A DNA stretch of 64,000 nt from Candidatus Nitrospira nitrosa (GTDB lineage: Bacteria; Nitrospirota; Nitrospiria; Nitrospirales; Nitrospiraceae). The first letter of the stretch is position 1, and each line of letters begins with the position of its first letter. The notes under the pieces were generated by a model. It saw only the letters and a program-made list of their open reading frames with translations, was not told where the DNA came from and made no database searches. Position numbers and translations under genes: made by a program. Where the stretch lies: contig NZ_CZQA01000001.1 in NCBI RefSeq assembly GCF_001458735.1, forward strand, positions 1 to 64,000, in the 5' to 3' direction. Below, one piece after another: positions 1-64,000 of the stretch.

Positions 1-40
1 TGACCCCGGTTGTCAAGAGTGGACGCCATGAATGACAGTC

Positions 41-901
41 TCACGCCGCCGACTGTTGACGGGCCCACCGTTGGGCAAATGCCGCGGGCGAGCGATTCCC
101 CAGCCGGGAATGCCGTCGCTGGCGGTTGTAGAACACCTCGATGTATGCTGTAATCTCTTGCCGAGCCTGCTCCCGCGTCTCATATCGTCGGTGATGCACC
201 AGCTCAGTTTTCAGTGTTCCCCAGAAACTCTCCATCGGTGCGTTGTCATAGCAATTGCCCTTGCGACTCATGGAGGGGATCATGCCGAACTGCCGCAGCT
301 GATCCTGATAGTCGTGGGCACAATATTGAGACCCACGGTCGGAGTGGTGGAGCAAGCCCGGGCGTGGGCGTTTCGCCCCGACCGCGTTCCCCAAGGCGTG
401 GCGCACCAAGTCCGTCGTCATCCGGGCCCCCATGGCATACCCGACGACCTCACAGGTATACAGATCCTTGACCCCGGCTACATACAACCACCCTTCCCCT
501 GTAGGAACATAGGTGATGTCGGTGAGCCAGGTCTCATTCGGGCGTGTCGCGGTGAACGTTTGTGCCAAGCGATTCTCCGCCACCGGCAGGTGATGCGCCG
601 AATCCGTGGTGATCGTGAACCGTCGCACCGGTGTGCAGCGCAGGCCCAGTTTCTTCCGCAGCCGCTTGATACGGCCGATCCCAGCTGGAAAGCCGTCTTC
701 ACGCAATTCCGCTTGGAGGCGCTCCGGGCCGTACGTGTGTCGGGTCCGCACGTGTGCCGCCTGAATCGCCACTTCCAGCCGCGCATTCTCCTGGGCGCGT
801 GTCGACGGACGCCGATGCTGCCAGGCATAGTAGCCGCTTCGGGACACCTCCAGCACCCGACACAACAGAGTCAACGGATACTGGAGACGCAGCGTCCTCA
901 T
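41..901 (-). CDS. IS3-family transposase OrfB (DDE integrase)
   Basis: This 286-residue protein is the catalytic half of an IS3 transposase. It starts with the HTH_21-like region (VLEVSRSGYYAW) and continues into an rve integrase core. The DDE triad is visible: Asp in WLTDITYV, Asp in HHSDRGSQY and Glu in PMESFWGTLK. The ATG overlaps the end of orfA by 4 bases. The orfB frame also stays open upstream to an A7 run near 947-953 (minus strand TTAAAAAAAGCC), which is a good slippery site for the -1 frameshift that makes the OrfAB fusion in this family. The gene looks intact, so the element may still be active. Confidence 0.93.
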   Translation of the reverse strand: MRTLRLQYPLTLLCRVLEVSRSGYYAWQHRRPSTRAQENARLEVAIQAAHVRTRHTYGPERLQAELREDGFPAGIGRIKRLRKKLGLRCTPVRRFTITTDSAHHLPVAENRLAQTFTATRPNETWLTDITYVPTGEGWLYVAGVKDLYTCEVVGYAMGARMTTDLVRHALGNAVGAKRPRPGLLHHSDRGSQYCAHDYQDQLRQFGMIPSMSRKGNCYDNAPMESFWGTLKTELVHHRRYETREQARQEITAYIEVFYNRQRRHSRLGNRSPAAFAQRWARQQSAA

Positions 902-1215
902 GAGCGCGTACCGGGCAGCTGCGCCTTGGCAAAGTACGCGGTGGCTTTTTTTAAGATGTCGCGCTCCATCCGCGCTTCCGCAAGATCCCGTTTGAGCCGA
1001 GACACCTCGGCCTCCAGCTCCGTCACGGGCCGTCGGCTCTCTCCCAGCGTAGTGAGCTGGCCCTGCCGAGCCCGACCCACCCAGCGCTCGAGCGTCCTGC
1101 CCGACATGCTCAGGCGCCTGGCGGCCTCCGGAATCGTCACCTGCTGTTCCAGGACTAGCCGCACGGCCTGCTCTCGGAACTCCTTCGTATACTGCTGTCG
1201 CGGGACCTGTTCCAT
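898..1215 (-). CDS. IS3-family transposase OrfA (helix-turn-helix)
   Basis: This 105-residue protein is the DNA-binding half of the IS3 transposase. The N-terminal helix-turn-helix reads FREQAVRLVLEQ...IPEAARRLSMSGRTLERW, followed by a leucine-zipper-like helix (ELEAEVSRLKRDLAEARMER) and the conserved family tail DILKKATAYFAK. The A7 frameshift site lies in the DILKKA codons. The start at 1215 is preceded on the minus strand by GAGGTGTGAG, a reasonable ribosome binding site. It is full length for the family. Confidence 0.92.
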   Translation of the reverse strand: MEQVPRQQYTKEFREQAVRLVLEQQVTIPEAARRLSMSGRTLERWVGRARQGQLTTLGESRRPVTELEAEVSRLKRDLAEARMERDILKKATAYFAKAQLPGTRS

Positions 1216-1275
1216 CTCACACCTCCAGCCCTCTCATTCTAGGTTGAAGGCGTCCACTTTTTCGAGCTTACCTCA

Positions 1276-2186
1276 CCATTCTGCGGGACTACATCCGCCA
1301 GAAACGCGCCCTGCGGGTGCGTCGGGCGACGGTGCGGTTTGAGACAGCACCGGGTCGCCAGCTGCAGAGCGATTGGGCCGAACAGCGGACGCAGCTCGCG
1401 GGCCAGGAAACGGTGGTCCACTTCATTGTGAACACGCTGGGCTTCTCGCGGCGATTCCACTTCTGGTGCACGGACCGTGAGGACGCCGAGCACACCTATG
1501 ACGGACTCATCCGCAGCTTCGAGTGGTTTGCGGGCGTCCCCGCCGAAGTCTTGGTGGATAATCAGAAAGCGGCGGTGCTCGCTCATCCACGAGGTGGCCC
1601 GGCTCGCTTCCATCCCCGGTTTGTGGATCTGGCGGGCCACTATGGGTTTGTCCCGCGCGCCTGCCAACCTGCCCGAGCACAAACCAAGGGCAAAGATGAG
1701 CGGATGGTCGGCTACATCAAGCACCACTTCTTTGTGCGGTATCGTGCCTTTGAGAGCTGGGCGCATCTCAATCAACTTGCCGCGCAGTGGTTGCGGGAGG
1801 AGGCCGACCAACGGCGACATGGGACCGTGCAGGAGATCGTGGCTGAGCGGTTCGCCCGCGAGGCACCGGCCTTACGGCCCTTGCCCGCCACACGCTACGA
1901 TACGGCCTACCGCGAAATTCGGCAGGTGAGCTGGGATGCCTACATCGAGGTCCGTGGCCGCCGGTATAGCGTCCCGGCTGACTTGGCGGGTCAAACGGTC
2001 CAGATCCGACTGACGCTGGAAAACGAGTTGGCTGTCTATCACGACGAGCAACTCGTGGTCACCCATTGCGTGGTGCCCGGAGCACCCGGCTGGGTCACGG
2101 TTCCATCTCACCACGCCGCCCTGTGGGCCCAGACGCTGGCGGTAGAGCAGCGGCCGTTGGCGGTCTACGAGGAGGTGGGGGCATGA
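1276..2186 (+). pseudogene. istA: IS21 transposase IstA, N-terminus missing
   Basis: The open frame runs from the IS3 boundary (about 1276) to 2186; an internal GTG at 1317 would give 289 residues. The catalytic core is present: Asp in QSDWAEQRT, Asp in VLVDNQKAAV and Glu in KGKDERMVGYIK, followed by the C-terminal beta-barrel region. IstA is normally about 400 to 500 residues, so the N-terminal helix-turn-helix region that binds the element ends is gone. It is therefore unlikely to transpose. The stop overlaps the istB start (ATGA), as in intact IS21 elements. Confidence 0.85.
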
Positions 2187-2974
2187 TGGAACTCAGCGTC
2201 CTCCTCGAACGGCTGAAGTTGGACCACCTGCTCACCCAACTCGATGGCGTCTGTGAGCAGGCGGCAAAAAGCGATCTGGATTACCAAGGGGTTCTGGCTC
2301 GAGCCCTCGAAGCAGAGTGGCGCGGGCGGCAGCAACGGGGAATCGACCTCCGGCTGCGGATGGCCCGGTTTCCATGGCTCAAAACCCTGGAGCAGTTCGA
2401 CTTCGAGTGCCAGCCCTCGCTCGATCGCAAGGTTGTACGGGAACTGGCGGGACTCAGCTTTGTCGAGCGCGCCGAGAATGTGGTCCTGCTGGGCCCACCG
2501 GGTGTGGGCAAGACGCATCTGGCGATTGCCCTGGGTATCAAAACCGTCGAGGCCGGTTCATCCGTGCTGTTTTTGACGTTGGAGACGCTGATGAGTCGGC
2601 TGATCCGCGCCCGGCAGGAGAATCGGCTGGAGCGCATGCTCCCGCAACTGACGTATCCCCGTCTCCTGATTCTCGATGAGCTGGGATATCTGCCACTGTC
2701 ACGGGAGGAGGCCAGTCTGTTCTTCCGCCTGCTGGTCCGCCGCTATGAACGTGGGAGTTTGATTGTGACCAGCAACAAGAGCTTCGCGGACTGGGGTGAG
2801 GTCTTCAATGATCCCGTCTTGGCCACGGCGATCTTGGATCGGCTCCTGCATCATGCCACGACGCTGAATATCAAGGGCGAGAGCTACCGGCTTCGGGAAA
2901 AGAGAAAGGCTGGGCTCTTCGGCCGTCGACCGGTCGCCGAACCCGAGGAAGGCACCACGGATGTGGCAATCTAA
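2183..2974 (+). CDS. istB: IS21 helper ATPase IstB
   Basis: This is a 263-residue AAA+ ATPase that assists IstA in target selection. The Walker A motif is GPPGVGKTHLA and Walker B is LLILDELGYLP; the N-terminal region (LLERLKLDHLLTQL) is the usual IstB bundle. The start was set to the ATG overlapping the istA stop, with AGGAGGTGGGGGC directly upstream as ribosome binding site. The frame extends further upstream, but that part overlaps istA in another frame. It is full length and looks intact although its partner IstA is truncated. Confidence 0.93.
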   Translation: MMELSVLLERLKLDHLLTQLDGVCEQAAKSDLDYQGVLARALEAEWRGRQQRGIDLRLRMARFPWLKTLEQFDFECQPSLDRKVVRELAGLSFVERAENVVLLGPPGVGKTHLAIALGIKTVEAGSSVLFLTLETLMSRLIRARQENRLERMLPQLTYPRLLILDELGYLPLSREEASLFFRLLVRRYERGSLIVTSNKSFADWGEVFNDPVLATAILDRLLHHATTLNIKGESYRLREKRKAGLFGRRPVAEPEEGTTDVAI

Positions 2975-3049
2975 CCCGACAGACTGGACAATCTCATCGG
3001 TGAACAGGGGACATCTCAGATCGGTGTTTTGTGGACAACCAACGTCGGT

Positions 3050-3121
3050 CTTGACACCTTGAAGCAGGAGCGGAATTGTTTACGACGTGCGGCGGCGTTC
3101 TTCGCGAAGGAGTCGCGATGA
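3050..3121 (+). pseudogene. IS3 OrfA C-terminal remnant
   Basis: Reading the frame that stops at 3119-3121 gives ...TLKQERNCLRRAAAFFAKESR, which matches the conserved OrfA tail (LKxENxLLRKAAAFFAKE). The rest of orfA is absent and nothing recognisable precedes it. The stop overlaps the orfB ATG at 3118 (ATGA), the normal junction of these two reading frames. Confidence 0.7.
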
Positions 3122-3981
3122 GATATCGGGTGATCCAAGAGCACGACCGTCGCGATCCGATCCGTCTGATGTGCCGAACCTTGGCCGTGTCTCCTGCAGG
3201 GTATTATGCCTGGCGGGTGCGCCCAGAGAGTACCCGGGCGGTGGCCAATCGAGACCTACTGACCGCAATTCGGCTGCTTCACCACGACAGTCGCCAGACC
3301 GACGGGAGTCCCCGGCTCTGGCGGGCCCTCCGCAAACAGGGCCACCGGGTTGGGGAACATCGCGTGGCGCGGCTCATGCGTCAGGCCGAGCTTCAGGCCA
3401 AAACCGTGAAGAAGTGGAGGGTCACGACGTACTCGTTGCACGGCTTACCCGTGGCTGCGAACACGCTTGACCGCCAGTTCACGGTGCGACAGCCCAACCG
3501 AGTCTGGGCCGGCGATATCACCTACGGCTGGACTCTAGAGGGCTGGCTGTATCTGGCCGTGCTGCTGGATCTGTACTCGCGTGCCGTGATCGGCTGGGCG
3601 ATGGGCCCGCGCTTGACCGGAGATTTAACCGAGCAGGCCCTCCGCATGGCGCTCAGCACGCAGCAGCCTACAGCAGGACTCCTGCATCACTCCGATCGCG
3701 GGAGTCAATATGCCGCAGGGGCCTATCAGCAGCTGCTCCCCACGCATGGCATCACGGCCAGCATGAGCCGCACCGGCAATTGCTGGGACAACGCCTGTGT
3801 CGAGAGCTTCTTCGGAACATTAAAGCGAGAACTCGTGTACCATCGGCACTACACCACCCGTGAAGCCACAACACAGGACATCTTTGAATACATCGAGGTG
3901 TTCTACAATCGGCAGCGCCGTCACTCAACCCTCGGCTATCACTCCCCAGCCGAGTACGAAGCGAGGACCGCTGTGGCTTAA
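3118..3981 (+). CDS. IS3-family transposase OrfB
   Basis: This 287-residue DDE transposase carries the HTH_21 region (LAVSPAGYYAWRVRPES) and the rve core. The triad is Asp in WAGDITYG, Asp in HHSDRGSQY and Glu in ACVESFFGTLKREL, with the C-terminal YIEVFYNRQRRHSTLGYHSP block. The ATG at 3118 was chosen because it overlaps the orfA remnant stop; an upstream ATG at 3076 only reads through the orfA remnant in the wrong frame. Without orfA it probably cannot mobilise itself. Confidence 0.92.
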   Translation: MRYRVIQEHDRRDPIRLMCRTLAVSPAGYYAWRVRPESTRAVANRDLLTAIRLLHHDSRQTDGSPRLWRALRKQGHRVGEHRVARLMRQAELQAKTVKKWRVTTYSLHGLPVAANTLDRQFTVRQPNRVWAGDITYGWTLEGWLYLAVLLDLYSRAVIGWAMGPRLTGDLTEQALRMALSTQQPTAGLLHHSDRGSQYAAGAYQQLLPTHGITASMSRTGNCWDNACVESFFGTLKRELVYHRHYTTREATTQDIFEYIEVFYNRQRRHSTLGYHSPAEYEARTAVA

Positions 3982-4314
3982 CCCGGTGTCCACGGAATCG
4001 GGGGAAGCTCACTCAGGGAATGTACGTGGAAGGTAAAGACTAGTTTATCGTGATCCTTGAGGGTGATTACCCACAACGACGCTGGGGCCACTGGCAAGGT
4101 ACTTCCAAGGATGACCCACGTCTTTGTGAGGGATGGGATGAGACAACAGGGAGAGGCCGTCAAACTACTAGCTATTCACCGCATCAACGTTCTACCGACA
4201 TCGACTGAAATCAATAGCGAGTGGTGTTCTTATCTTAAACCAAGTAGCCGACACCAGGGGCACCTCGGCAGACGCTTTTGTACGAGCCCCTCCGATAAGG
4301 ATTTGAGCGCCAAC
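3982..4314. other. gene-poor stretch next to the IS cluster
   Basis: This 333-base stretch holds no convincing gene. A short plus-strand open frame from 4057 to 4350 has no recognisable motif or good ribosome binding site, and it overlaps the end of the following minus-strand gene. I see no repeat or hairpin of note. Confidence 0.5.
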
Positions 4315-4797
4315 CTAGCGCTCTGGATTCCTTGCCATCGCGACTGCTGAGGCAAACTTGAGCAGGCTGGCCCGCTCCTCGTCGTCCAATGCCAACAGCA
4401 AATGTGCTTCTTCACCATGCATCAGGCGAAGGCTTAGGAACGGTTCTTCCCGACGTTTTTCTCTGTTGTCCCACATCGCATCAATCAGCTGCACCTTGTC
4501 CAACTGACCGACTGAGACCACATCATATCGGAAGTAAGAGTCCCCGATCACGACATCAAATACCACATGACCCGCCGTCAGTAGTACCAGATTGAACCGC
4601 CCTTGGTCTTCATACCCTTCCGGTAGAAATTTATTAACGTGGCAGAGCGCGACCTTACGATCGCCCAACATGTGACGAAATTTTTCTTTCAACTCCGCAT
4701 AATCAATCTGTAAGGCCTTCTCATCCGGCCCCGTTGCTGCTACGGCCGCCGCTTCCGCTCTCGAAAAAATATCACCGGCGGACATCAATCCTGACAT
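4315..4797 (-). CDS. hypothetical protein, about 160 residues
   Basis: I do not recognise the family. The product is a soluble mixed alpha/beta protein with no signal peptide or membrane segment. An alanine-rich start (SRAEAAAVAATG) leads into a charged helix (DYAELKEKFRHML), a beta-rich middle (FNLVLLTAGHVVFDVVIGDSYFRYDVV) and a helical tail (LLLALDDEERASLLKFASAVA). The beta-rich middle could be a PH-like fold, but that is a guess. The start at 4797 is preferred over 4821 because AAAGGA lies just upstream of the ATG. Confidence 0.6.
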   Translation of the reverse strand: MSGLMSAGDIFSRAEAAAVAATGPDEKALQIDYAELKEKFRHMLGDRKVALCHVNKFLPEGYEDQGRFNLVLLTAGHVVFDVVIGDSYFRYDVVSVGQLDKVQLIDAMWDNREKRREEPFLSLRLMHGEEAHLLLALDDEERASLLKFASAVAMARNPER

Positions 4798-4908
4798 GGT
4801 GTTCCTTTCTATTTCGCTCAAGAAAACATATCAAATGCCCTGGAATCCCGTACCGTACCCGCCACCAAGTCTGGATTGCAAGGGGCAAAGTTCAGATCTC
4901 GGCATGTG

Positions 4909-6387
4909 CTATTTCGCCACAATTCGGTGGGACACTCGCTCCTTACCCGTTTCATCCACTATGCTCACGTGGAAATCATACTTCGTGGCCCTGACCAGAC
5001 CAAAATTATGATACCCGGTCTCATAGAATAATTCCGTGGGATGAAGCCCCATTTGAGTTGGAGCGAATCTCCCCGACGGTGCAGAGAGGGGACCCGCGAT
5101 GTATTCATGAAAGTCGATGATCCCGTCCTGGTTGGGGTCATAGGCATTGGCTTGCACCCAGTGCACATCCCCTGAGAGAAAGACCACGTTTTTGATCGTC
5201 CGATTGAGAATGGTGTCAATAATGACCTGTCGCTCTCGCTCAAATCCGGTACCATCCGACCCACCTGCCCACCCATCGTTTCCAGGAACTGAACGATCAC
5301 CGCCCTTTGGAATCGAGAGCGGAACGGGCGTCGCAATGACTTTCCATGTCGCAGTTGAAACCTGAAGGCCATCGAGCAGCCATGCCAATTGCGTTGCGCC
5401 AAGCATGGTCTTGGAGGCACCATCTTGATCCGCATTGCGACTCCGATACTGCCGAACATCCAAGATAAACAGTTCAAGGTCGGCACCGTACCGAACCGTC
5501 CGATAGAGACGATGTGGGTCCTCAAGGGGAGACACAATCGGCCAATATTCCCGTAACGCTTGCCGACCAGCAGGCATCTGCTCGTCATACGGACCGGCAA
5601 AATTGTTTCGGACCTCGTGATCGTCCCAGATTACATAGACCGGCGTTCCAATCAAAAACCGTCGTAACGCATCAGCGCTCCGTTGGTAGCGATGGCGTGA
5701 TCGATAGGCATCCAAGGTCGTGGCCTTGAAGTCGGCACCCGGCTCATTCGGAGGCGAGGGACAGGGATGATCTCCATAAATAGAATCGCCAAGGAAGAGA
5801 AAGAAGTCTGGCTGGTATCGAGGAATCACCTCAAAAATCGGATACCCATCCACTCCTCGGCGACATCGTCCCCCGCTACCAAGATCTCCGCTCCAGGCAA
5901 AACTCACGGCCGCAGAGGTTGTCACATCCGGCAGTGTGACGAATTCACCCGTCCCGGCCGGTTTTCCAAGAAATTGCGATGGTGATGATTCTGCAGGACC
6001 GACCACAACATGGTACCGATAGCGAGTCGAGGGAGTCAGACCTTCAAGAGGGATGGTCAACGTATAATCCGTCTCTGCACCTGTCTTGAGGAGCACCGTC
6101 TTCGATATCGGGGCTACGACCGTCGCTGATGTTGAAACCTGCTTCCATAATGATACCGACGCCCATTCCACTCGCACTACAGCGGCCCCATCGGTGCGTA
6201 CCCATAACAAAGCTCTCTGCGAGCTCACATCGCCGATTGCAACGCCCTGGGGTAGGAGTCCTGAGGCTAACCCAGGGTTCTCTGCTGATAAATCTTGAGA
6301 GCCAATGTTTTGACCAGGCCATGCGGAGCAACCACTCAAAACAGGGCACACTGTGAAGAGTCCGACGAACAGAAACAATATACGCAT
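4909..6387 (-). CDS. phoD: PhoD-like alkaline phosphatase lipoprotein
   Basis: This is a 492-residue metallophosphoesterase of the PhoD family, which hydrolyses phosphate mono- and diesters outside the cytoplasm using metal ions. A lipoprotein signal ends in the lipobox VLSGC with Cys20. The N-terminal PhoD Fn3-like domain is recognisable (PQGVAIGDVSSQRALLWVRT, residues 46-65). Metal-binding motifs follow: FLGDSIYGDH near 198-207, WDDHEVRNNF near 254-263 and LSGDVHW near 404-410. The ATG is preceded by AGAGGA. It stands alone, and I see no Pho box. The lipid anchor differs from the Tat-exported soluble PhoD of Bacillus. Confidence 0.85.
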   Translation of the reverse strand: MRILFLFVGLFTVCPVLSGCSAWPGQNIGSQDLSAENPGLASGLLPQGVAIGDVSSQRALLWVRTDGAAVVRVEWASVSLWKQVSTSATVVAPISKTVLLKTGAETDYTLTIPLEGLTPSTRYRYHVVVGPAESSPSQFLGKPAGTGEFVTLPDVTTSAAVSFAWSGDLGSGGRCRRGVDGYPIFEVIPRYQPDFFLFLGDSIYGDHPCPSPPNEPGADFKATTLDAYRSRHRYQRSADALRRFLIGTPVYVIWDDHEVRNNFAGPYDEQMPAGRQALREYWPIVSPLEDPHRLYRTVRYGADLELFILDVRQYRSRNADQDGASKTMLGATQLAWLLDGLQVSTATWKVIATPVPLSIPKGGDRSVPGNDGWAGGSDGTGFERERQVIIDTILNRTIKNVVFLSGDVHWVQANAYDPNQDGIIDFHEYIAGPLSAPSGRFAPTQMGLHPTELFYETGYHNFGLVRATKYDFHVSIVDETGKERVSHRIVAK

Positions 6388-6496
6388 CAGAAATCCTCTT
6401 GGTTAAGCATTCCAGAAGATCTTGCAACGAACCCGGTATTGGGCTTGAAATTCAGCAGGACTGACCGGCATACTGACTAAACTTAAAGAGGTTTAG

Positions 6497-6733
6497 GTGC
6501 ACGATACTCACTGCTGCGTAACAAACTGCCTTGCAAATCCCTACGCGCCAGCCGGCACGCACTCCGTGTGCAAAGACCATTTCCTCAGTTTTCTCACATG
6601 GCGACGCCGTCGTGGACCGCAAATGTTCTCGACTTACGCCGGTATGTCCATGGTAGAACGTGATACCATCACCGCCGAATGGATGAAAACCATACGGATC
6701 GATGAAGTCCCCACCCCTGCGCCGAAGCTATAG
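6497..6733 (+). CDS. small cysteine-rich hypothetical protein
   Basis: This 78-residue product has Cys-Cys near residues 6-7, Cys at 11 and a Cys-x-x-His (CKDH) further on, followed by a basic patch (TWRRRRGPQMF). The spacing suggests a small zinc-binding module. It starts with GTG, with AAAGAGG nearby. I do not recognise a named family, and the gene could be an RNA- or DNA-binding orphan. The call is moderate because the frame is short and stands alone. Confidence 0.5.
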   Translation: MHDTHCCVTNCLANPYAPAGTHSVCKDHFLSFLTWRRRRGPQMFSTYAGMSMVERDTITAEWMKTIRIDEVPTPAPKL

Positions 6734-6828
6734 CGACAGACCCTGCACAGAGCACATTAGGATCTCAGGAGACTAGCTTAGCCAAGGTCAAGATCCTCTT
6801 GACCTCGTTGCTCTCTCACTGCCATCCA

Positions 6829-7212
6829 CTAGAACACCAGTCCCGACAAGCCACCTGGGAATAGACCTATCCATAGGACTTGTTCTCGCTCCACAGGTAA
6901 GAGAACCATCACCACGAGCGCCCCTAAAGCCCCTCCTGAAACTGCAAGTGCCTGCCAAGATAATAGATCCTTTGATTGGAGAAAAAGATAGACAGGCAGA
7001 CCCAGAACAAAAGCGGGGAAGTACGCGTACGGCCCAGTGACAAAAAAAGATCCCAGCGCATTTTCTCCCATGTCCCCCAGCGTTGCTTTCCCTACACGCA
7101 TGAAGCCAACAACCCAGAAATAGAGTGGCACGACCAATGGCGCCAGCAGAAATCCCAGAAAGACGCGCATGTGATTCACCAACTCCGATGTGTCTTCCTT
7201 ATTGCGTATCAC
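6829..7212 (-). CDS. hypothetical four-helix membrane protein
   Basis: This 127-residue protein has about four hydrophobic stretches: FLGFLLAPLVVPLYFWVVGF, YAYFPAFVLGLPVYLFL, ALAVSGGALGALVVMVLL and LWIGLFPGGLSGLVF. It has no recognised catalytic or binding motif. The start is uncertain: 7212 is a GTG with a weak ribosome binding site, while the ATG at 7170 has GGAG about 13 bases upstream and begins just before the first helix. It probably sits in the inner membrane; its function is unknown. Confidence 0.6.
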   Translation of the reverse strand: MIRNKEDTSELVNHMRVFLGFLLAPLVVPLYFWVVGFMRVGKATLGDMGENALGSFFVTGPYAYFPAFVLGLPVYLFLQSKDLLSWQALAVSGGALGALVVMVLLPVEREQVLWIGLFPGGLSGLVF

Positions 7213-7290
7213 CCATACTCAAGCAAGGATAGTGAACGGGATGTCTCCACCCACACGCATTGATCGAGCATCGCGTTCCTCTTCTCTATC

Positions 7291-7387
7291 CCGCCCTGGA
7301 GCGGGCGGCCTGGTAGTCTCCTAACTGCGCGCATCCAACGAGGGCCTTCTGAGGCAGCGCGTTGGGCGAGCACAGGAGATGACCAGG
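7291..7387. repeat. nested palindromic element (REP-like)
   Basis: Position 7291-7308 is a small hairpin (CCGCCC/GGGCGG arms). It is followed by a larger imperfect inverted repeat: arm CCTGGTAGTCTCCT at 7309-7322 pairs with AGGAGATGACCAGG at 7374-7387 with two mismatches. An inner CCAACG...CGTTGG stem lies between them. The whole forms a branched hairpin about 97 bases long between two minus-strand genes. The structure resembles dispersed REP-type intergenic elements; no second copy was seen in this window. Confidence 0.55.
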
Positions 7388-7402
7388 CTGCCTGCAACCT
7401 CC

Positions 7403-7834
7403 TCACCCCATCACCGGCGATCCATGGTGGTGAATCATGAGCCACTCATCACCGATGAGTTCATAAAGGTTGGTGGCAAGAATTTTGGCCTGTTGTGGCT
7501 CCTCTGCTTGTTGAGTCACAAGATTTTCCACACAGATGACCCAGGCCATATCGCCTGCTACCTGAACCATGATATCGGCCAGCTCGAACTTCATTGAGAA
7601 CGTGTTGTTAAAGATCAGCACCCACGAGTCGCGAACGGCAGGCCATCCGGAACGGATGGTCCAACCTGGATGAATACAGGTGACATACTCTTGATGCGTC
7701 CAAATCTCGTCCATCTTGACGATGTCGAGACTTTCAAAGACCTCATAGAATCTCTGATTGGCTTTCGTAACGGCTTCGATGCGCTGTTTCAACACACGGC
7801 ACCCCTTAGTCAGAGAAGCCGTATCATACTGCAA
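7403..7834 (-). CDS. SnoaL/NTF2-like fold protein
   Basis: This protein of up to 143 residues has the helix-helix-sheet pattern of the SnoaL-like/NTF2 superfamily. An N-terminal helix ANQRFYEVFESLDI is followed by MDEIWTHQEYVTCIHPG, then WPAVRDSWVLIF and a run of beta strands ending in WLMIHHHGSPV. Members range from ketosteroid isomerase-like enzymes to binding proteins, so the fold does not give a substrate. The furthest start is TTG at 7834; the true start may be inside, near the conserved ANQRFYE helix. There is no signal peptide. Confidence 0.75.
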   Translation of the reverse strand: MQYDTASLTKGCRVLKQRIEAVTKANQRFYEVFESLDIVKMDEIWTHQEYVTCIHPGWTIRSGWPAVRDSWVLIFNNTFSMKFELADIMVQVAGDMAWVICVENLVTQQAEEPQQAKILATNLYELIGDEWLMIHHHGSPVMG

Positions 7835-8123
7835 GAGAATCCGGCGCTGCGAGAATATTTCGCAACGACATCGTAGGATGTGGTACTCCTACTCCGAGTC
7901 AAGCCTCCGGCAGAACATGCGACCACCAGGCCAACCTATCCTGCGGGAAAGATGAAGAGCAAAGAGGCGAGTCGCGGAATCGGAACAATCACGATCCCAC
8001 GTAGTGTTCCTAGCTCGTCAGCAGCAGCAAAGCCACGTTTACTCAACAGACGATTATGGCCCCACACTCCTGGTGCGGCATGTCCAGAATGGTCCCGAAG
8101 AAGTGAGATTGAACCAGATCACT

Positions 8124-8453
8124 TCATGTACTGGCACAATTCCCATCTTTGCCCACCTTCCGCAAGAGCAGCGGCTTCCTCAAGGGCGGTGTCGTCGAAC
8201 CTTCCTCGGCGGAGCAAGAAGTTTTGACGCAGTTAGGGAATCTCGGAAGACTTTTAAAGAGATCGTCGAGGGTGACTAACACTCCTCCAACGATTCGGCG
8301 AAGCTCCCGCTCCGAATAGTGCAACGGAACCAGGCGCCTCCGTTGCCAGCCTCGAAGCGAGAAGGTCCTCCCTGGCTGCAGATAGGGCTTCTCACAGACC
8401 ATCACAAACTCCCGCCCCTGGTCGTCTTCAAGGATAAACCCTTTGACGTTCAT
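8124..8453 (-). CDS. hypothetical protein, about 109 residues
   Basis: The family is not recognised. The N-terminal part is beta-rich (KGFILEDDQGREFVMVCEKPY) and leads into a basic segment (LRGWQRRRLVPLHYSERELRRIV); the C-terminal 30 residues are low in complexity. The ATG at 8453 was chosen because AAAGGAG lies 6 bases upstream. The frame extends to 8492, but without a comparable site. It may be a small regulator or adaptor; nothing in the context decides this. Confidence 0.6.
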   Translation of the reverse strand: MNVKGFILEDDQGREFVMVCEKPYLQPGRTFSLRGWQRRRLVPLHYSERELRRIVGGVLVTLDDLFKSLPRFPNCVKTSCSAEEGSTTPPLRKPLLLRKVGKDGNCAST

Positions 8454-8701
8454 ACATACTCCTTTATGTTCATCAGAGACACCACCCCTCACGGCTTCCT
8501 AGTGGACGGCATCTCCTTGATCATCCGACAGACCCTATGGAAACCACACCCTATTCTGCTCGGTTCCTGACAATGACTGAGTTCACACCATTGCCACAGT
8601 TCACACGGCGCCAAGATTCCTCATAGACACAAACCTGTCCCCCACTCTCCCCCTCAGGCTATTCCAACATCATCCACCCGCCACATCGGTTATCGACCAT
8701 C

Positions 8702-9133
8702 TCACACCATGCTATCGTTGAATGATCGCTCTTCCGATATTCCCGCTCTGCCGGGAAAGAGCCGAGTCACAGTGGGAATCAGTTCGTCGTACAAGACATC
8801 TTTATTCAGAACCACATCGGCCTTTGAATAACTATTGACCTCATAGGCTTCGTCCATGTGAAAGAGGGACATTAAGATGACCATCGGACAGTGACCATCC
8901 TCCTTGATACGGGCCGTCGCTTCATAGCCGTTCAAGCATGGGAGGGCTACGTCCATAAGCACGAGATCAGGGCGAAGCAACCTGCATTGCTCGAGCGCGT
9001 CGACTCCCGAGTTGGCCTTCCCGACAATGGCAATATCAGAGAGCGTACCCAACCACTTTTCCAAGCGAACAAGACACTCCGGGCTGCCGTCGACTAACAC
9101 TGTCCGAATGGGCGAATGGTGCTTCGTTAACAT
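8702..9133 (-). CDS. stand-alone response regulator receiver domain
   Basis: This is a single CheY-like receiver of about 143 residues with no output domain. The phospho-acceptor Asp is in LVLMDVALP, the switch Ser/Thr position in ILMSLF and the conserved Lys in VVLNKDVL. The acidic pocket after the first strand reads VLVDGSPE instead of a DD pair, so one metal-binding acid is missing. The ATG at 9133 has GGAG at good spacing; a GTG at 9139 is possible. It lies upstream of the following two-component pair on the same strand and could be a phosphate sink or act by protein contact. Confidence 0.82.
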   Translation of the reverse strand: MLTKHHSPIRTVLVDGSPECLVRLEKWLGTLSDIAIVGKANSGVDALEQCRLLRPDLVLMDVALPCLNGYEATARIKEDGHCPMVILMSLFHMDEAYEVNSYSKADVVLNKDVLYDELIPTVTRLFPGRAGISEERSFNDSMV

Positions 9134-9298
9134 CTTCACAACTCCGCGCGTTCCGTACCACCACAGCTGGTACGTAGAGCATCACAGATGAGGTGCGTTT
9201 GGCCTATCGGGGAAACCCTGATGAGGACGTGAGGAGTGCCTGAAGCACCCCGATGAGGTTACTGAAACACATCAGAAGATGGAGGGGAAGAAAACCAC

Positions 9299-9952
9299 TT
9301 AGGAGTCGACGTGAACCAACCCCACACGAATCGCTAGGCGAACGAGTCCCGGCACATCATGAATTTCGAGCCGTTCCATCAGTTGTGCTCGGTGAGTTTC
9401 TACAGTCTTCACACTGAGGTTCAGACGTTGGGCAATGTCTTTCGTCGTACAACCTTCGGCGATCAGCTGCAAGATCTCGCGCTGACGCCCGCTCAGCCTG
9501 GCCAAGGGACTGGACGGCTCTCCAGACTTATTTCGGTAGGCCTCCACGGCGTACTTGGCGACGGCGGGGGTCAAGTAGGTTTCACCACGACCCACGGTTC
9601 TGATCGCCAATTCTAACTCTGCCAGATCAGCACCTTTCAGCAAGTACCCCGACGCCCCGACCTGCAGCGCCTGTCGGAGGTATTCTTCATTGGCATACAT
9701 CGACAATAGGATCACACGTGTGTTCGACGATTCCCTCACGATCCGAGCCGTCGCATCGAGTCCGTTTAATCCCGGCATGGCAATATCCATCAGAACCAAG
9801 TCCGGAGCATCCGTTTGGACAGCCTTCACAGCTTCCCACCCATCCCCGACGTCGGCCACGACATCAATCCCACCGATTTTCTGCAGGAGCGCCCGCATCC
9901 CGGCTCTCACCAATGCATGATCCTCGACAATCATCATGCGGAGATCACTCAT
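9299..9952 (-). CDS. NarL/LuxR-family response regulator
   Basis: This 217-residue regulator has a receiver domain (MIVEDHALVRAG acidic pocket, phospho-Asp in LVLMDIAMPG, Lys in YLLKGADLAELE) and a C-terminal LuxR helix-turn-helix (LSGRQREILQLIAEGCTTKD...KTVETHRAQLMERL). Its ATG overlaps the end of the histidine kinase gene by 4 bases, and AAGGAGG lies upstream. It is expected to be phosphorylated by that kinase and to act as a DNA-binding transcription factor. Targets are not evident from the sequence. Confidence 0.93.
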   Translation of the reverse strand: MSDLRMMIVEDHALVRAGMRALLQKIGGIDVVADVGDGWEAVKAVQTDAPDLVLMDIAMPGLNGLDATARIVRESSNTRVILLSMYANEEYLRQALQVGASGYLLKGADLAELELAIRTVGRGETYLTPAVAKYAVEAYRNKSGEPSSPLARLSGRQREILQLIAEGCTTKDIAQRLNLSVKTVETHRAQLMERLEIHDVPGLVRLAIRVGLVHVDS

Positions 9953-11409
9953 GACGCATGCACCTCCTTCAACGACCCGCCCGTCATCTGAGGGTCGTCC
10001 GCAAGTAAAAAGTGCAGCTCAAGACTGGTTCCCTGTCCCGCTCCTGACAAAATCGACAAGTGGCCTCCAGCGAGCCGTACGCGCTCTTCCATCCCGAGCA
10101 GACCCATGCTTGCTCCATCTCGTGCCCGCTGCCGCGCCACAGCGACATCGAACCCGACACCGTCGTCATGGATAATCAGGATAACCTCCTGCGTCTGTCG
10201 ACGCAACGTCAACTCGATGGTCTTCGCACTCGCATACTTTGCAATGTTGGTGAGGGCCTCTTGCACCACGCGAAAGCAGGCCACCTCGATCATGGTTGGA
10301 ATCCGCCCAACGACCCCATCGATCGTGAGATGAAGTATCCAGCCGTTCCGCTGGGCTTGCCGAGTTGCATACCATCGAAGCGCTGGAACCAGACCCAGGT
10401 CATCGAGAATGGACGGGCGCAGATCCAAGGCCAACGTCCGCACCTGAGTCAGGAGACGATCCACCAGCCCCAGACTATCCGTGAGTGCCCCCCCAATCAA
10501 TGGGCCGGATGTACCATGCTGAACCGCTTGCAAATCGATCTTCAGCGCCGTGAGCAACTGCCCGACTTCGTCATGTAAGTCCCGGGCAAGCCGACTTCGT
10601 TCGTCTTCTTGCACTTGCATCAGACGACCGGAAAGATCTCGAAGCGAGCGGTTCGCCTGACTGAGTTCGGTCGTTCGTTCTTGGACCTTCTTTTCCAACT
10701 CCCCAAGCGCCTGGTGCAACAAGACCTGTGCCCGTTTTCGCTCGCTGATATCTCGAATAATTTTTGACACCCCTAGAATCCGGCCGGTCTGGTCCTTGAG
10801 TGGCGACATGGTAATCGAGACATCAATGCGCCGCCCATCCTTACTGATTCTGACCGTGTCATAGTTCTGAACGCTCTCCTCTCCCCGCAGCACGGGATAC
10901 ACCCAGGATTCATCTGCCTGGTTACCTGATGGGAGAATCCGAGTAATGGAATGCCCAACTATCTCATCCACGGTGTATCCAAACATCCGTTCAGCCCCCG
11001 TGTTCCACGACATCACTGTTCCATCCAGCCTCAAACTCACGATGGCATCGTCGCTGCCGTCGACAATAGCCCCGAGGCGTCTCGTTGCGTCATTCAGTCT
11101 GGAGTTTCTTACACGGACAACGAGACTTGCCATGGTCCAGACATACGCAGTACAGGCAACTCGGTTGAAGATCGCCACCCAGAGTTCGATCGTCCCAGGC
11201 TTTGACAGCACAAACCCTATCGGGAGGAGAACCGTCGCGATGCCTGCGACCACATGGGGAGCCCACGACCGTTCAACCCACAGGGTCAATAAGACCGCGA
11301 ACACATACCCCACCCAGACAGCTACGCCCAATGGCGTGAGTGCATCGGAGACCATCGTCAAGATGAGCACGACTGCGATCAGGAATTTGGCAACATAACT
11401 ATTCATCAA
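9949..11409 (-). CDS. PAS-containing sensor histidine kinase (HisKA_3)
   Basis: The 486-residue kinase has three to four N-terminal membrane helices within the first 100 residues, then a PAS domain (LGAIVDGSDDAIVSLRLDG...MSWNTGAERMFGY). A coiled-coil helix (ERTTELSQANRSLRDLSGRL) leads to a HisKA_3 dimerisation domain with the phospho-His in RLARDLHDEVGQLL. The C-terminal ATPase domain shows the N box and the G box DDGVGFD. It forms a 4-base overlapping operon with the NarL-type regulator. It resembles in layout the kinase next to nxrA at 22814-24352, so the two systems may be old paralogues. Confidence 0.92.
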   Translation of the reverse strand: MMNSYVAKFLIAVVLILTMVSDALTPLGVAVWVGYVFAVLLTLWVERSWAPHVVAGIATVLLPIGFVLSKPGTIELWVAIFNRVACTAYVWTMASLVVRVRNSRLNDATRRLGAIVDGSDDAIVSLRLDGTVMSWNTGAERMFGYTVDEIVGHSITRILPSGNQADESWVYPVLRGEESVQNYDTVRISKDGRRIDVSITMSPLKDQTGRILGVSKIIRDISERKRAQVLLHQALGELEKKVQERTTELSQANRSLRDLSGRLMQVQEDERSRLARDLHDEVGQLLTALKIDLQAVQHGTSGPLIGGALTDSLGLVDRLLTQVRTLALDLRPSILDDLGLVPALRWYATRQAQRNGWILHLTIDGVVGRIPTMIEVACFRVVQEALTNIAKYASAKTIELTLRRQTQEVILIIHDDGVGFDVAVARQRARDGASMGLLGMEERVRLAGGHLSILSGAGQGTSLELHFLLADDPQMTGGSLKEVHAS

Positions 11410-11559
11410 AATCCTTGGCGGGCTACCTCAAGAACCCTATGTCAGCCCCCCAGGGAGAGAATAACAGACCAGTGGTAACCGGAGGGAATAGATGACGCAT
11501 GATACTACAAGCGGCAATCAGGCGTTCACCTGAGACGGCCCCTAGGGAATGGAATAAGC

Positions 11560-11867
11560 CTAACTCTTGAGTTCGGCCGTTTGGCGATTGACGACCCAGA
11601 CACCGGCGAGAATGAGACAGATACCGATAATTTCAATCAAACCAATGGCTTCCCCTAAAATCAGGGCGGACAACCAAATCGCTGCACCGGGGTCAGATTC
11701 CTAGCACCGAGGCCCGTGACGGACCGAATATCACGGAGGACCAAAGCTTCAACTGCGGAAAACGACGTGAGCGCCATCGTTTGCGCGACAATCGATCCAC
11801 CCCAGAGGGCCGCTGCAAGAATGACTGATCCATAGGCCACAGAGGTGGACGGCTGAGACATGGCCAC
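11560..11867 (-). pseudogene. EamA/DMT transporter, internally deleted
   Basis: The N-terminal helix of a drug/metabolite transporter is present (GSVILAAALWGGSIVAQ). After about 50 residues the sequence jumps, in a different frame, to the family C-terminus (GAAIWLSALILGEAIGLIEIIG...ILAGVWVVNRQTAELKS). Only about 90 of the usual 280 to 300 residues remain. The junction around 11686-11700 contains ACCGGGGTCAGATTCC, whose first ten bases are the reverse complement of the first ten bases of this window. The gene cannot encode a working transporter. Confidence 0.8.
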
Positions 11868-11987
11868 TGGGATACCGTCGTTTCCCCATTGCCTTCATGC
11901 AGTATTCTACCGATCGGTCATTGACTTGACGACGTTGACGTTTGTCACTAGCCTACGTCTAAAGAACATGGCCGACCAACAGGGAGG

Positions 11988-12383
11988 GTGTTCATGATCT
12001 GGAAACCAAGTCGACAGGGGTGGGGTGCACTGCTTATCAGTACGTCGCTGCTCCTCACGGGCTGTACCACAGCGCTTGTCCGAGATGACGTCAGATATCC
12101 GAAAACTCAAGCCCATTGCTCGGGCTCTCAAGGAGTCGATGACTCCTCCATTGCCGTCCTGCCGGTTCCGGTGGTTGCGTTCGTTGTGCCTCATGTCAAC
12201 CTCCATGACATTAAGGCCGACGACTATCTGAAGCGATGTGGCGATTCAACCAAGTTGATCAACCGGAAGGTCGAGGTGAACCGTACGGCCTGTATCCCGG
12301 CTGGATTGACCCGCATCATCACTCTCGGCATCTGGCAATGGTGCCCCGCCAGCATTGCGTGGGAAGCGGATGTGAAACCCTAA
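11988..12383 (+). CDS. hypothetical lipoprotein
   Basis: This product of up to 131 residues starts with a lipoprotein signal ending in the lipobox LLTGC. After the signal comes a segment with four more cysteines (AHCSGS, KRCGDS, TACIPAG, QWCPAS), which could form disulfides in the periplasm. The stretch VPVVAFVVPHVNLHDIK is hydrophobic. AACAGGGAGGG precedes the start. The ATG at 11994 is an equally good start. No family is recognised, and the function is unknown. Confidence 0.65.
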   Translation: MFMIWKPSRQGWGALLISTSLLLTGCTTALVRDDVRYPKTQAHCSGSQGVDDSSIAVLPVPVVAFVVPHVNLHDIKADDYLKRCGDSTKLINRKVEVNRTACIPAGLTRIITLGIWQWCPASIAWEADVKP

Positions 12384-12591
12384 CGCGTAACACTCTCTCT
12401 TCCAAGCTGTTGACCAACCCTGTGCCAGGGTTCGTCAAAGAGGGTACGCCCGAATCGTTCTATTCAGACCACACAACAGACCTGCCCTGAGCACACCCCC
12501 CAGCCATGGGGTAGAACACAACAAGAGCACTCGGAAGGGGAAATCGAGACCAGCCGAGCACTGGGGTATCTGATTTTGGTACCATAGCGCC

Positions 12592-13719
12592 ATGACCGAC
12601 ACGATGAATCGCCAGAATTGGATCAGATCACTCGTCCTTGTTCTGTTTATCGCCCTCCTAGGCATCGGCTTGGCGGCTTGGAAATACGAATCTCTACAAA
12701 GTGAGCATGCCGCCTCGGCGAGGCAGCCGGAGCCGAGCGAATCGATTACGGTCACGGTCGCACGAACCATCGATCACCGGCCGAACACCACATCGATCGG
12801 AACCGTCCTCGCGCTCCGGTCAATTTCGCTGAAGAACGAACTGGCCGGCACGGTTCGCGAAGTCCGCCTCAGACCAGGACAGCTCGTGGAAGCCGGAGCC
12901 TTGTTGGTCGCACTCGATGTCTCGGTCGAAGAAGCAGACCTGCGCGCACAAGAAGCTCAGGTGGCACTCGCGAAAACGATTCTCAATCGTCGGCAACATC
13001 TGAGTCAGGAGCTTGCCACCACGCAGGAAGAAGTGGACCGGGCACGGGCCGATTTAGATGTGGCCCAAGCCCAGATCGCCAGGACCAAAGCCGTCATTGC
13101 CAAAAAGACAATCCGCGCCCCATTCCGAGCCAGAGTGGGAATCGCGGATGTCCATCCCGGCCAATATCTGGACGAGGGAACACTCCTTACTACACTCCAA
13201 GGAGTGAGTGAAGCCGTGAATGTGGATTTTGCTGTGCCGCAACAAGTGGCCGGAAGTTTGCGGGTCGGCGAAACCGTCGAAGTCGTAGCTGTAGGCGCAG
13301 CCCTACCCATCAAGGCCAAGATTATCGCCCTCGACGCGCGTGTGGATCCAATCACCAGGAATGCCATGGTGCGAGCCAGGATCGAGAGTTCACGCACGGT
13401 ACTTGCGCCGGGAGCCTCCGTACGAGTACGTGTACCTGTTGGTTCAATGCGCCAGGTTGTCGCTGTTCCCGTGAGTGCCCTCCGCAAGGGGCCTGGGGGA
13501 GACCAGGTGTTTGTGGTCACACAGGGACAAGATGGTCAGACAAGGGTGCGCGCGCGTCACGTCGAGAGTGGACCGATGGCAGGCGACGAGATCGTGATTC
13601 ATGAGGGACTTACCGCCGGTGAACAGGTCGCCGCTGTCGGGTCCTTTAAACTCCGCGACGGTGCCCTTGTCACCATCACGGCTGGACCCGACAGCCCATC
13701 AACGCAAGCACAATATTGA
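12592..13719 (+). CDS. RND efflux periplasmic adaptor (MFP)
   Basis: This 375-residue membrane fusion protein links an inner-membrane RND pump to an outer-membrane channel. An N-terminal membrane anchor (LVLVLFIALLGIGLAAW) is followed by the lipoyl half (TVREVRLRPGQLVEAGALLVALD) and a helical hairpin (residues roughly 120-165). The second lipoyl half (KKTIRAPFRARVGIADVHPGQYL) and beta-barrel domains follow. Its TGA stop lies just before the pump gene. No outer-membrane channel gene is adjacent, so it probably borrows one encoded elsewhere. Confidence 0.93.
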   Translation: MTDTMNRQNWIRSLVLVLFIALLGIGLAAWKYESLQSEHAASARQPEPSESITVTVARTIDHRPNTTSIGTVLALRSISLKNELAGTVREVRLRPGQLVEAGALLVALDVSVEEADLRAQEAQVALAKTILNRRQHLSQELATTQEEVDRARADLDVAQAQIARTKAVIAKKTIRAPFRARVGIADVHPGQYLDEGTLLTTLQGVSEAVNVDFAVPQQVAGSLRVGETVEVVAVGAALPIKAKIIALDARVDPITRNAMVRARIESSRTVLAPGASVRVRVPVGSMRQVVAVPVSALRKGPGGDQVFVVTQGQDGQTRVRARHVESGPMAGDEIVIHEGLTAGEQVAAVGSFKLRDGALVTITAGPDSPSTQAQY

Positions 13720-13745
13720 GCCAACAACGCGTGATCGCCCCAACG

Positions 13746-16700
13746 ATGAAACAGTCTGTTTCCCCTAGGTCCTTCACTGATATCTTCATCGTCCATCCGG
13801 TCTTGGCCATCGTCGTGAACTTAGTGATCCTCCTTGCGGGGTGGAAAGCCTTGACCGCCCTCCCGGTCCAGCAGTATCCGAAAATCGAGAACTCGCTGGT
13901 CGTCATCACTACCATTTATTACGGAGCGAGTGCCGAGACCATTCGTGGATTTATCAGTACACCAATCGAGCGAGTCGTCTCGGCCATCAGTGGTGTGGAT
14001 TATGTCGAATCGACCAGTCGGTCCGGCGTCAGCACCGTGACCGTCCACTTGAAGTTGAACCACAGCAGCACGGCGGCCCTCGCTGAGGTTACGGCGCGGC
14101 TGCAACAGGTGCGGGCGGAACTGCCGCCGGAAGCCGAGCCGGCTGCGATTGAAATACAGCGGGCGGATCGCCCCTATGCCTCCTTTTATCTCAGCTTCAG
14201 CTCACAGGAGCGCACGGTTCCAGCCGTCACCGATTGGCTTCTGCGCACATTGCAACCGCAGCTGGCCACGCTGCCCGGCGTCCAGCGAGTCACCTTCGAA
14301 GGTGAACGGCAAATCGCTATGCGGATTTGGATCGATCCTGACCGTCTGGCCTCATTCAATCTCTCCCCCGGTGACGTTCAAGGAGCACTCCGACGGAACA
14401 ATTACCTCGCCGCCGTCGGCCGGACGAAAGGCAATCAGGTCCAGATTAATTTGCTCGCCAATACCGACCTTCGCTCGACGACTGAATTTGAGGAACTTAT
14501 CATCGCCGACCGAGACGGCGCCATCGTACGGCTTAAAGATGTGGCGCGCGTCGAGCGCGAAGCGGAAGAAGCGAACATCATCGCCAAATACGACGAAACG
14601 GAAGGCGTGTACCTCGGTATCTGGGCGGTACCCGGCGTCAACGAGATCGAGGTCGGCCATCGCCTGCGCGACGAGGTCGACCGAATTCGCCCGACGTTGC
14701 CGAGCGATATCGACATGAAACTCGTCTGGGACAGCACCATGTTCATCCGAAACGCCCTGACGGAAATCTCCAAGACTCTGTCGGAAACAATTCTGATCGT
14801 CGCGCTGGTGGTCTTTCTCTTCATGGGATCAGTCCGAACGGCCCTTGTCCCGCTGGTGGCGATACCGGTCTCACTGATCGGAGCTGCACTTTTCTTGATC
14901 GCCTTCGGGTTCAGCCTCAACCTGCTCACGCTTCTCGCGATTGTATTGTCCGTTGGGCTGGTTGTGGACGACGCCATCGTCGTGGTGGAGAACGTGGAAC
15001 GGCACGTACGTCTTGGCAAATCCAGAATTGCAGCCGCGCGAGCGGCCGCACGGGAACTACTCGGTCCCATCGTAGCCATGACCATCACGCTCGCCACCGT
15101 CTATGCGCCCATCGGCTTTCAAGGCGGACTTACCGGATCGCTGTTCCTCGAATTCGCCATAACCCTGGCTGTTGCGGTGGTGTTGTCGGGAATCGTCGCC
15201 ATCACCCTCTCACCCGTGATGAGTTCTCGCTTTGTCCATCCACAAGGTCAAGAAGGTCGGTTGACCACGTTCGTCAACCGACGGTTTGACGAAGCACGGA
15301 GGATCTATGTCTGGCTGCTCGACGGCGCCCTCACGATGAATTGGGGAATCGTGTCGGCTGCCCTCTTCATCATGATCGCAGCCTGGCCGCTGTATCATTT
15401 CTCTCGCCTGGAGCTGGCGCCTGTCGAAGACCAGAACCATATCAGCCTCTTCTTTGAAGCCTCACCGGATTCCACTGTGCAGGCGACCAACCGCAAACAC
15501 TTTCAGATCGTCAAAGCAATTACCGCCATCCCTGAAACAGACTATACCTGGTCACTCACCACTGCATGGGGCGGCTTCGGAGGGGTTGTCGCAAAAGATT
15601 GGCATGATCGTGCCCGTTCAACCGAAGCGATGTACGACGACGTGTATGGCGCCGTCTTGCAAGTCCCTGGACTGCGCGTCTTCCCCCGGCTCGATCCGCC
15701 GCTCCCCACTCCGGGACAGTACGACGTTGAGTTAATTCTTGAATCCGATGCGCCTGGTGAGCAACTGCTCGAAACCGTCGGAACCTTGTTGGGTGCGGGG
15801 TGGCAAAGCGGAAAGTTTCTCTACGTGGATACAGACCTCAAGATCGATCTCCCTCAAGCGAGGGTCGTCCTGGATCGTGAGCGGCTCGCAGACTTGGGAT
15901 TCGATTTGGCCGGGGTCGGTCGTGAGTTGGGGACTATGCTCGGTGGGGCCTACGTCAACCGCTTCAACTACTTCGACCGAAGCTACAAAGTCATCCCTCA
16001 ACTCGGCGATAAAGACCGTGCAACGATCGATCCGTTACTCGATTTGAAGATCAAGGCTCCAGGCGGCCAATTGGTGCCCGTGTCGACCTTCGCCCACATC
16101 GAAACCAGTACGGCGCCACGCAGCTTGAACCGCTTCCAACAACGGAATGCCGTCCGCATCTTCGGCGGGCTCAAACCAGGTGTCACCAAAGAAGAAGGTC
16201 TCCGGGTGCTCGAAGAGGCTGCTGCAGCAGTCGGCCCACGGATCTTCGTCGACTATGCCGGTGAATCGCGCCAGCTCCGTCAGGAGGGCTCAGCCCTCAC
16301 TGTCACACTGGGCTTTGCGGTGGTGCTGATCTATTTGGTATTGGCTGCCCAATTTAAAAGTTTCCGCGATCCGCTCATCGTACTCCTCGGTTCGGTTCCG
16401 CTCGCTATTTCTGGGGCCTTAGTCGTCAGCTTTCTCGACCTGACGACCATCAATATCTACTCTCAAGTCGGGCTGATTACACTGGTCGGACTCATCGCCA
16501 AAAATGGGATTCTCATCGTGGAATTTGCCAATCAGCTGCAGACCCGTGGACTGTCGAGGCTCGCAGCCATCAGAGAAGCTTCCCTGACCAGGCTGCGACC
16601 AGTCCTCATGACCTCGGCCGCCACCATCTTCGGCCATTTCCCACTCGTGCTGGCCACAGGACCAGGAGCGGCAGCCCGCAATAGTATCGGCATGATGCTG

Positions 16701-16844
16701 GTCACAGGAATGACGGTCGGCACGCTCTTTACCCTTTTTGTCGTCCCGGTGTTCTACTCATTGATTGCGGCACAACACCAATCAGCTCCAACATCAGAAA
16801 CCGAGACAGGAACCGCACTCAAACCAGTAGAAGCCGACACATAG
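13746..16844 (+). CDS. RND efflux pump inner-membrane subunit (HAE1-like)
   Basis: This protein of about 1032 residues is a proton-driven multidrug-type exporter with 12 membrane helices and two large periplasmic loops. The proton relay Asp-Asp pair is in GLVVDDAIVVVENV, at about residues 408-409 counted from this ATG, close to AcrB 407-408. This supports the start here over a TTG at 13716 that overlaps the adaptor stop. The substrate is unknown. The last 411 bases (16440-16850) are duplicated, with frameshifts, at 24447-24855 on the far side of the nxr genes. Confidence 0.93.
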   Translation: MKQSVSPRSFTDIFIVHPVLAIVVNLVILLAGWKALTALPVQQYPKIENSLVVITTIYYGASAETIRGFISTPIERVVSAISGVDYVESTSRSGVSTVTVHLKLNHSSTAALAEVTARLQQVRAELPPEAEPAAIEIQRADRPYASFYLSFSSQERTVPAVTDWLLRTLQPQLATLPGVQRVTFEGERQIAMRIWIDPDRLASFNLSPGDVQGALRRNNYLAAVGRTKGNQVQINLLANTDLRSTTEFEELIIADRDGAIVRLKDVARVEREAEEANIIAKYDETEGVYLGIWAVPGVNEIEVGHRLRDEVDRIRPTLPSDIDMKLVWDSTMFIRNALTEISKTLSETILIVALVVFLFMGSVRTALVPLVAIPVSLIGAALFLIAFGFSLNLLTLLAIVLSVGLVVDDAIVVVENVERHVRLGKSRIAAARAAARELLGPIVAMTITLATVYAPIGFQGGLTGSLFLEFAITLAVAVVLSGIVAITLSPVMSSRFVHPQGQEGRLTTFVNRRFDEARRIYVWLLDGALTMNWGIVSAALFIMIAAWPLYHFSRLELAPVEDQNHISLFFEASPDSTVQATNRKHFQIVKAITAIPETDYTWSLTTAWGGFGGVVAKDWHDRARSTEAMYDDVYGAVLQVPGLRVFPRLDPPLPTPGQYDVELILESDAPGEQLLETVGTLLGAGWQSGKFLYVDTDLKIDLPQARVVLDRERLADLGFDLAGVGRELGTMLGGAYVNRFNYFDRSYKVIPQLGDKDRATIDPLLDLKIKAPGGQLVPVSTFAHIETSTAPRSLNRFQQRNAVRIFGGLKPGVTKEEGLRVLEEAAAAVGPRIFVDYAGESRQLRQEGSALTVTLGFAVVLIYLVLAAQFKSFRDPLIVLLGSVPLAISGALVVSFLDLTTINIYSQVGLITLVGLIAKNGILIVEFANQLQTRGLSRLAAIREASLTRLRPVLMTSAATIFGHFPLVLATGPGAAARNSIGMMLVTGMTVGTLFTLFVVPVFYSLIAAQHQSAPTSETETGTALKPVEADT

Positions 16845-16850
16845 ACCACT
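16440..16850 (+). repeat. direct repeat, intact copy (RND 3' end)
   Basis: This is the last 411 bases of the RND pump gene plus six bases after its stop. It matches 24447-24855 in the same orientation, with scattered substitutions and two single-base deletions in the second copy. Similarity begins abruptly at CTGACGACCATC and ends at TAGACCACT. The two copies bracket nxrB, nxrA and the two-component genes. Confidence 0.88.
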
Positions 16851-16964
16851 CGTGGTATCTTATGCGACGTGAACGATCGGGAGTGACTGACGCATATTGT
16901 TTGATCTTGAAGGACGTTGAACCAGAAACTGCGCAGATCGCAAACGCCCTAGCCTGAAATAGAA

Positions 16965-16999
16965 GAGGGGCGGAACCCTTCTTCGGAGCCCCACCCCTC
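16965..16999 (-). terminator. probable terminator after nxrB
   Basis: The arms GAGGGGCGG and CCCCACCCCTC at the ends of this interval can pair on the minus strand with one mismatch, and TTCTATTTC follows in the direction of nxrB transcription. It lies 28 to 62 bases beyond the nxrB stop. The T-run is weak, so efficiency is uncertain. Confidence 0.5.
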
Positions 17000-17026
17000 G
17001 TTCTACCGGTTCTCGTCCGTACCGAC

Positions 17027-18316
17027 TTACAGCCAGGTCACCCGTTCGGCCGGCCGAATGTAGATCGGCTCTTCCACCTGAATCCGGGCCACTTCTTTCC
17101 CGGACTTATTGAAGCCCAGGACCGTGTCGTTGTACATCTCAAAGCGCTTGCCGTGAATCTGGGTCTCGAACACTTTCGGCCCAGGGATCACATCGTACCG
17201 GAAGACGATCTGCTGACTGGCTCGCCAGAGCTGGAGCACCGCGAGGAGCTCCCGGCTTGGAACCAGGTACTTTTCAATGGCATTGTCCACACCAGGCCCA
17301 AACATCTGGCGGGCATACCCGCGCGGGGAATGCCGCGGTGGAATGTAATAGCCGTTGGGCTCCGTCCCCCACTGGGGGTACAACGGCAAGGCCACCTGCT
17401 CGACCCGAATCGTGTAGTACAGCGGGTGCCACCGATCCTCCGCCCACAGCCCATCCTCGCCGATCCGCATCAAACTCTGCATCCGGATCTTGCCGACACA
17501 GGCCGCCATACACCGGGTTTCCATCGGTTCTCCCCCGGTCAACGGATCTTTGCCTTCGATCCGAGGATAGCAGGCGATACACTTTTCACTGACCCGAGTC
17601 GTCCCTCGATACATGGGCTTCTTGTACGGACACTGTTCCACACACTTTTTGTACCCCCGGCATCGATTCTGGTCGATCAGGACGATCCCGTCCTCAGGAC
17701 GCTTATAGATCGCTTTCCGCGGGCAGGCCGCTAAACAGCCCGGATACGTACAGTGATTGCAGATCCGCTGTAAGTAGAAGAAGAAGGTCTCATGTTCCGG
17801 CAAGCTGCTGCCGGTCATCTTCCAGGGTTCATCCCGTGAGAACCCGGTCTTGTCGATGCCTTCCACCAGCGCGCGCATGGAGGTGGCGGTGTCCTCATAA
17901 ATGTTCACAAACCGCCATTCTTGGTCGGTTGGAATGTACCCAATCGCCGCCTGCCCCACCTTGGCGCCCGCGTCGAAAATGGTCATCCCTTCGAATACCC
18001 CGTACGGCGCATGGTGTTTGCGTCCCACCCGGACGTTCCAGACCTGTCCGCCGGGATTGACCTGCTCAATCAGCTGGGTGACCTTGATGTCGTAGAACTG
18101 GGGATACCCCCCATAGGGCTTGGTCTCCACGTTGTTCCACCACATGTACTCCTGCCCCTTCGAGAAGAGCCAGGTCGACTTATCGGCCATACTACAGGTT
18201 TGGCACGCTAAGCAGCGGTTGATATTGAAGACAAAGGCAAACTGCCACTTCGGATGCCGCTCCTCGTAGGGATACAACATCTTTCGTCCCAGCTGCCAGT
18301 TATAGACTTCAGGCAT
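17027..18316 (-). CDS. nxrB: nitrite oxidoreductase beta subunit NxrB
   Basis: This 429-residue iron-sulfur subunit carries electrons from the NxrA molybdenum site. Four cysteine clusters are visible: RCLACQTC (Cys35, 38, 41), the ICNHCTYPGCLAACPRKAI block, NRCRGYKKCVEQCPYKKP and EKCIACYPR with a later METRCMAAC. They correspond to three [4Fe-4S] and one [3Fe-4S] cluster in the DMSO reductase-type beta subunits. There is no signal peptide, and it is presumably exported with NxrA by hitchhiking through Tat. The sequence is typical of Nitrospira NxrB, a common marker of the genus. It lies 119 bases downstream of nxrA. Confidence 0.97.
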   Translation of the reverse strand: MPEVYNWQLGRKMLYPYEERHPKWQFAFVFNINRCLACQTCSMADKSTWLFSKGQEYMWWNNVETKPYGGYPQFYDIKVTQLIEQVNPGGQVWNVRVGRKHHAPYGVFEGMTIFDAGAKVGQAAIGYIPTDQEWRFVNIYEDTATSMRALVEGIDKTGFSRDEPWKMTGSSLPEHETFFFYLQRICNHCTYPGCLAACPRKAIYKRPEDGIVLIDQNRCRGYKKCVEQCPYKKPMYRGTTRVSEKCIACYPRIEGKDPLTGGEPMETRCMAACVGKIRMQSLMRIGEDGLWAEDRWHPLYYTIRVEQVALPLYPQWGTEPNGYYIPPRHSPRGYARQMFGPGVDNAIEKYLVPSRELLAVLQLWRASQQIVFRYDVIPGPKVFETQIHGKRFEMYNDTVLGFNKSGKEVARIQVEEPIYIRPAERVTWL

Positions 18317-18374
18317 GGTTTCCTCCGTTTGGTGTCATGGGGCAATAAGTCACAGCCATTTGGTAAAGGCGACC

Positions 18375-18414
18375 GGCAATGGCCAGTCAGATTCGGCTCT
18401 GATTGACCATTGCC
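18375..18414 (-). promoter_or_regulatory. stem-loop between nxrA and nxrB
   Basis: The outer arms GGCAATGG (18375-18382) and CCATTGCC (18407-18414) pair perfectly. The inner bases extend the stem to about 17 pairs with one mismatch and one G-T pair, around a small loop. It fills the middle of the 119-base nxrA-nxrB spacer and has no T-run. A role as mRNA stabiliser or processing site that sets nxrA:nxrB output is an inference; a leaky terminator is the alternative. Confidence 0.55.
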
Positions 18415-18435
18415 GATTGGACCATTGGCCTCCGG

Positions 18436-21400
18436 TTACACCTTAATCTTGATGTGCTCACCTTTCAGCCACTTAATCATGAACTCGTTCTCTTGGCCTG
18501 GCGTAAATCCAGTACGCACCGGTTCCCAAGGACCACGGGCCCCGATCCCGCCGTCCTCCGCCTTGGTGATCCGGATGAGACATTCCTTCGGCACCGTGTT
18601 GACGGCATGGTGGTCGATTTCGAACCCCCATTTAAACTTAAGCCCGTTTGCACTTTTCCCTGGGAGCGAATCAGTTTGATGCATCGGCATGAGCCAGCTG
18701 CGTGTAAAGGACTGTTGCGCCCCATAGCGGAAGTTCGACTGATACCCCGTGTCGATGGCAATGGCCCGTCCATCCGGTCTGGTCTCGTGTCCTTTGACCG
18801 ACTTTGGCGTGGAGACATACGGCGCATGTTTTGCCATGGTCACGTGATACGGATAAGCCGGGTTGTACTTGGCCCGGATCATGAGTCGAGCCACTTTGTA
18901 GTACGGATCACTCGGTTTCCATCCACGATAGGGACGATCCACCGGGTTCCCATCGATATACACATAGTCCCCGTCGTTGATGCCGCGATCTTTCGCTGCT
19001 TGGGGATTGATGTGCACCTGGTGTTCGCCGACTCCCGGCGTCCGTTTGTCCATGCGATAGGGATCACCGAAGTTCGACTCATAGATCTGCACCCAGTCGT
19101 TCACCGACCATTGGCTATGAACGCGGTGACGCGTCTTTGGCGTCACACAGTAGAACTGATAGCCCTTCTCCCAGAGGGGATTGGTGTGGCGCTTGATCTC
19201 TACCCACGGGAGCTTGATGTTCCGGATTGTTTTGTCGTCGTGGTGTTGGGCTGTGACGGGAATTCCATAGTCGTCCGGCCGAACATGGGGGTTGGTCGTG
19301 AAAATGGCGTTCGGCAGATACGGCGTCGCCTCCGGTCCCTCACGATGGGAGATGAAGTTCTCCCCGTACTCGATCGCTTCCGGTTCAACCCGATAACTCT
19401 CGATGCGCCCCGATCGGGTCCACATCGGCTTCGACTCGTTGGTCTCCTCCCAGAGGGGGTGCCGCGGATAGGTCCGCACCATGACCATCCATCCCTTTTC
19501 CGACTTCAAGAGCACATCGGCACTATATCCGTAAAAGGTGCTCGACGCATCCAGGAGACGTTGGGCGTAGACGTCCACGCGATTCTCATAGACAAAGTGA
19601 AAAACGTCTCGCATGCGTTTTTCGCCCGTGATCTCGGCAAGTCTGGCCGCCACCCCGGCAAACGTATCGGCATCGTTCCGCGTGTCGTACAGCGGCCGGA
19701 TTCCCCCCTTCCAGATCTGTACCCAGGGATTCGACACGGTCGCCGTCATTTCCGGATAGGTGAACTCCATCCAGGAGTTCACGGCGAAGGCGATATCCGC
19801 ATGGTTGACGTCGGACGTCATCTCGATGTCCTGCGTAATGAGACATTCGATGTTGGGGTCGACGTTCCGCACCATGTCGTAGTGATGCTTGGCGTTGTTC
19901 AACAGATTGACGTTGACGACCCAGCGAAGCTTGCTGGGGGTCGGCATATGGGTCTTTCCCGTAAACACCTTGCGGCCATACTTCGGGGTATTGACGATCA
20001 AGGCCGTATCCCCATGATTCCAGTACCCGGGCTCTTCGCCATAGTAGTAGCTCTTGTACTTAATTTCCTTCCCATGGGCATTGGGGTCTAGATTGATCTG
20101 CCATGGATCTTCCGATAGGTGAACGCCGGAGCCGGACCCCGACCAGGGCGTCGCACTCCAAATCCCCACTTTGTAATTGCCGGACCAGGTATGACAGCCG
20201 GAGCCGAACTTCCCGATATTGCCGGTCAAGGTCAGGACCAGGGCGGCCGCCCGTCCATTGGAGGTCATGTGGAAATAGTGGCAGACCCCCTCGCCGTTGT
20301 GGATGGCCGCCGGTTTAATCGTGCCCGAGTCGCGCGCCCAGCGGACCAGGAGATCCTTGGGCGAGCGGGTGATCTGATGCGTGGTATCCAGATCGTAGTC
20401 TTGGAAGTGAATCTGATACATCTGGTAAATGGGCTGCGCGTCGATTTCGCGTCCGTTCAACAGTTTGACTCGATAGGTGCCGGTCAACGCGGGCTGAATG
20501 CCGCTGCTATCGAAATGCCAGCCGACTTGCTCACGATGGAGTGGGACGGCTTTCTGCTTGGCCAGGTCCCACACCATGAACCCGCCTAACCGTTCGATGT
20601 ACTCTGGTTTCAAGGCTTGGATTCGGCCGGAATAACTGTGTGAGAAATCAGGGAACTTGTAGTCCGGAATCACCTCACGGGGGTCCAGGTACTGCAGGGT
20701 ATCCGTGCGGACCAACAAGGGCATGTCCGTGAACTGCTTGAGATAGTCGACGTCGTGCATGTTCTCATCGAGAATGATCTTGCAGGCGCCGAGGAACAGG
20801 GCCCCGTCCGATTGCGGGCGAAGGGGAATCCAGTAGTCGGCACGCTGGGCCGTGGGATTGTACTCCGGCGTGATCACCGCAAGGCGCGCCCCGCGCTCGA
20901 TCGATTCGAGCTTCCAATGCGCTTCCGGCATTTTGTTCTCGACGAAATTCTTACCCCAGCTCGTGTTGAACTTCGTGAAACGCATATCGCTCAAATCCAC
21001 GTCGCAATTTTGCGTCCCGTTCCAAAATGGCTGGGAGGGATCTTGGTCCCCATGCCAGGTGTAGTTGTTCCAATACCGGCCGCCTTGCGCCTGATCCGGC
21101 CCCACCTTGCGTACCCACGTATCCAAAACCGGTAGGACGCTGTTGTTGAAACGGGTATTGGAATGTTTGCCGATGAATCCGAGAATGGGCATACCTGCCC
21201 GGTGCTTGAAGCAGCGCACACCCGCGCCCTTCATCATTTCCACCATCTCCGGCGCATACCCTTGCTCGCGAAGACGCCGTGCCCCGGCTTCACCGCTGTA
21301 TCTGGTGGCAATGACGACCATCGCCTTCGCCGCATAGGTAAACGCCGTATCCCAGGAGACCCGAAGCATATCGTCCAAGAACCGGCTGGCAAACTTATAC

Positions 21401-21873
21401 TTGCGCTTGGTTTCAGGCGTCAGCTCGGGCGATCCATCGTCCATCCACTGTTTCCAGCCCTTCCGGATCAAGGGGCCCTTCAGCCGATAGGGTCCATAGA
21501 CGCGCCGATGGAACGTAAATCCCTTGAGGCACATCCGAGGGTTGTGCGCGAAAGTGCCGCGGTTGCCATACAAGTCTTCATAGGTCTGGTGGTCATAGTT
21601 CTGCTCGACCCGCATCACCACTCCGTTCCGAACGAAGGCGCGAATGCGGCAGGCATGTGTGTCGTTGGGGGAGCACACCCACGTGAACGATGAATCGTAC
21701 CGATACTGGTCGTGATAGACCCGTTCCCAGGAGCGGTCGGGATATTCCCCCAAGGGGTTGCCGACTTCTGTGACCGGTTGAAGCGCCGTCAAGGCCAGGA
21801 CTTTGTCCGCCACAGCGATAGCAGCGATCGTGCCGGCAGAAGCTTTCATGAACTGTCTACGTGTAATGACCAT
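18436..21873 (-). CDS. nxrA: nitrite oxidoreductase alpha subunit NxrA
   Basis: This 1145-residue molybdopterin enzyme oxidises nitrite to nitrate and is the key energy enzyme of Nitrospira. An N-terminal twin-arginine signal (TRRQFMKASAG, Arg5-Arg6) places it in the periplasm, as known for the genus. The domain order fits the type II DMSO reductase family. A His/Cys FeS site comes early (FTWVCSPNDTHACRIRAFV), followed by the Mo-bis-MGD domains, and the molybdopterin dinucleotide-binding region lies at the C-terminus. AGGAGGT precedes the ATG. Nitrospira genomes often carry several nxrAB copies, so others may exist outside the window. Confidence 0.97.
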   Translation of the reverse strand: MVITRRQFMKASAGTIAAIAVADKVLALTALQPVTEVGNPLGEYPDRSWERVYHDQYRYDSSFTWVCSPNDTHACRIRAFVRNGVVMRVEQNYDHQTYEDLYGNRGTFAHNPRMCLKGFTFHRRVYGPYRLKGPLIRKGWKQWMDDGSPELTPETKRKYKFASRFLDDMLRVSWDTAFTYAAKAMVVIATRYSGEAGARRLREQGYAPEMVEMMKGAGVRCFKHRAGMPILGFIGKHSNTRFNNSVLPVLDTWVRKVGPDQAQGGRYWNNYTWHGDQDPSQPFWNGTQNCDVDLSDMRFTKFNTSWGKNFVENKMPEAHWKLESIERGARLAVITPEYNPTAQRADYWIPLRPQSDGALFLGACKIILDENMHDVDYLKQFTDMPLLVRTDTLQYLDPREVIPDYKFPDFSHSYSGRIQALKPEYIERLGGFMVWDLAKQKAVPLHREQVGWHFDSSGIQPALTGTYRVKLLNGREIDAQPIYQMYQIHFQDYDLDTTHQITRSPKDLLVRWARDSGTIKPAAIHNGEGVCHYFHMTSNGRAAALVLTLTGNIGKFGSGCHTWSGNYKVGIWSATPWSGSGSGVHLSEDPWQINLDPNAHGKEIKYKSYYYGEEPGYWNHGDTALIVNTPKYGRKVFTGKTHMPTPSKLRWVVNVNLLNNAKHHYDMVRNVDPNIECLITQDIEMTSDVNHADIAFAVNSWMEFTYPEMTATVSNPWVQIWKGGIRPLYDTRNDADTFAGVAARLAEITGEKRMRDVFHFVYENRVDVYAQRLLDASSTFYGYSADVLLKSEKGWMVMVRTYPRHPLWEETNESKPMWTRSGRIESYRVEPEAIEYGENFISHREGPEATPYLPNAIFTTNPHVRPDDYGIPVTAQHHDDKTIRNIKLPWVEIKRHTNPLWEKGYQFYCVTPKTRHRVHSQWSVNDWVQIYESNFGDPYRMDKRTPGVGEHQVHINPQAAKDRGINDGDYVYIDGNPVDRPYRGWKPSDPYYKVARLMIRAKYNPAYPYHVTMAKHAPYVSTPKSVKGHETRPDGRAIAIDTGYQSNFRYGAQQSFTRSWLMPMHQTDSLPGKSANGLKFKWGFEIDHHAVNTVPKECLIRITKAEDGGIGARGPWEPVRTGFTPGQENEFMIKWLKGEHIKIKV

Positions 21874-22197
21874 GTGTTCTACCTCCTATTTAGTAGAATG
21901 AGGAAGACGCAGTGAATATGAGTAAGATCAACCTTCTTGCTCTCTATAGCTAGATTCCATTTCCTGAGATCCACGCGTGTCTAGCTGAACATAGATCACA
22001 GGACAAACTGTCATCGGCTCATTGACGAGTCGAGGATACACATGACTCCGGTGTGAATCAGAGTTGACGCATCAAACCATCCATGAGGATGCAGCTTAGC
22101 GGAGCGCCGTTGGAATAAGGGAAAGAAAGACTACCGGTCGTGCTTGAAGAGACTACGAGGTTTTGGTTGGTCAACTACCGTAGTAAGTCGAGAGGGA
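21874..22197 (-). promoter_or_regulatory. nxrA upstream region
   Basis: This 324-base gene-free stretch precedes nxrA on its strand and presumably holds its promoter. I see the ribosome binding site AGGAGGTAGAACAC immediately before the ATG and a short inverted repeat GTTGGTCAAC near 22165. I cannot assign a confident -35/-10 pair or a known operator. The colinear response regulator gene ends at its far edge, so it may also carry read-through from that gene. Confidence 0.45.
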
Positions 22198-22842
22198 TCA
22201 CGATGCCGTGACTAAGCCATGTGCCACGGCATATTTGACCAGATCAGGCGTACTATGGACGTGGAGTTGCTCCATAATCTTGGTTTTGTGAAACTCAACC
22301 GTGCGGTGAGATATCTTCAGTTGGTCAGCGATTTCTTTCGCGGACAATCCTTCGGCAACCAATTGCAGAATCTCATGCTGCCTCGTCGTTAAGTCGTCGA
22401 TCGTAGCCAAACGAGCGTGTGTCGGCTTGAGGAACGACGTCACGACTTCTTTTGTAATGAGCGGAGTCATATAGAATTTACCGTTCATCACAGACCGCAC
22501 CGCCTGCATCAATTCTGTGGCTGCCGATCGCTTCAATAAATAACCTGACGCTCCGGCTCTGAACGCCGCGTCGACATAGGCCATATCGGCATGCATCGTA
22601 ACAAAAATCAGTTTCACTGTTGAAACCTGCTTCTTGAGCTTTTTCGCCGCCTCAACGCCGTTCAGCTTTGGCATTGAAATATCCAGTATCACGATGTCAG
22701 GCTGAAGGTTTACAGCGGCTTCAATGAGAGCGCGGCCGTCTTCCACAGACGCGACTAATTCGCAATGGGCTTCCAGTAATTTTTTGAATCCCTCGAGCAC
22801 AAAGGTATGGTCGTCAGCCAAGATAACTCGTGGTTTCTTCAT
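22198..22842 (-). CDS. NarL/LuxR-family response regulator next to nxrA
   Basis: This 214-residue regulator has a receiver (VILADDHTFVLEGFK, phospho-Asp in IVILDISMPK, Lys in YLLKRSAATEL) and a LuxR helix-turn-helix (LTTRQHEILQLVAEGLSAKEIADQLKIS at about 147-174). The start at 22842 (MKKPRV) is chosen over 22953 because the domain begins there, and it overlaps the kinase 3' end by 29 bases. It lies upstream of nxrA on the same strand, so regulation of nxr is plausible but not shown. Confidence 0.92.
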   Translation of the reverse strand: MKKPRVILADDHTFVLEGFKKLLEAHCELVASVEDGRALIEAAVNLQPDIVILDISMPKLNGVEAAKKLKKQVSTVKLIFVTMHADMAYVDAAFRAGASGYLLKRSAATELMQAVRSVMNGKFYMTPLITKEVVTSFLKPTHARLATIDDLTTRQHEILQLVAEGLSAKEIADQLKISHRTVEFHKTKIMEQLHVHSTPDLVKYAVAHGLVTAS

Positions 22843-24352
22843 GTGGCGCTCCAGAAAATGGAATATGTACCATGATATGTGTACCTCGCCCTGGCTCGGA
22901 CTGGATATCAAATCGTCCTTGCACGGATCGAACACGCTCCCGCATATTGACAAGACCTAACCCGGAATGGCCTGCCTGAGCATTCTTAAGATCGAAGCCA
23001 ACACCAGTGTCCTGGATCGATAGTGTAATCTCCTGTCCGTCGCAGATCAGTTCAAGCTCCACACGAGTGGCACGAGCATGCTTCATGATGTTGGCAAGGC
23101 TTTCCTGAGTGACTCGATAGAGGCATGAGGCAACATCGCGCGGTAAAGGATCGGCCATCTCTTCCCCTACGATGACTATTCTAATTCCAGTTTTCTCGGA
23201 CCATTCTTCGGCCATATGTTTGAGTGCGGCAGTGAGACCTAGATCGTCCAGAATAGAGGGATGAAATTTATATGCCATACGGCGAACGTCATCGGATATC
23301 TTGGCCAACCGTTGACTGATGGATTGGATCATGTTGTTCGCTTGTGTGGTCATTGAGGATGGGGTGGACAACATATTCCCAATGTCGATTGCTACCAAGG
23401 CCAGCCGTTGGTTAATGTCGTCGTGAAGCTCGCGCGCAATACGTCTCCGTTCTTCTTCTTGCGCCATCATCAGTTCGGCCGTCAATGACTGGAGCTGCCG
23501 CTCCGTCCTCAGGCGCTCCGTGATATCTCGTAGGATTAACGTATACGTGACTCTCGAGCCAACGCTCAGGGTGGAGATACTGGCTTCTGCAGGAAACTCA
23601 CGTGCGTCTTTCTTTAAACCAGACACCTCACGGCGTTGTGCCATCCGATGAGTTGATTCTGGATTATGAGCAAACTCGTCGATGGACGATGGGTGATCAA
23701 TCCGAAATCTTTCGGGTAGCAAGAGATCAATCGGCTTCCCAAGCACCTCGCTTGGCTCATAACCGAATAACTTCACCGCTCCTTGATTAAACAGTGTGAT
23801 CGATCGATCATGTTCGGTGACGATGATGGCGTCTTCGGCGAGGTCAAGGATGTCAGCGAGCCGCCCCTGGGAAAGTCGTAGCGCCTGTTCAGTCTGAACG
23901 TGTTCGGCGACTTCCATTGATAAGGTCTGATTAACGGATGTAAGTTGCTGAGTCCTTTCTGTCACCTTTTGTTCCAGATCCTCATTCGCCCTCTGCAGTG
24001 CCGTTTCGGCCTGGCGCCGTTTCTGGGCAAACCAGACGAGCACCCACAGAATCACAATCGTGATGAACCGGTTCCCCACCTGGACCCAAGGTGGCAAATT
24101 AGCAAACCATGGAGTGCCAATCCCTCCAATGATGGTAAGGAGGGTTCCCGCACCAGCAGCGATTGACGGCATCCATGAAAGCCGCGAAACAGTGGCAACC
24201 AAAACAACTACGACATACAACTCATGATCGGCAAACGCCATCGGTGAATTCAGATCGAACGCGAACAGCCCTACCAGGAGTATGACCATGAGGACGGCCA
24301 AGATGGGTTCTCTCAATTGCTCGTTCATACGGATGGTATGCTTCCAAGTCAT
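22814..24352 (-). CDS. PAS-containing sensor histidine kinase near nxrA
   Basis: The 512-residue kinase has N-terminal membrane helices in the first 100 residues. A long coiled coil (RANEDLEQKVTERTQQLTSV) is followed by a PAS domain (LADILDLAEDAIIVTEHDRS). The HisKA_3 site has the phospho-His in RRIARELHDDINQRL, and the ATPase domain has a DTGVGFD G box. The start may be 24328 (MNEQ) instead of 24352. It partners the overlapping NarL-type regulator. I see no haem-, FeS- or nitrite-binding motif that would identify the signal. Confidence 0.92.
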   Translation of the reverse strand: MTWKHTIRMNEQLREPILAVLMVILLVGLFAFDLNSPMAFADHELYVVVVLVATVSRLSWMPSIAAGAGTLLTIIGGIGTPWFANLPPWVQVGNRFITIVILWVLVWFAQKRRQAETALQRANEDLEQKVTERTQQLTSVNQTLSMEVAEHVQTEQALRLSQGRLADILDLAEDAIIVTEHDRSITLFNQGAVKLFGYEPSEVLGKPIDLLLPERFRIDHPSSIDEFAHNPESTHRMAQRREVSGLKKDAREFPAEASISTLSVGSRVTYTLILRDITERLRTERQLQSLTAELMMAQEEERRRIARELHDDINQRLALVAIDIGNMLSTPSSMTTQANNMIQSISQRLAKISDDVRRMAYKFHPSILDDLGLTAALKHMAEEWSEKTGIRIVIVGEEMADPLPRDVASCLYRVTQESLANIMKHARATRVELELICDGQEITLSIQDTGVGFDLKNAQAGHSGLGLVNMRERVRSVQGRFDIQSEPGRGTHIMVHIPFSGAPHEETTSYLG

Positions 24353-24446
24353 GAGCCGCGCTGTTGCTTAAGGTTATCGAGGACGATGGGCGTACGTCAA
24401 ATGGCGCTTATCACTAGGCGAACAGGTAAGCGAGACTGCGGTCAAT

Positions 24447-24849
24447 CTGACCGCCATCAATATCTACTCTCAAGTCCGGCTGATTACACTGGCCGGACTC
24501 ATCGCCCAAATGGGATTCTCATCGTGGAATTTGCCAATCAGCTCAGACCCGTGGGATGTCGAGGCTCGCAGCCATCAGAGAGGCTTCCCTGACCAGGCTG
24601 CGACCAGTCCTCATGACCTCGGCCGCCACCATCTTCAGCCATTTCCCACTCGTGCTGGGCACAGGACCAGGAGCAGCAGCCCGCAAGAGTATCGGCATGA
24701 TACTCGTCACCGAGATGACGGTCGGCACTCTCTTTACGCTCTTTGTCGTCCCGATCTTCTACTCACTGCTCGCGGCACAATACCAATCAGCTCCAGTATC
24801 AGAAACCAAGTCAGAAACAGCACTCATACCAGTAGAAGCGGACGCATAG
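24447..24849 (+). pseudogene. RND pump C-terminal fragment, frameshifted
   Basis: The sequence reproduces the last 135 codons of the RND pump at 16440-16844. Compared with that gene it has lost one base near 24508 (ATCGCCCAAATGGG) and one near 24543 (CAGCTCAGACC), which break the frame. From 24556 an open frame continues to the original stop. No upstream pump sequence exists here, so this is a dead duplicate. Confidence 0.9.
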
Positions 24850-24855
24850 ACCACT
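24447..24855 (+). repeat. direct repeat, decayed copy (RND 3' end)
   Basis: This is the second copy of the repeat at 16440-16850, 409 bases long and in the same orientation. The interval between the copies is about 7.6 kb and contains exactly nxrB, nxrA, the response regulator and the histidine kinase. Flanks outside the repeats are unrelated. Confidence 0.88.
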
Positions 24856-24992
24856 CTCGTCAGCTGGACCGCCTTGTTTAGCGTCAGGTTGCCATACCTG
24901 CTCACACAAGAGCGAAATGGCCTGTCGATTTCTCCGGTTCTCGACGACTATCCTATAAGAAACCACCCAGCTCTCATATCAAGGAGGATCCC

Positions 24993-25406
24993 ATGGCGAC
25001 AAAGAAGAACGGGCCAACGGCTAAGAAGAATAAGGCGCCAGCCAGTATCGTGTGGTTCGAAGTGCCTGCTGATGATCCGGACCGGGCCCGGAAGTTCTAC
25101 AAATCACTGTTCGGCTGGAACTTTGCCAAGCTGCCCGCTGCCATCAACGACTACTGGCATATTGATACGGGAGGTCCAGATGCGTCACCGGATGGGGGCA
25201 TGATGCCACGCATGCACCCGCAACAGCCGATCACAAACTACGTCAGTGTGCCATCGGTTACCAAGGCAGCGGCGAAGGTTGAGAAACTCGGCGGGACGGT
25301 CTGTAAGCCCAAGACGGCCGTTCCAGGGATGGGCTACTTCGCCATTTGCTTGGATACAGAGGGCAATACGTTTGCCCTCTGGGAGATGAACGAACGTGCC
25401 AAGTAA
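24993..25406 (+). CDS. VOC-superfamily (glyoxalase-like) protein
   Basis: This 137-residue protein begins with a lysine-rich tail (KKNGPTAKKNKAPAS) and continues into a VOC fold. It opens with IVWFEVPADDPDRARKFYKSLFGW and ends with the usual GYFAICLDTEGNTFALWE strand. Such proteins bind metals or act as dioxygenases, glyoxalases or resistance proteins; the sequence alone does not settle the reaction. AAGGAGG lies upstream of the ATG. It heads a run with DGPF proteins and an ECF42 sigma factor, a context where such small proteins are common. Confidence 0.85.
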   Translation: MATKKNGPTAKKNKAPASIVWFEVPADDPDRARKFYKSLFGWNFAKLPAAINDYWHIDTGGPDASPDGGMMPRMHPQQPITNYVSVPSVTKAAAKVEKLGGTVCKPKTAVPGMGYFAICLDTEGNTFALWEMNERAK

Positions 25407-25456
25407 CTGACGGCACGGCGTTACCTTATTATTCGGATAGCCCACTGGAGGACAGG

Positions 25457-25816
25457 ATGAAATATCTTTGCCTTGTCTACCTTGAAGAAAAGATCTTGAA
25501 TGCCTTCTCTGCCCACGAACGACGAGGCATTTCCGACGAAGCGATGGCCTATTGTGACAAGTTACAGAAAGCCGGCCAGTTGCTGGCTGCCTCTCCCCTA
25601 CATCCCGTAGAAACCGCCACCACCGTGCGAGTCCGGGGAGGCAAGACCTCGACTACTGATGGGCCGTTCGCCGAGACGAAGGAACAGTTGGGTGGGTTTC
25701 TCATGATTGAGGTCCCGGACCTAAACGACGCCATTCGCATTGCGGCGCAGTTTCCAGCTGCCAAGTTCGGCAGTATAGAGGTTCGCCCCATGAAAGAACT
25801 GGGCTGCGCAGACTGA
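25457..25816 (+). CDS. YCII/DGPF-domain protein
   Basis: This 119-residue protein of the YCII-related family contains the signature DGPFAETKEQLGGF near residues 74-87, for which DGPF proteins are named. The start MKYLCLVYLEE at 25457 is the conserved family start; the frame extends further upstream without support. It ends 6 bases before the sigma factor gene. DGPF proteins are the usual genomic partners of ECF42 sigma factors, which supports a functional link. Confidence 0.9.
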   Translation: MKYLCLVYLEEKILNAFSAHERRGISDEAMAYCDKLQKAGQLLAASPLHPVETATTVRVRGGKTSTTDGPFAETKEQLGGFLMIEVPDLNDAIRIAAQFPAAKFGSIEVRPMKELGCAD

Positions 25817-25822
25817 GAGGCC

Positions 25823-27073
25823 ATGAGTCAACATCCCTCATCAGCTACACGGGAGCAGATCGATGACCTCTACCGCGTTGAGTCACGCCAGGTCCTGGCG
25901 ACGTTGATCCGCCTGTTGGGCGATTTCGATGCGGCTGAAGAGGCGCTCCACGAAGCCTTCGCCGCTGCGATGGAACAATGGCCACGTGAGGGGATACCAA
26001 CGAATCCCCGTGCCTGGCTGGTTTCCACGGGCCGCTTCAAGGCGATCGATGGGATGAGACGGCGGGCGCGGCATGATGCGTCTCTGAACGAACTCGCTAA
26101 ACAGATCGAGAGTACCACCTGTGATTTGCCAGAACAGGAAGACGAGCACATCGAAGATGACCGTCTCCGTCTGATCTTTACCTGTTGTCATCCGGCGCTA
26201 GCTGAAGAAGCGCAACTTGCGATGACACTGCGGGAGATCTGCGCTCTCACCACCGAAGAGATCGCGCATGCGTTTCTCACAAAACCGGCGACGATTGCAC
26301 AGCGGATCGTCCGTGCCAAGGCAAAAATCCGTGATGCACGCATTCCGTATGAGGTGCCTCCACCATCAGAGTTGCCGGATCGCATCGAGACCGTCCTTCG
26401 CGTGGTGTATTTGCTGTTCAATGAAGGGTACTCCGCATCATTCGGCACATCGCTCACCAGAGCGGAGCTCTCCGATGAGGCCATCAGGCTCGGCCGTCTC
26501 TTGCTACAACTGTTGCCGGAACCTGAAGTCATCGGCCTCCTGGCCTTGATGCTCTTGCACGAATCCCGAAGACCGGCACGCACGTCTGCCACCGGCGATC
26601 TTGTCCTCTTGGAGCAACAAGATCGCTCACGTTGGAATCGAGCACAGAGTAGCGAGGGCATCTCATTGGTAGAACGAGCTTTGTCCATGAAATGCATCGG
26701 ACCCTATACACTCCAAGCCGCCATCGCTGCCGTCCATGCCGAAGCATCCAGCTCAGGGGAAACAGATTGGGCGCAAATCATCGCACTCTATGATCTTCTC
26801 TTGCGAGTCGAACCGTCGCCGATTGTCCAACTCAACCGAGCGGTCGCAGTGGCCATGCGTGACGGACCAGCAAAAGGCTTAGAGTTGGTCGATACCCTGC
26901 TAGAGTGCGGCGCGTTAGCCCAGTATCACTTGGCCCATGCCACGCGAGCCGACTTCTGCCGAAGGCTCGGTAAGAACGCGGATGCTCAGGCCTCATACCA
27001 ACGTGCACTGGCTCTCGTAAAACAAGAACCTGAACGGCGGTTTCTGAAAAACCGGCTGACTGAGTTGGACTAA
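25823..27073 (+). CDS. ECF42-type RNA polymerase sigma factor
   Basis: This 416-residue factor has ECF sigma regions 2 and 4 in the first 180 residues ([40 protein letters not shown]). A long C-terminal extension with TPR-like helices follows ([23 protein letters not shown]). This layout matches COG4941/ECF42, which lack a classical anti-sigma factor and are controlled through the C-terminal extension. It sits between two DGPF genes, the conserved ECF42 neighbourhood. Targets probably include the flanking DGPF genes. Confidence 0.92.
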
Positions 27074-27135
27074 AATGAGAGGCAACCCTCACCCAATAAG
27101 TGATGCCTTTCCCATAGAGCATTGGAGGCCGTCTC

Positions 27136-27501
27136 ATGAAATATCTATTGCTCGTTCACTACAATGAAAAGGCCTTGGACAAGATTCCGGAGGAAACACG
27201 CAAGGAGATGCTGGCCGAGTCGATCCAGCTCTGCCATCAGCTCGATGCCAAGGGGCAATAGGTCCATGCCTCCCCGCTGCAGCCGGAAGCGACGGGAACC
27301 ATCGTTGGAGTGCAAGACGGTAAGGCGATCGTGACCGACGGGCCGTTCTTGGAAACCAAGGAACAGTTGGCAGGCTACTTCTTGGTCGATGCGAAGGATC
27401 TAGCGGAGGCCGTCAGCATCGCCAAACGAGTGCCCGGCGCCAGGATCGGAACAGTCGAAATCAGGCCCGTGCGAGAAATCAGTGGGTTACCGGGTGAATA
27501 G
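27136..27501 (+). pseudogene. second DGPF protein with internal stop
   Basis: The frame starts at ATG 27136 (MKYLLLVHYNEKALD) and runs to 27501, but codon 42 is TAG at 27259-27261, in the position of an aromatic residue of the family. Downstream, the DGPF motif (DGPFLETKEQLAGYF) is intact. The C-terminal part could only be made by internal initiation. One substitution separates this from an intact gene, so it is either a recent pseudogene or a sequence error. Confidence 0.85.
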
Positions 27502-27623
27502 CTTGCGACAAGACGGATGTCGATTTGGGGCCTGTCGGTTCGACTATTAGGTGAGCCATCATCTTCACCCAGGAGTCAGGCTTGTCCAAGATCACAGCCT
27601 TTTCAGAACAAGGAGAAAAGACA

Positions 27624-28070
27624 ATGGAGACCAGCACTATTCGCCTACATCGTGTCTTTCGCGCGACGCCGGAACGAATCTACCGTGCGTTTCTTGATGC
27701 AGATGCGATGACGAAATGGCTGCCACCAAATGGATTTACGGGGAAAGTGCATCATCTGGATGCGAAGGTCGGGGGGTCGTTCAGAATGTCGTTCACGAAC
27801 TTTACGACCGGCAAGAGCCACTCATTCGGCGGCAGGTACCTTGAGCTCGTGCCGCATCAACGACTCCGCTATACCGACGCGTTCGATGACCCAAACCTCC
27901 CTGGTGAGATGCACGTGACGGTGACTCTCGCACAGGTGTCGTGTGGAACGGACGTGAACATTGTGCAAGAACATGTGCCTGCCGTCATTCCTGCCGAAGC
28001 ATGCTACCTCGGCTGGCAAGAATCGTTGATCCTACTGGGGAAACTCGTCGAAGCTGAGATTCCCGAGTAA
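27624..28070 (+). CDS. SRPBCC/AHSA1-type protein
   Basis: This 148-residue protein of the START-like SRPBCC fold, Aha1-related branch, has the typical start IRLHRVFRATPERIYRAFLDAD followed by WLPPNGFTGKV, and ends in GWQESLILLGKLVEAEIP. The fold binds hydrophobic ligands in a deep pocket. AAGGAGAAAAGACA precedes ATG 27624, which is preferred over 27582. It follows the ECF42/DGPF genes, a context where SRPBCC proteins are often found. Confidence 0.88.
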   Translation: METSTIRLHRVFRATPERIYRAFLDADAMTKWLPPNGFTGKVHHLDAKVGGSFRMSFTNFTTGKSHSFGGRYLELVPHQRLRYTDAFDDPNLPGEMHVTVTLAQVSCGTDVNIVQEHVPAVIPAEACYLGWQESLILLGKLVEAEIPE

Positions 28071-28242
28071 CTCGGCAGATGCGCAAGGCCTACTGCCATA
28101 ACAATGGATGTGATAGTTGTGAGACACTTTGCAGCTCCGGACAGCCACATCTGGGAAGTCGTCCTGATGGATCCGGCTCAGATGCGGAAGGGGTAGCATC
28201 CTTCACCCCGTATGAAGAACGATTACTCGTGGAGCGAACTGG

Positions 28243-28680
28243 ATGAAGAGGAAACAAGCGATACCAAAAATAGTCGACGACTATCTCGCCGGATTTCCTC
28301 ATGCCGTTCAGGCTTCCCTTCGAAAGATACGGGCAACCATCAAGCGGGCGGCACCTGGCGCCAAAGAATCGATCAGCTATGGGATTCCAACGTTCACACT
28401 AAACGGTCCCCTGATCTACTTCGCTGGATTCAACGCACACATCGGGATTTACCCAATAACGGCAACCCTTCGTCGACAATTCCTAAAAGAGCTCTCTGAA
28501 TATCTCAGCGGCAAGGCGACCGCAAAGTTTCGGCTGGGTCAACCCATCCCCTACACCTTGATCGAACAGATCGTGAGGTTTAGGGTAAAAGAGAACGTGG
28601 TAGAAGCGAACAAAATGAAAATGGCTCGTGCTCAAAAGAAGGGAAGACGATATGGGCAAGAAAACCATTGCAAAAAATAG
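28243..28680 (+). CDS. DUF1801 (YdhG-like) protein
   Basis: This 145-residue protein opens with the DUF1801 signature IVDDYLAGFPHAVQASLRKIR. It continues with APGAKESISYGIPTF, GPLIYFAGFNAHIGIYP and a C-terminal PIPYTLIEQIVRFRVKEN helix. The family adopts an iron chaperone-like (frataxin-like YdhG) fold, but its biochemical role is poorly defined. The product ends in a basic tail. It overlaps the next gene by 29 bases, which suggests co-translation. Confidence 0.87.
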   Translation: MKRKQAIPKIVDDYLAGFPHAVQASLRKIRATIKRAAPGAKESISYGIPTFTLNGPLIYFAGFNAHIGIYPITATLRRQFLKELSEYLSGKATAKFRLGQPIPYTLIEQIVRFRVKENVVEANKMKMARAQKKGRRYGQENHCKK

Positions 28681-29140
28681 AATCTGTCTGTGGTATGACA
28701 AAGATGCGGAAGATGCCGCACGGTTCTATGCCGCAACCTTTCTCAACAGCGCCGTGGGCAGGATCTACCATGCTCCGAGCGATAACCACTCCACCAAGGC
28801 AGGCGAGGTGATCATGGTGGAATTCACGATCGCCGGTATCCCTTGTATCGGTCTCAATGGCGGTTCCGCCTTCAAGCATAATGAAGCCTTTTCGTTCCAA
28901 ATCGCGACCGACGACCAGGAAGAGACCGACCGCTACTGGAATGCCATTGTGGACAATGGCGGCCAGGAGAGTGAGTGTGGCTGGTGCAAGGACAAGTGGA
29001 GTGTCTCCTGGCAGATCACGCCACGTGTATTGATGGAGGCGATGGCTGCCGGAGGCAATGAGGCCAAACGCGCGTTCGATGTCATGATGACCATGCAGAA
29101 GATCGACATCGCCACCATTGAGGCAGCTCGGCGAGGCTGA
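28652..29140 (+). CDS. PhnB-like VOC protein (3-demethylubiquinone methyltransferase-type fold)
   Basis: This 162-residue protein begins ICLWYDKDAEDAARFYAATF and contains FTIAGIPCIGLNGGSAFKHNEAFSF and the family segment WCKDKWSVSWQITP. It belongs to the PhnB-like branch of the VOC fold, often annotated after a 3-demethylubiquinone methyltransferase although no SAM motif is present. The start 28652 (MGKKTIAK) is chosen over 28628 for its GGGAAGACG upstream. Function is unknown. Confidence 0.85.
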   Translation: MGKKTIAKNRICLWYDKDAEDAARFYAATFLNSAVGRIYHAPSDNHSTKAGEVIMVEFTIAGIPCIGLNGGSAFKHNEAFSFQIATDDQEETDRYWNAIVDNGGQESECGWCKDKWSVSWQITPRVLMEAMAAGGNEAKRAFDVMMTMQKIDIATIEAARRG

Positions 29141-29217
29141 CGTACACATTGAACTGAACACCTGATATCAGATCAAGCCACACTTTACATCATGTAGCCA
29201 AACACAAGGAGGCCGCC

Positions 29218-29817
29218 ATGCGTTTCCTATCTTTTATCGTTACCACGTTGTGTCTTGCGTTGATGGGTTCCCCTGCCCTAGCCAAGGACAAGAAGCACGA
29301 CAAGCCGATGGACAAAGAGGCGATGATGGAACTCTGGAAGCAACTCGGGACACCCGGTGAACCGCACAAGCTATTTGCCACACTGGCCGGGAGTTGGATC
29401 ACCACTACCAAGGAGTGGCTGGAACCGGGCAAGCCACCCATGGAATCCACCGGGACCGCCGACATGAAGATGTTGCTGGACGGACGATTCCTCTACCAGG
29501 AATTCAACGGGCAGATGATGGGCCAACCGTTCAATGGCATCGGCATCGATTCCTACGACAACATGCGCAAGAGATATGTGACGGCTTGGATGGATTCGAT
29601 GGGCACCGGCATTTTCCTCATGGAAGGAACCGCCGGTCCTGACGGCAGAACCATCACATTGCGTGGCTCCCATCCTGAACCAGGTGGAGGCAAAATGACG
29701 CATCGCGCCGTCTGGAAGATTATCGATGCCGACAACCAGACCTTCGATATGTACGGTGCACACCATGGCCAGAAGGAAATGAAGATGATGGAGATCACCT
29801 ATACGAGAAAACAATAG
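29218..29817 (+). CDS. DUF1579 family exported protein, copy 1
   Basis: This 199-residue protein has a signal peptide (FLSFIVTTLCLALMGSPALAKD) and a beta-rich DUF1579 domain, with LAGSWITTTKEWLEPGKPP and DGRFLYQEFNGQMMGQPF in the first half. It ends in MEITYTRKQ. The fold is thought to be an exported lipocalin-like barrel; no reaction is known. AAGGAGGCCGCC precedes the start. It is strongly similar over its full length to the next gene, so the two arose by tandem duplication. Confidence 0.85.
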   Translation: MRFLSFIVTTLCLALMGSPALAKDKKHDKPMDKEAMMELWKQLGTPGEPHKLFATLAGSWITTTKEWLEPGKPPMESTGTADMKMLLDGRFLYQEFNGQMMGQPFNGIGIDSYDNMRKRYVTAWMDSMGTGIFLMEGTAGPDGRTITLRGSHPEPGGGKMTHRAVWKIIDADNQTFDMYGAHHGQKEMKMMEITYTRKQ

Positions 29818-30045
29818 GAACAGGTGACGAGTTTCGAATCCCATGACTCGTAGAGACCTTCGGTTCGTTGACCACGGAACGGCTGCCGTATGGGCATCCA
29901 CTAGCAGGCTGTGGCAAAGCCTGCGGGCCACTCTGCTCCCGTTGGAGACTTTGAATGCTGTGCCTTTTCAGCTTGGTGAAAATGTTTATCAACACACTAC
30001 TAGCAAACGCAACGTTGAGGTTTACTCACTCGCAAGGAGATTATC

Positions 30046-30645
30046 GTGCACATACTCTCGTTCATGCTGACATCACTCTGCATCCTGCTCACCGTCTCAC
30101 CGGCCCTGGCCAAGGACATGAAAGGACAGAAACCGACGGATCCCCTCGCCATGATGGAGCTCTGGAAACAGGCCGCCATGCCTGGAGAGCCACACAAACT
30201 GTTTGCGACATTGGTTGGCAGTTGGACCACCACGACAAAGGAATGGATGGAACCGGGCAAGCCACCGATGGAGTCGACCGGAACGGCAGAATCAAACATG
30301 ATGATGGAGGGACGATTTCTCCACCAGGAATTCCACGGCCAGATGATGGGCCAACCATTCACCGGCATGAGCATCGACGCCTACGACAACATGCGAAAGA
30401 AATACATAACGGTCTGGGTAGATACGAGAGGGACCGGCGTCTTCATCATGGAGGGGACCGGGAGCGTCGATGGGAAGACCATTACCCTGAGAGGCTCACA
30501 TGCAGAACCGGGTGGAGGCACGATGACCCATCGCGCCATCTGGACCATCATTGACACCGACCATCAACTGGTTGAGATGTACCGCTCACATCACGGCCAG
30601 AAAGAAACAAAGATGATGGAGATCACCTATACGCGAAAACAATAG
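30046..30645 (+). CDS. DUF1579 family exported protein, copy 2
   Basis: This is a paralogue of the preceding gene, also 199 residues, with a signal peptide (ILSFMLTSLCILLTVSPALAKD). It shares the same core blocks, for example VGSWTTTTKEWMEPGKPP and EGRFLHQEFHGQMMGQPF. Differences cluster in the leader and at scattered surface positions. It starts with GTG preceded by GCAAGGAGATTATC. The 228 bases between the copies hold no gene but contain a short hairpin near 29905-29925. Confidence 0.85.
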   Translation: MHILSFMLTSLCILLTVSPALAKDMKGQKPTDPLAMMELWKQAAMPGEPHKLFATLVGSWTTTTKEWMEPGKPPMESTGTAESNMMMEGRFLHQEFHGQMMGQPFTGMSIDAYDNMRKKYITVWVDTRGTGVFIMEGTGSVDGKTITLRGSHAEPGGGTMTHRAIWTIIDTDHQLVEMYRSHHGQKETKMMEITYTRKQ

Positions 30646-30851
30646 GCGCCGATTGCGAATAGCAGTCTGACACAACCCTGGTTTGAGTCAATCGACGGGC
30701 TTCACACGAACGAGAAATATCAGTGATCAATCATTCCTTCGTTCGTCCTGAGGCTTTCGAAGCCTATGGTGAGTTTCTCAAACTGGATGAACAAAGGGGG
30801 TTCTTGCAACCTGATAGGCCAGATGCAGTTGGGTGGAGTTCTGATGCCCGG

Positions 30852-31151
30852 TTACGCGGCCCGGTCGCGCACCCCCTTGATTTGGCGTTCGGCTTCCAAC
30901 CAATGCTCCAGATCATTCCCTTCCTGGAACCCACTTCGCTCATAGAGAACATAGGCCAGTTCCGCGATTTGCTGATGGAGATGGTCCTGCCCTTCCGCCT
31001 GAGTTTCTACCCTTCCACTGGCAGGAGCGACAGAAAATAACTCCCGTTGAGTAGCCCGGCGCGAGCTGACCGTTTTACCCACCTTGGCAACCGAAACACG
31101 AGGCTCATTGTGGCTTGCTTCCTTCTGTTCACCGCTCGTCCGACGCGCCAT
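30852..31151 (-). CDS. DUF2934-domain protein
   Basis: This 99-residue protein has a polar, basic N-terminal half with no predicted structure. Its C-terminal helical hairpin matches DUF2934 (IAELAYVLYERSGFQEGNDLEHWLEAERQI), a motif common in small proteins with unknown function. ATG 31151 was chosen over 31208 because GGAGGGAG lies just upstream. It ends with RDRAA. The plus-strand frame opposite it is taken as a shadow. Confidence 0.8.
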   Translation of the reverse strand: MARRTSGEQKEASHNEPRVSVAKVGKTVSSRRATQRELFSVAPASGRVETQAEGQDHLHQQIAELAYVLYERSGFQEGNDLEHWLEAERQIKGVRDRAA

Positions 31152-31208
31152 AATCTCCCTCCACGTATAACGTCTTCCACCTCTTGCCCTCAGCAGAGTC
31201 TCCTTCAC

Positions 31209-31708
31209 ATTGTACCCAGATCAGTCAACGATACAACTTTCTTCGGAGATTTCAGACTCCTGCCGACTGCATCATAGATCGAGAGCTGAACACCAATTGC
31301 CTGGCGCAAGCCGTTCACGCACTGTGTCTCACAATAGAACAGTCTGCAATATTGCGGGTAGCATCACATGACTTGATGTGGTAGCGTGAAATTCATCCAC
31401 ATAACCAGCCCGCATTACTCATGATGGTTCGTGACGAAACCGTCGAGACGCGACACGAGACGGGCACGCAGAGCCTTAAGGAATCGAGGCATACTTGAAA
31501 CAGTATGTCGAGGTTCCGAGATGCGAGCCTGCCCGCCTGGTCATACAACACTTTGGACCAGGCTTGTCGCAGTGGCGTATCGGCGGTTGGAGTAGAAGCA
31601 CTCATGAATAATGCGGGCTAAGTCTGGAACCGATCGCCCGCCTGCACACATCTGCCTCGCGACCCTTTCCAGTCTATTCACCACCCACTTCTCACAGAGA
31701 GGTACCCT
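31209..31708. other. intergenic stretch without a confident gene
   Basis: This stretch of about 500 bases separates the DUF2934 gene from the FKBP gene. A minus-strand frame from 31605 to 31393 (70 residues, starting MSASTPTADTPLRQAW) could be a small gene but shows no known motif. The last 80 bases must contain the promoter and the ribosome binding site AGAGAGG of the FKBP gene. I see no repeat. Confidence 0.4.
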
Positions 31709-32251
31709 ATGAGACGTCCATATGTTGTTCCGTCACTCTGCGGTTGGGGCACAATCCTCTTTCTGACAGCGGCCTGTGCCTCAGCAGGCGACGTCAAGAA
31801 AGGTGGTTCGCCGATGACCGTGTCGAACGGGAAACAAGTCACTCTCGAATACACCCTGAAACTCGATGATCAGTCGGTCGTCGATACCAATGTCGGGGGA
31901 GAGCCGATAAAAGTCATGCAAGGCAAGCATGAAATCGTGCCCGGTCTGGAAAAGGCACTGGAAGGTATGGCGCCCGGAGAGAAGAAAAAGGTGACCGTTC
32001 CGCCGACAGAGGCCTACGGTACGGTCGATCTGAAAGCGTTTCAGGAAGTGGACCGAAAGATGGTGCCGGTCGCAGCCCAGAAGGTGGGCGCCCAGTTGGA
32101 GGGAACCACCAACGACGGGCAAAAGGTCTATCCTCGTATCTCCGAAGTGAAAAACGAGACCGTCGTGCTCGACTTCAACCATCCCCTCGCCGGCAAGACC
32201 CTCTACTTCGACGTCAAAGTGCTGGACGTGGCACAAGCCGTAACGAAGTAG
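31709..32251 (+). CDS. exported FKBP-type peptidyl-prolyl isomerase (SlyD-like)
   Basis: This 180-residue protein has a leader ending in a lipobox-like TAACAS, then an FKBP domain of the SlyD type. Key parts are VTLEYTLKLDDQSVVDTN, the EIVPGLEKALEGMAPGEKKKV core, the insert-in-flap region with YGTVDLKAFQEV, and the closing FNHPLAGKTLYFDVKVLDV. It should catalyse proline isomerisation and assist folding outside the cytoplasm. SlyD itself is cytoplasmic and metal-rich at its tail; this protein has neither feature. Confidence 0.9.
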   Translation: MRRPYVVPSLCGWGTILFLTAACASAGDVKKGGSPMTVSNGKQVTLEYTLKLDDQSVVDTNVGGEPIKVMQGKHEIVPGLEKALEGMAPGEKKKVTVPPTEAYGTVDLKAFQEVDRKMVPVAAQKVGAQLEGTTNDGQKVYPRISEVKNETVVLDFNHPLAGKTLYFDVKVLDVAQAVTK

Positions 32252-32382
32252 CTTTCTTCGTCTGGTGCGGGGCGGTGCTCACCCCGCACCAGGAAGCCGG
32301 GTTTGCCCCTCTACACTGGTCCCAGTTACCCAGGTGCTCACGCCGAACCTATTTCGCATGGCTTGCAGCCACTCAACTTCGC

Positions 32383-33159
32383 TCACCCAAGATCCGGCAG
32401 CTTGGCAATGTACTGACTGGTATGGGCCGCAAGCTTTTGTTTCACTTGGTCTCGGATGCTGGTGAGCACCTCGTCGTTGATCGTCACCTTGCCCGCGCAC
32501 TTCTCCAACTGCACCTCGTCCTTCCGAATTTTAAAGAAGAGGATCTGCGTCAACATCGACTCGGCCTTCAAGCTGAACGCCATCATCGACACCATGAATT
32601 GGTCGTTGTCGCCCTGTTCCGCCAATGCAATCTGGAAGTGTCCCGTATTGGCGTGCTTGGTCTCGCGGTCGAAAATGGTCATCCAGGGTTTGCTGTCGTC
32701 CATCGATTTTAGCGCTTCGAGCGTCGACATCACGATTGCAAGGGCCCCTGGCGTGCCTCCGAGGAAGGCTCCGGCGATTTTGAGGATCGCTTCGTGCGCT
32801 TCCAGACCATTCGCTTCTTCCGTGTAGGAAGAGAAACTGTGGTCTTGAATGACCCATCCGATATTCTGCAGCACCTCGAAGTAGGCTTTGTACCATTGGG
32901 TGACGTTCGTCTTGTCGGGCACTTGTTTATTGGCCACCAACTGGGCGAGCAGGCTCGAATTGACGATATCTTGCCGCCGTTCGGTCGATACGCCTTTCAC
33001 AAACGATACGACATCCGATGCCACAACCATGGTCTGGGTCTTCTGCGCGTTAAAATCGATGAGCTCTCGACTGCCGTCAACGACTCCACGTGTCGGAGAC
33101 GGCAACTTCGCAGCGTTGACGAATTCACGAGCTGATTGGGAGGTCACTTTTTCCCTCAT
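32383..33159 (-). CDS. unknown 258-residue protein downstream of the CHAT protease
   Basis: I do not recognise this protein. It has no signal peptide. The middle has a hydrophobic, glycine-rich helix (ILKIAGAFLGGTPGALAIVMSTLEAL), followed by a polar, beta-like region (HFQIALAEQGDNDQFMVSMMAFSL) and a helical tail. ATG 33159 is chosen because AAGGAGAGATCAA lies just upstream; the frame is open to 33255. It is the last gene of a minus-strand run behind caspase-like and CHAT proteases. That position makes it a candidate effector or protease substrate, which is inference only. Confidence 0.65.
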   Translation of the reverse strand: MREKVTSQSAREFVNAAKLPSPTRGVVDGSRELIDFNAQKTQTMVVASDVVSFVKGVSTERRQDIVNSSLLAQLVANKQVPDKTNVTQWYKAYFEVLQNIGWVIQDHSFSSYTEEANGLEAHEAILKIAGAFLGGTPGALAIVMSTLEALKSMDDSKPWMTIFDRETKHANTGHFQIALAEQGDNDQFMVSMMAFSLKAESMLTQILFFKIRKDEVQLEKCAGKVTINDEVLTSIRDQVKQKLAAHTSQYIAKLPDLG

Positions 33160-33251
33160 TTGATCTCTCCTTGATGAGTAGACTCTTGTGCTGACCATTG
33201 TCGGCGACTCGCTGGGCATTGGCCCCACGACCTGCCGTGCCTTTGTGTTCA

Positions 33252-36200
33252 TCACGACAACGTCGGCCGGCGTTTGCCTGTTTTCACCTTTATGCGGGAG
33301 GACTGACGCCCCGTGTCCTTGCGCGTTGGTTTCTTTTGTCCGAGATGTTTCGGCAAGGGCCTCGAGCGACGCGGCTCGCTGGAGGTCCCAGCAGATGTTG
33401 GTTTGGCTTGACTCGCCGAGAGCTGGTCTGGTGGCTGCAACTGTTTCAGGATTTGATCGAGTGACTCGACGGCTGATGCACTCGCGTCACGATCAGCATG
33501 CGGCAATTTCTTGAGTATCTCTCTGATAAATCTCATTTGCGTCAGAGCGGAATCTTGCTCACGTTGAGTCGTTGATGATTTGGCAAAGGCAGCCTGGTAC
33601 TTGTCCACTAGGTTGTTGCTTTCTTGAGGGAGCGACTGGCCGATGAGCGCCCGAATCAGGGCAACATCCGCGATCGTAATGGCATCCCACGCACTGCGAG
33701 GCTTTTCAAAGTTTTCTTGTGCCTGGACCTCGCATCGGGAAAGTACAACTTCCCGATCGACGTCGTCCTTCCCAAGCAGCACCTCGAGCACGATGGCGTT
33801 GAGGATCGGATAGGAATCGAGCGTTCCTGCCTGTTGCCGTCGATCTGCCGCTTCACGATAGTCGGCAGCAGCCTGTTCCAAGTGCGCTCGTATCTGCTTT
33901 GTATCTGTCTCAAGTTGAGCCAGTCTCTTTTGCGCCCCCCCCATAAGATTCAACCGCTCCGACGTCCTGGAAAAACCAAGGAGGTGCCTGCCCTTTTCAA
34001 TGGCCGCTTTAATCTGGGTCTTGTCGCCTTCTTTTGCCCCAAGTCGTACTGCTAAGTTAACCCATTGTTCGAAAGTGCGAAGCGTAGCAGGATAGGCAGG
34101 GTCCTCGCATTCAGCTGCCCGTTCATAATGAGCGATGGCTTCCTTGAAAAGACCGGCTCCGGCATAGGCCGCGCCGAGCCGCTCCTGCACGTTTCCCTGA
34201 TTCAGCCAGTCCGCCGCACAGCTCTTTTCCACCTGACTCAACACTGCACGCACCTTCGCGTCGTCAGCATGGGCGAGTGATTGCGAAAGACCATCCAACT
34301 GAAGGAGCACTTCTTCGGCCGCGACCTTTGCATCGTCACTATCGACATGGTCGCGACCTTCATTGCTGGACAGGGCAAAATCAGGATCACCATAGGCTTG
34401 ATAGGCTCCGCATGTATTAGAAGACGGAAATTTCTTCCACGTGTTGGACCGGGCTTCCTTCAGAGCCCGACCGAACGGCTGACCAGCGAGCAGATCTCGG
34501 TAGAACGATTCCGCAAAACACAGCGCCGGCTCATCCTCAACCGGCCACCCTGCCGCCACAACCGCCCGTACGCCTTTTCGGATCAATTCCCCCGCGATGC
34601 TGGCAGCCAACTTGTTCGCCGCCAACGTATTTGGGGCGGTACGATCGATCTGTCCCAAGTAGCAACAATTCAAGAACACCAATTCCGGGATCGGATCGAG
34701 CTGCGCGATTTCTGCCGCGGTGAGAAAGATCCCGCCGCTAAGGACGACGCCGGACTTGGTCCCTGTCGTTTCTGCGTCCCCTTCGTGATAATACCCGTGA
34801 CCAGCAATATGGATGATGCGATAGGGTTGGGCCAAGAGTTGATTCAAGACTTCCTCGGCCCTCAGACGAGTCGGCGTGTATTCTGTTCGATAGTCGGCTT
34901 GTTCCAGCAGCTCGGCCACACGTTTAGCCTCCGCCTTGGCACCAGGCAGATCACGATAATTGAGTGGGGTTTGAGGATTTCCAACGACCAAGGCGCTGCG
35001 GGAGGTGGTGTCTCGCGGATGGTTGTCGTAGCCGACCATTTGCAGCTGTCGGATCATCCCCATTCGGACACAGAGAGGCTGCTTTTGCTCCGGAGACTGA
35101 TCCGCATCGCTTATCAGTTCCCAGGGATAGTTGGCCGTGACATGGTCGAGAATGAAGACAACGTTTTCGAGGCTGCGGAGACTTTCTTTCAGGTCCAGCG
35201 GGATCAAGAGTTCGAACAGTGTCTTCGCGATGTCCTGACGAAAGGTCTGGGTGGTGATCGAACGTTGAATCAGTTGTTCGATCAGGTCTGACTGATTCTC
35301 CTGCAGCATCGCTTCGGCTCTCGCTCGATCCGACAGGGCCAGAAAGCGAAGCTTGTGTGGACGGAGCGCCGTCGGCTCGCAATCTCGTAAGGCCAGGTCG
35401 AGCAAGGCACGATAGACCTTCGGATCATTGCTTTGATCATCCTGTAGCACGGTGCGGAGGCGGTCCCTCAGCACGGTAGGCAGACTCATCGGAGGTGGAG
35501 GTGGCGCGTCCTGAACTGCAGAGATAGTCCAGCGACGCCAGTAGTCTTTCGTACTGGACGGAACCAGTCTGGTCTGACCGCCTTTGCCTTTCTTCAAGTA
35601 GGGTGCGACTTGAATGGCAACCTGAAACTCTTGTTCAATTCGCTTTTCGGTGCGAAACGTCGACTTGGCTGCCTCGACCGCCACATCTAGGAGCCGCTCG
35701 ATAAGCTGGATATGAACCACACGTGGCAACCCAGCACCCTGCTTCTTGACGGAGCGCTGTGCGAGGGCGCGATTTGCCAAGACCACGCCCCGTACAATAG
35801 CATTGACCGAATCCTCCACCGCGATGTTCGCCGATGTATTCGACCCGATCAACAGGCTATTGATTGTGAGCCCTTCCGATTCCTTCCCGGAATCCACTGA
35901 ACCGCGGCACTGGTAAACGTGCAGGCAATACTCTGTCACCCCCTGCGAGATGCCTTGAATGAGCGATGACGGGGTCAATTCACCCCATTTGCCGAGTCCG
36001 ATGACAATCGCGCCATGTTGGACACCCAATATTTTTTGGATTTCACTGGACGGAGCGATGGCGACGGCGGCAGTCCCATTTCGTCCGGGGTAGCGCCCCA
36101 GGTGGTAGCGTTGGGATAACGCGCCCTGAACCATGTTGTCCACGACACGCTCTGCCCCTGCAATCGTGTCGCCCTCGTAATGGCCGAGTAAGATGGGATG

Positions 36201-36269
36201 GTTGGTGTGATTGAGATCTCCATGCAACACGGAAACTTGGAGTGTCGACTGGGTCTGTGCCGACTTCAT
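33252..36269 (-). CDS. CHAT-domain protease with N-terminal macro-like and C-terminal helical repeats
   Basis: This 1005-residue protein contains a CHAT (caspase HetF-associated) protease domain at about residues 370-635. The catalytic His is in RIIHIAGHGYY (His491) and the Cys in LVFLNCCYLG (Cys535/536). Residues 1-180 form an alpha/beta region (LLGHYEGDTIAGAERVVD, GAIVIGLGKWGEL) that resembles the leucyl aminopeptidase N-terminal macro-like fold. TPR-like helices occupy about 640-900, before a very basic tail of about 45 residues. Bacterial CHAT proteases cut specific partners in conflict and death pathways. It follows the caspase gene after 120 bases. Confidence 0.87.
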   Translation of the reverse strand: MKSAQTQSTLQVSVLHGDLNHTNHPILLGHYEGDTIAGAERVVDNMVQGALSQRYHLGRYPGRNGTAAVAIAPSSEIQKILGVQHGAIVIGLGKWGELTPSSLIQGISQGVTEYCLHVYQCRGSVDSGKESEGLTINSLLIGSNTSANIAVEDSVNAIVRGVVLANRALAQRSVKKQGAGLPRVVHIQLIERLLDVAVEAAKSTFRTEKRIEQEFQVAIQVAPYLKKGKGGQTRLVPSSTKDYWRRWTISAVQDAPPPPPMSLPTVLRDRLRTVLQDDQSNDPKVYRALLDLALRDCEPTALRPHKLRFLALSDRARAEAMLQENQSDLIEQLIQRSITTQTFRQDIAKTLFELLIPLDLKESLRSLENVVFILDHVTANYPWELISDADQSPEQKQPLCVRMGMIRQLQMVGYDNHPRDTTSRSALVVGNPQTPLNYRDLPGAKAEAKRVAELLEQADYRTEYTPTRLRAEEVLNQLLAQPYRIIHIAGHGYYHEGDAETTGTKSGVVLSGGIFLTAAEIAQLDPIPELVFLNCCYLGQIDRTAPNTLAANKLAASIAGELIRKGVRAVVAAGWPVEDEPALCFAESFYRDLLAGQPFGRALKEARSNTWKKFPSSNTCGAYQAYGDPDFALSSNEGRDHVDSDDAKVAAEEVLLQLDGLSQSLAHADDAKVRAVLSQVEKSCAADWLNQGNVQERLGAAYAGAGLFKEAIAHYERAAECEDPAYPATLRTFEQWVNLAVRLGAKEGDKTQIKAAIEKGRHLLGFSRTSERLNLMGGAQKRLAQLETDTKQIRAHLEQAAADYREAADRRQQAGTLDSYPILNAIVLEVLLGKDDVDREVVLSRCEVQAQENFEKPRSAWDAITIADVALIRALIGQSLPQESNNLVDKYQAAFAKSSTTQREQDSALTQMRFIREILKKLPHADRDASASAVESLDQILKQLQPPDQLSASQAKPTSAGTSSEPRRSRPLPKHLGQKKPTRKDTGRQSSRIKVKTGKRRPTLS

Positions 36270-36389
36270 CGTTGTCCTCCACTCAAGTCATGCAGGCACG
36301 ACACACAGACCGGTGCATCACCATCCTCACACAACACTGCGGACATGCCGAGATGGCGCACCGGACGTGATATCGTCGTCTCTATTCCT

Positions 36390-37226
36390 TCAACTCAGAA
36401 ACTGGCGATCGAAGGAAGTCTTCTGCCCTTCAAGTTGGGGCACCTGGTCGTAGTCATTCTGCTTCAGCTTTGCAACGGTCCGCTGGTGCAGCTCTCGGTA
36501 GGTCAGCTTGCCGTGAGCTTCTTTGATCGATTCCACCAAGTAATACGTCAGGGCCCCGTTATAGATCCCACCGATATCCGCATCGGCGGAGGTTTGGGTG
36601 GACCGACAGCCCGTGATCAGCAGTTCCTGAATATCGGCATCCACGATATCGCTTTTCCGGCTCCGCCCACTGGAGGCCTTCTTCAGTTTTCTTTGAACCA
36701 CTCCACGTAATTTCCGGCCGGACTCGGTCGCCATAAGATCGAGCGGGCACGGTAGAAACCGCTCTCGCACGGGAGCATCCGGCGGGAGGATGGCACGCGT
36801 GATCGTCCCTGAGTGGCAACAGTCCATAATGACGGTGAGGCTCACACCTTTGCGAAGTCTATTGAAGGTCTTCCTGAGCCAGTCGTCCCGCAGGGTATCC
36901 TTCCAATCCAAGTCCGTCGGACAGAGAATCTCATCCCTGTGATCCGCTTCGTCTCCATTGTCATCCGGCACATTCGAACCATGGCCAGAATAGTGAAGCA
37001 GTAAGGTATCGCCTTTCTTCCCACCGACGATCAGCTTTTGAATCGCCGCCTGCATGGCCTTCTTCGTTGCCTTCAGGTCGGTGAGGGTCGTGATGTCCTT
37101 GTCGGCAAAGCCATAATAGGTTTTCAACGCCCCGCTCAGGTTTTTCACGTCATTGACGCACCCATTCAGATCCGACCCTGGGACTTGATACTTGTTGATT
37201 CCGATGAGTACCGCTCGCTTCGCCAT
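36390..37226 (-). CDS. caspase-like protease (peptidase C14, metacaspase type)
   Basis: This 278-residue protein opens with the metacaspase start KRAVLIGINKYQVPGSDLNGC and has the catalytic dyad: His82 in LLHYSGHGS and Cys136/Cys137 in IMDCCHSG. A p10-like part follows (LLITGCRSTQTSADADIGG, GALTYYLVESI). It lacks a signal peptide and any extra domain, so partner proteins must give it specificity. It lies between a small helical protein and the CHAT protease on the same strand. The two proteases may form a cascade; that is inference. Confidence 0.9.
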   Translation of the reverse strand: MAKRAVLIGINKYQVPGSDLNGCVNDVKNLSGALKTYYGFADKDITTLTDLKATKKAMQAAIQKLIVGGKKGDTLLLHYSGHGSNVPDDNGDEADHRDEILCPTDLDWKDTLRDDWLRKTFNRLRKGVSLTVIMDCCHSGTITRAILPPDAPVRERFLPCPLDLMATESGRKLRGVVQRKLKKASSGRSRKSDIVDADIQELLITGCRSTQTSADADIGGIYNGALTYYLVESIKEAHGKLTYRELHQRTVAKLKQNDYDQVPQLEGQKTSFDRQFLS

Positions 37227-37263
37227 AACTCCTCCTTTTCAATCTGCCCTAGAGATGGACGGC

Positions 37264-37701
37264 TCACACCATGGCGGCCACTTTTCCTGCAAGTTCAACC
37301 GCCTTCGCAGCTTTCTGAATGACTGTTTTGATCGACTCCAAGCCCTGAATAGCCTGCCGTATGGTTTGAGACACTTGCTGCAGACTTTCGACAGCCGCTT
37401 GATATTGGGCAGTCGTATCTTCGAGATGACCATCGATCAAGCATGCTGCATGCTCTGAAAGCGCCACGCGTTGCTCGTCCAATTGTTCGAGCTGCCGTGG
37501 GTCCCTTGTCTCGCGCATGAGCTGCACCAACTGATCGATCACCTCCATCAATTCAGGCCCGATCGACATGATCGGTTCGAGTCCTCGAGTCAGGGCTCTT
37601 GCTTGTGAGCGAGGTGCGTTCTTGGTACCTCTGGTTTTGGGGGCAACTTTGGTTCTTCTGACTCTTTTGGTTTTCTTGGTCTTCGTACGTTTGATCGGCA
37701 T
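37264..37701 (-). CDS. basic helical protein of unknown function
   Basis: This 145-residue protein has about 40 N-terminal residues that are mostly Lys, Arg, Thr and Pro, a disordered and possibly nucleic-acid- or membrane-surface-binding tail. About 100 residues of amphipathic helix follow (LMEVIDQLVQLMRE; AVESLQQVSQTIRQAIQGLESIKTV), ending in an alanine-rich hydrophobic helix (AAKAVELAGKVAAMV). The helical part looks like a coiled-coil oligomerisation module. It lies 37 bases upstream of the caspase gene. No family is recognised. Confidence 0.65.
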   Translation of the reverse strand: MPIKRTKTKKTKRVRRTKVAPKTRGTKNAPRSQARALTRGLEPIMSIGPELMEVIDQLVQLMRETRDPRQLEQLDEQRVALSEHAACLIDGHLEDTTAQYQAAVESLQQVSQTIRQAIQGLESIKTVIQKAAKAVELAGKVAAMV

Positions 37702-37729
37702 TGCAATCCCTCCTCAACAGATCGATCAC

Positions 37730-38617
37730 CTAATGGTGGAGTAAGCCATAGATCGACTTAAACTCTCGAACCTTGTTGGCAAGCTGACGCACGCTATCCA
37801 CGTTCAAATCAGAGGTGTGCAAGACCTGAAGCAGGTTCTGTTGCGCTTCGGCGACAGCCGACGCCAGGCCGATAAGTTCTGACGAGACAAGGTCGAGCCG
37901 GGCCGTGTTTTCCGACGCCATGACTTGCGCCTTGTAGACGAGAGACTTGGACGCGAGATCATGTGAAGAAACCGGCCCGCCCACTTTGAGCGCATGCCCC
38001 TCCAATTCCGACGCCGTTAACTTATAGCCGGCATTCCAGCCCAACTCTTTCGGATCAAGATCACGCTTCACGAGATCGATGACCGACAAGATCGGCTGAT
38101 TGGCTGTTTCGACAACCTCCCGAACGGCATGAGCTCGCTTGTACTCCACATACAGCCCCCCCACGGCGGCGACCGCTTTCCCGATCCCCTCCGCCTGTTC
38201 ATCAGAGAACGAGACGCCCTTCACATTTCTGAGATTCGATGCAAACTTGTTGCTGGCTTCGAGCAATTCCCCATCCGGCACGGCTCCGACCAGCTTGTGG
38301 AGCAGCCCGGCGTAGTCTTCGAGTGTTTGGAGAGCCGTCACTCTGGTTTGGACTCGGTCGCGCGTCAAAAGTCGGTCGAACTCCATGAGTTTGACTCTAG
38401 CGTCGCCAAGCTCGAATCAAGCACGATTCATCTCGATCACGTCTTGGCGGTTTTTTTGAAATTCGGCTTGTGCCCCCGTAGAAAACTCTTGCGTCGCAGC
38501 GGAAAAACTGTTGAGCGCCGCCTTTTGTTTGACCGTGAGGCCGCAGCCGGACACTGTCACGGCCAGAAGTAGGCCCAGGATCAGCTGCCGGCCAATCTTC
38601 CATCTCACCTGTCCCAT
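37730..38617 (-). pseudogene. lipoprotein gene interrupted by an in-frame TGA
   Basis: The first part (38617-38417) encodes a lipoprotein signal with lipobox TVSGC and a helical stretch, stopping at TGA (38417-38419) after EMNRA. The same frame continues without another stop to 37730, giving FELGDARVKL and then a 218-residue helical protein starting at ATG 38386. No good ribosome binding site precedes that ATG. Read through, it would be a 295-residue periplasmic helical lipoprotein. A CGA-to-TGA change is the simplest explanation; sequence error or read-through are alternatives. Confidence 0.75.
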
Positions 38618-39027
38618 CTTTCCCTCCTTGTCTCCAACTCACCTATGCGATTTGTCAGAATATGGACAACGATTCGGGTCGCCTGACTGTGGTGGAGCAA
38701 ACACCTTGCCACTTCGTCTGCGGAAAAGGGCGCTCACGATGTCCCACCTAGGATGCACTACAGGAAGGGAGAATACAGCATTCCCCTGGCTCCTGGAAGT
38801 CTCAGGAAAACAAAATCTTTTTCAGGGATGGTGTTGATGAATGAGGGGAAAGGATCCAAAAGGATACACCCTCTGTATCAAAACGGATTCAGGTGCTCCC
38901 CACGGACTAGAGCGTACAGCGATCGATCCGGATCACGAGTCCAGTCGTCGATTCCCTTCCTGACACAGATGCAAGATGTTGCCAGGTAGGTCGCTGCTTA
39001 TATCGCACAGTGTTTTGGCACTACTGC
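38618..39027. other. intergenic stretch without a confident gene
   Basis: This 410-base spacer separates the caspase/CHAT cassette from the TIR/SLOG cassette. A plus-strand frame at 38753-38989 has no motif and unconvincing composition. TTCCTCC-like sequence (GGAGGGAAAG on the minus strand) next to 38617 is the ribosome binding site of the lipoprotein. I see no clear terminator or repeat. The spacer suggests that the two cassettes have separate promoters. Confidence 0.4.
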
Positions 39028-40416
39028 TCAAATCTGGCTGGAACCGCTGAGAGCCCTATCGAGCTCTTGCATCACCTGTTGAACCACACTTTTGGCATTG
39101 GCAGAAGGGTTCGGATTCGAGAGTAGCTCATTATGCATATTTTTCAGATCTGGATTCGGCCTATCCCTGCCGTTAATCATGAAGGGTAAGATTGCCACCT
39201 CGTTTCTCCGCTTCAGAATCTCGCGGAGTTCGTACTCGCACGTCTCCGACTGCTCATACATAGGATCGAGAAGAGTGACGAAGTGAGTGGTCTTCTTGAG
39301 CGACTCATCCAAAGCAGCCCGCCAATCCATGCCAGCGGTATTCGCCTGATGGTACTCAAAGGGAATCACATACCTTTCTTTGAGAAGCCTGTAGATCTGC
39401 TCCACGAGGGCCCGGTCTGCCCCCTTCAAGGTGTGACTGAGAAACACGAAAAACTTCGCATAGCGCTTCGACTGAAGATAGTCGAAACCATCACCATCGC
39501 TGAGGGCCTCACTGATACGATCCATAGCGGCAATGCGAGGGTCAACCAAGGCTAGGACATCCTCCGGTTTACTCCACATCACAATATCGTTCTCAAAACC
39601 GCCTGGACCTCCTTTCAGAATCCAAGGCAGTTCTATGGGCCCAGATGCCGCAGACACCATACGAATCGTGGGTAATCCCAAACCATGAGCAGCACCATAA
39701 ATCTGCTCTAGACGGGAATCGGATGTCCCAAACTCAGCGACAACTAGCTCGGCTTCTCGGAGGAGCCGAAAGACTTTACCGCTTCCTTGCCGTTCAGGGT
39801 CACAACGATCTGTCCTATATCCACCAGCCCGCAAGCCACTCTCGAGAGCTTCGCCAGCTCCCTTATAGAGCGATTCACCAACCAAGATAACGGCCCTCCT
39901 GGACCGCTCGTAGCTCACCGGGCGCCGGTGATTCACGGCCCAGGCCTTCCACTGACGAATCTTCGACTGGATCACGGTTGTCCATTGTTGCGACTCGATA
40001 CGACGTTCCTTGCTTCCACAAAAAAACTCAACATATACTTCCCAAGGTCGAATCGTTTCCGGAGGTCTGAAACGCGTCCCTCTCTCATACACGACCAGTC
40101 GCGGAATATCGACTCGTTCAGCTAGTCGAATCTCGAATAGACTATATGGTGAACAGTGCAACCGCGTACCGTCAGCCCCTGCTACAGCCTCAGGTTGATC
40201 GCGGTAGGTCAGAACGCTGACGAAGAGATCAGTTCGTCTAAGCAGTTCCTCAATTCGATTGATATAGTAAGGCGGATCAGCTCCAGGTTCATCTGGACGA
40301 TCCACCAGCAGCGTACAATCTGTGGCCAATTCTTCCCAAACCTGGAGATTCAGCTCCACATCACGTGAGTGCCAACTATGACTGAAGTACACCGCAAATC
40401 TGCTCTGGCCTACCAC
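39028..40416 (-). CDS. double-TIR protein
   Basis: The 462-residue protein has a TIR-like domain at each end. The first is at about 5-135 (FAVYFSHSWHSRD; candidate catalytic Glu95 in YSLFEIRLAE) and the second at about 320-455 (KFFVFLSHTLKGAD; candidate Glu396 in CEYELREIL). The middle (about 172-255; AVILVGESLYKG, LVVAEFGTSDSRLEQIYGAAHGLGLP) resembles a degenerate nucleoside deoxyribosyltransferase-like fold. Bacterial TIR domains cleave NAD or make cyclic ADP-ribose signals. It follows the SLOG-membrane gene after 4 bases, so the two are very likely one operon. Confidence 0.85.
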   Translation of the reverse strand: MVGQSRFAVYFSHSWHSRDVELNLQVWEELATDCTLLVDRPDEPGADPPYYINRIEELLRRTDLFVSVLTYRDQPEAVAGADGTRLHCSPYSLFEIRLAERVDIPRLVVYERGTRFRPPETIRPWEVYVEFFCGSKERRIESQQWTTVIQSKIRQWKAWAVNHRRPVSYERSRRAVILVGESLYKGAGEALESGLRAGGYRTDRCDPERQGSGKVFRLLREAELVVAEFGTSDSRLEQIYGAAHGLGLPTIRMVSAASGPIELPWILKGGPGGFENDIVMWSKPEDVLALVDPRIAAMDRISEALSDGDGFDYLQSKRYAKFFVFLSHTLKGADRALVEQIYRLLKERYVIPFEYHQANTAGMDWRAALDESLKKTTHFVTLLDPMYEQSETCEYELREILKRRNEVAILPFMINGRDRPNPDLKNMHNELLSNPNPSANAKSVVQQVMQELDRALSGSSQI

Positions 40417-40420
40417 AGAA

Positions 40421-41503
40421 TCAGGGACCTTTCTTCGCTTCTATGGCACTCACATTGACGACATCCGTGGAGATGAGCTTCCGGAACACGGCATCAAGGG
40501 TCAATCCCGCAATGAGTCCAATGAGCACTCCAAAGAGCACAAGCTTCCTAGCCTGCTCCGGCGAAACGATATTTCCGTTACCTGTTGCGGGTGCCGTCGT
40601 GATCTGGGCAGTTATGAACAACAGTCCGGCCGCTCCACCCGCAATTAGACCCAAGGCCACGGTAGTCAACGTGGTTTGTGTGGTCACGGGAATGGAACCC
40701 TGACTCGCGTCAAATACCAGGCGGATTGTAGAACCGGCAACTCCGGCCAGTAGCGGTGAGAAAAATAACAGAGCAATCAACGGATATATAGGGATCCCCT
40801 CCCATGCAAACGCGATGGCGGCTGCGGCCACCGCCAGGATGAAGACAATTACAGCAGAGAACGCATGCCAACTGATGGATACCCCTTTGCGTCGTTCTTC
40901 AATCCTACGCTGTCTCGCCAATTCAGCTTTGCGGACAAGCTGGTCCTTAATCATCTTGACATAGTCGGCCGCATATTCATCGGACCACCCAGGGCGTGCC
41001 ATTAACGAGATCTCATCACCAGTAGGCAGATCCCGCCCTGGCCGAAGCGTCTCCCACACCCGTGCCGTAGCACCACCAAACCCAGCCAGTGGAAGCATGG
41101 CGACCCCGTGGCCCATGGCAACCATGCCGGCAATCTTCGTGGATTCACCTCCACCCATTAGCAGAATACCGTTGACCTCGTTCAGCGACTGGTAAAACGA
41201 CATCTCCCAATCCTGGCTGTAATCGGGCCGCCAATCAAAGACCTCGTCATTGCTCTGCTGCTCGAGAAACTCCGGTTTTGGCCCATGCAAAGGATAGCGA
41301 ACCTGAACGGAACGGCGGTTGGCCAAGCGACTTGCGACATACCCCTTCACGATATGGCCTTCCAGAAAATTAGCCCCACTAGAATACACGAGGATGCGAA
41401 GCCCGGCCTTAGCCAATTCCCGCCCAAGTGCCTCGGCGGCCTCCGGTGCGTCAGAAGAGGTAATTATATTTCCTACGATAGCGATGATGGGATCTTCAGC
41501 CAT
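40421..41503 (-). CDS. SLOG-domain protein with four membrane helices
   Basis: This 360-residue protein has an N-terminal Rossmann-like SLOG domain (residues about 5-190): IIAIVGNIITSSDAPEAA, LRILVYSSGANFLEG, and GILLMGGGESTKIAGMVAMG in the position of the nucleotide-binding LOG motif. A basic linker (RQRRIEERRKG) leads to four membrane helices at roughly 214-233, 238-258, 278-300 and 321-340. SLOG domains bind nucleotide-derived ligands; in Thoeris ThsA the SLOG domain senses the TIR product. A ligand-gated membrane effector is therefore a reasonable inference. Confidence 0.83.
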   Translation of the reverse strand: MAEDPIIAIVGNIITSSDAPEAAEALGRELAKAGLRILVYSSGANFLEGHIVKGYVASRLANRRSVQVRYPLHGPKPEFLEQQSNDEVFDWRPDYSQDWEMSFYQSLNEVNGILLMGGGESTKIAGMVAMGHGVAMLPLAGFGGATARVWETLRPGRDLPTGDEISLMARPGWSDEYAADYVKMIKDQLVRKAELARQRRIEERRKGVSISWHAFSAVIVFILAVAAAAIAFAWEGIPIYPLIALLFFSPLLAGVAGSTIRLVFDASQGSIPVTTQTTLTTVALGLIAGGAAGLLFITAQITTAPATGNGNIVSPEQARKLVLFGVLIGLIAGLTLDAVFRKLISTDVVNVSAIEAKKGP

Positions 41504-41758
41504 ACACTAAGTTCAATCTGGATAAGTACTAGTAAGGTGTCCTGCTGTGTATTTACCAACAAACACCCGTACCACATCACCTAACGCCATGAAATTATGT
41601 AAATACAATGATGCGGCCGTCACATTTTTTTGCGGAGTAAGTATAGCTTCTATGCACCGACCTCGCAACGGCCTAAACCGAGACATGACAGGACGGGAGC
41701 TGCCCAGAGGCGCTGCGTACAACTCGACGAATTTGCTTGCCGACCGCTGAATAACTGG
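41504..41758. other. spacer between SLOG and TPR genes
   Basis: This 255-base spacer holds no gene that I can support. On the minus strand it must carry the ribosome binding site and perhaps a promoter for the SLOG-TIR pair; AT-rich sequence at 41590-41650 is the most promoter-like part. No hairpin terminator with a T-run is evident, so read-through from the TPR gene is possible. Confidence 0.4.
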
Positions 41759-43735
41759 CTAAAAATTTCTGCAGTCGATCCAAGTCACTTGCCCAGTGCG
41801 GCGCCTCACTTCCAGATACATATGTGCCGTACCGCCCGGACCATCGCCCCCACCCCCATCCCAAAGACAGACAAACTGTACCTTACGGACACCGTATGAC
41901 ATGGCCGTATACAGTAGCCAACGATTACATCGTTCGAATGGATTCCCTCCCTCGGGAGTTCGCCCTAGGCACTCATGAGCCGAGCGAATATCGCTCATGA
42001 GTACATCCCTGGCCTTGAGATATCGCGCTCGCCAAGTCTCATCGTAGCAGACCACAGATTCCTGGATAAACTTTGGCTCATTAAACGGTTGCAGCCACTG
42101 TACCTTCACTCCCCGCTGCAGACAGGCCTCGGTGAACAATAAATCTCCCCCACAACCGCCAAGGGTCAAGGCAAGATCTTCTGGGCCAGCTCCTAGTTTC
42201 TCCAGCGAACTAGCAATTCTCTGAGCCGCGACCTGTTCCTTCGAGCTAGGAAACCGTGGGTTCGTTCTGGTCGGAGCGTCAATCATATGGCCGCTGAAGA
42301 GGAACACAAGCCTTGGCTCCCATTTGTCTTCTGGTTTCTCGAGTTTCTGTAGAGCTCGACCAAAGACAGCGAGACCTGCCTCCACATTATCCAAGTGGAA
42401 ACCAACGTCTTTAAAAAGCTCCAGCTGCGCGAGACTGGATTTCAAAGAAGACCAATCGTTCCCACTCTTCGCGATAGCTTCCTTATAGGCAGCTATCGTG
42501 GTTCCCGGTGACCCTACCAGGACTTCTAGTTCGCCGATGGTGGTAAGAGCCCAAAACCGTTGCTCCTGATTCGGCTCACATTCGGCGGCGAATCGCACTG
42601 CCCCAGCCATCGTCGTCATTTCCTTGTTGTACCGCTCATCATTCGTCAAGTCCCGATAGAGATGCATGAGTGTGAGCGCATTGATACCAGAATAATAATG
42701 ACTGGGCTTACAGCGGTAGGCCTTTGAATAGCTTTCGATGGCAGCGCGCAGTAAGGCATCCTCATATGCGGCCTCCTCTCGCATCTGTTTCGGCGTGTTG
42801 CCCAGGTGATGCCAGGATGCTACCCAGGCATCTTTATCAACCCGGCCAAGCAAGGCCCACGTCTCAGGATCGTTCGAAAATGTCTTGAGCATCCCATGAT
42901 AGTGAGATCGCGCGTGGTCTAATGAGTACCCCGGCTTCCGTTCCATCGCAAGCCGCTGGAGGCAAATGCCTTTCTCTTGGAGACCTTTAAGATTCTGCGG
43001 TTCCAATGAAAGCCCTCGTTCGATCTGCTCCAATCCAAAGGTGAAATGCCCGGCTTTACGCAGCGCTTCTCCGGCAGCAATCCACGCTTCGGTTCGAAAG
43101 GCAGCACTTGGTGCCTCATCAGCGAGTATCAGTACATCCCCGATATATCCAAATTTTCGTGCCAGTTCGATGCGTTTTTCCCAGGCCTCATATTGCTCCC
43201 AGAATTTCCTAACATCGCCTACGCGCAACGACTTCCAGTCCGGTTCCTGAAGATTTGCCAGCAGATTATAGACAGGACTGATCTTGCGACCATTCCACGA
43301 CTCCATCGTCGACTTAACCATCCCGGTCAGGTTCACTTTGTCTTGCTCCACTGTCGCGGAATCTGGTTTGCCATCCTGAATGGAATAGCGAAGTTTGCGA
43401 TCAGTGTAGAGATCGAACGCGGTTGTGACTCGTCCGCCGCATACCAACACAACCCCCCGCGCACGCAGGGCATGTCGTACTCCAAGTTCATACCAAACGT
43501 TTGGATTATCGATCGTCAGATCTGCGACGACAAGATCCGCAATGAGCAATTCCTGAAACATGTCTGTACGGATATCACCCGCACACATCTCCTTATCTGC
43601 CCGGAACACTTCTAATCCGGCAGCCTCTAGTGCTGGCTTGATCAGTTCCGAATAGACGAGGTTGAAATCGATTTCGGCACCCTGGCTGTCCTTCTTCACA
43701 CCAAACGGCATCGCGACAAAGGCATGGGGCTTCAC
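41759..43735 (-). CDS. TRAFs-binding/TPR protein with deoxyribosyltransferase-like and SLOG-like ends
   Basis: This is a 658-residue protein. The N-terminal 130 residues (HAFVAMPFGVKKD, LIADLVVADLTIDNPNVWYELGVRHALR) have the nucleoside deoxyribosyltransferase-like fold seen at the start of DUF4071/TRAFs-binding proteins. TPR-like repeats fill about 215-475. The C-terminus from about 477 (VFLFSGHMID, LTLGGCGGDLLFTEACLQRG, WLQPFNEPKFIQESV) resembles a SLOG domain. There is no signal peptide. It is the first gene of the minus-strand run and may be the sensor or scaffold of the SLOG-TIR pair; that role is inferred. Confidence 0.8.
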   Translation of the reverse strand: MKPHAFVAMPFGVKKDSQGAEIDFNLVYSELIKPALEAAGLEVFRADKEMCAGDIRTDMFQELLIADLVVADLTIDNPNVWYELGVRHALRARGVVLVCGGRVTTAFDLYTDRKLRYSIQDGKPDSATVEQDKVNLTGMVKSTMESWNGRKISPVYNLLANLQEPDWKSLRVGDVRKFWEQYEAWEKRIELARKFGYIGDVLILADEAPSAAFRTEAWIAAGEALRKAGHFTFGLEQIERGLSLEPQNLKGLQEKGICLQRLAMERKPGYSLDHARSHYHGMLKTFSNDPETWALLGRVDKDAWVASWHHLGNTPKQMREEAAYEDALLRAAIESYSKAYRCKPSHYYSGINALTLMHLYRDLTNDERYNKEMTTMAGAVRFAAECEPNQEQRFWALTTIGELEVLVGSPGTTIAAYKEAIAKSGNDWSSLKSSLAQLELFKDVGFHLDNVEAGLAVFGRALQKLEKPEDKWEPRLVFLFSGHMIDAPTRTNPRFPSSKEQVAAQRIASSLEKLGAGPEDLALTLGGCGGDLLFTEACLQRGVKVQWLQPFNEPKFIQESVVCYDETWRARYLKARDVLMSDIRSAHECLGRTPEGGNPFERCNRWLLYTAMSYGVRKVQFVCLWDGGGGDGPGGTAHMYLEVRRRTGQVTWIDCRNF

Positions 43736-43866
43736 AAAGCACCTCTAGATCTTCAAACCCTTAAGCTCGGACATAAATATGGGGAATGGGGTTTCTTGCC
43801 GCTCCAAACCTATACTTAAACGGATAAGCGGTCAATGTAGAGTCAACAGCCAAAGACAATCGTGCT

Positions 43867-44511
43867 CTATCCTAGCCTTCTCACCACCAAAATCCCGTCC
43901 CGAATCGTCACAAGTACAGCAGTGACGTGCCGATCTGTTGAAATGACACGGTTGAGCTCCTGAATGGCGGCCGTGGACTCATCCGGCGGTGGCTGCTTCA
44001 ACACCTCGCCGCTCCAGAGTACGTTGTCGATCAAAATGACGCCGTTCGGACTCAGCAGGTCGAGCGATCGTCGATAGTAATTGAGATAGTTGATCTTGTC
44101 AGCATCGATGAAGATGACATCAAATGGACCAGTGAGCGTCCGCATCGTGTCGAGGGCAGGGCCCGTACGAATGCTGATTTTCTTCCCAACTGGCACCTGC
44201 CCAAAATAACGCCGAGCCACGGCTGCTGACTTTTCGTTAACTTCACAGGTAATAACTACTCCATCGTCCGGCAGTGCTTCGGCAAAGCACAGGGCGCTGT
44301 AACCGGTGAACATGCCGATTTCCAGCACCCGTTTGGCCCCGACCAACTTGGTCATCATTTTCAAGAAGGCCCCTTCCAATGGACCGACCAGCATCTGGGG
44401 ATATTCCATGGTCCGCTGAGTCTCTTCGCGCAAAGCACGACAAATAGCGGACTCCGGCATGGAATGGGCTTCAGCATAGGTTTCGATCTCAGACAGAACC
44501 AACTTTTCCAT
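43867..44511 (-). CDS. class I SAM-dependent O-methyltransferase
   Basis: This 214-residue protein of the caffeoyl-CoA O-methyltransferase-like family has the SAM-binding glycine motif (RVLEIGMFTGYSALCFAEALP) near residues 60-80. Motifs DVIFIDADKINY and GVILIDNVLWSGEV are also typical, the Asp residues being the usual metal and SAM contacts. AAAGGGAC precedes the ATG. Substrates vary widely in this family and cannot be assigned. It lies between the defence-like block and the carboxypeptidase, with no evident link to either. Confidence 0.92.
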   Translation of the reverse strand: MEKLVLSEIETYAEAHSMPESAICRALREETQRTMEYPQMLVGPLEGAFLKMMTKLVGAKRVLEIGMFTGYSALCFAEALPDDGVVITCEVNEKSAAVARRYFGQVPVGKKISIRTGPALDTMRTLTGPFDVIFIDADKINYLNYYRRSLDLLSPNGVILIDNVLWSGEVLKQPPPDESTAAIQELNRVISTDRHVTAVLVTIRDGILVVRRLG

Positions 44512-44615
44512 GAGTGTCCCTTTCAGCTATTTGAAAACGCGTCGCCCCTTGCGTACACTGCGCCCGACCACTGGATGGCAAGCGTGAATCTTAGCATAGG
44601 GAACAGGAGGCCGAT

Positions 44616-46148
44616 TTGAAAACCCTCGCGACGTTAGAACCCCTCACCACAAGACTCTTGGAGATTCAACGGATCAATAGCGCCGCCTCGGTCCTCTCGT
44701 GGGATCAGGAAACCTACATGCCGGCCGGTGGTGGAGAGGCGAGGGCTGAACAGATCGCGGTGCTGCAAGGCATCGCCCATCAAAAATTGGTGTCGGCGGA
44801 GGTCCAGTCGCTCTTGTCCCAATGGGTCAACCCTGCGACCGGCCAGGCAGCCGAACAACCAGGCGACGCGTGGGATGAACCCTCCCGCTCTCTGTTGCGG
44901 GAAGTGTGGCGGGACTTCAGCCGCGCACAGAAACTCCCATCCGACTTTGTGGTGAAGCTCAGTCGCGAATGTTCCCTCGCACAACAGGTCTGGGCGGAGG
45001 CCAAACAGACCAACAAGTTTTCGATGTTCCTGCCGAATCTTCGAACCGTGCTCCAGCTCAAACGTGAAGAAGCGGAGTATCTTGGCTATAAGAGTTCACC
45101 CTACAACGCATTGCTCGATGTGTATGAGCCAGGAGCCACCATTGAGACGCTCCAGCCCGTGTTTGCGGTGTTGAAGGCCCGCCTGGTGCCGTTACTGAAA
45201 AAGATCACTCAGAGTCGGGTCCAGATTGACGACGGCGTTCTCCACCACTCCTATGATCATAGTCGTCAGCTGGAGTTTGGCCGATTGGTCCTGACAGCCA
45301 TGGGGTATGACTTCGAACGTGGTCGACTGGACCTCTCGGCCCATCCCTTTACAACCTCGTTTCATCCCACCGACGTACGCGTCACAACTCGCGTGCATGA
45401 ACAGGAGCTCCAGTCTTGCCTGTTCAGCTGTATCCATGAAGGCGGTCACGGGTTGTATGACCAGGGCCTTGATCAGCGCTATTTCGGCACGCCGCTGGGC
45501 GACTCAGTTTCCTTGGGAATCCATGAGAGCCAATCCCGCCTCTGGGAGAATTGCGTCGGGCGGTCTCGGCCGTTCTGGCGTTTTTTTTACCCGATCTTAC
45601 AACAGACCTTCCCTGACCAATTGCACGGAATGGATGTCGATCACTTCTATGCCGCGATCAATCGCGTTAAGCCCTCCTTGATCCGTGTCGAGGCGGACGA
45701 GCTGACCTACAATCTCCACATCATGTTGCGGTTTGAGATTGAACAAGCGCTAGTGGAAGGCAAGACTCAGCCTGAAGCGTTACCCGCGCTCTGGAATGAC
45801 AAGATGGAGGAATATCTCGGCATCAGACCACCGTCCGATACCGAAGGCGTGTTACAGGATGTTCACTGGTCGTTCGGCGCTTTCGGGTATTTCCCGACCT
45901 ATACCCTAGGCAACCTATATTCTGTCCAATTCTTTGAACAGGCCAAATTGGAGCTCCCACAGTTGGAGGTTGATATCGCTGCGGGACAACTACTCCCCCT
46001 GCGCCGGTGGTTGGAGCAGAAGATTCACCGCTGGGGTCGCATGTTTACCCCAGCCCACCTGGCCGAACGGATCACGGGCTCCTCACTCCGTCCCGAGCCC
46101 TTCCTGAATTATGTGGAGCAGAAGTACGAAGAGCTCTACCAACTCTGA
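44616..46148 (+). CDS. M32-family carboxypeptidase (thermostable carboxypeptidase 1)
   Basis: This 510-residue metallocarboxypeptidase of the Taq/Pfu M32 family removes C-terminal residues from peptides in the cytoplasm. The zinc motif is HEGGH (residues about 274-278) in CIHEGGHGLYDQGL, and the third ligand is expected in GIHESQSRLWEN. Other family blocks are VLSWDQETYMP at the start and RVEADELTYNLHIMLRFEIE. It starts with TTG and is preceded by ACAGGAGGCCGA. The length is normal for the family. Its 3' end overlaps the convergent gene by 13 bases. Confidence 0.93.
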   Translation: MKTLATLEPLTTRLLEIQRINSAASVLSWDQETYMPAGGGEARAEQIAVLQGIAHQKLVSAEVQSLLSQWVNPATGQAAEQPGDAWDEPSRSLLREVWRDFSRAQKLPSDFVVKLSRECSLAQQVWAEAKQTNKFSMFLPNLRTVLQLKREEAEYLGYKSSPYNALLDVYEPGATIETLQPVFAVLKARLVPLLKKITQSRVQIDDGVLHHSYDHSRQLEFGRLVLTAMGYDFERGRLDLSAHPFTTSFHPTDVRVTTRVHEQELQSCLFSCIHEGGHGLYDQGLDQRYFGTPLGDSVSLGIHESQSRLWENCVGRSRPFWRFFYPILQQTFPDQLHGMDVDHFYAAINRVKPSLIRVEADELTYNLHIMLRFEIEQALVEGKTQPEALPALWNDKMEEYLGIRPPSDTEGVLQDVHWSFGAFGYFPTYTLGNLYSVQFFEQAKLELPQLEVDIAAGQLLPLRRWLEQKIHRWGRMFTPAHLAERITGSSLRPEPFLNYVEQKYEELYQL

Positions 46149-46750
46149 CTGTCCCATGCCGGTCGGGACTCATACCCCATCGCCGCATTGAGCTTTCCCG
46201 CGATAGCGGGAGGGATGATGAATTCAGCTTGCACGTCGATGCGATGCGGCACGAGTAGTGTCGTGTGAAACACGATATCTCGAATGGGAATTTTGAGTTC
46301 AGGATCCTGAGGCGTACTGAGCTGCACCGCCTCAACCGAATTCGTGATAGTGCCACTATCTTGTGGCGCATAGGCCGCCACGACGGCCTCGATGATCTCT
46401 TTGACCTGTTCGTTGGCCTCCACACCCTCGATGGCTGTGAGCAGTAATGGGATCGCCTCCTCCTTCACTTGATCCGAGACGGTGAAGTTTTCAACTCGGC
46501 CTTTTCGCCGGAGCGACGTCAGATCATTATCCAGCTCCTTACTAAAGGCCCCGTATGCAAATCGGAAGAATTCGAAATGGAGGGCCTTGACCCCCTTGGC
46601 AAAGGTCTGGAGTTCACACAGGAAACAGAGCTGCTGGAGCTTCACATCACTCAATAATCCATGGGATTCAGCGAGCTGAAGAATGTAGAGCAGCAGCACA
46701 CGGTCAACAAGAATTTGACTGGGTGTTCTCACTGAATCCTCACCAGACAA
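46136..46750 (-). CDS. SocA/Panacea-domain (DUF4065-like) protein
   Basis: The first half of this 204-residue protein resembles the Panacea/SocA antitoxin domain: LLLYILQLAESHGLLSDVKLQQLCFLCELQTFAKG and FFRFAYGAFSKELDNDL. In many phage and plasmid systems this domain neutralises varied toxins or recruits a protease. The second half (ETTS...IIPPAIAGKLNAAMGYES region) is not recognised. The furthest start is TTG 46750; GTG 46732 is an alternative. No toxin-like gene is adjacent: its neighbours are a carboxypeptidase and fur. Confidence 0.65.
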   Translation of the reverse strand: MSGEDSVRTPSQILVDRVLLLYILQLAESHGLLSDVKLQQLCFLCELQTFAKGVKALHFEFFRFAYGAFSKELDNDLTSLRRKGRVENFTVSDQVKEEAIPLLLTAIEGVEANEQVKEIIEAVVAAYAPQDSGTITNSVEAVQLSTPQDPELKIPIRDIVFHTTLLVPHRIDVQAEFIIPPAIAGKLNAAMGYESRPAWDSQSW

Positions 46751-46891
46751 CCGAGAGCCTCACTATAGACAGCCATGGGAGCAGCCGTCAAAGGGGAACC
46801 AGACGCTGGTCGATCGGTGAGAGAAAGCCTCTTGACCCACTGCTTCATTTCGTCTTTAATCCCCCTCTTTAGGGAGGAGCGATCTGTTACG

Positions 46892-47323
46892 ATGTCTAAA
46901 CATGCCAAGGAAATGGAAATTCTGAAAGAGCATCTCGAGAAACACCAACTCAAATTTACACGCCAGCGTGAGTTGATCCTCGACGCTTTTTTGAAACAAG
47001 AACACATCACGGCTGAGGAAATGTACCATCAGTTGGCACGTAAAGATCCTCATCTTGGGCTCGCAACCATCTACCGGACCCTCAACCTGTTCTGCGAAGC
47101 AGGGTTGGCTCAAGCTCGGCACTTTGGAACACAGACTCAGTATGACAACGTGTCCCATAAGGGCCATCACGACCACCTCATCTGCACAGGCTGTGGCAAG
47201 ATCGTGGAATTTGAAAACTGCGATATCGAACGACTTCAAGAGGAAGTCGCGACCAAGAACGGCTTTACGATTACTACCCACCGGCTCGAACTCTACGGAC
47301 TCTGCACCCACTGCCGTCATTGA
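46892..47323 (+). CDS. fur: Fur ferric uptake regulator
   Basis: This 143-residue Fur protein has a winged helix (LKFTRQRELILDAFLKQEHITAEEMYHQL; LGLATIYRTLNLFCEAGLA) and a metal-binding dimerisation domain. The metal sites include the HHDHLICTGCGKIVEFEN block and the closing CTHCRH, giving two CxxC pairs for the structural zinc. ATG 46892 is chosen because the family starts here; the frame extends upstream without support. Just downstream are the iron importer, TonB genes and a Fur-box promoter, which fits an iron-sensing role over a zinc or peroxide role. Confidence 0.93.
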   Translation: MSKHAKEMEILKEHLEKHQLKFTRQRELILDAFLKQEHITAEEMYHQLARKDPHLGLATIYRTLNLFCEAGLAQARHFGTQTQYDNVSHKGHHDHLICTGCGKIVEFENCDIERLQEEVATKNGFTITTHRLELYGLCTHCRH

Positions 47324-47350
47324 CCCGCCAAAATGTTTCTGGTATTCTTT

Positions 47351-47367
47351 TTGATATAGCTTATCAA
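47351..47367 (+). promoter_or_regulatory. candidate operator before the iron ABC importer
   Basis: TTGATATAGCTTATCAA has six-base palindromic ends (TTGATA/TATCAA) around a five-base centre and lies 40 bases before the substrate-binding protein start. It resembles a Fur-type inverted repeat but matches the classical consensus only in part. Control of the importer by the neighbouring Fur is an inference. Confidence 0.4.
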
Positions 47368-47406
47368 TTTCAAATCATATCGGTCGCTATCCCATAAAGG
47401 TCTGCC

Positions 47407-48474
47407 ATGTCGGGATCTCTTCACAAGGCTCCGTGGACCACTCTGCGCATCAATCACCATCCGTTCATCGGCGTACGTGCTGCATGTATTGTTTTGCTCC
47501 TCTCCATGATTCTCCCGAGCGTCACCACCGCTGCCGACCAGTTGACCGTCTATTCCGGACGGGCTGAACGGTTGATCAAGCCGGCTCTGGACGAGTTCAC
47601 CGCGAAGACCGGCATCAAGATCGCCTTGCTGTCGTCCGGTACAACCGAGCTGGTGAATCGGATGAAAGCCGAGGGCGACCGAAGTCCAGCCGATGTATTT
47701 ATCACGAACGACGCCGGGAGTTTGGAACTCGCCCGTACGGCCGGATTGTTCCGACCACTGAGCATGCGCGAAATCGAGCGAGCCATTCCTCCTCAGTTTC
47801 GGGCAACCGACAACAGCTGGATCGGCTTGTCCGGACGATTTTGGATCATTACCTACAACACCACGCTGGTAAAGCCGGACCACATCAAATCGTTGCTGGA
47901 CTTGGCCGATCCGATATGGAAGGGGAAACTCGCCATTCCGAACGCCGGCAGCGAATATCTGCAAGCAGGCGTCTCCGTGATCCGCGCCAGTATCGGTGAT
48001 GATCGCACTAAGACGTTCCTTGAGGGGCTTCGAGATAATGCCGGGACTCAGGTTTACCAGAAGAGTTCCCAGATCGTCGAGGCGGTCGCCAAAGGTCAGG
48101 TCGCGCTGGGAATCGTCAATCACTATTACGTCTATCGTCATCTCGCCACCCAACCAGCTGCGCCCATCGCGGTGCTGATGCCTGATCAACAAGAAGGCGG
48201 CATGGGGGCCATTATGAACGTAGCCGGCATCGGCGTCCTGAAACATACGCCTCGTGTGGAACAAGCCAAACTGCTCGTTGAATTCCTCGTCTCACAGGCA
48301 GGTCAGAAGATATTTGCTGATCTTGATAAAGAATATCCGCTCCATCCCGAGGTTCAAGCTGACCCAGCTCTCGTCGAGCGAAAGAGTTTTCGAGCCGCCA
48401 TGGTGCCTTTGGCGAAACTTGCCGAACTCCGAGCACCCACCCTTCGACTCATCGAACAAGTGGGGATGCGGTAA
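47407..48474 (+). CDS. fbpA: ferric iron ABC transporter, substrate-binding protein
   Basis: This 355-residue periplasmic binding protein has a signal segment (CIVLLLSMILPSVTTAAD) followed by the FbpA/FutA start LTVYSGRAERLIKPALDEF. The iron-ligand tyrosine pair is expected in IVNHYYVYRHL, and GGMGAIMNVAGIGVLK is also a family block. It delivers ferric iron to the membrane permease. It is the first gene of a three-gene operon with permease (13 bases downstream) and ATPase. The N-terminal 20 residues before the hydrophobic core are longer than usual. Confidence 0.92.
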   Translation: MSGSLHKAPWTTLRINHHPFIGVRAACIVLLLSMILPSVTTAADQLTVYSGRAERLIKPALDEFTAKTGIKIALLSSGTTELVNRMKAEGDRSPADVFITNDAGSLELARTAGLFRPLSMREIERAIPPQFRATDNSWIGLSGRFWIITYNTTLVKPDHIKSLLDLADPIWKGKLAIPNAGSEYLQAGVSVIRASIGDDRTKTFLEGLRDNAGTQVYQKSSQIVEAVAKGQVALGIVNHYYVYRHLATQPAAPIAVLMPDQQEGGMGAIMNVAGIGVLKHTPRVEQAKLLVEFLVSQAGQKIFADLDKEYPLHPEVQADPALVERKSFRAAMVPLAKLAELRAPTLRLIEQVGMR

Positions 48475-48487
48475 CACCGAGTGACCT

Positions 48488-50074
48488 GTGATTGCCGTAC
48501 GCCCATCATCGCTCATTTCCCTCCAATTAGCTGCACTGGCCAGTGCGGCACTCGTTCTACTCCCATTGATCTACATCGTGTCCTTGGCCCTCTCGGCTGA
48601 TCCATCGGTCTGGTATCGACTGTGGGCAACGCGTGTACCTGAACTCCTCTGGAACACGATTTCTTTGGCCGGTGCTGTTGTGCTCCTCGCGCTTGCTTTA
48701 GGGGTCTCGACCTCATGGATCGTGACCCGCTGTGAGTTTCCTGGGCGCCGGTTCTGGGAAGTTGCTCTCGTATTTCCCCTCGCCATGCCGACGTTCGTGT
48801 TAGCCTATGTCTTCAACTATCTGTTGGGATTCGGCGGCCCGGTTGAACAACTCTGGCAGATGCTGGCAGGCAACCCTCAGGCCAGAATCTTCTCGCCTCA
48901 AAGTTTTATGGGCGTCACCTTGGTCATGGGGCTCGCAACATTCCCGTTCATCTATTTGCTCACGCGGAGCGCGCTCCTGAATTTCAATGTGTCGTTTGAA
49001 GAAGTCGCCCGTACCTGTGGCGCCTCTCCCCTGAGAAGGATTTTCTCCGTCACCCTCCCGCTGTTGCGACCGTCCATTGTCGCCGGTGTTGCGCTGGTCA
49101 TCCTCTACGTGGTCTCCGATTTTGGAGCCGTGTCGCTCTTACGCTATCAAACATTGACGTATGCCGTGTTTCAACAAATGACCGGCCAGTTGGACAATCA
49201 GGCCGCGAGTATTTTAAGTGTATTGCTGGTCGTCCTGGCACTCTTATTCTTGGTAACCGAGCGATGGTTTCGTCGCAAAAGTCGCTTTTACCAAACCGCT
49301 GGTCGCTACCGCGCTCCACAGCGAATCCAGTGCAACCGGCTCCAGACGGTAGGCCTGACGGCATCTCTCTCTGTAATCCTGGGGGCAGCCTTCGGGATCC
49401 CTGTGTGCTTCTTGATCGCGTGGAGCCTGTCTCCTGAAGCCCTTGCGATTCTTGATGCACAATTCTTCGGCTTTGTCTGGAACAGTGCCGTGCTCGCAAC
49501 CCTGGCTGCCACAGCTGGCGTGCTCGTCGGACTGCCATTGGCCTATCTGGCAAGTCGCAAACCCACGTGGCTCAACACCGGCTGCCTCCAGGCCGCCTAT
49601 GCCGGATATGTGTTACCGGGACCGGTCGCGGCACTCGCCGTGTTGGTCCTCTGTCTCAACCTGATACCGGTCGTCTATGGAACAGTTATCGTCTTGATCA
49701 TCGCCTATGTCTTACACTTTCTTCCGGCTGGGCTCCAATCGCTCGAACCGGCAATCCAGCAGATCACTCCCAATCTTGAAGAAGTTGCACGCACCCTGGG
49801 ACTGAACGCTCGCGAAACCGTGCGACAGGTCACACTGCCGCTCATCCGTAACGGCATCATCGTGGCCTGGGTTCTAATCTTTCTTCAAACGATGAAAGAG
49901 CTGCCTGCCACGCTCTTGCTCCGCCCCGTTGGGTTTGACACCTTGGCCATCCGAGTTTGGCTTGAAGCGAGTGAAGAATATTATCAGCTGGCGGCCCCCT
50001 CCGCTCTCTTGATCGTGCTCGTTGGTCTACCCGCCCTTGGCTTATTACTCTCCCGCGATTGGCGCACCGCGTAA
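48488..50074 (+). CDS. fbpB: ferric iron ABC transporter, permease
   Basis: This 528-residue inner-membrane permease of the FbpB/CysW-like class has about 12 helices in two homologous halves. Each half carries an EAA-type loop that contacts the ATPase: SFEEVARTCGASPLRRIFSVTLPL in the first half and NLEEVARTLGLNARETVRQVTLPL in the second. It starts with GTG. The fused double length is typical for iron(III) importers of this family. It lies between the binding protein and ATPase genes. Confidence 0.93.
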   Translation: MIAVRPSSLISLQLAALASAALVLLPLIYIVSLALSADPSVWYRLWATRVPELLWNTISLAGAVVLLALALGVSTSWIVTRCEFPGRRFWEVALVFPLAMPTFVLAYVFNYLLGFGGPVEQLWQMLAGNPQARIFSPQSFMGVTLVMGLATFPFIYLLTRSALLNFNVSFEEVARTCGASPLRRIFSVTLPLLRPSIVAGVALVILYVVSDFGAVSLLRYQTLTYAVFQQMTGQLDNQAASILSVLLVVLALLFLVTERWFRRKSRFYQTAGRYRAPQRIQCNRLQTVGLTASLSVILGAAFGIPVCFLIAWSLSPEALAILDAQFFGFVWNSAVLATLAATAGVLVGLPLAYLASRKPTWLNTGCLQAAYAGYVLPGPVAALAVLVLCLNLIPVVYGTVIVLIIAYVLHFLPAGLQSLEPAIQQITPNLEEVARTLGLNARETVRQVTLPLIRNGIIVAWVLIFLQTMKELPATLLLRPVGFDTLAIRVWLEASEEYYQLAAPSALLIVLVGLPALGLLLSRDWRTA

Positions 50075-50083
50075 GGACCGATC

Positions 50084-51211
50084 ATGAATACCTCAGCATG
50101 GACCAGACCGATCAGTGCCGACCAACTCCATGCAGCCGCCCATCTCTGCTCTCCGGCGGCTCCGATCCTGGAGCTCCGCTCCATCTCCTGTGCCTATGGT
50201 TCAAGTCGACCGGCCGTTCGCGATATCGCATTCTCCGTCAGGGAAGGTGAAATCCTCTGTCTGCTCGGGCCATCCGGCTGTGGGAAAACCACCGTGCTAC
50301 GAGCCATCGCCGGATTTGAGCCAGTACGGTCTGGAGAAATTCTCTTGTCGGGACGGGTGGTCTCATCTCCCTCGGAGACGGTTCCCACGGAACATCGACG
50401 CATCGGCATGGTCTTTCAGGAATACGCTCTCTTTCCGCACCTGCGTGTCGCCGACAACATCGCATTTGGACTCAACCACCTGCCGCGGGCAGAGCGAAAG
50501 CATCGAGTCGATGAGATGCTGTGCTTGACCGGGTTGGAGGGGTTTGATCGCCGATATCCGCATGAGTTATCGGGAGGGCAGCAGCAACGCGTAGCACTTT
50601 CACGAGCGCTGGTGCAAAATCCGGTCTTGCTCCTGCTGGATGAACCGTTCAGCAACCTGGACCCCGACATGGCTAGTCGCATGCGCCAAGAAGTCCACGC
50701 CTTGTTACGTCAGATGAAAACCACCAGCATCATGGTCACGCATGACCATGACGAGGCTTTTGCCATGGCCGATCGCATCGCCGTGTTGAATCAAGGGGTG
50801 CTCGAGCAGATGGACTCCCCTGAACTTATTTACCATCTGCCGGCCACGCGGTTCGTGGCCGACTTTGTAGGCCAAGCCGACTTCATTGCCGGCCGGATTC
50901 ATCAGGGATTGGTTCACACCGAGCTAGGAACGTTTCCCAATACGCTCAACGGGTCCGAAGGAGACCATGTTGCCGTCATGATTCGCCCGGACGACGTGCA
51001 TCTCGTGCCCAACAAATCCGCCGAACCGAGAATCATGGCCAGGCAGTTCCGCGGATCTGAAAATTTGTACAGAGTTCAACTTCCTTCCGGTCAAATCGTC
51101 CATAGCAGTGAAAGCTCGACCAGCGTCTACCAGGAAGGCACCTCTGTCGAACTCCATGTTTCGGCAACCCATACCGTACTGTTTCAGACCGAAGCACCCC
51201 CTCCTCCATAG
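50084..51211 (+). CDS. fbpC: ferric iron ABC transporter, ATPase
   Basis: This 375-residue ATPase powers the permease. Walker A is GPSGCGKTTVLRA, the signature is LSGGQQQRVALSRAL, and Walker B is LLLLDEPFSNLD, followed by the H-loop MVTHDHDEA. A TOBE-like regulatory tail follows residue 250, as in FbpC and PotA. The ATG at 50084 lies 9 bases after the permease stop. The first 30 residues before the ATPase fold are longer than usual and could be trimmed if a later start is used. Confidence 0.94.
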   Translation: MNTSAWTRPISADQLHAAAHLCSPAAPILELRSISCAYGSSRPAVRDIAFSVREGEILCLLGPSGCGKTTVLRAIAGFEPVRSGEILLSGRVVSSPSETVPTEHRRIGMVFQEYALFPHLRVADNIAFGLNHLPRAERKHRVDEMLCLTGLEGFDRRYPHELSGGQQQRVALSRALVQNPVLLLLDEPFSNLDPDMASRMRQEVHALLRQMKTTSIMVTHDHDEAFAMADRIAVLNQGVLEQMDSPELIYHLPATRFVADFVGQADFIAGRIHQGLVHTELGTFPNTLNGSEGDHVAVMIRPDDVHLVPNKSAEPRIMARQFRGSENLYRVQLPSGQIVHSSESSTSVYQEGTSVELHVSATHTVLFQTEAPPPP

Positions 51212-51339
51212 CAACACTGGAATAGACTGGCTGCAGGTGAACATTGACAGCTTCCCCAGAAATCTGGCATGGATGAACGAGCGTTGAAGTCCTCAACCCC
51301 GCCCGGCTTGAACCCCCTTCCACAATGTAAGGAGTCGCG

Positions 51340-51771
51340 ATGGATGCATTGAAAGACGTCATTGATTACGGGGTGATTGGTCTCTTACTGGTGCTCAGTG
51401 TGTGGTCCGTGGCGGTGGCCATCGAACGGTGGCTCTTCTATAAGCGTGTCGACTTCTCTCGGTTTTCCAACGCCCAGCTGCTGGAAATCACGCTGACCAA
51501 GCGTCTTGTCGTGATCGGAACTGTAGCGGCCAACGCTCCTTATATTGGCCTCCTCGGAACCGTCCTCGGAATTATGTTAACCTTTCATACGATGGGGACA
51601 TCAGGCACAATGGCCGTGAATACCATTATGATCGGGTTAAGCCTGGCGTTGAAAGCAACCGCCGTTGGGTTGCTCGTCGCGATTCCCTGTGTCGTCATGA
51701 ATAACCTGCTGCGTCGACGCGTTACCGAACTCCTCACAGACTATAAGGCACAACATGGATCGGAACATTGA
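51340..51771 (+). CDS. exbB: ExbB/TolQ/MotA proton channel protein (short form)
   Basis: This 143-residue ExbB has three membrane helices (IDYGVIGLLLVLSVWSVAVAIE; IGLLGTVLGIMLTFHTMG; ALKATAVGLLVAIPCVVMNNLL). The conserved motif APYIGLLGTVLGIM is present. It is much shorter than the E. coli protein (about 240), similar to the compact forms of Helicobacter-type systems. With ExbD it forms the proton-driven motor that energises TonB. AAGGAGTCGCG precedes the ATG, and its end overlaps exbD by 17 bases. Confidence 0.92.
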   Translation: MDALKDVIDYGVIGLLLVLSVWSVAVAIERWLFYKRVDFSRFSNAQLLEITLTKRLVVIGTVAANAPYIGLLGTVLGIMLTFHTMGTSGTMAVNTIMIGLSLALKATAVGLLVAIPCVVMNNLLRRRVTELLTDYKAQHGSEH

Positions 51772-52129
51772 TCAGATCAACGTCATTCCCCTCGTGGATG
51801 TGATGTTGGTCCTGCTGGTCATCGTGTTAACCACGGCCACCTTCATCAGCACGGGCCAAATTCCCGTCAACCTCGCCAAAGCGAAAGCAGTCAGCGATCG
51901 GCAAGACGTGCCCATCGTGATTGCCTTGACGGCGGAGGGAAACTTGTTTGTCAACGATACACCGGTCCCAGAGGGTGGCCTTCCCACGGTCCTGAGCTCT
52001 CGGCCTCGCGAGTCAGCGGTGGTTGTTCGTGCAGATAAAGTCACATTGCTCGAAAAGTTCGTGGCACTCGTCGATGAGATTCGCGGCCTTGGATTTCAAC
52101 AAGTGAGCTTGGAGGTCATTCGACTCTAA
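51755..52129 (+). CDS. exbD: ExbD/TolR biopolymer transport protein
   Basis: This 124-residue protein has one N-terminal membrane helix (INVIPLVDVMLVLLVIVLTTATF) containing the essential Asp (VIPLVDVML) that carries protons. The periplasmic domain follows (VPIVIALTAEGNLFVNDTPV; VVRADKVTLLEKFVALVDEIRGLG). It overlaps exbB by 17 bases, and its TAA is directly followed by the tonB ATG, so all three are translationally coupled. Confidence 0.93.
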   Translation: MDRNIDQINVIPLVDVMLVLLVIVLTTATFISTGQIPVNLAKAKAVSDRQDVPIVIALTAEGNLFVNDTPVPEGGLPTVLSSRPRESAVVVRADKVTLLEKFVALVDEIRGLGFQQVSLEVIRL

Positions 52130-52966
52130 ATGCAAGACTCGCCGCGACCTCTTCTTCATGATTCCAGCCCCACAGCCGCTGGATGGCTTCTCTCTTGCCT
52201 CGTACATGGCGGCTTGGCTCTTGTCGCCATCTTTTTCGCGCAACGTATTCATCTGGCCCCACAAGGGGACCTGTTCCAATGGAATGTGGCGATGGTGGAA
52301 ACCCTTTCACCTTCAGCAAAAGCGACTGCTCCGGCTGCACACACGACACCGCCCACCAAGCACACCCCTACGCCGGCACGTCCGGTTCAACGCAGTGAAT
52401 CGACGCCGGTTGCGTCAGCTCCAGCGATACCACCAACCGAGCTCGCTCCACTGCCTCAACAGGTAGAACCGCTTCAGGATGAATCCAAAGCACCAGAGCT
52501 GACTCCTTCGCCGCCCCAATTGATGCCAGCATCTGAACATGCATCAGTTCACCATACCGACATCAGTGAGTCACCAGTCTCACCATCAGTTATGGCTCCC
52601 TCTCCTGACTCTTCACCCTCCAAGACTTCTTCGGAGGCATCGGCTGTCCCACAACGATCAACCACTATCGATTATGGATGGCTCGCCGCTCTCATGGCAC
52701 AATGGATTGAGGGACTCGATAAACGTTACCCCGCAGCATTGCGTGCCGAAGGGATTGAGGGAAAAGTCACTCTGATTGCGCTCTTGCACGAGGATGGCTC
52801 ACTGAGCGATGTGCGCATCGCCAAGGGTTCAGGGAACGCAGCATTGGACCAGGTTGCATTGGAAGATGTCCGAAACGGCTCGCCAGTCAAACTCGCGCAT
52901 CCACTGGAACGTCCCAAAATATCGGTGAAGTTCTCAATCAGTTACGACATGAAAACCGCTCGATAA
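52130..52966 (+). CDS. tonB: TonB energy-transducing protein
   Basis: This 278-residue protein has an N-terminal anchor (AAGWLLSCLVHGGLALVAIFF), a long proline/serine-rich span across the periplasm (about 65-175) and a C-terminal TonB domain (YPAALRAEGIEGKVTLIALL; LDQVALEDVRNGSPVKL). It conveys energy from ExbB-ExbD to outer-membrane receptors. No TonB-dependent receptor gene lies in the window; the nearby porin at 55068 is not obviously one. Confidence 0.92.
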   Translation: MQDSPRPLLHDSSPTAAGWLLSCLVHGGLALVAIFFAQRIHLAPQGDLFQWNVAMVETLSPSAKATAPAAHTTPPTKHTPTPARPVQRSESTPVASAPAIPPTELAPLPQQVEPLQDESKAPELTPSPPQLMPASEHASVHHTDISESPVSPSVMAPSPDSSPSKTSSEASAVPQRSTTIDYGWLAALMAQWIEGLDKRYPAALRAEGIEGKVTLIALLHEDGSLSDVRIAKGSGNAALDQVALEDVRNGSPVKLAHPLERPKISVKFSISYDMKTAR

Positions 52967-52982
52967 TCGGGGAAGCTGATGC

Positions 52983-54008
52983 TCATGGCGCACCCAACCG
53001 ATCACGAAGCCCCGAGGACACCAGCAGGGTACCGTTCGCATCGACGATGATGACTTCAACATCCGGCAACTGTTCGACCAGCGCCATCCCATTTTTTGGC
53101 CCAAGCACAAAAATACCGGTGTCCAACCCGTCGGCCATCACCCCTTCCTTGGCAATCACCGTCACACTCTGACATTCACGTGCCGGCTGCAGCGTATAGG
53201 GGTCTAGAATATGGTGATAACGAATACCATCCCGTTCAAAGAACCGCTCATAGTCACCGGCCGTTGAAATTGATTCATCTTGCAAATCGATGATGCCGAT
53301 AAGCGCTCCTTCATCACGAGGATGCCTGATCCCGACAGGAAACCCTGTTCGCTCTGGGAGCACACCAAATGCTTTAATGTCTCCGGATAACGCGACTACT
53401 CCACCTTTAGCACCTGCTCGTTTCATGACCTCCACCGCCCGATCGGCGGCATAGCCTTTTCCAACCCCACCGACATCAAGGCGCATTCCCTTGCGCGGCA
53501 GATAAATCGTCTGTGCTTTCTGATCGAGTTGAATGCTTGTCCAATCAACGAGCGGCTTCAACTGTTCCAATGTGTAATCGTCAGGAATCTGCTGCCGTTC
53601 GGTGACACTCCAAGCTTCGATCGCAGGTCCTAGTGCAATATTGAATCCCCCATGGGTCAGGCGTGAAATGTCCAAAGATCGCCCAACCACTTCAAAAGTC
53701 TCTCGGCTTACGTTGACAGGTCGGCGGCCAGCTTCGGCATTCACCTGTGAGAGCTCACTGTCAGATCGCCAGGTACTCAATAACTGTTCAAGTCGCTTAA
53801 TCTCATCAAAAGCAGCTTGGACAGCTCGATCACCCACCTGCGTATCAAACGCGACAGCGGTCACAGTCACAAGCGTCCCCATGTGCATCTGAGCACGTTT
53901 CGCGATCACGGCTGCAGAGGACGGAGCTAGTTGTGCGCAACCGCCCAGCATGATCAGAACAAGGACATAGATCGCCAGGAGGCTGATCGGGGATTGAGAA
54001 ATCTTCAT
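52983..54008 (-). CDS. apbE: ApbE FAD:protein FMN transferase (lipoprotein)
   Basis: This 341-residue flavin transferase covalently attaches FMN to Thr or Ser of exported proteins. A lipoprotein signal ends in LGGC. Family blocks are MGTLVTVTAV, WRSDSELSQVNAEAG, DVGGVGKGYAADRAVE and HHILDPYTLQPA, with the later AKEGVMADGLDTGIFVLG. The start was set to 54008 so that the signal is at the N-terminus; the frame runs to 54119. Its likely target is the FMN-binding protein at 57008-57697, which has the acceptor motif. Confidence 0.92.
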   Translation of the reverse strand: MKISQSPISLLAIYVLVLIMLGGCAQLAPSSAAVIAKRAQMHMGTLVTVTAVAFDTQVGDRAVQAAFDEIKRLEQLLSTWRSDSELSQVNAEAGRRPVNVSRETFEVVGRSLDISRLTHGGFNIALGPAIEAWSVTERQQIPDDYTLEQLKPLVDWTSIQLDQKAQTIYLPRKGMRLDVGGVGKGYAADRAVEVMKRAGAKGGVVALSGDIKAFGVLPERTGFPVGIRHPRDEGALIGIIDLQDESISTAGDYERFFERDGIRYHHILDPYTLQPARECQSVTVIAKEGVMADGLDTGIFVLGPKNGMALVEQLPDVEVIIVDANGTLLVSSGLRDRLGAP

Positions 54009-54021
54009 TGGGCTATCACTC

Positions 54022-54631
54022 TTACCACCAGTGCCGGCGAAAGTATCTCGGATACCGCGGGTACGGCATAACCTCATACAGTCGTGCTTCGACCTCTGTC
54101 GGCTGCGGAAGCATTTCAACCATCGAGCTCCCCTTCAACGTCGAATACTGGGCATCAAGAAACTCCTGCGCCTTTTCCCGCTCGGCTTGATCGGCGATCA
54201 CAGAGACCATGAGCATCCGTCCATAATGCAGGACATCGACTCCGAATCTCCAAGTCCCCACATAGGTCATGGCAGTGGCATCGACTGGGAAAGTCATCGC
54301 TACATCCGCCATAGACATGAAGGGGCCTTCAGAGATCTGTACCCTAGTCAGCCGATATTGCCCGGACGGCAGATGAACAACAAAATGTCGATCGGGAGAG
54401 TTGATTTCAACTTGGAATCGCTTGTGAAACACTTGGTCCTCAATTTCAACGAACCGCACAGCAGGTGAAAACCGCCGAGATCTGTCTCCAGTCAAGGCAG
54501 TGGTCTCTCCCCACAACCAGACCTCCAGTCACATCCTGTGGATCGATCAAAGCCGGCAACCGTGTCACACACCCCGACAGGCTCGCAACGACGGTCAACA
54601 CAAATACCAATTGAACCATGCCGAGTTTCAT
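54022..54631 (-). pseudogene. lipoprotein upstream of apbE, frameshifted
   Basis: The first frame (from ATG 54631) encodes a lipoprotein signal with lipobox SLSGC and continues to DVTGGLVVG. The second frame then takes over with ETTALTGDRSRRFSPAV and runs to 54022. Removing one G from the four-G run near 54513 would join them into one protein of about 200 residues (GLVVGETTALTGD). It ends 13 bases before the apbE start. It is either a recent pseudogene or a homopolymer error; the combined family is not recognised. Confidence 0.78.
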
Positions 54632-54696
54632 GTTTACTGCAAAATTATACAAAATCTCTCAAGATTCTAGCAGTACTGCAGGACTGAAATTATATC

Positions 54697-54737
54697 TTGA
54701 CAGCAAAACACCGATCAGGATATTAATAATCGTTCTC
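54697..54737 (+). promoter_or_regulatory. promoter overlapped by a Fur box
   Basis: A perfect -35 TTGACA (54697-54702) is followed, 18 bases on, by TATTAA (54721-54726) as a possible -10. The 19-base segment GATATTAATAATCGTTCTC (54719-54737) matches the classical Fur consensus GATAATGATAATCATTATC at 15 of 19 positions and covers the -10. It should repress the following operon when iron is plentiful. Confidence 0.72.
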
Positions 54738-54753
54738 AATTTCACTTAAACCA

Positions 54754-54948
54754 GTGGCTCGTATGTCTATGGCAAGCGCAAAGGCTTCCTTAACCGAAGG
54801 TCCTCAGACCCTTGAGACGCGCTGCGAGTGCGGGCAATTGATCGCCAAAGTGTGCGGACAAGGGCTGGAACTCAAGTGTAAGCGGTGCAAACGCATCGTC
54901 GTGATTCCATTTTCTTCGATTGAAGGTTGGGGAACCGCTTCGACTTAG
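54754..54948 (+). CDS. Com-like zinc-ribbon protein
   Basis: This 64-residue protein has two CxC/CxxC pairs (RCECGQLIAKVCGQGLELKCKRCKR) in the arrangement of the Mu Com family zinc ribbon, followed by a hydrophobic beta segment (IVVIPFSSI). Com-like proteins bind RNA or DNA. It lies directly behind the Fur-box promoter and is the first gene before the porin, so it is probably produced under iron limitation. Confidence 0.75.
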   Translation: MARMSMASAKASLTEGPQTLETRCECGQLIAKVCGQGLELKCKRCKRIVVIPFSSIEGWGTAST

Positions 54949-55067
54949 TCTTACCTCGCACAGGAAGCATGCGTACCGAGTCCATCCATACGAGTTACCA
55001 GAAAGACCAGAGACCATCGAGTCCCGAGTCGGGCCACAACCTTACTCATTATTTACGGAGGATACCC

Positions 55068-56498
55068 ATGAAGATGCGGTCAATCCTCGGGGCTCTTTCA
55101 ATTCTGGCGCTGTCGGTCACCCCGGTCTTCGCAGAAGAGAGCCTTGAGGAACGAGTGAAAAGACTCGAAGAAGCGTTACAAAAAGCACAGGAACGGGAAT
55201 CTCGGGAGATTCCCGGAGTGAGTTCGTCTCCAAAACAATATCCTGTGGAGGCCGGGCCAATGACCGACATTCGGGTCGGTCGCCCAGGAGAAGAAAAAAC
55301 TTCTCTCGGGTTCAGTTCCACGGGGTCAGGAAAATTGATTTACGCAAAGCCATTCTTGAGCGCACCTAAAGCCACGCTTGGCGGGTATGCGGACGTGATG
55401 TACAACATCCTGTCTCGCCAGAACTTAGACAATCCCAGCCGCAATAGCTTCGGCCAGCAGCGCCTCGTGCCCTTCATTTATGCAGACATTACGGATCGAG
55501 TGAAGTTTGCTGCAGAAATCGAGATTGAACGTGGTGGAACCAATTCTCCCCAGGGCGATGGTTCGATTCAGATCGAGTTCGCCCAATTAGACTATCTGGT
55601 CGACGAACGAATCAATCTCCGAGGCGGTATCCTCCTCATGCCGGTCGGCAAGTTCAATCTCCTCCATGATTCACCGTTAAACGATCTGGTTGATCGGCCG
55701 ATGGTATCCAGACTCATTATTCCAAGCACCTGGTTCGAGGCCGGCGCCGGTATTTATGGAACTTTCTACCCATCGGCACTGTCGAAGATCGATTATGAAC
55801 TCTATGCGGTCAATGGTATGACCCAAACTGCCGGTGCAATCACTGATTTGGGCATCCGAAGTGCGCGCGGAAGCGTATCTCGAGATCGTGATGACAGCAA
55901 GGCCGTCGTCGGTCGTTTAGCCTTTAGTCCCATGTTGGGCATTGAAATCGCCGGCTCTGGCTACCATGGGCAATATAAGCCCTCGGCTGCTACGATCGGC
56001 TCAGGAAATATCGACATCTTTGCGGTAGATTGGACGTTACAACGAGGTCCCTTCGAGCTGATTGGTGAAGCGGCATGGACCAGAATCAGCAACAATAATG
56101 CTACAGGGGTAACCGGCAACGCAATCGGCCCTGCAGGCATGTTCGGTTACTATGTCCAGGGGAACTATCACTTTATGCCAGAAATTCTGAAGAGACTGGC
56201 CCCCAGCCACTTCTCGGATGCATCCACCTTCACGGCAACAGTTCGCTGGGAGCAAATCGACACGGATACAGACAATCGCACGGTGGGTGGAGTAAATAGC
56301 CTTGGTAATCGACGAGAACTCGATCGCTTGACAGTCGGTCTAAATTTCAGACCCGTCGAAGACATGGTCTTCAAAATCAATTGGCAGCATAACGCGCAAA
56401 ACGGCGCAGTGGGATTAACCCCTGCAGGGGATTTAGGTACTGCCAACAGTCCGATGGACGGAGACGGATTTCTGTTCCAAGCAGCAACCTACTTCTAA
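55068..56498 (+). CDS. outer-membrane porin-like protein
   Basis: This 476-residue protein has a signal peptide (ILGALSILALSVTPVFAEE), a short coiled coil (LEERVKRLEEALQKAQERE) and then a repeated beta-strand pattern with a C-terminal Phe (FLFQAATYF), as in outer-membrane barrels. The coiled coil plus barrel recalls phosphate- and anion-type porins, but the substrate cannot be told. ACGGAGGATACCC precedes ATG 55068; the longer frame from 54927 is less likely. It is the second gene behind the Fur box. Confidence 0.85.
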   Translation: MKMRSILGALSILALSVTPVFAEESLEERVKRLEEALQKAQERESREIPGVSSSPKQYPVEAGPMTDIRVGRPGEEKTSLGFSSTGSGKLIYAKPFLSAPKATLGGYADVMYNILSRQNLDNPSRNSFGQQRLVPFIYADITDRVKFAAEIEIERGGTNSPQGDGSIQIEFAQLDYLVDERINLRGGILLMPVGKFNLLHDSPLNDLVDRPMVSRLIIPSTWFEAGAGIYGTFYPSALSKIDYELYAVNGMTQTAGAITDLGIRSARGSVSRDRDDSKAVVGRLAFSPMLGIEIAGSGYHGQYKPSAATIGSGNIDIFAVDWTLQRGPFELIGEAAWTRISNNNATGVTGNAIGPAGMFGYYVQGNYHFMPEILKRLAPSHFSDASTFTATVRWEQIDTDTDNRTVGGVNSLGNRRELDRLTVGLNFRPVEDMVFKINWQHNAQNGAVGLTPAGDLGTANSPMDGDGFLFQAATYF

Positions 56499-56515
56499 CA
56501 ATATAGCTAAGGAGG

Positions 56516-56538
56516 CTCCCCGCCGTTTCGGCGGGGAG
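56516..56538 (+). other. perfect hairpin between porin and lipoprotein genes
   Basis: CTCCCCGCCG and CGGCGGGGAG form a 10-base-pair stem with a TTT loop, 17 bases after the porin stop and 8 bases before the next ATG. There is no T-run, so termination is weak. It more likely protects the porin mRNA end or restricts translation of the next gene. Confidence 0.7.
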
Positions 56539-56546
56539 CACATGAC

Positions 56547-57023
56547 ATGACAACGTTTCTGCAGCGAATGAACCTCCGTCTTCTCCCGATCCTTTTGATT
56601 GGAAGTGTGGGCGGTTGTGCCTTGATGACCAGCGGCATGCAACAACGAGCTACCACCTGTAGCTATGACCAAGCCTGGGATGCCGCCATTGATGCCGTAA
56701 AGGATCGGTCTGCCGATACGACTGATAAAGAGGCCGGAGTGATCGTCACACACTGGCTTGAAATCCCGATGCCTGGCCGAAAGTACGGTGCGTTTCGACG
56801 GGAAATCCCGGACAGCAAAGATCGATCTCGCCTCACCCTACGGGTGAAGCGGGTGGACGACAAGACACGTGTCTTTTTCCTCGAAGAACGACAGAGTTGG
56901 GTCATGCGAGGAGGATCACGTCTCTTCGGCTGGGCCCCGATTGATCCTTCCGAAGAAGTCATGCGAGACGTACAAGATCGCCTGGATGCCAAGTTACAGG
57001 AACACGGATGTTCAGCCACCTGA
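56547..57023 (+). CDS. hypothetical lipoprotein
   Basis: This 158-residue protein has a lipoprotein signal ending in VGGC. The mature part (TCSYDQAWDAAIDAVKDRS; GVIVTHWLEIPMPGRKY; SRLTLRVKRVDDKTRVFFLEERQ) has the alternating helix-strand look of small outer-membrane assembly lipoproteins of the BamC type, but no family is certain. It overlaps the FMN-binding gene by 16 bases, so the two are translationally coupled. Confidence 0.75.
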   Translation: MTTFLQRMNLRLLPILLIGSVGGCALMTSGMQQRATTCSYDQAWDAAIDAVKDRSADTTDKEAGVIVTHWLEIPMPGRKYGAFRREIPDSKDRSRLTLRVKRVDDKTRVFFLEERQSWVMRGGSRLFGWAPIDPSEEVMRDVQDRLDAKLQEHGCSAT

Positions 57024-57697
57024 AAAAAGTCCTTTCAGGCTTCGTGATTGGAGCAGCGCTCTGCCTCTCCGCTCCTGTATCGGCTGGAGCTGAACAGGTA
57101 TGGGATAACGATCTGAAGCGCTATCTCACCGAGGCGGAATTGAATCATGCTGAAGTTTTCATGTCGGAAGATGAGGCTGTAAAGATCATCCTCCCGAAAT
57201 CGCAACGTGTTCGCAAGGAAGTCATCCAACTCAGCCAAGACAAGAAGGATCTGATCGAACAACGCATCGGGTGGAAATTCCCGGAACAAGCATTCGAAGT
57301 CTATATTGGTGAAACGGGAGAAAAAGTCGATGGCTATGCCATCGTCCACAACACCATCGGCAAGCATAAACACATGACCTACATGGTCGGTGTCGATGCG
57401 AAAGGAGCCTGCTCCGACGTTGAACTATTGGTATTTCGTGAAGCCAGAGGAAGCGAAGTAGGGCGGAAACGGTTCAACGTACAATATGAAGGCAAGACGG
57501 TTTTGGATCCAATCCGGATCAATAAGGATATTATCAACATCTCCGGAGCCACCATGTCCGTCCGCTCGATCAGCGCCGGCGTCAAACGAGTGCTGGTCCT
57601 GGTCGACGAGTTTTATCTCAAGCCCGCCGGGATTGGTAGCGATACAGTGGCCGTCAAAAAGGATAAGGGGTTCCTGCCGTCGATATTTGGCAATTAG
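57008..57697 (+). CDS. exported FMN-binding protein (ApbE substrate)
   Basis: This 229-residue protein has a signal peptide (LSGFVIGAALCLSAPVSAG) and a C-terminal FMN-binding domain. The acceptor motif DIINISGATMS matches the Dxx(S/T)GAT pattern of ApbE-type flavinylation, which would place FMN on Thr182. It is thus an extracytoplasmic flavoprotein for one- or two-electron transfer, as in NqrC and RnfG, but without their membrane anchors. It starts within the end of the preceding lipoprotein gene and precedes a membrane protein. Confidence 0.88.
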   Translation: MFSHLKKVLSGFVIGAALCLSAPVSAGAEQVWDNDLKRYLTEAELNHAEVFMSEDEAVKIILPKSQRVRKEVIQLSQDKKDLIEQRIGWKFPEQAFEVYIGETGEKVDGYAIVHNTIGKHKHMTYMVGVDAKGACSDVELLVFREARGSEVGRKRFNVQYEGKTVLDPIRINKDIINISGATMSVRSISAGVKRVLVLVDEFYLKPAGIGSDTVAVKKDKGFLPSIFGN

Positions 57698-57722
57698 TCA
57701 CAGCGGACCCAGCGTCCCGAGC

Positions 57723-58241
57723 ATGCGAAACTTTAACCAGAAATTCAGACTACGTGACTCAGATCGCCACATTCGCTTGCTGTACACCTTATTTTTGTTA
57801 CTGATGTTCGTCGGATTCTGCTTCTCGTTTTTTTGGGCACATAGTATGACGGGATTGTCCCCACAAGGCATTGCCGAACACTATCGAGGCTCCGATGCGA
57901 CCTTTGGCGAACCGATGTCGTTTCGCGAGCTGGCCGAAATCACTCATTTCCATCTCTTCACCATGCCGGTCGTGTTTATGATCTTGATTCACGTGATGTA
58001 CCTGACCAACGCCAGCCATCTCCTCAAGGCCATCGTCACCTGGGCCGGTTTTGGTGGCGTCATGCTCGATCTACTGTCGCCCTGGCTCATCAGCTATGTT
58101 TCCCCCGTTTTCGTCCTCTCCATGCTCACGGGTGACATGCTGATGACCCTGAGCTTTCTGGTCATGATGATCGTTCCTCTGTATGAAATGTGGGTGCTTA
58201 GACAGCCGCTCATGGGAGGGAAACGACCACCGGAGTCGTAG
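57723..58241 (+). CDS. four-helix membrane protein with histidine-rich helix
   Basis: This 172-residue protein has about four membrane helices. Histidines cluster at the second helix (EITHFHLFTMPVVFMILIHVMYL) and could ligate haem b, giving a route for electrons to the FMN-binding protein; that is inference. ATG 57723 is chosen because the hydrophobic part starts just after it, and the longer frame from 57486 overlaps the FMN gene. It ends before a strong terminator that closes the operon. Confidence 0.75.
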   Translation: MRNFNQKFRLRDSDRHIRLLYTLFLLLMFVGFCFSFFWAHSMTGLSPQGIAEHYRGSDATFGEPMSFRELAEITHFHLFTMPVVFMILIHVMYLTNASHLLKAIVTWAGFGGVMLDLLSPWLISYVSPVFVLSMLTGDMLMTLSFLVMMIVPLYEMWVLRQPLMGGKRPPES

Positions 58242-58288
58242 GTTATTGACACCATCGTACTTTCTGAGCGGCCAGCGGTTGTTCACCC

Positions 58289-58329
58289 AGAGCCCGAAAT
58301 CACAACAGTGGTTTCGGGCTCTTTGTTTT
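58289..58329 (+). terminator. rho-independent terminator
   Basis: AGAGCCCGAAA (58289-58299) pairs perfectly with TTTCGGGCTCT (58312-58322), an 11-base-pair stem, followed by TTGTTTT. It closes the Fur-box operon after the membrane protein gene. Confidence 0.9.
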
Positions 58330-58344
58330 GAAGGAGGTAGCGCC

Positions 58345-58992
58345 ATGCAGGTCCACAGTCTCGATCAGGTCCAGCCGGCCGTCTTGGCAATTCAAGGCAT
58401 GCTCAAGAAAATCGACCGCCTCTCCCTTTCTCCTACATCACAACGCGATCTGGAGAGCATTTTGGTTCGTCAAGTGACAAGGGAATTGGATCGGCTTCTG
58501 CCCTGGCAAGCAGGACATGGCGAGGCCACGGCTATCACTGCCATTTATATTGGACAGGCGCTGAGAATGAATACCGAGGTCCTGCACCAGTTGAGGTTGG
58601 CCGCTCTCCTCCACGATATTGGTCTCCTGATGCTCCCCGCTGAGTTTCAAACGGGGCGAGAATCACACGACGCAGACTCCTACGCCACTATTCAGAATCA
58701 TCCACGGCTCGGATCGATCTTACTTGAGCCATTTCTATTCCTCCGTGAAGCCACCGTCATGATCGCACATCACCACGAACGCTGGGACGGATCTGGCTAC
58801 CCTTACGGACTCAGGGGAGAATTTATTCCCTTAGGGGCAAGAATCTTGTCCGTTGCCGATGCATTTACGGCGGTTCACGTTCCGCACACTCATGATCGAC
58901 TCCAGCGTGATCGCGTCGCGCTCCGCATCCTACAGATAGCCGCAGGCACTCAATTTGATCCTCTCGTGGTCAATACCTTGGTGGAGTGTTGA
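58345..58992 (+). CDS. HD-GYP-type protein
   Basis: This 215-residue protein has an HD motif (AALLHDIGLLMLP) and the GYP part intact (HHHERWDGSGYPYGLRG, then IPLGARILSVADAFTAV). The family degrades cyclic di-GMP. It has no receiver or sensor domain; the first 70 residues are helical and might bind a partner. AAGGAGGTAGCGCC precedes ATG 58345, and a long frame upstream of it was rejected. It stands alone between two hairpin regions. Confidence 0.88.
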   Translation: MQVHSLDQVQPAVLAIQGMLKKIDRLSLSPTSQRDLESILVRQVTRELDRLLPWQAGHGEATAITAIYIGQALRMNTEVLHQLRLAALLHDIGLLMLPAEFQTGRESHDADSYATIQNHPRLGSILLEPFLFLREATVMIAHHHERWDGSGYPYGLRGEFIPLGARILSVADAFTAVHVPHTHDRLQRDRVALRILQIAAGTQFDPLVVNTLVEC

Positions 58993-59041
58993 GCAGAAAC
59001 GAATCCAGTGTCTATAAAAGACCGGCTCCAGCAGTAACCCC

Positions 59042-59133
59042 GCCGGCGTACCAGCTACGCCGGCTTCAAAGTGGGAGGCCCCACCCCTCCCACTTGACCC
59101 GGCAGGGGTCCTCGCCTCCCGAGGATCCCTGCC
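59042..59133. repeat. array of three hairpins
   Basis: Three separate stem-loops follow in 92 bases. GCCGGCGTA/TACGCCGGC is at 59042-59064 (9 pairs), GTGGGAGG/CCTCCCAC at 59071-59093 (8 pairs) and a 14-pair stem with one G-T pair at 59101-59133. None has a T-run. They lie between the HD-GYP gene and the cytochrome gene. They may be REP-type elements, a tandem RNA barrier or a small structured RNA. Confidence 0.7.
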
Positions 59134-59225
59134 GCCCAAGAAATGATAACAGACTGTCACGAACCATGGTTAAGGACACAGTACTAAATGGATAACACAA
59201 TCATTACGAAAGGACCTCTTGCATC

Positions 59226-60962
59226 ATGAGTCCCACTGCCCTTTGCTCTCAATCAACACTCTCCCTTAGCGGTCTAGCTCCGATCCTTCTTTTCCTTGGG
59301 CTCGTGTCATGCTCGGGATCAGGCGGTGAGAACACGACGCCTCCGATTACCGATACGGGCACGCCCGGTGCCGAGGAGGCGGTCGGTGAACGGCTGTTCC
59401 TGGAAACCCGATTCGCCCAATCGTTCAAGATCTTCCTAGACAACGGCGGCAGCATGAATGATCCCAACACAGGCGATATTGTCATGGATACTGTCGAAAC
59501 GCTTGGCGCACCACTCGATCCAGGACCATTCAAGGGGATGTCGATGAATTGCCGTGCTTGCCATTTGGTCGACGATGTCCTCGCCGTCCCTGGTGGAGGG
59601 ATGCGGGCCTACGCCGATTTCGCGCGCCGCAGTCCGATTCCGGCGCGAGGGGATGGCAAGACGCACGCCCCGAGAAACTCTCCACCCTTGGTAAATTCGA
59701 CACTCACTCGAGCAGGAGGCATCCTGCTCCACTTCGATGCCGAGTTTAGTTCCATCGAAGAGCTGATTGCGGCCACCTTTACAGGTCGTAACTTTGGCTG
59801 GCTGCCTGACGAAAAGGCGCAAGCCATCGCCCACATCGCTAATGTCGTCCGAGGGGACGATGGCTCCTTCGATCTGACTGACACCGGTCTGCCCTACCGA
59901 ACTCTTTTTGCCGGCACAAATCCAAACACGCCTGATGAATTGCGTCTTCCGCCCCAATTCCGCGCGTTCGTCGGCTCCGGGACCGATCAGGAGGTCTTCG
60001 ATGCCGTGGTCAAAGTAGTGGCCGCTTACGTCAATGGCCTCCGCTTTTCACAGACCGAAGACAGCGGCTCACCCATTCGCTCTCCATTCGATGTGTTTTT
60101 AGCGACAAACGGACTCCCGCAGGCACCGGATTCCAACGAATTACCGATCGACTACAGCCGACGTCTGTTGCAACTTGTGAAACAGCGTGAATCGGCCGGC
60201 ACCCTCAGGTTCGTCACCTCAAATCCGAATCGGGTTGGTGGTCAGTTTCAATTTCATACCCAACCATTCTCGTTTGGAGCACAAGAATTGGCCGGATTGA
60301 AAATGTTCCTCGCAGAACCGGCGGCTCTATCCGCCTCACCATCTGAACTGGCCACCGGGACAATCGGGAACTGCGTTGTTTGTCACCCTGCACCGAACTT
60401 CACCGATTTCAAAGCTCACAATACGGGAACGACCCAGAAGGAATATGATCAGATTCCTGGCCATGGGAATGGCGCCTTCATGAATCTGGCGATCCCTACA
60501 CTCGCCACGCGAACCGCCGACGATCTACCAGCTACAGAACAGCATCCTGCGGCAAGCGAGCGATTCCGAGCCGTTCCCGCATCTGCAACAACCTTGACCG
60601 ATCTAGGCCTGTGGAACGTCTTCGCTAATCCTGACATGCCAACGCCTCAGTCCAAGATCCGAACCATTCTGTGCGATGAGGACCAGCCGTGTTCCGCTTC
60701 GCAGAGCGATCTATTGAATCGTGCCGTCGCCCGATTCAAAACACCGGGGCTGCGAGACCTAGGCCACTCAGCCCCATTCATGCATAACGGGCAATTCGAC
60801 ACACTTGACGATGTGCTTACATTTTATCGCGACATGGCTACCCTGGCACGGGCAGAGCAACTTCGCAATGGTGCAGCCCAGCTGCAAGGGATTGCGCTTA
60901 ATCCCAATGACCTCAGACCCCTTGCAGCATTTCTGCAATCGCTCAACGAAGACTACCAATAG
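59226..60962 (+). CDS. dihaem cytochrome c peroxidase-like lipoprotein
   Basis: This 578-residue protein starts with a signal that ends in VSCSGS, a probable lipobox. Two c-type haem sites are visible: CRACH (Cys109, Cys112, His113) and CVVCH (Cys383, Cys386, His387), each in one half as in bacterial cytochrome c peroxidase and MauG-like proteins. It is longer than the usual 320 to 400 residues, with insertions between the sites. It probably acts in the periplasm or on the outer membrane on peroxide or an unknown substrate. Confidence 0.88.
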   Translation: MSPTALCSQSTLSLSGLAPILLFLGLVSCSGSGGENTTPPITDTGTPGAEEAVGERLFLETRFAQSFKIFLDNGGSMNDPNTGDIVMDTVETLGAPLDPGPFKGMSMNCRACHLVDDVLAVPGGGMRAYADFARRSPIPARGDGKTHAPRNSPPLVNSTLTRAGGILLHFDAEFSSIEELIAATFTGRNFGWLPDEKAQAIAHIANVVRGDDGSFDLTDTGLPYRTLFAGTNPNTPDELRLPPQFRAFVGSGTDQEVFDAVVKVVAAYVNGLRFSQTEDSGSPIRSPFDVFLATNGLPQAPDSNELPIDYSRRLLQLVKQRESAGTLRFVTSNPNRVGGQFQFHTQPFSFGAQELAGLKMFLAEPAALSASPSELATGTIGNCVVCHPAPNFTDFKAHNTGTTQKEYDQIPGHGNGAFMNLAIPTLATRTADDLPATEQHPAASERFRAVPASATTLTDLGLWNVFANPDMPTPQSKIRTILCDEDQPCSASQSDLLNRAVARFKTPGLRDLGHSAPFMHNGQFDTLDDVLTFYRDMATLARAEQLRNGAAQLQGIALNPNDLRPLAAFLQSLNEDYQ

Positions 60963-60975
60963 GACACCGTTTGCT

Positions 60976-61215
60976 ATGCGCCATACCACGTCCCAACCAG
61001 AGAGAGAGGTGAGCTGGATGGAAGTTTCCACGCGCGCCCCGTTAGTCGTAATGACCTGCCAGCGCTGTCACGAACCGATCTGTCACTCGAACCCAACGCT
61101 GTGGTGCATCAAGTGCCGATGTGCTCACCGCCAGCTGGGACAAGCCAGAGGGCTCGCACAGTCGATGCGAACACGGCGACTAAAAGCATGGTTGAGGCAG
61201 TTCCCAGGCTCATGA
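60976..61215 (+). CDS. small cysteine-rich protein
   Basis: This 79-residue product has a cluster of six cysteines (TCQRCHEPICH, WCIKCRC) suited to bind zinc, then a basic tail (SMRTRRLKAWLRQF). It begins 13 bases after the cytochrome gene, so it may share its transcript. A longer frame from 60805 lies inside the cytochrome gene and is rejected. No family is recognised. Confidence 0.55.
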   Translation: MRHTTSQPEREVSWMEVSTRAPLVVMTCQRCHEPICHSNPTLWCIKCRCAHRQLGQARGLAQSMRTRRLKAWLRQFPGS

Positions 61216-61637
61216 TTGGTTCTTTACGCGTATGAGGCCCGAGGGTTGGGGACGTGTCATCTCAAATGCGCTGGTTCCGTAACGGAGAAGAACTCAGCCA
61301 TAGGAATTGAACCACGGAGTTACAAACTGAAGGACGGATAACCGATCACGTCTCTGATCGACCCAGACGCGGCCAAAGGACTAAGAGTCCAGAGCCCATG
61401 GTTGTTTACCAACCATGGGCTCTGTGTTTTTGAAGTACCTCTCCACAGATGCGCACCCGACTACGGCTCACAGCTGTGACACGGGGGATGACTCAAGAAA
61501 GGAGAACGCTACCATGACAGGTTGAAATATACGCTGACAACCCTTCCGCAAAGTCAAATGGCCCGGAGATTGAACCTATTCTTTGCCTTACCTCCCTGGG
61601 TTCATCAGTACGGTTACACATTAAGATAAGGAGTGCC
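61216..61637. other. intergenic stretch with terminator
   Basis: This 422-base stretch carries the terminator at 61391-61431 and the promoter region of the next gene. At 61514-61525 a good ribosome binding site (AAAGGAGAACG) stands before ATGACAGGTTGA, an open frame of only three codons; it may be a remnant of a lost gene or a leader peptide. Nothing else is recognised. Confidence 0.5.
61391..61431 (+). terminator. rho-independent terminator
   Basis: AGAGCCCATGGTTG (61391-61404) pairs perfectly with CAACCATGGGCTCT (61410-61423), a 14-base-pair stem with a 5-base loop, and GTGTTTTT follows. It would end transcription from the cytochrome gene region. Confidence 0.9.
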
Positions 61638-63086
61638 ATGGCATTTAAAACGACACACCCATATGTACAGCATGACTTCTATTTCATTATTGGGCTACTA
61701 CTGATCAGTTCAACTCTTACCATCACAGGATGTAGCGGCGATGAGTCATCGCCCCCCCCCAACACCTCAGCGCCCGCCGCACTAAAGAGTGAGATCCTGC
61801 CGGCACCACTCACAGCCACGGAAGCGGACCGCTTCCTTGCCGTCACCTCAGCAGCAGGAGGTCAGTATTACGCAGCAGGCTTTACGACTGTAAATGATGA
61901 CAGTCAGATGGCCGTCGCGCGCTTTGGATCAACTGGCGGATTGGATGCGTCGTTTGGTTCAAACGGGATCGCCACCATTAATGTGGCCGTGGGCGCACAC
62001 AAGAAAGCTGAACTTGCGCGAGCCGTCGTCGTCCAATCTGATGGGAAAATCGTGATTGCCGGCTTGTTCGAACACGATACGACAGCAACTGGAGATGCCG
62101 CGCGTGATACCGATATTGCCGTAATCCGATTTGATACCACGGGGCAACTGGATCAGACATTCGGCACGAATGGAATCACACGCCTCGATCTCAGCACAGG
62201 GACGGTCGATGGAACGGCATTTCGTGGAGATATCGCCTGGGGATTGACGTTGTTATCAGGAGACAATCTCCTGGTTGTCGGCGGTAAGCTGGCAGAGGTG
62301 GCTGGACGGACGGATAGTGATTACGCCGTTGTAAAATTAACTGCTAACGGGTTGGTGGATAAGTCTTTCGGAACTAACGGCCTCTTCACTCTCGATGTGG
62401 AACAAGGTAACGATAGTCCAAGAACGGCCATCGTACAACCGGACGGGAAGATCATCGTAAGCGGTCACACTGAGATCGCCGAGGATACGCCGAACGAAGT
62501 CGTATCAACGGTCCTGTTTCGACTGAACTCAAACGGCCAACTTGATCCAAGCTTCGGCAAGAACGGTATTATCAACAATGACCTAGGTCTAAGAGTTGCT
62601 GAAGCGTACGATGTCGCTCTCCAGGGATCGACCCTGGTTATTGCAGGATATGGCCGTCTGGCGACCGCAACCACAGTGGATATGATCAGCGCACGATTCT
62701 TGTCTGACGGCACCTGGGATAAGTCTTATGGCGATGCAGGTGTCACCACCATTGATGTTGCGAGTCAAGACGACCGCAGTCGAACTCTGAAGGTGTTGCC
62801 GGACCAGCGTGTGCTCATTGTGGGGCAAGGCAAGCCGACTGCCACATTACAAGATGCTGCTGTGGTATTGCTCACTCCTGATGGCCAACGTGATACCAAC
62901 CTAAACGGTAATGGTGTGGCCCTTCTTGATTTCGGCGGCCCCACCGACGCTCTCTTCGGACTTGCCTTGTCCCCTGATCTAACAAATGCGGTTGCAGTAG
63001 GTTGGAAGGGCGTACTCCCAACGGAAAGTAGTCCAATAAACAATGACGATGCTCGAGTCGTCCGGTTCTCCCTCCCGCTCCCCTAA
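61638..63086 (+). CDS. delta-60 repeat lipoprotein
   Basis: This 482-residue protein has a signal with lipobox TITGC. The mature part has about six tandem delta-60 repeats with the DxSFGxNG core, for example GLDASFGSNGI, QLDQTFGTNGI, LVDKSFGTNGL and QLDPSFGKNGI, spaced about 55 to 65 residues. The repeats build a beta-propeller-like structure on the cell surface or periplasm. The function is unknown; cell-surface binding is typical. ATAAGGAGTGCC precedes the start. Confidence 0.88.
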   Translation: MAFKTTHPYVQHDFYFIIGLLLISSTLTITGCSGDESSPPPNTSAPAALKSEILPAPLTATEADRFLAVTSAAGGQYYAAGFTTVNDDSQMAVARFGSTGGLDASFGSNGIATINVAVGAHKKAELARAVVVQSDGKIVIAGLFEHDTTATGDAARDTDIAVIRFDTTGQLDQTFGTNGITRLDLSTGTVDGTAFRGDIAWGLTLLSGDNLLVVGGKLAEVAGRTDSDYAVVKLTANGLVDKSFGTNGLFTLDVEQGNDSPRTAIVQPDGKIIVSGHTEIAEDTPNEVVSTVLFRLNSNGQLDPSFGKNGIINNDLGLRVAEAYDVALQGSTLVIAGYGRLATATTVDMISARFLSDGTWDKSYGDAGVTTIDVASQDDRSRTLKVLPDQRVLIVGQGKPTATLQDAAVVLLTPDGQRDTNLNGNGVALLDFGGPTDALFGLALSPDLTNAVAVGWKGVLPTESSPINNDDARVVRFSLPLP

Positions 63087-63091
63087 TACGA

Positions 63092-63135
63092 GGAGAACCG
63101 TGTCCCTTCACAGGTGTGAAGGGACACGGTTCTCC
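63092..63135. terminator. long perfect hairpin after the delta-60 gene
   Basis: GGAGAACCGTGTCCCTTCAC (63092-63111) pairs perfectly with its complement at 63116-63135, 20 base pairs with a 4-base loop, starting 5 bases after the stop. No T-run follows on the plus strand. It may work as a transcript end stabiliser or terminate in both directions. Confidence 0.65.
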
Positions 63136-63249
63136 AGCAACAAGATCAATTATTTACCCACTGCCCCTCAGCGTCTTCTTCAGATACAATTTTGCTTCTT
63201 ACCTTTGTATCCTGCCCACCTTGCAATTGAGACCCCCTTCACGACATGG

Positions 63250-64000
63250 TCCTAAATGGACCAAGGCGGTGGTGAGATGGCAGCAGAAGGCCGTGAAGCA
63301 ATCGAACGATGGACGGTTACGTGCCGCGTGGCGATCGTGGGCAGCATGGGTTGACCGTGGCAGAGGTTGAAGACTGGCGCGAGAAGTTCCTGGTCGGGGC
63401 CGAGAACGCACTCCGGAGTCGCCCAAAGGATGACGACGCCATCAAGGATGAGCAGATCAAGAGTCTCAAGCAGAAGATCGGCGATCTGGTCCTCGACAAC
63501 GATATTTTACGGGAGGCGTTGAAGCCCGACCCTTTGGACCGGAAGACGTCCGACGCGTGAGAGGCACGTTGTTGGGTGTCTCGGATAAGCCGAGCCGGGC
63601 TGCATCGGACAGGCTCCTCTGCCTATGCACGGCGACGCACAGATCCACCGTGGACCGAGCGGTTGTGCGAGTGGATTGAGCCGTACCCTACATTTTGGTC
63701 TCGGCGCTTGCGGGTGCTGTTGCGCGTCCGGGATGGGTTTGCCGTGAACCGCAAGGCGATCTATCGTGTGCTGAAACAGAAGGGATGGCTCGTGCATCAA
63801 CGGATCTCCACCCCACGTCCTCGCGTGCAGGGCTGGACCAGTCGGGCAAGTCGAAGCCACATCGGTGGGCGATAGATGTGACCCCATATTCCGTGTGGGC
63901 AGAACGGCTGGGCCCATCTCGCCGCCGTCATCGATTGCCACGATCGGGAAATCGTAGGTTACGCGTTCGCATTACGAAGTCGGGCAAAGGAAGCCGATCG
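63250..64000 (+). mobile_element. third IS3-family element, frameshifted, runs off the window
   Basis: OrfA is recognisable in QHGLTVAEVEDWREKFLVGAE and the closing VLDNDILREALKPDP (63309-63560), but its N-terminal part is in another frame and degraded. OrfB follows from 63576 (SRISRAGLHRTGSSAYARRR; YRVLKQKGWLVHQR). Around 63850-63900 the reading shifts frame; the later block WAHLAAVIDCHDREIVGYA at about 63908-63964 is in a different frame. The element is therefore probably inactive. It continues past 64000. Confidence 0.78.
63576..64000 (+). pseudogene. IS3 OrfB, broken by frameshift and window end
   Basis: An open frame covers 63576-63875 with the N-terminal OrfB region, then ends. The expected next segment (HRWAIDVT, then DCHDREIVGYAFALRSRAKEADR) is found by changing frame, so at least one indel lies between about 63845 and 63910. 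The catalytic first Asp (AIDVT) is present in the shifted part. The rest is outside the window. Confidence 0.72.

What the first reader, a model, noticed from the sequence alone, without database searches (positions are those of the whole stretch)
16440..24855. nxr module lies between direct repeats of an efflux pump gene end
Seen: the last 411 bases of the RND pump gene recur at 24447-24855 in the same orientation with two frameshifts. The 7.6 kb between the copies contains exactly nxrB, nxrA and their two-component genes. Known: Nitrospira genomes carry several nxrAB copies. Inference: the block was inserted or duplicated by recombination at the pump gene, leaving the second copy to decay. 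Such repeats could also let the block be lost or amplified.
Basis: partly seen in the sequence, partly recalled or inferred. Interest (0 to 1): 0.75.

Follow-up and report, generated by a model that had tools for sequence, protein, structure and literature searches.

The report
Nitrite-oxidation genes between pump-gene repeats
In a group of Nitrospira species an extra, regulator-equipped set of nitrite-oxidising enzyme genes sits between an efflux-pump gene and a second copy of that gene's end; the two ends have exchanged sequence in some species, and one relative appears to have lost the whole block cleanly.

Summary
The repeat is real: 16440-16851 recurs at 24447-24856, same orientation, 91% over 412 nt, with two 1-nt deletions in copy 2. 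The 7.6 kb between holds only nxrB, nxrA, a LuxR-type regulator and a PAS histidine kinase. It is old: 7 genomes of a 12-species Nitrospira clade carry a pump-end fragment beside this kinase, 3 with everything on one contig. Two of the 7 have a longer second copy, starting near pump codon 846, so about 0.6 kb was duplicated and then eroded. Copy 2 keeps the pump's older neighbours, so the block entered behind the pump. Sites split by genome rather than by copy (44 versus 2, window versus RBC100; significant in 4 of 6 pairs), though by plain identity only the window and RBC100 show this: the copies have exchanged sequence, at least there. UBA5698, sister to a block carrier, has one intact pump joined to the old neighbour and no block, best read as deletion between repeats. 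How the block arrived, inverted relative to other species, is unresolved. Amplification is not seen. A comparable loss between nxrB repeats is published for N. moscoviensis.

The parts
12592..13719 (+). periplasmic adaptor gene of the RND pump
   Evidence: Pfam HlyD_D23 and NCBIfam RND_mfp over cut-off
13716..16844 (+). RND pump permease gene, intact; its 3' end is repeat copy 1
   Evidence: Pfam ACR_tran 812 bits; 1042-aa ORF
16440..16851 (+). direct repeat, copy 1 (pump gene 3' end plus 7 nt)
16965..16999 (-). terminator-like hairpin after nxrB; the first 72 nt after nxrB (17026-16955) are 92% alike at the second nxr locus, so it probably belongs with nxrB
17027..18316 (-). nxrB (name recalled)
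   Evidence: Fer4 families over cut-off; nearest NCBIfam DMSO_red_II_bet, below its cut-off; 97-100% DNA identity per 150-nt step inside the gene to the second locus
18436..21873 (-). nxrA, the HK/RR-linked type (name recalled)
   Evidence: Molybdopterin oxidoreductase over cut-off, Tat signal just below cut-off; 88% aa to the genome's other nxrA
22198..22842 (-). LuxR-type (NarL-like) response regulator
   Evidence: Response_reg and GerE over cut-off
22814..24352 (-). PAS histidine kinase (HisKA_3)
   Evidence: ortholog at E 1e-100 or better in 26 of 79 genomes
24353..24443 (-). conserved HK upstream stretch of about 90 nt, then the junction to the pump fragment
24447..24856 (+). direct repeat, copy 2: 5'-truncated pump fragment with two 1-nt deletions
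24993..25406 (+). VOC-type gene (label recalled; nearest NCBIfam AfsK-binding protein KbpA, below cut-off); it follows the pump directly in the block-free form
25457..25816 (+). YCII-type gene of the old downstream cluster (label recalled; no NCBIfam match)
25823..27073 (+). ECF-type sigma factor with DUF6596

Best explanation
The older order was pump adaptor, pump, VOC, YCII, sigma factor. In an ancestor of this Nitrospira clade a unit nxrB-nxrA-RR-HK was inserted, in inverted orientation, behind the pump stop codon, and about 0.6 kb of the pump's 3' end was duplicated at the far (HK) side. Hence copy 1 completes the pump and copy 2 is a leftover fragment that keeps the pump's old neighbours. 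Afterwards the two direct copies recombined by ordinary homologous recombination: non-reciprocal exchange made them alike in some lineages (the window's, RBC100's), and a crossover between them removed the block and left one intact pump, as in UBA5698. The unit itself is probably a nitrite oxidoreductase copy with its own two-component control, beside a second nxrAB elsewhere. Shown: the repeat, its spread, the block-free form, site patterns that split by genome rather than by copy. Inferred: a single insertion, deletion in UBA5698, control of nxrAB by HK/RR. Unknown: the route of the DNA and what joined the HK side.
For: Same layout in RBC100 and ACE_NIT7 on single contigs, block-free layout in UBA5698; pump-end fragment beside the HK in 7 genomes. 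bin.260 has pump, YCII, sigma factor with no block, and NPIRA02 pump then sigma factor, so the copy 2 side is the older junction; both are taken as outgroups by pump divergence only, as neither is in the rpoBC tree. RBC100 and G035 share the longer left edge (near codon 846) and five genomes a shorter edge (near codon 907), as expected from one event and later erosion. Within-genome splits against copy splits over the six genome pairs: 44:2, 32:1, 28:2, 15:0, 14:6, 8:4; the first four significant. Tree tests reject copy-wise orthology, delta lnL 168, 108 and 93. UBA5698 is sister to RBC100 with 100% support, has no HK ortholog at E 1e-100 and one nxrA, 88% to the window's; its pump 3' end is 99% to RBC100 copy 2 and 96% to copy 1. 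Of 44 discriminating sites 31 are copy 2-like, 11 copy 1-like (the first three among them), 2 neither.
Against: By plain identity the copies of ACE_NIT7 (87%) and G075 (79%) are not more alike than copy 1 is between species (89%; 87%), and in the tree these pairs do not group; only the window (91%) and RBC100 (95%) pairs do, and window copy 2 is closest to that of its near relative G006 (93%). Two of six pairs do not significantly favour the within-genome split, and G076/G036 also has 6 sites of the crossed kind. Both junction forms occur in both sub-lineages, and HK, RR and nxrA identities disagree with rpoBC, so exchange between species has blurred the history and a single origin is not proven. 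The 11 copy 1-like sites in UBA5698 are scattered, and misassembly cannot be excluded without reads. Other species carry HK, RR, nxrA, nxrB behind a related pump in the direct orientation, which simple insertion does not explain.
Confidence: 0.55

Rival explanations
1. Copy 2 is what remains of a whole second, tandem pump gene; the nxr unit lay or landed between two pumps and the rest of the second pump was deleted.
For: Two adaptor-pump pairs around the YCII and sigma-factor genes exist in bin.260 (G040); RBC100 and G035 keep a longer copy 2; other species have this nxr unit behind a related pump.
Against: In none of the 7 genomes did the searches show pump sequence upstream of about codon 846 on the HK side, and the longest left edge is shared by two distant members. 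Copy 2 sequences group with this clade's own pump rather than with four outgroup pumps (98% split); in the smaller tree the one outgroup attaches inside with 45% support, and conversion could hide a paralogous origin.
Confidence: 0.24
2. There is no exchange between the copies: each lineage acquired its own block and pump-end duplication, which is why copies match within some genomes.
For: Copies tend to group by lineage in the tree; HK and flanking identities fall into two groups; ACE_NIT7 and G075 pairs are no closer than between species.
Against: The long left edge is shared between RBC100 and G035, and the short one among the other five, across both groups; separate events would hardly hit the same bases.
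Confidence: 0.12
3. About UBA5698 only: it never had the block, or its block-free contig is an assembly collapse over the repeat.
For: It is a MAG; nxr copies are said to complicate assembly and binning (passages in PMC12342949, and PMC12542776).
Against: It nests inside block carriers with 100% support; the locus lies on one contig of 25,530 bases with an open pump frame of 1036 aa; no HK ortholog was found at E 1e-100 in an assembly listed as 99% complete.
Confidence: 0.3
4. The block is a site-specific mobile element that uses the pump 3' end as its attachment site and brings a replacement end.
For: The geometry, a displaced gene end beyond the insert, is that of elements in gene 3' ends such as e14 in icd (recalled).
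Against: No recombinase among the four genes of the block; repeat far longer than usual attachment sites (recalled); no megablast match in the plasmid or phage collections.
Confidence: 0.04

Closest known systems
nxrAB_4/5 deletion in Nitrospira moscoviensis (PMC6606698; passages read)
   Same: Recombination between repeats removed one nxrAB copy together with a regulator gene, confirmed by resequencing a bioreactor culture.
   Different: There the repeats are two nxrB genes and the lost regulator is sigma-54 dependent; here they are pump-gene ends and the linked regulators are an HK and a LuxR-type RR.
Divergent nxrA with near-identical nxrB in one genome (N. marina: NxrA 87.3-88.9%, NxrB 98.8-99.5%; PMC8115632, passages read)
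   Same: The window genome has the same pattern: nxrA 88% in protein, nxrB 97-100% in DNA per step.
   Different: The pump-flanked location and the HK/RR pair are not mentioned in the passages I read.
NarXL/NarQP-type two-component systems
   Same: HisKA_3 kinase and NarL-like LuxR-type regulator.
   Different: Scores far below the NCBIfam cut-offs for NarX, NarQ, NarL and NarP; a PAS domain is present; ligand unknown. PMC12342949 mentions a two-component system in a conserved cluster with NxrC; I did not test whether it is related.
Duplication-forming or single-crossover insertion flanked by direct repeats (general mechanism, recalled)
   Same: Complete gene at one side, truncated copy at the other, same orientation.
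   Different: The donor molecule is not identified; no recombinase gene lies in the block.

Membership tests
Nitrospira-type NxrAB | molybdopterin alpha subunit next to an Fe-S beta subunit | tested here: met
   Molybdopterin and Fer4 families over cut-off; nearest NCBIfam DMSO reductase type II alpha and beta, both below cut-off
Nitrospira-type NxrAB | Tat signal on the alpha subunit (periplasmic enzyme) | tested here: inconclusive
   TAT_signal 22.1 bits against a cut-off of 22.7
Nitrospira-type NxrAB | nitrite oxidation by this copy | not testable with these tools
   needs expression or biochemistry
Direct-repeat-flanked block that recombines | same-orientation homologous copies at both ends | tested here: met
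Direct-repeat-flanked block that recombines | sequence exchange between the copies | tested here: met
   site splits significant in 4 of 6 genome pairs; by identity only in 2 of 4 genomes with both copies
Direct-repeat-flanked block that recombines | block-free joint in a relative nested among carriers | tested here: met
   UBA5698; one MAG, no reads
Direct-repeat-flanked block that recombines | amplification or a free circle | not testable with these tools
   no reads; no tandem block seen in the loci mapped
Site-specific integrative element | recombinase inside the element | tested here: not met
   only nxrB, nxrA, RR, HK
NarXL/NarQP two-component systems | curated NarX/NarQ/NarL/NarP cut-offs | tested here: not met
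   NarX 104 and NarQ 102 bits against 578 and 553; NarL 130 and NarP 101 against 250 and 343

The most novel reading that the evidence does not exclude
The pump-end repeats, kept recombination-competent by gene conversion over the life of the clade, work as a slow genetic switch: populations lose the regulated nxrAB unit by one crossover, restoring a normal pump gene, and regain it by homologous transfer from neighbours through the same repeats, so that this nitrite-oxidising capacity comes and goes between strains without any mobile-element enzyme.
Probability: 0.1. Interest if true: 0.7.

Novelty: new member of a known kind. Interest (0 to 1): 0.45.

Why it matters
Why Nitrospira keep several nxrAB copies, and how they gain and lose them, is open. 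Here one copy, with its own two-component genes, has a recognisable insertion site, a readable scar, a block-free relative and a record of recombination, so gain and loss become testable by PCR or long reads. It also adds a warning that nxr counts from MAGs, and nxrB as a marker, are affected by repeats and by conversion between loci.

Tried and rejected
Recent duplication of the genome's other nxr locus: rejected, nxrA 88% aa and no HK/RR found there. Plasmid or phage carriage: no match at megablast sensitivity. Derivation from the direct-orientation arrangement of other species by one inversion, or by integration of a circle from such a species: set aside by reasoning, since the first would invert the pump end and the second would give the direct orientation. 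Sigma-54 promoter pattern with one mismatch: 17 matches against 19 expected, none in the nxrA upstream region 21874-22197. Sigma-70 and terminator scans: 3 and 8 found against 4.7 and 6.5 in shuffles, so no signal beyond the hairpin after nxrB. G035's nxrB contig (L171) proved to be its other nxr locus, not the block. RR and nxrA of G042 come from a contig nearly identical to RBC100 (RR 100%, nxrA 99%) and probably from another strain; I do not use them. Structure prediction was not used, as nothing hinged on a fold.

Changes after checking: the long edge is near codon 846 (I had written 836) and the short one near 907; confidence lowered from 0.60 to 0.55 and the novel case from 0.12 to 0.10, with the rivals raised slightly, because the ACE_NIT7 and G075 copy pairs are not closer than between species by plain identity, which I had left out.

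Literature: eight full-text searches. In the listings and passages that I saw there was no description of this pump-flanked arrangement; the search for Nitrospira, nxr and gene conversion found 0 papers. Most listed papers were not opened, and papers of most subscription journals are not held. I read only passages found by term in PMC12342949, PMC6606698, PMC8115632 and PMC12542776.
Full report
OBSERVATION. The last part of the RND pump gene (13716-16844, +) recurs in the same orientation 8.0 kb downstream: 16440-16851 versus 24447-24856, 412 nt, 91.0%, E 2e-162. Copy 2 has two 1-nt deletions against copy 1 and is 5'-truncated. Between the copies lie nxrB, nxrA, a LuxR-type response regulator and a PAS histidine kinase, all on the minus strand. 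The DNA search of the 4,422,398-base genome found no third copy beyond a 93-nt, 74% stretch of a paralog. The genome has a second nxrA, 88% identical in protein, about 1.04 Mb away on the same contig; the 19 kb fetched around it show no HK or RR match. That the genome is a Nitrospira I infer from the named relatives of the pump (95-96%).

SPREAD. A search of named genomes with the pump kept 80 loci of 169 that encode a relative; I mapped 46 of the 80. L005 (RBC100) and L006 (ACE_NIT7) carry the full layout: adaptor, pump, nxrB, nxrA, RR, HK, pump end, VOC, YCII, sigma factor. L007 (UBA5698) has pump then VOC with no block. L004 (RBC069) ends about 180 nt after the pump, and that stretch aligns to the window's own (82%). 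In the GTDB genus held (79 genomes), 26 have the HK ortholog at E 1e-100 or better. By my reading, in 21 of the 26 nxrA follows the HK on the same contig and strand, in 4 the contig ends first, and in 1 (G003) it is divergent. A pump-end fragment lies beside the HK in 7 of them: G000, G006, G035, G036, G042, G075, G076.

AGE AND ORIGIN. Copy 2, not copy 1, has the pump's older downstream genes: bin.260 has pump, YCII, sigma factor and NPIRA02 has pump, sigma factor. Both count as outgroups by pump divergence only (79% DNA; 79% protein); rpoB of bin.260 was not found. So the block probably entered between pump and VOC/YCII. G076 and G035 share a longer copy 2 that begins near codon 846; the window, G006, G075, G036 and G042 share a shorter one that begins near codon 907. 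By eye, G035's copy lost its middle but keeps both ends; its VOC lies on another contig behind other genes. I read this as one old duplication of about 0.6 kb followed by erosion. Outside the clade the same HK, RR, nxrA, nxrB order stands in direct orientation behind a related adaptor or pump: adaptor plus pump in G001, G005 (11.5 kb away), G032, G073 and G077; adaptor without pump between in G020, G030, G051, G052, G053, G054, G056 and G063 (contigs end before nxrA or nxrB in several). The association with this pump cluster is therefore wider than the repeat, and the inverted orientation in the window's clade is unexplained.

SPECIES TREE. rpoBC stretches of 20 genomes (rpoB was found in 23 of 24; G007, G008 and G054 were not fetched; G035 and G027 are partial) put the block carriers in a 12-species clade that is split off with 100% support. 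Of these 12, seven have the fragment beside the HK; UBA5698 is block-free; G072 has about 110 nt of pump end before VOC and no HK; G060's contig begins at VOC; G031 has neither pump nor VOC at the thresholds used but an HK-nxr unit; G027 has pump end, frameshifted VOC, HK, RR, nxrA in one direction. Some inner branches are weak (42-65%).

EXCHANGE BETWEEN COPIES. If the copies had evolved separately since before the clade split, copy 1 should match copy 1 of other species. Instead sites split by genome: window/G076 44 against 2, window/G036 32 against 1, G075/G076 28 against 2, G076/G036 15 against 0, all significant; G075/G036 14 against 6 and window/G075 8 against 4, not significant; crossed patterns number 1, 1, 1, 6, 3 and 3 in the same order. 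Trees forced to keep copy 1 and copy 2 apart are rejected (delta lnL 168, with some inner groups fixed as well; 108 and 93 for two milder versions). Against this, plain identity shows the effect in only 2 of the 4 genomes that have both copies: the window pair is 91% (87% at best to another copy 1) and RBC100's 95% (89%), but ACE_NIT7's pair is 87% (copy 1 to RBC100 copy 1, 89%) and G075's 79% (copy 1 to window copy 1, 87%); window copy 2 is 93% to that of its near relative G006. Gene conversion or equivalent recombination, in some lineages and parts of the repeat, is the simplest reading, because the shared junctions argue against separate insertions.

LOSS. UBA5698 is sister to RBC100 (100%). 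It has one open pump frame, no HK ortholog at E 1e-100 and one nxrA, 88% to the window's. Its pump 3' end is 99% identical to RBC100 copy 2 and 96% to copy 1. Of 44 discriminating sites 31 are copy 2-like, 11 copy 1-like and 2 neither; the first three are copy 1-like, the other eight scattered. This fits a crossover near the left end of the repeat with later changes in RBC100. It is one MAG without reads, so assembly collapse remains possible.

FUNCTION. The HK and RR are of the NarX/NarL general kind but far below curated cut-offs. Control of nxrAB by them is inference from linkage. In N. moscoviensis, nxrAB copies are expressed unequally, neighbouring regulators are sigma-54 dependent, and one copy was lost by recombination between two nxrB genes (PMC6606698, passages): the nearest precedent for what is proposed here.

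MOSAIC HISTORY. Identity between genomes differs along the locus: window-G075 HK 91% but window-G076 HK 79%, although rpoBC gives 88% and 91%. The locus has probably been exchanged among species, which limits any simple history.

VERDICT. It is a new case of known processes, of moderate interest because gain, exchange and probable loss of a key energy gene can be read at one site.

Noticed in passing
window 16955-19150 versus L143 (G000 C1, second nxr locus): nxrB and roughly the last 700 nt of nxrA are far more alike (nxrB 97-100% per 150-nt step; nxrA end 96, 92, 97, 79, 90%) than the rest of nxrA (65-85%), while nxrB of relatives other than G006 (97%) is 84-91% to the window's: conversion between two nxr loci about 1 Mb apart.
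   Followed up: partly
window 29218-29817 and 30046-30645: Two neighbouring ORFs of 199 aa are 76% alike in DNA over 551 nt: a gene duplication.
   Followed up: no
window 63092-63135 and 61390-61424: Palindromes of 44 nt (95%) and 35 nt (91%).
   Followed up: no
L130 (G004 C19), 8274-17854: Another species has a further nxrB-nxrA facing a pump gene convergently, with a methyltransferase-like gene (label by eye) between; the contig ends inside nxrA.
   Followed up: partly
G004 C9:101437-104872: An nxrA that matches in two pieces, one with an internal stop, apparently a pseudogene copy.
   Followed up: no
L137, L138, L140, L148, L150, L151, L152, L153: In 8 genomes the adaptor gene is followed by the HK without the pump gene between.
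   Followed up: no
L154 and L155 (G040, bin.260): Two related adaptor-pump pairs lie about 14 kb apart, with the YCII and sigma-factor genes behind the first.
   Followed up: no
L147 (G042 C77): A contig nearly identical to RBC100 (RR 100%, nxrA 99%) in a genome whose rpoBC is 93.5% to it: probably another strain in the MAG.
   Followed up: partly
L128 and L169 (G035): Between the pump-end fragment and VOC, G035 appears to hold several kb of other genes whose homologues are adjacent in L043.
   Followed up: partly
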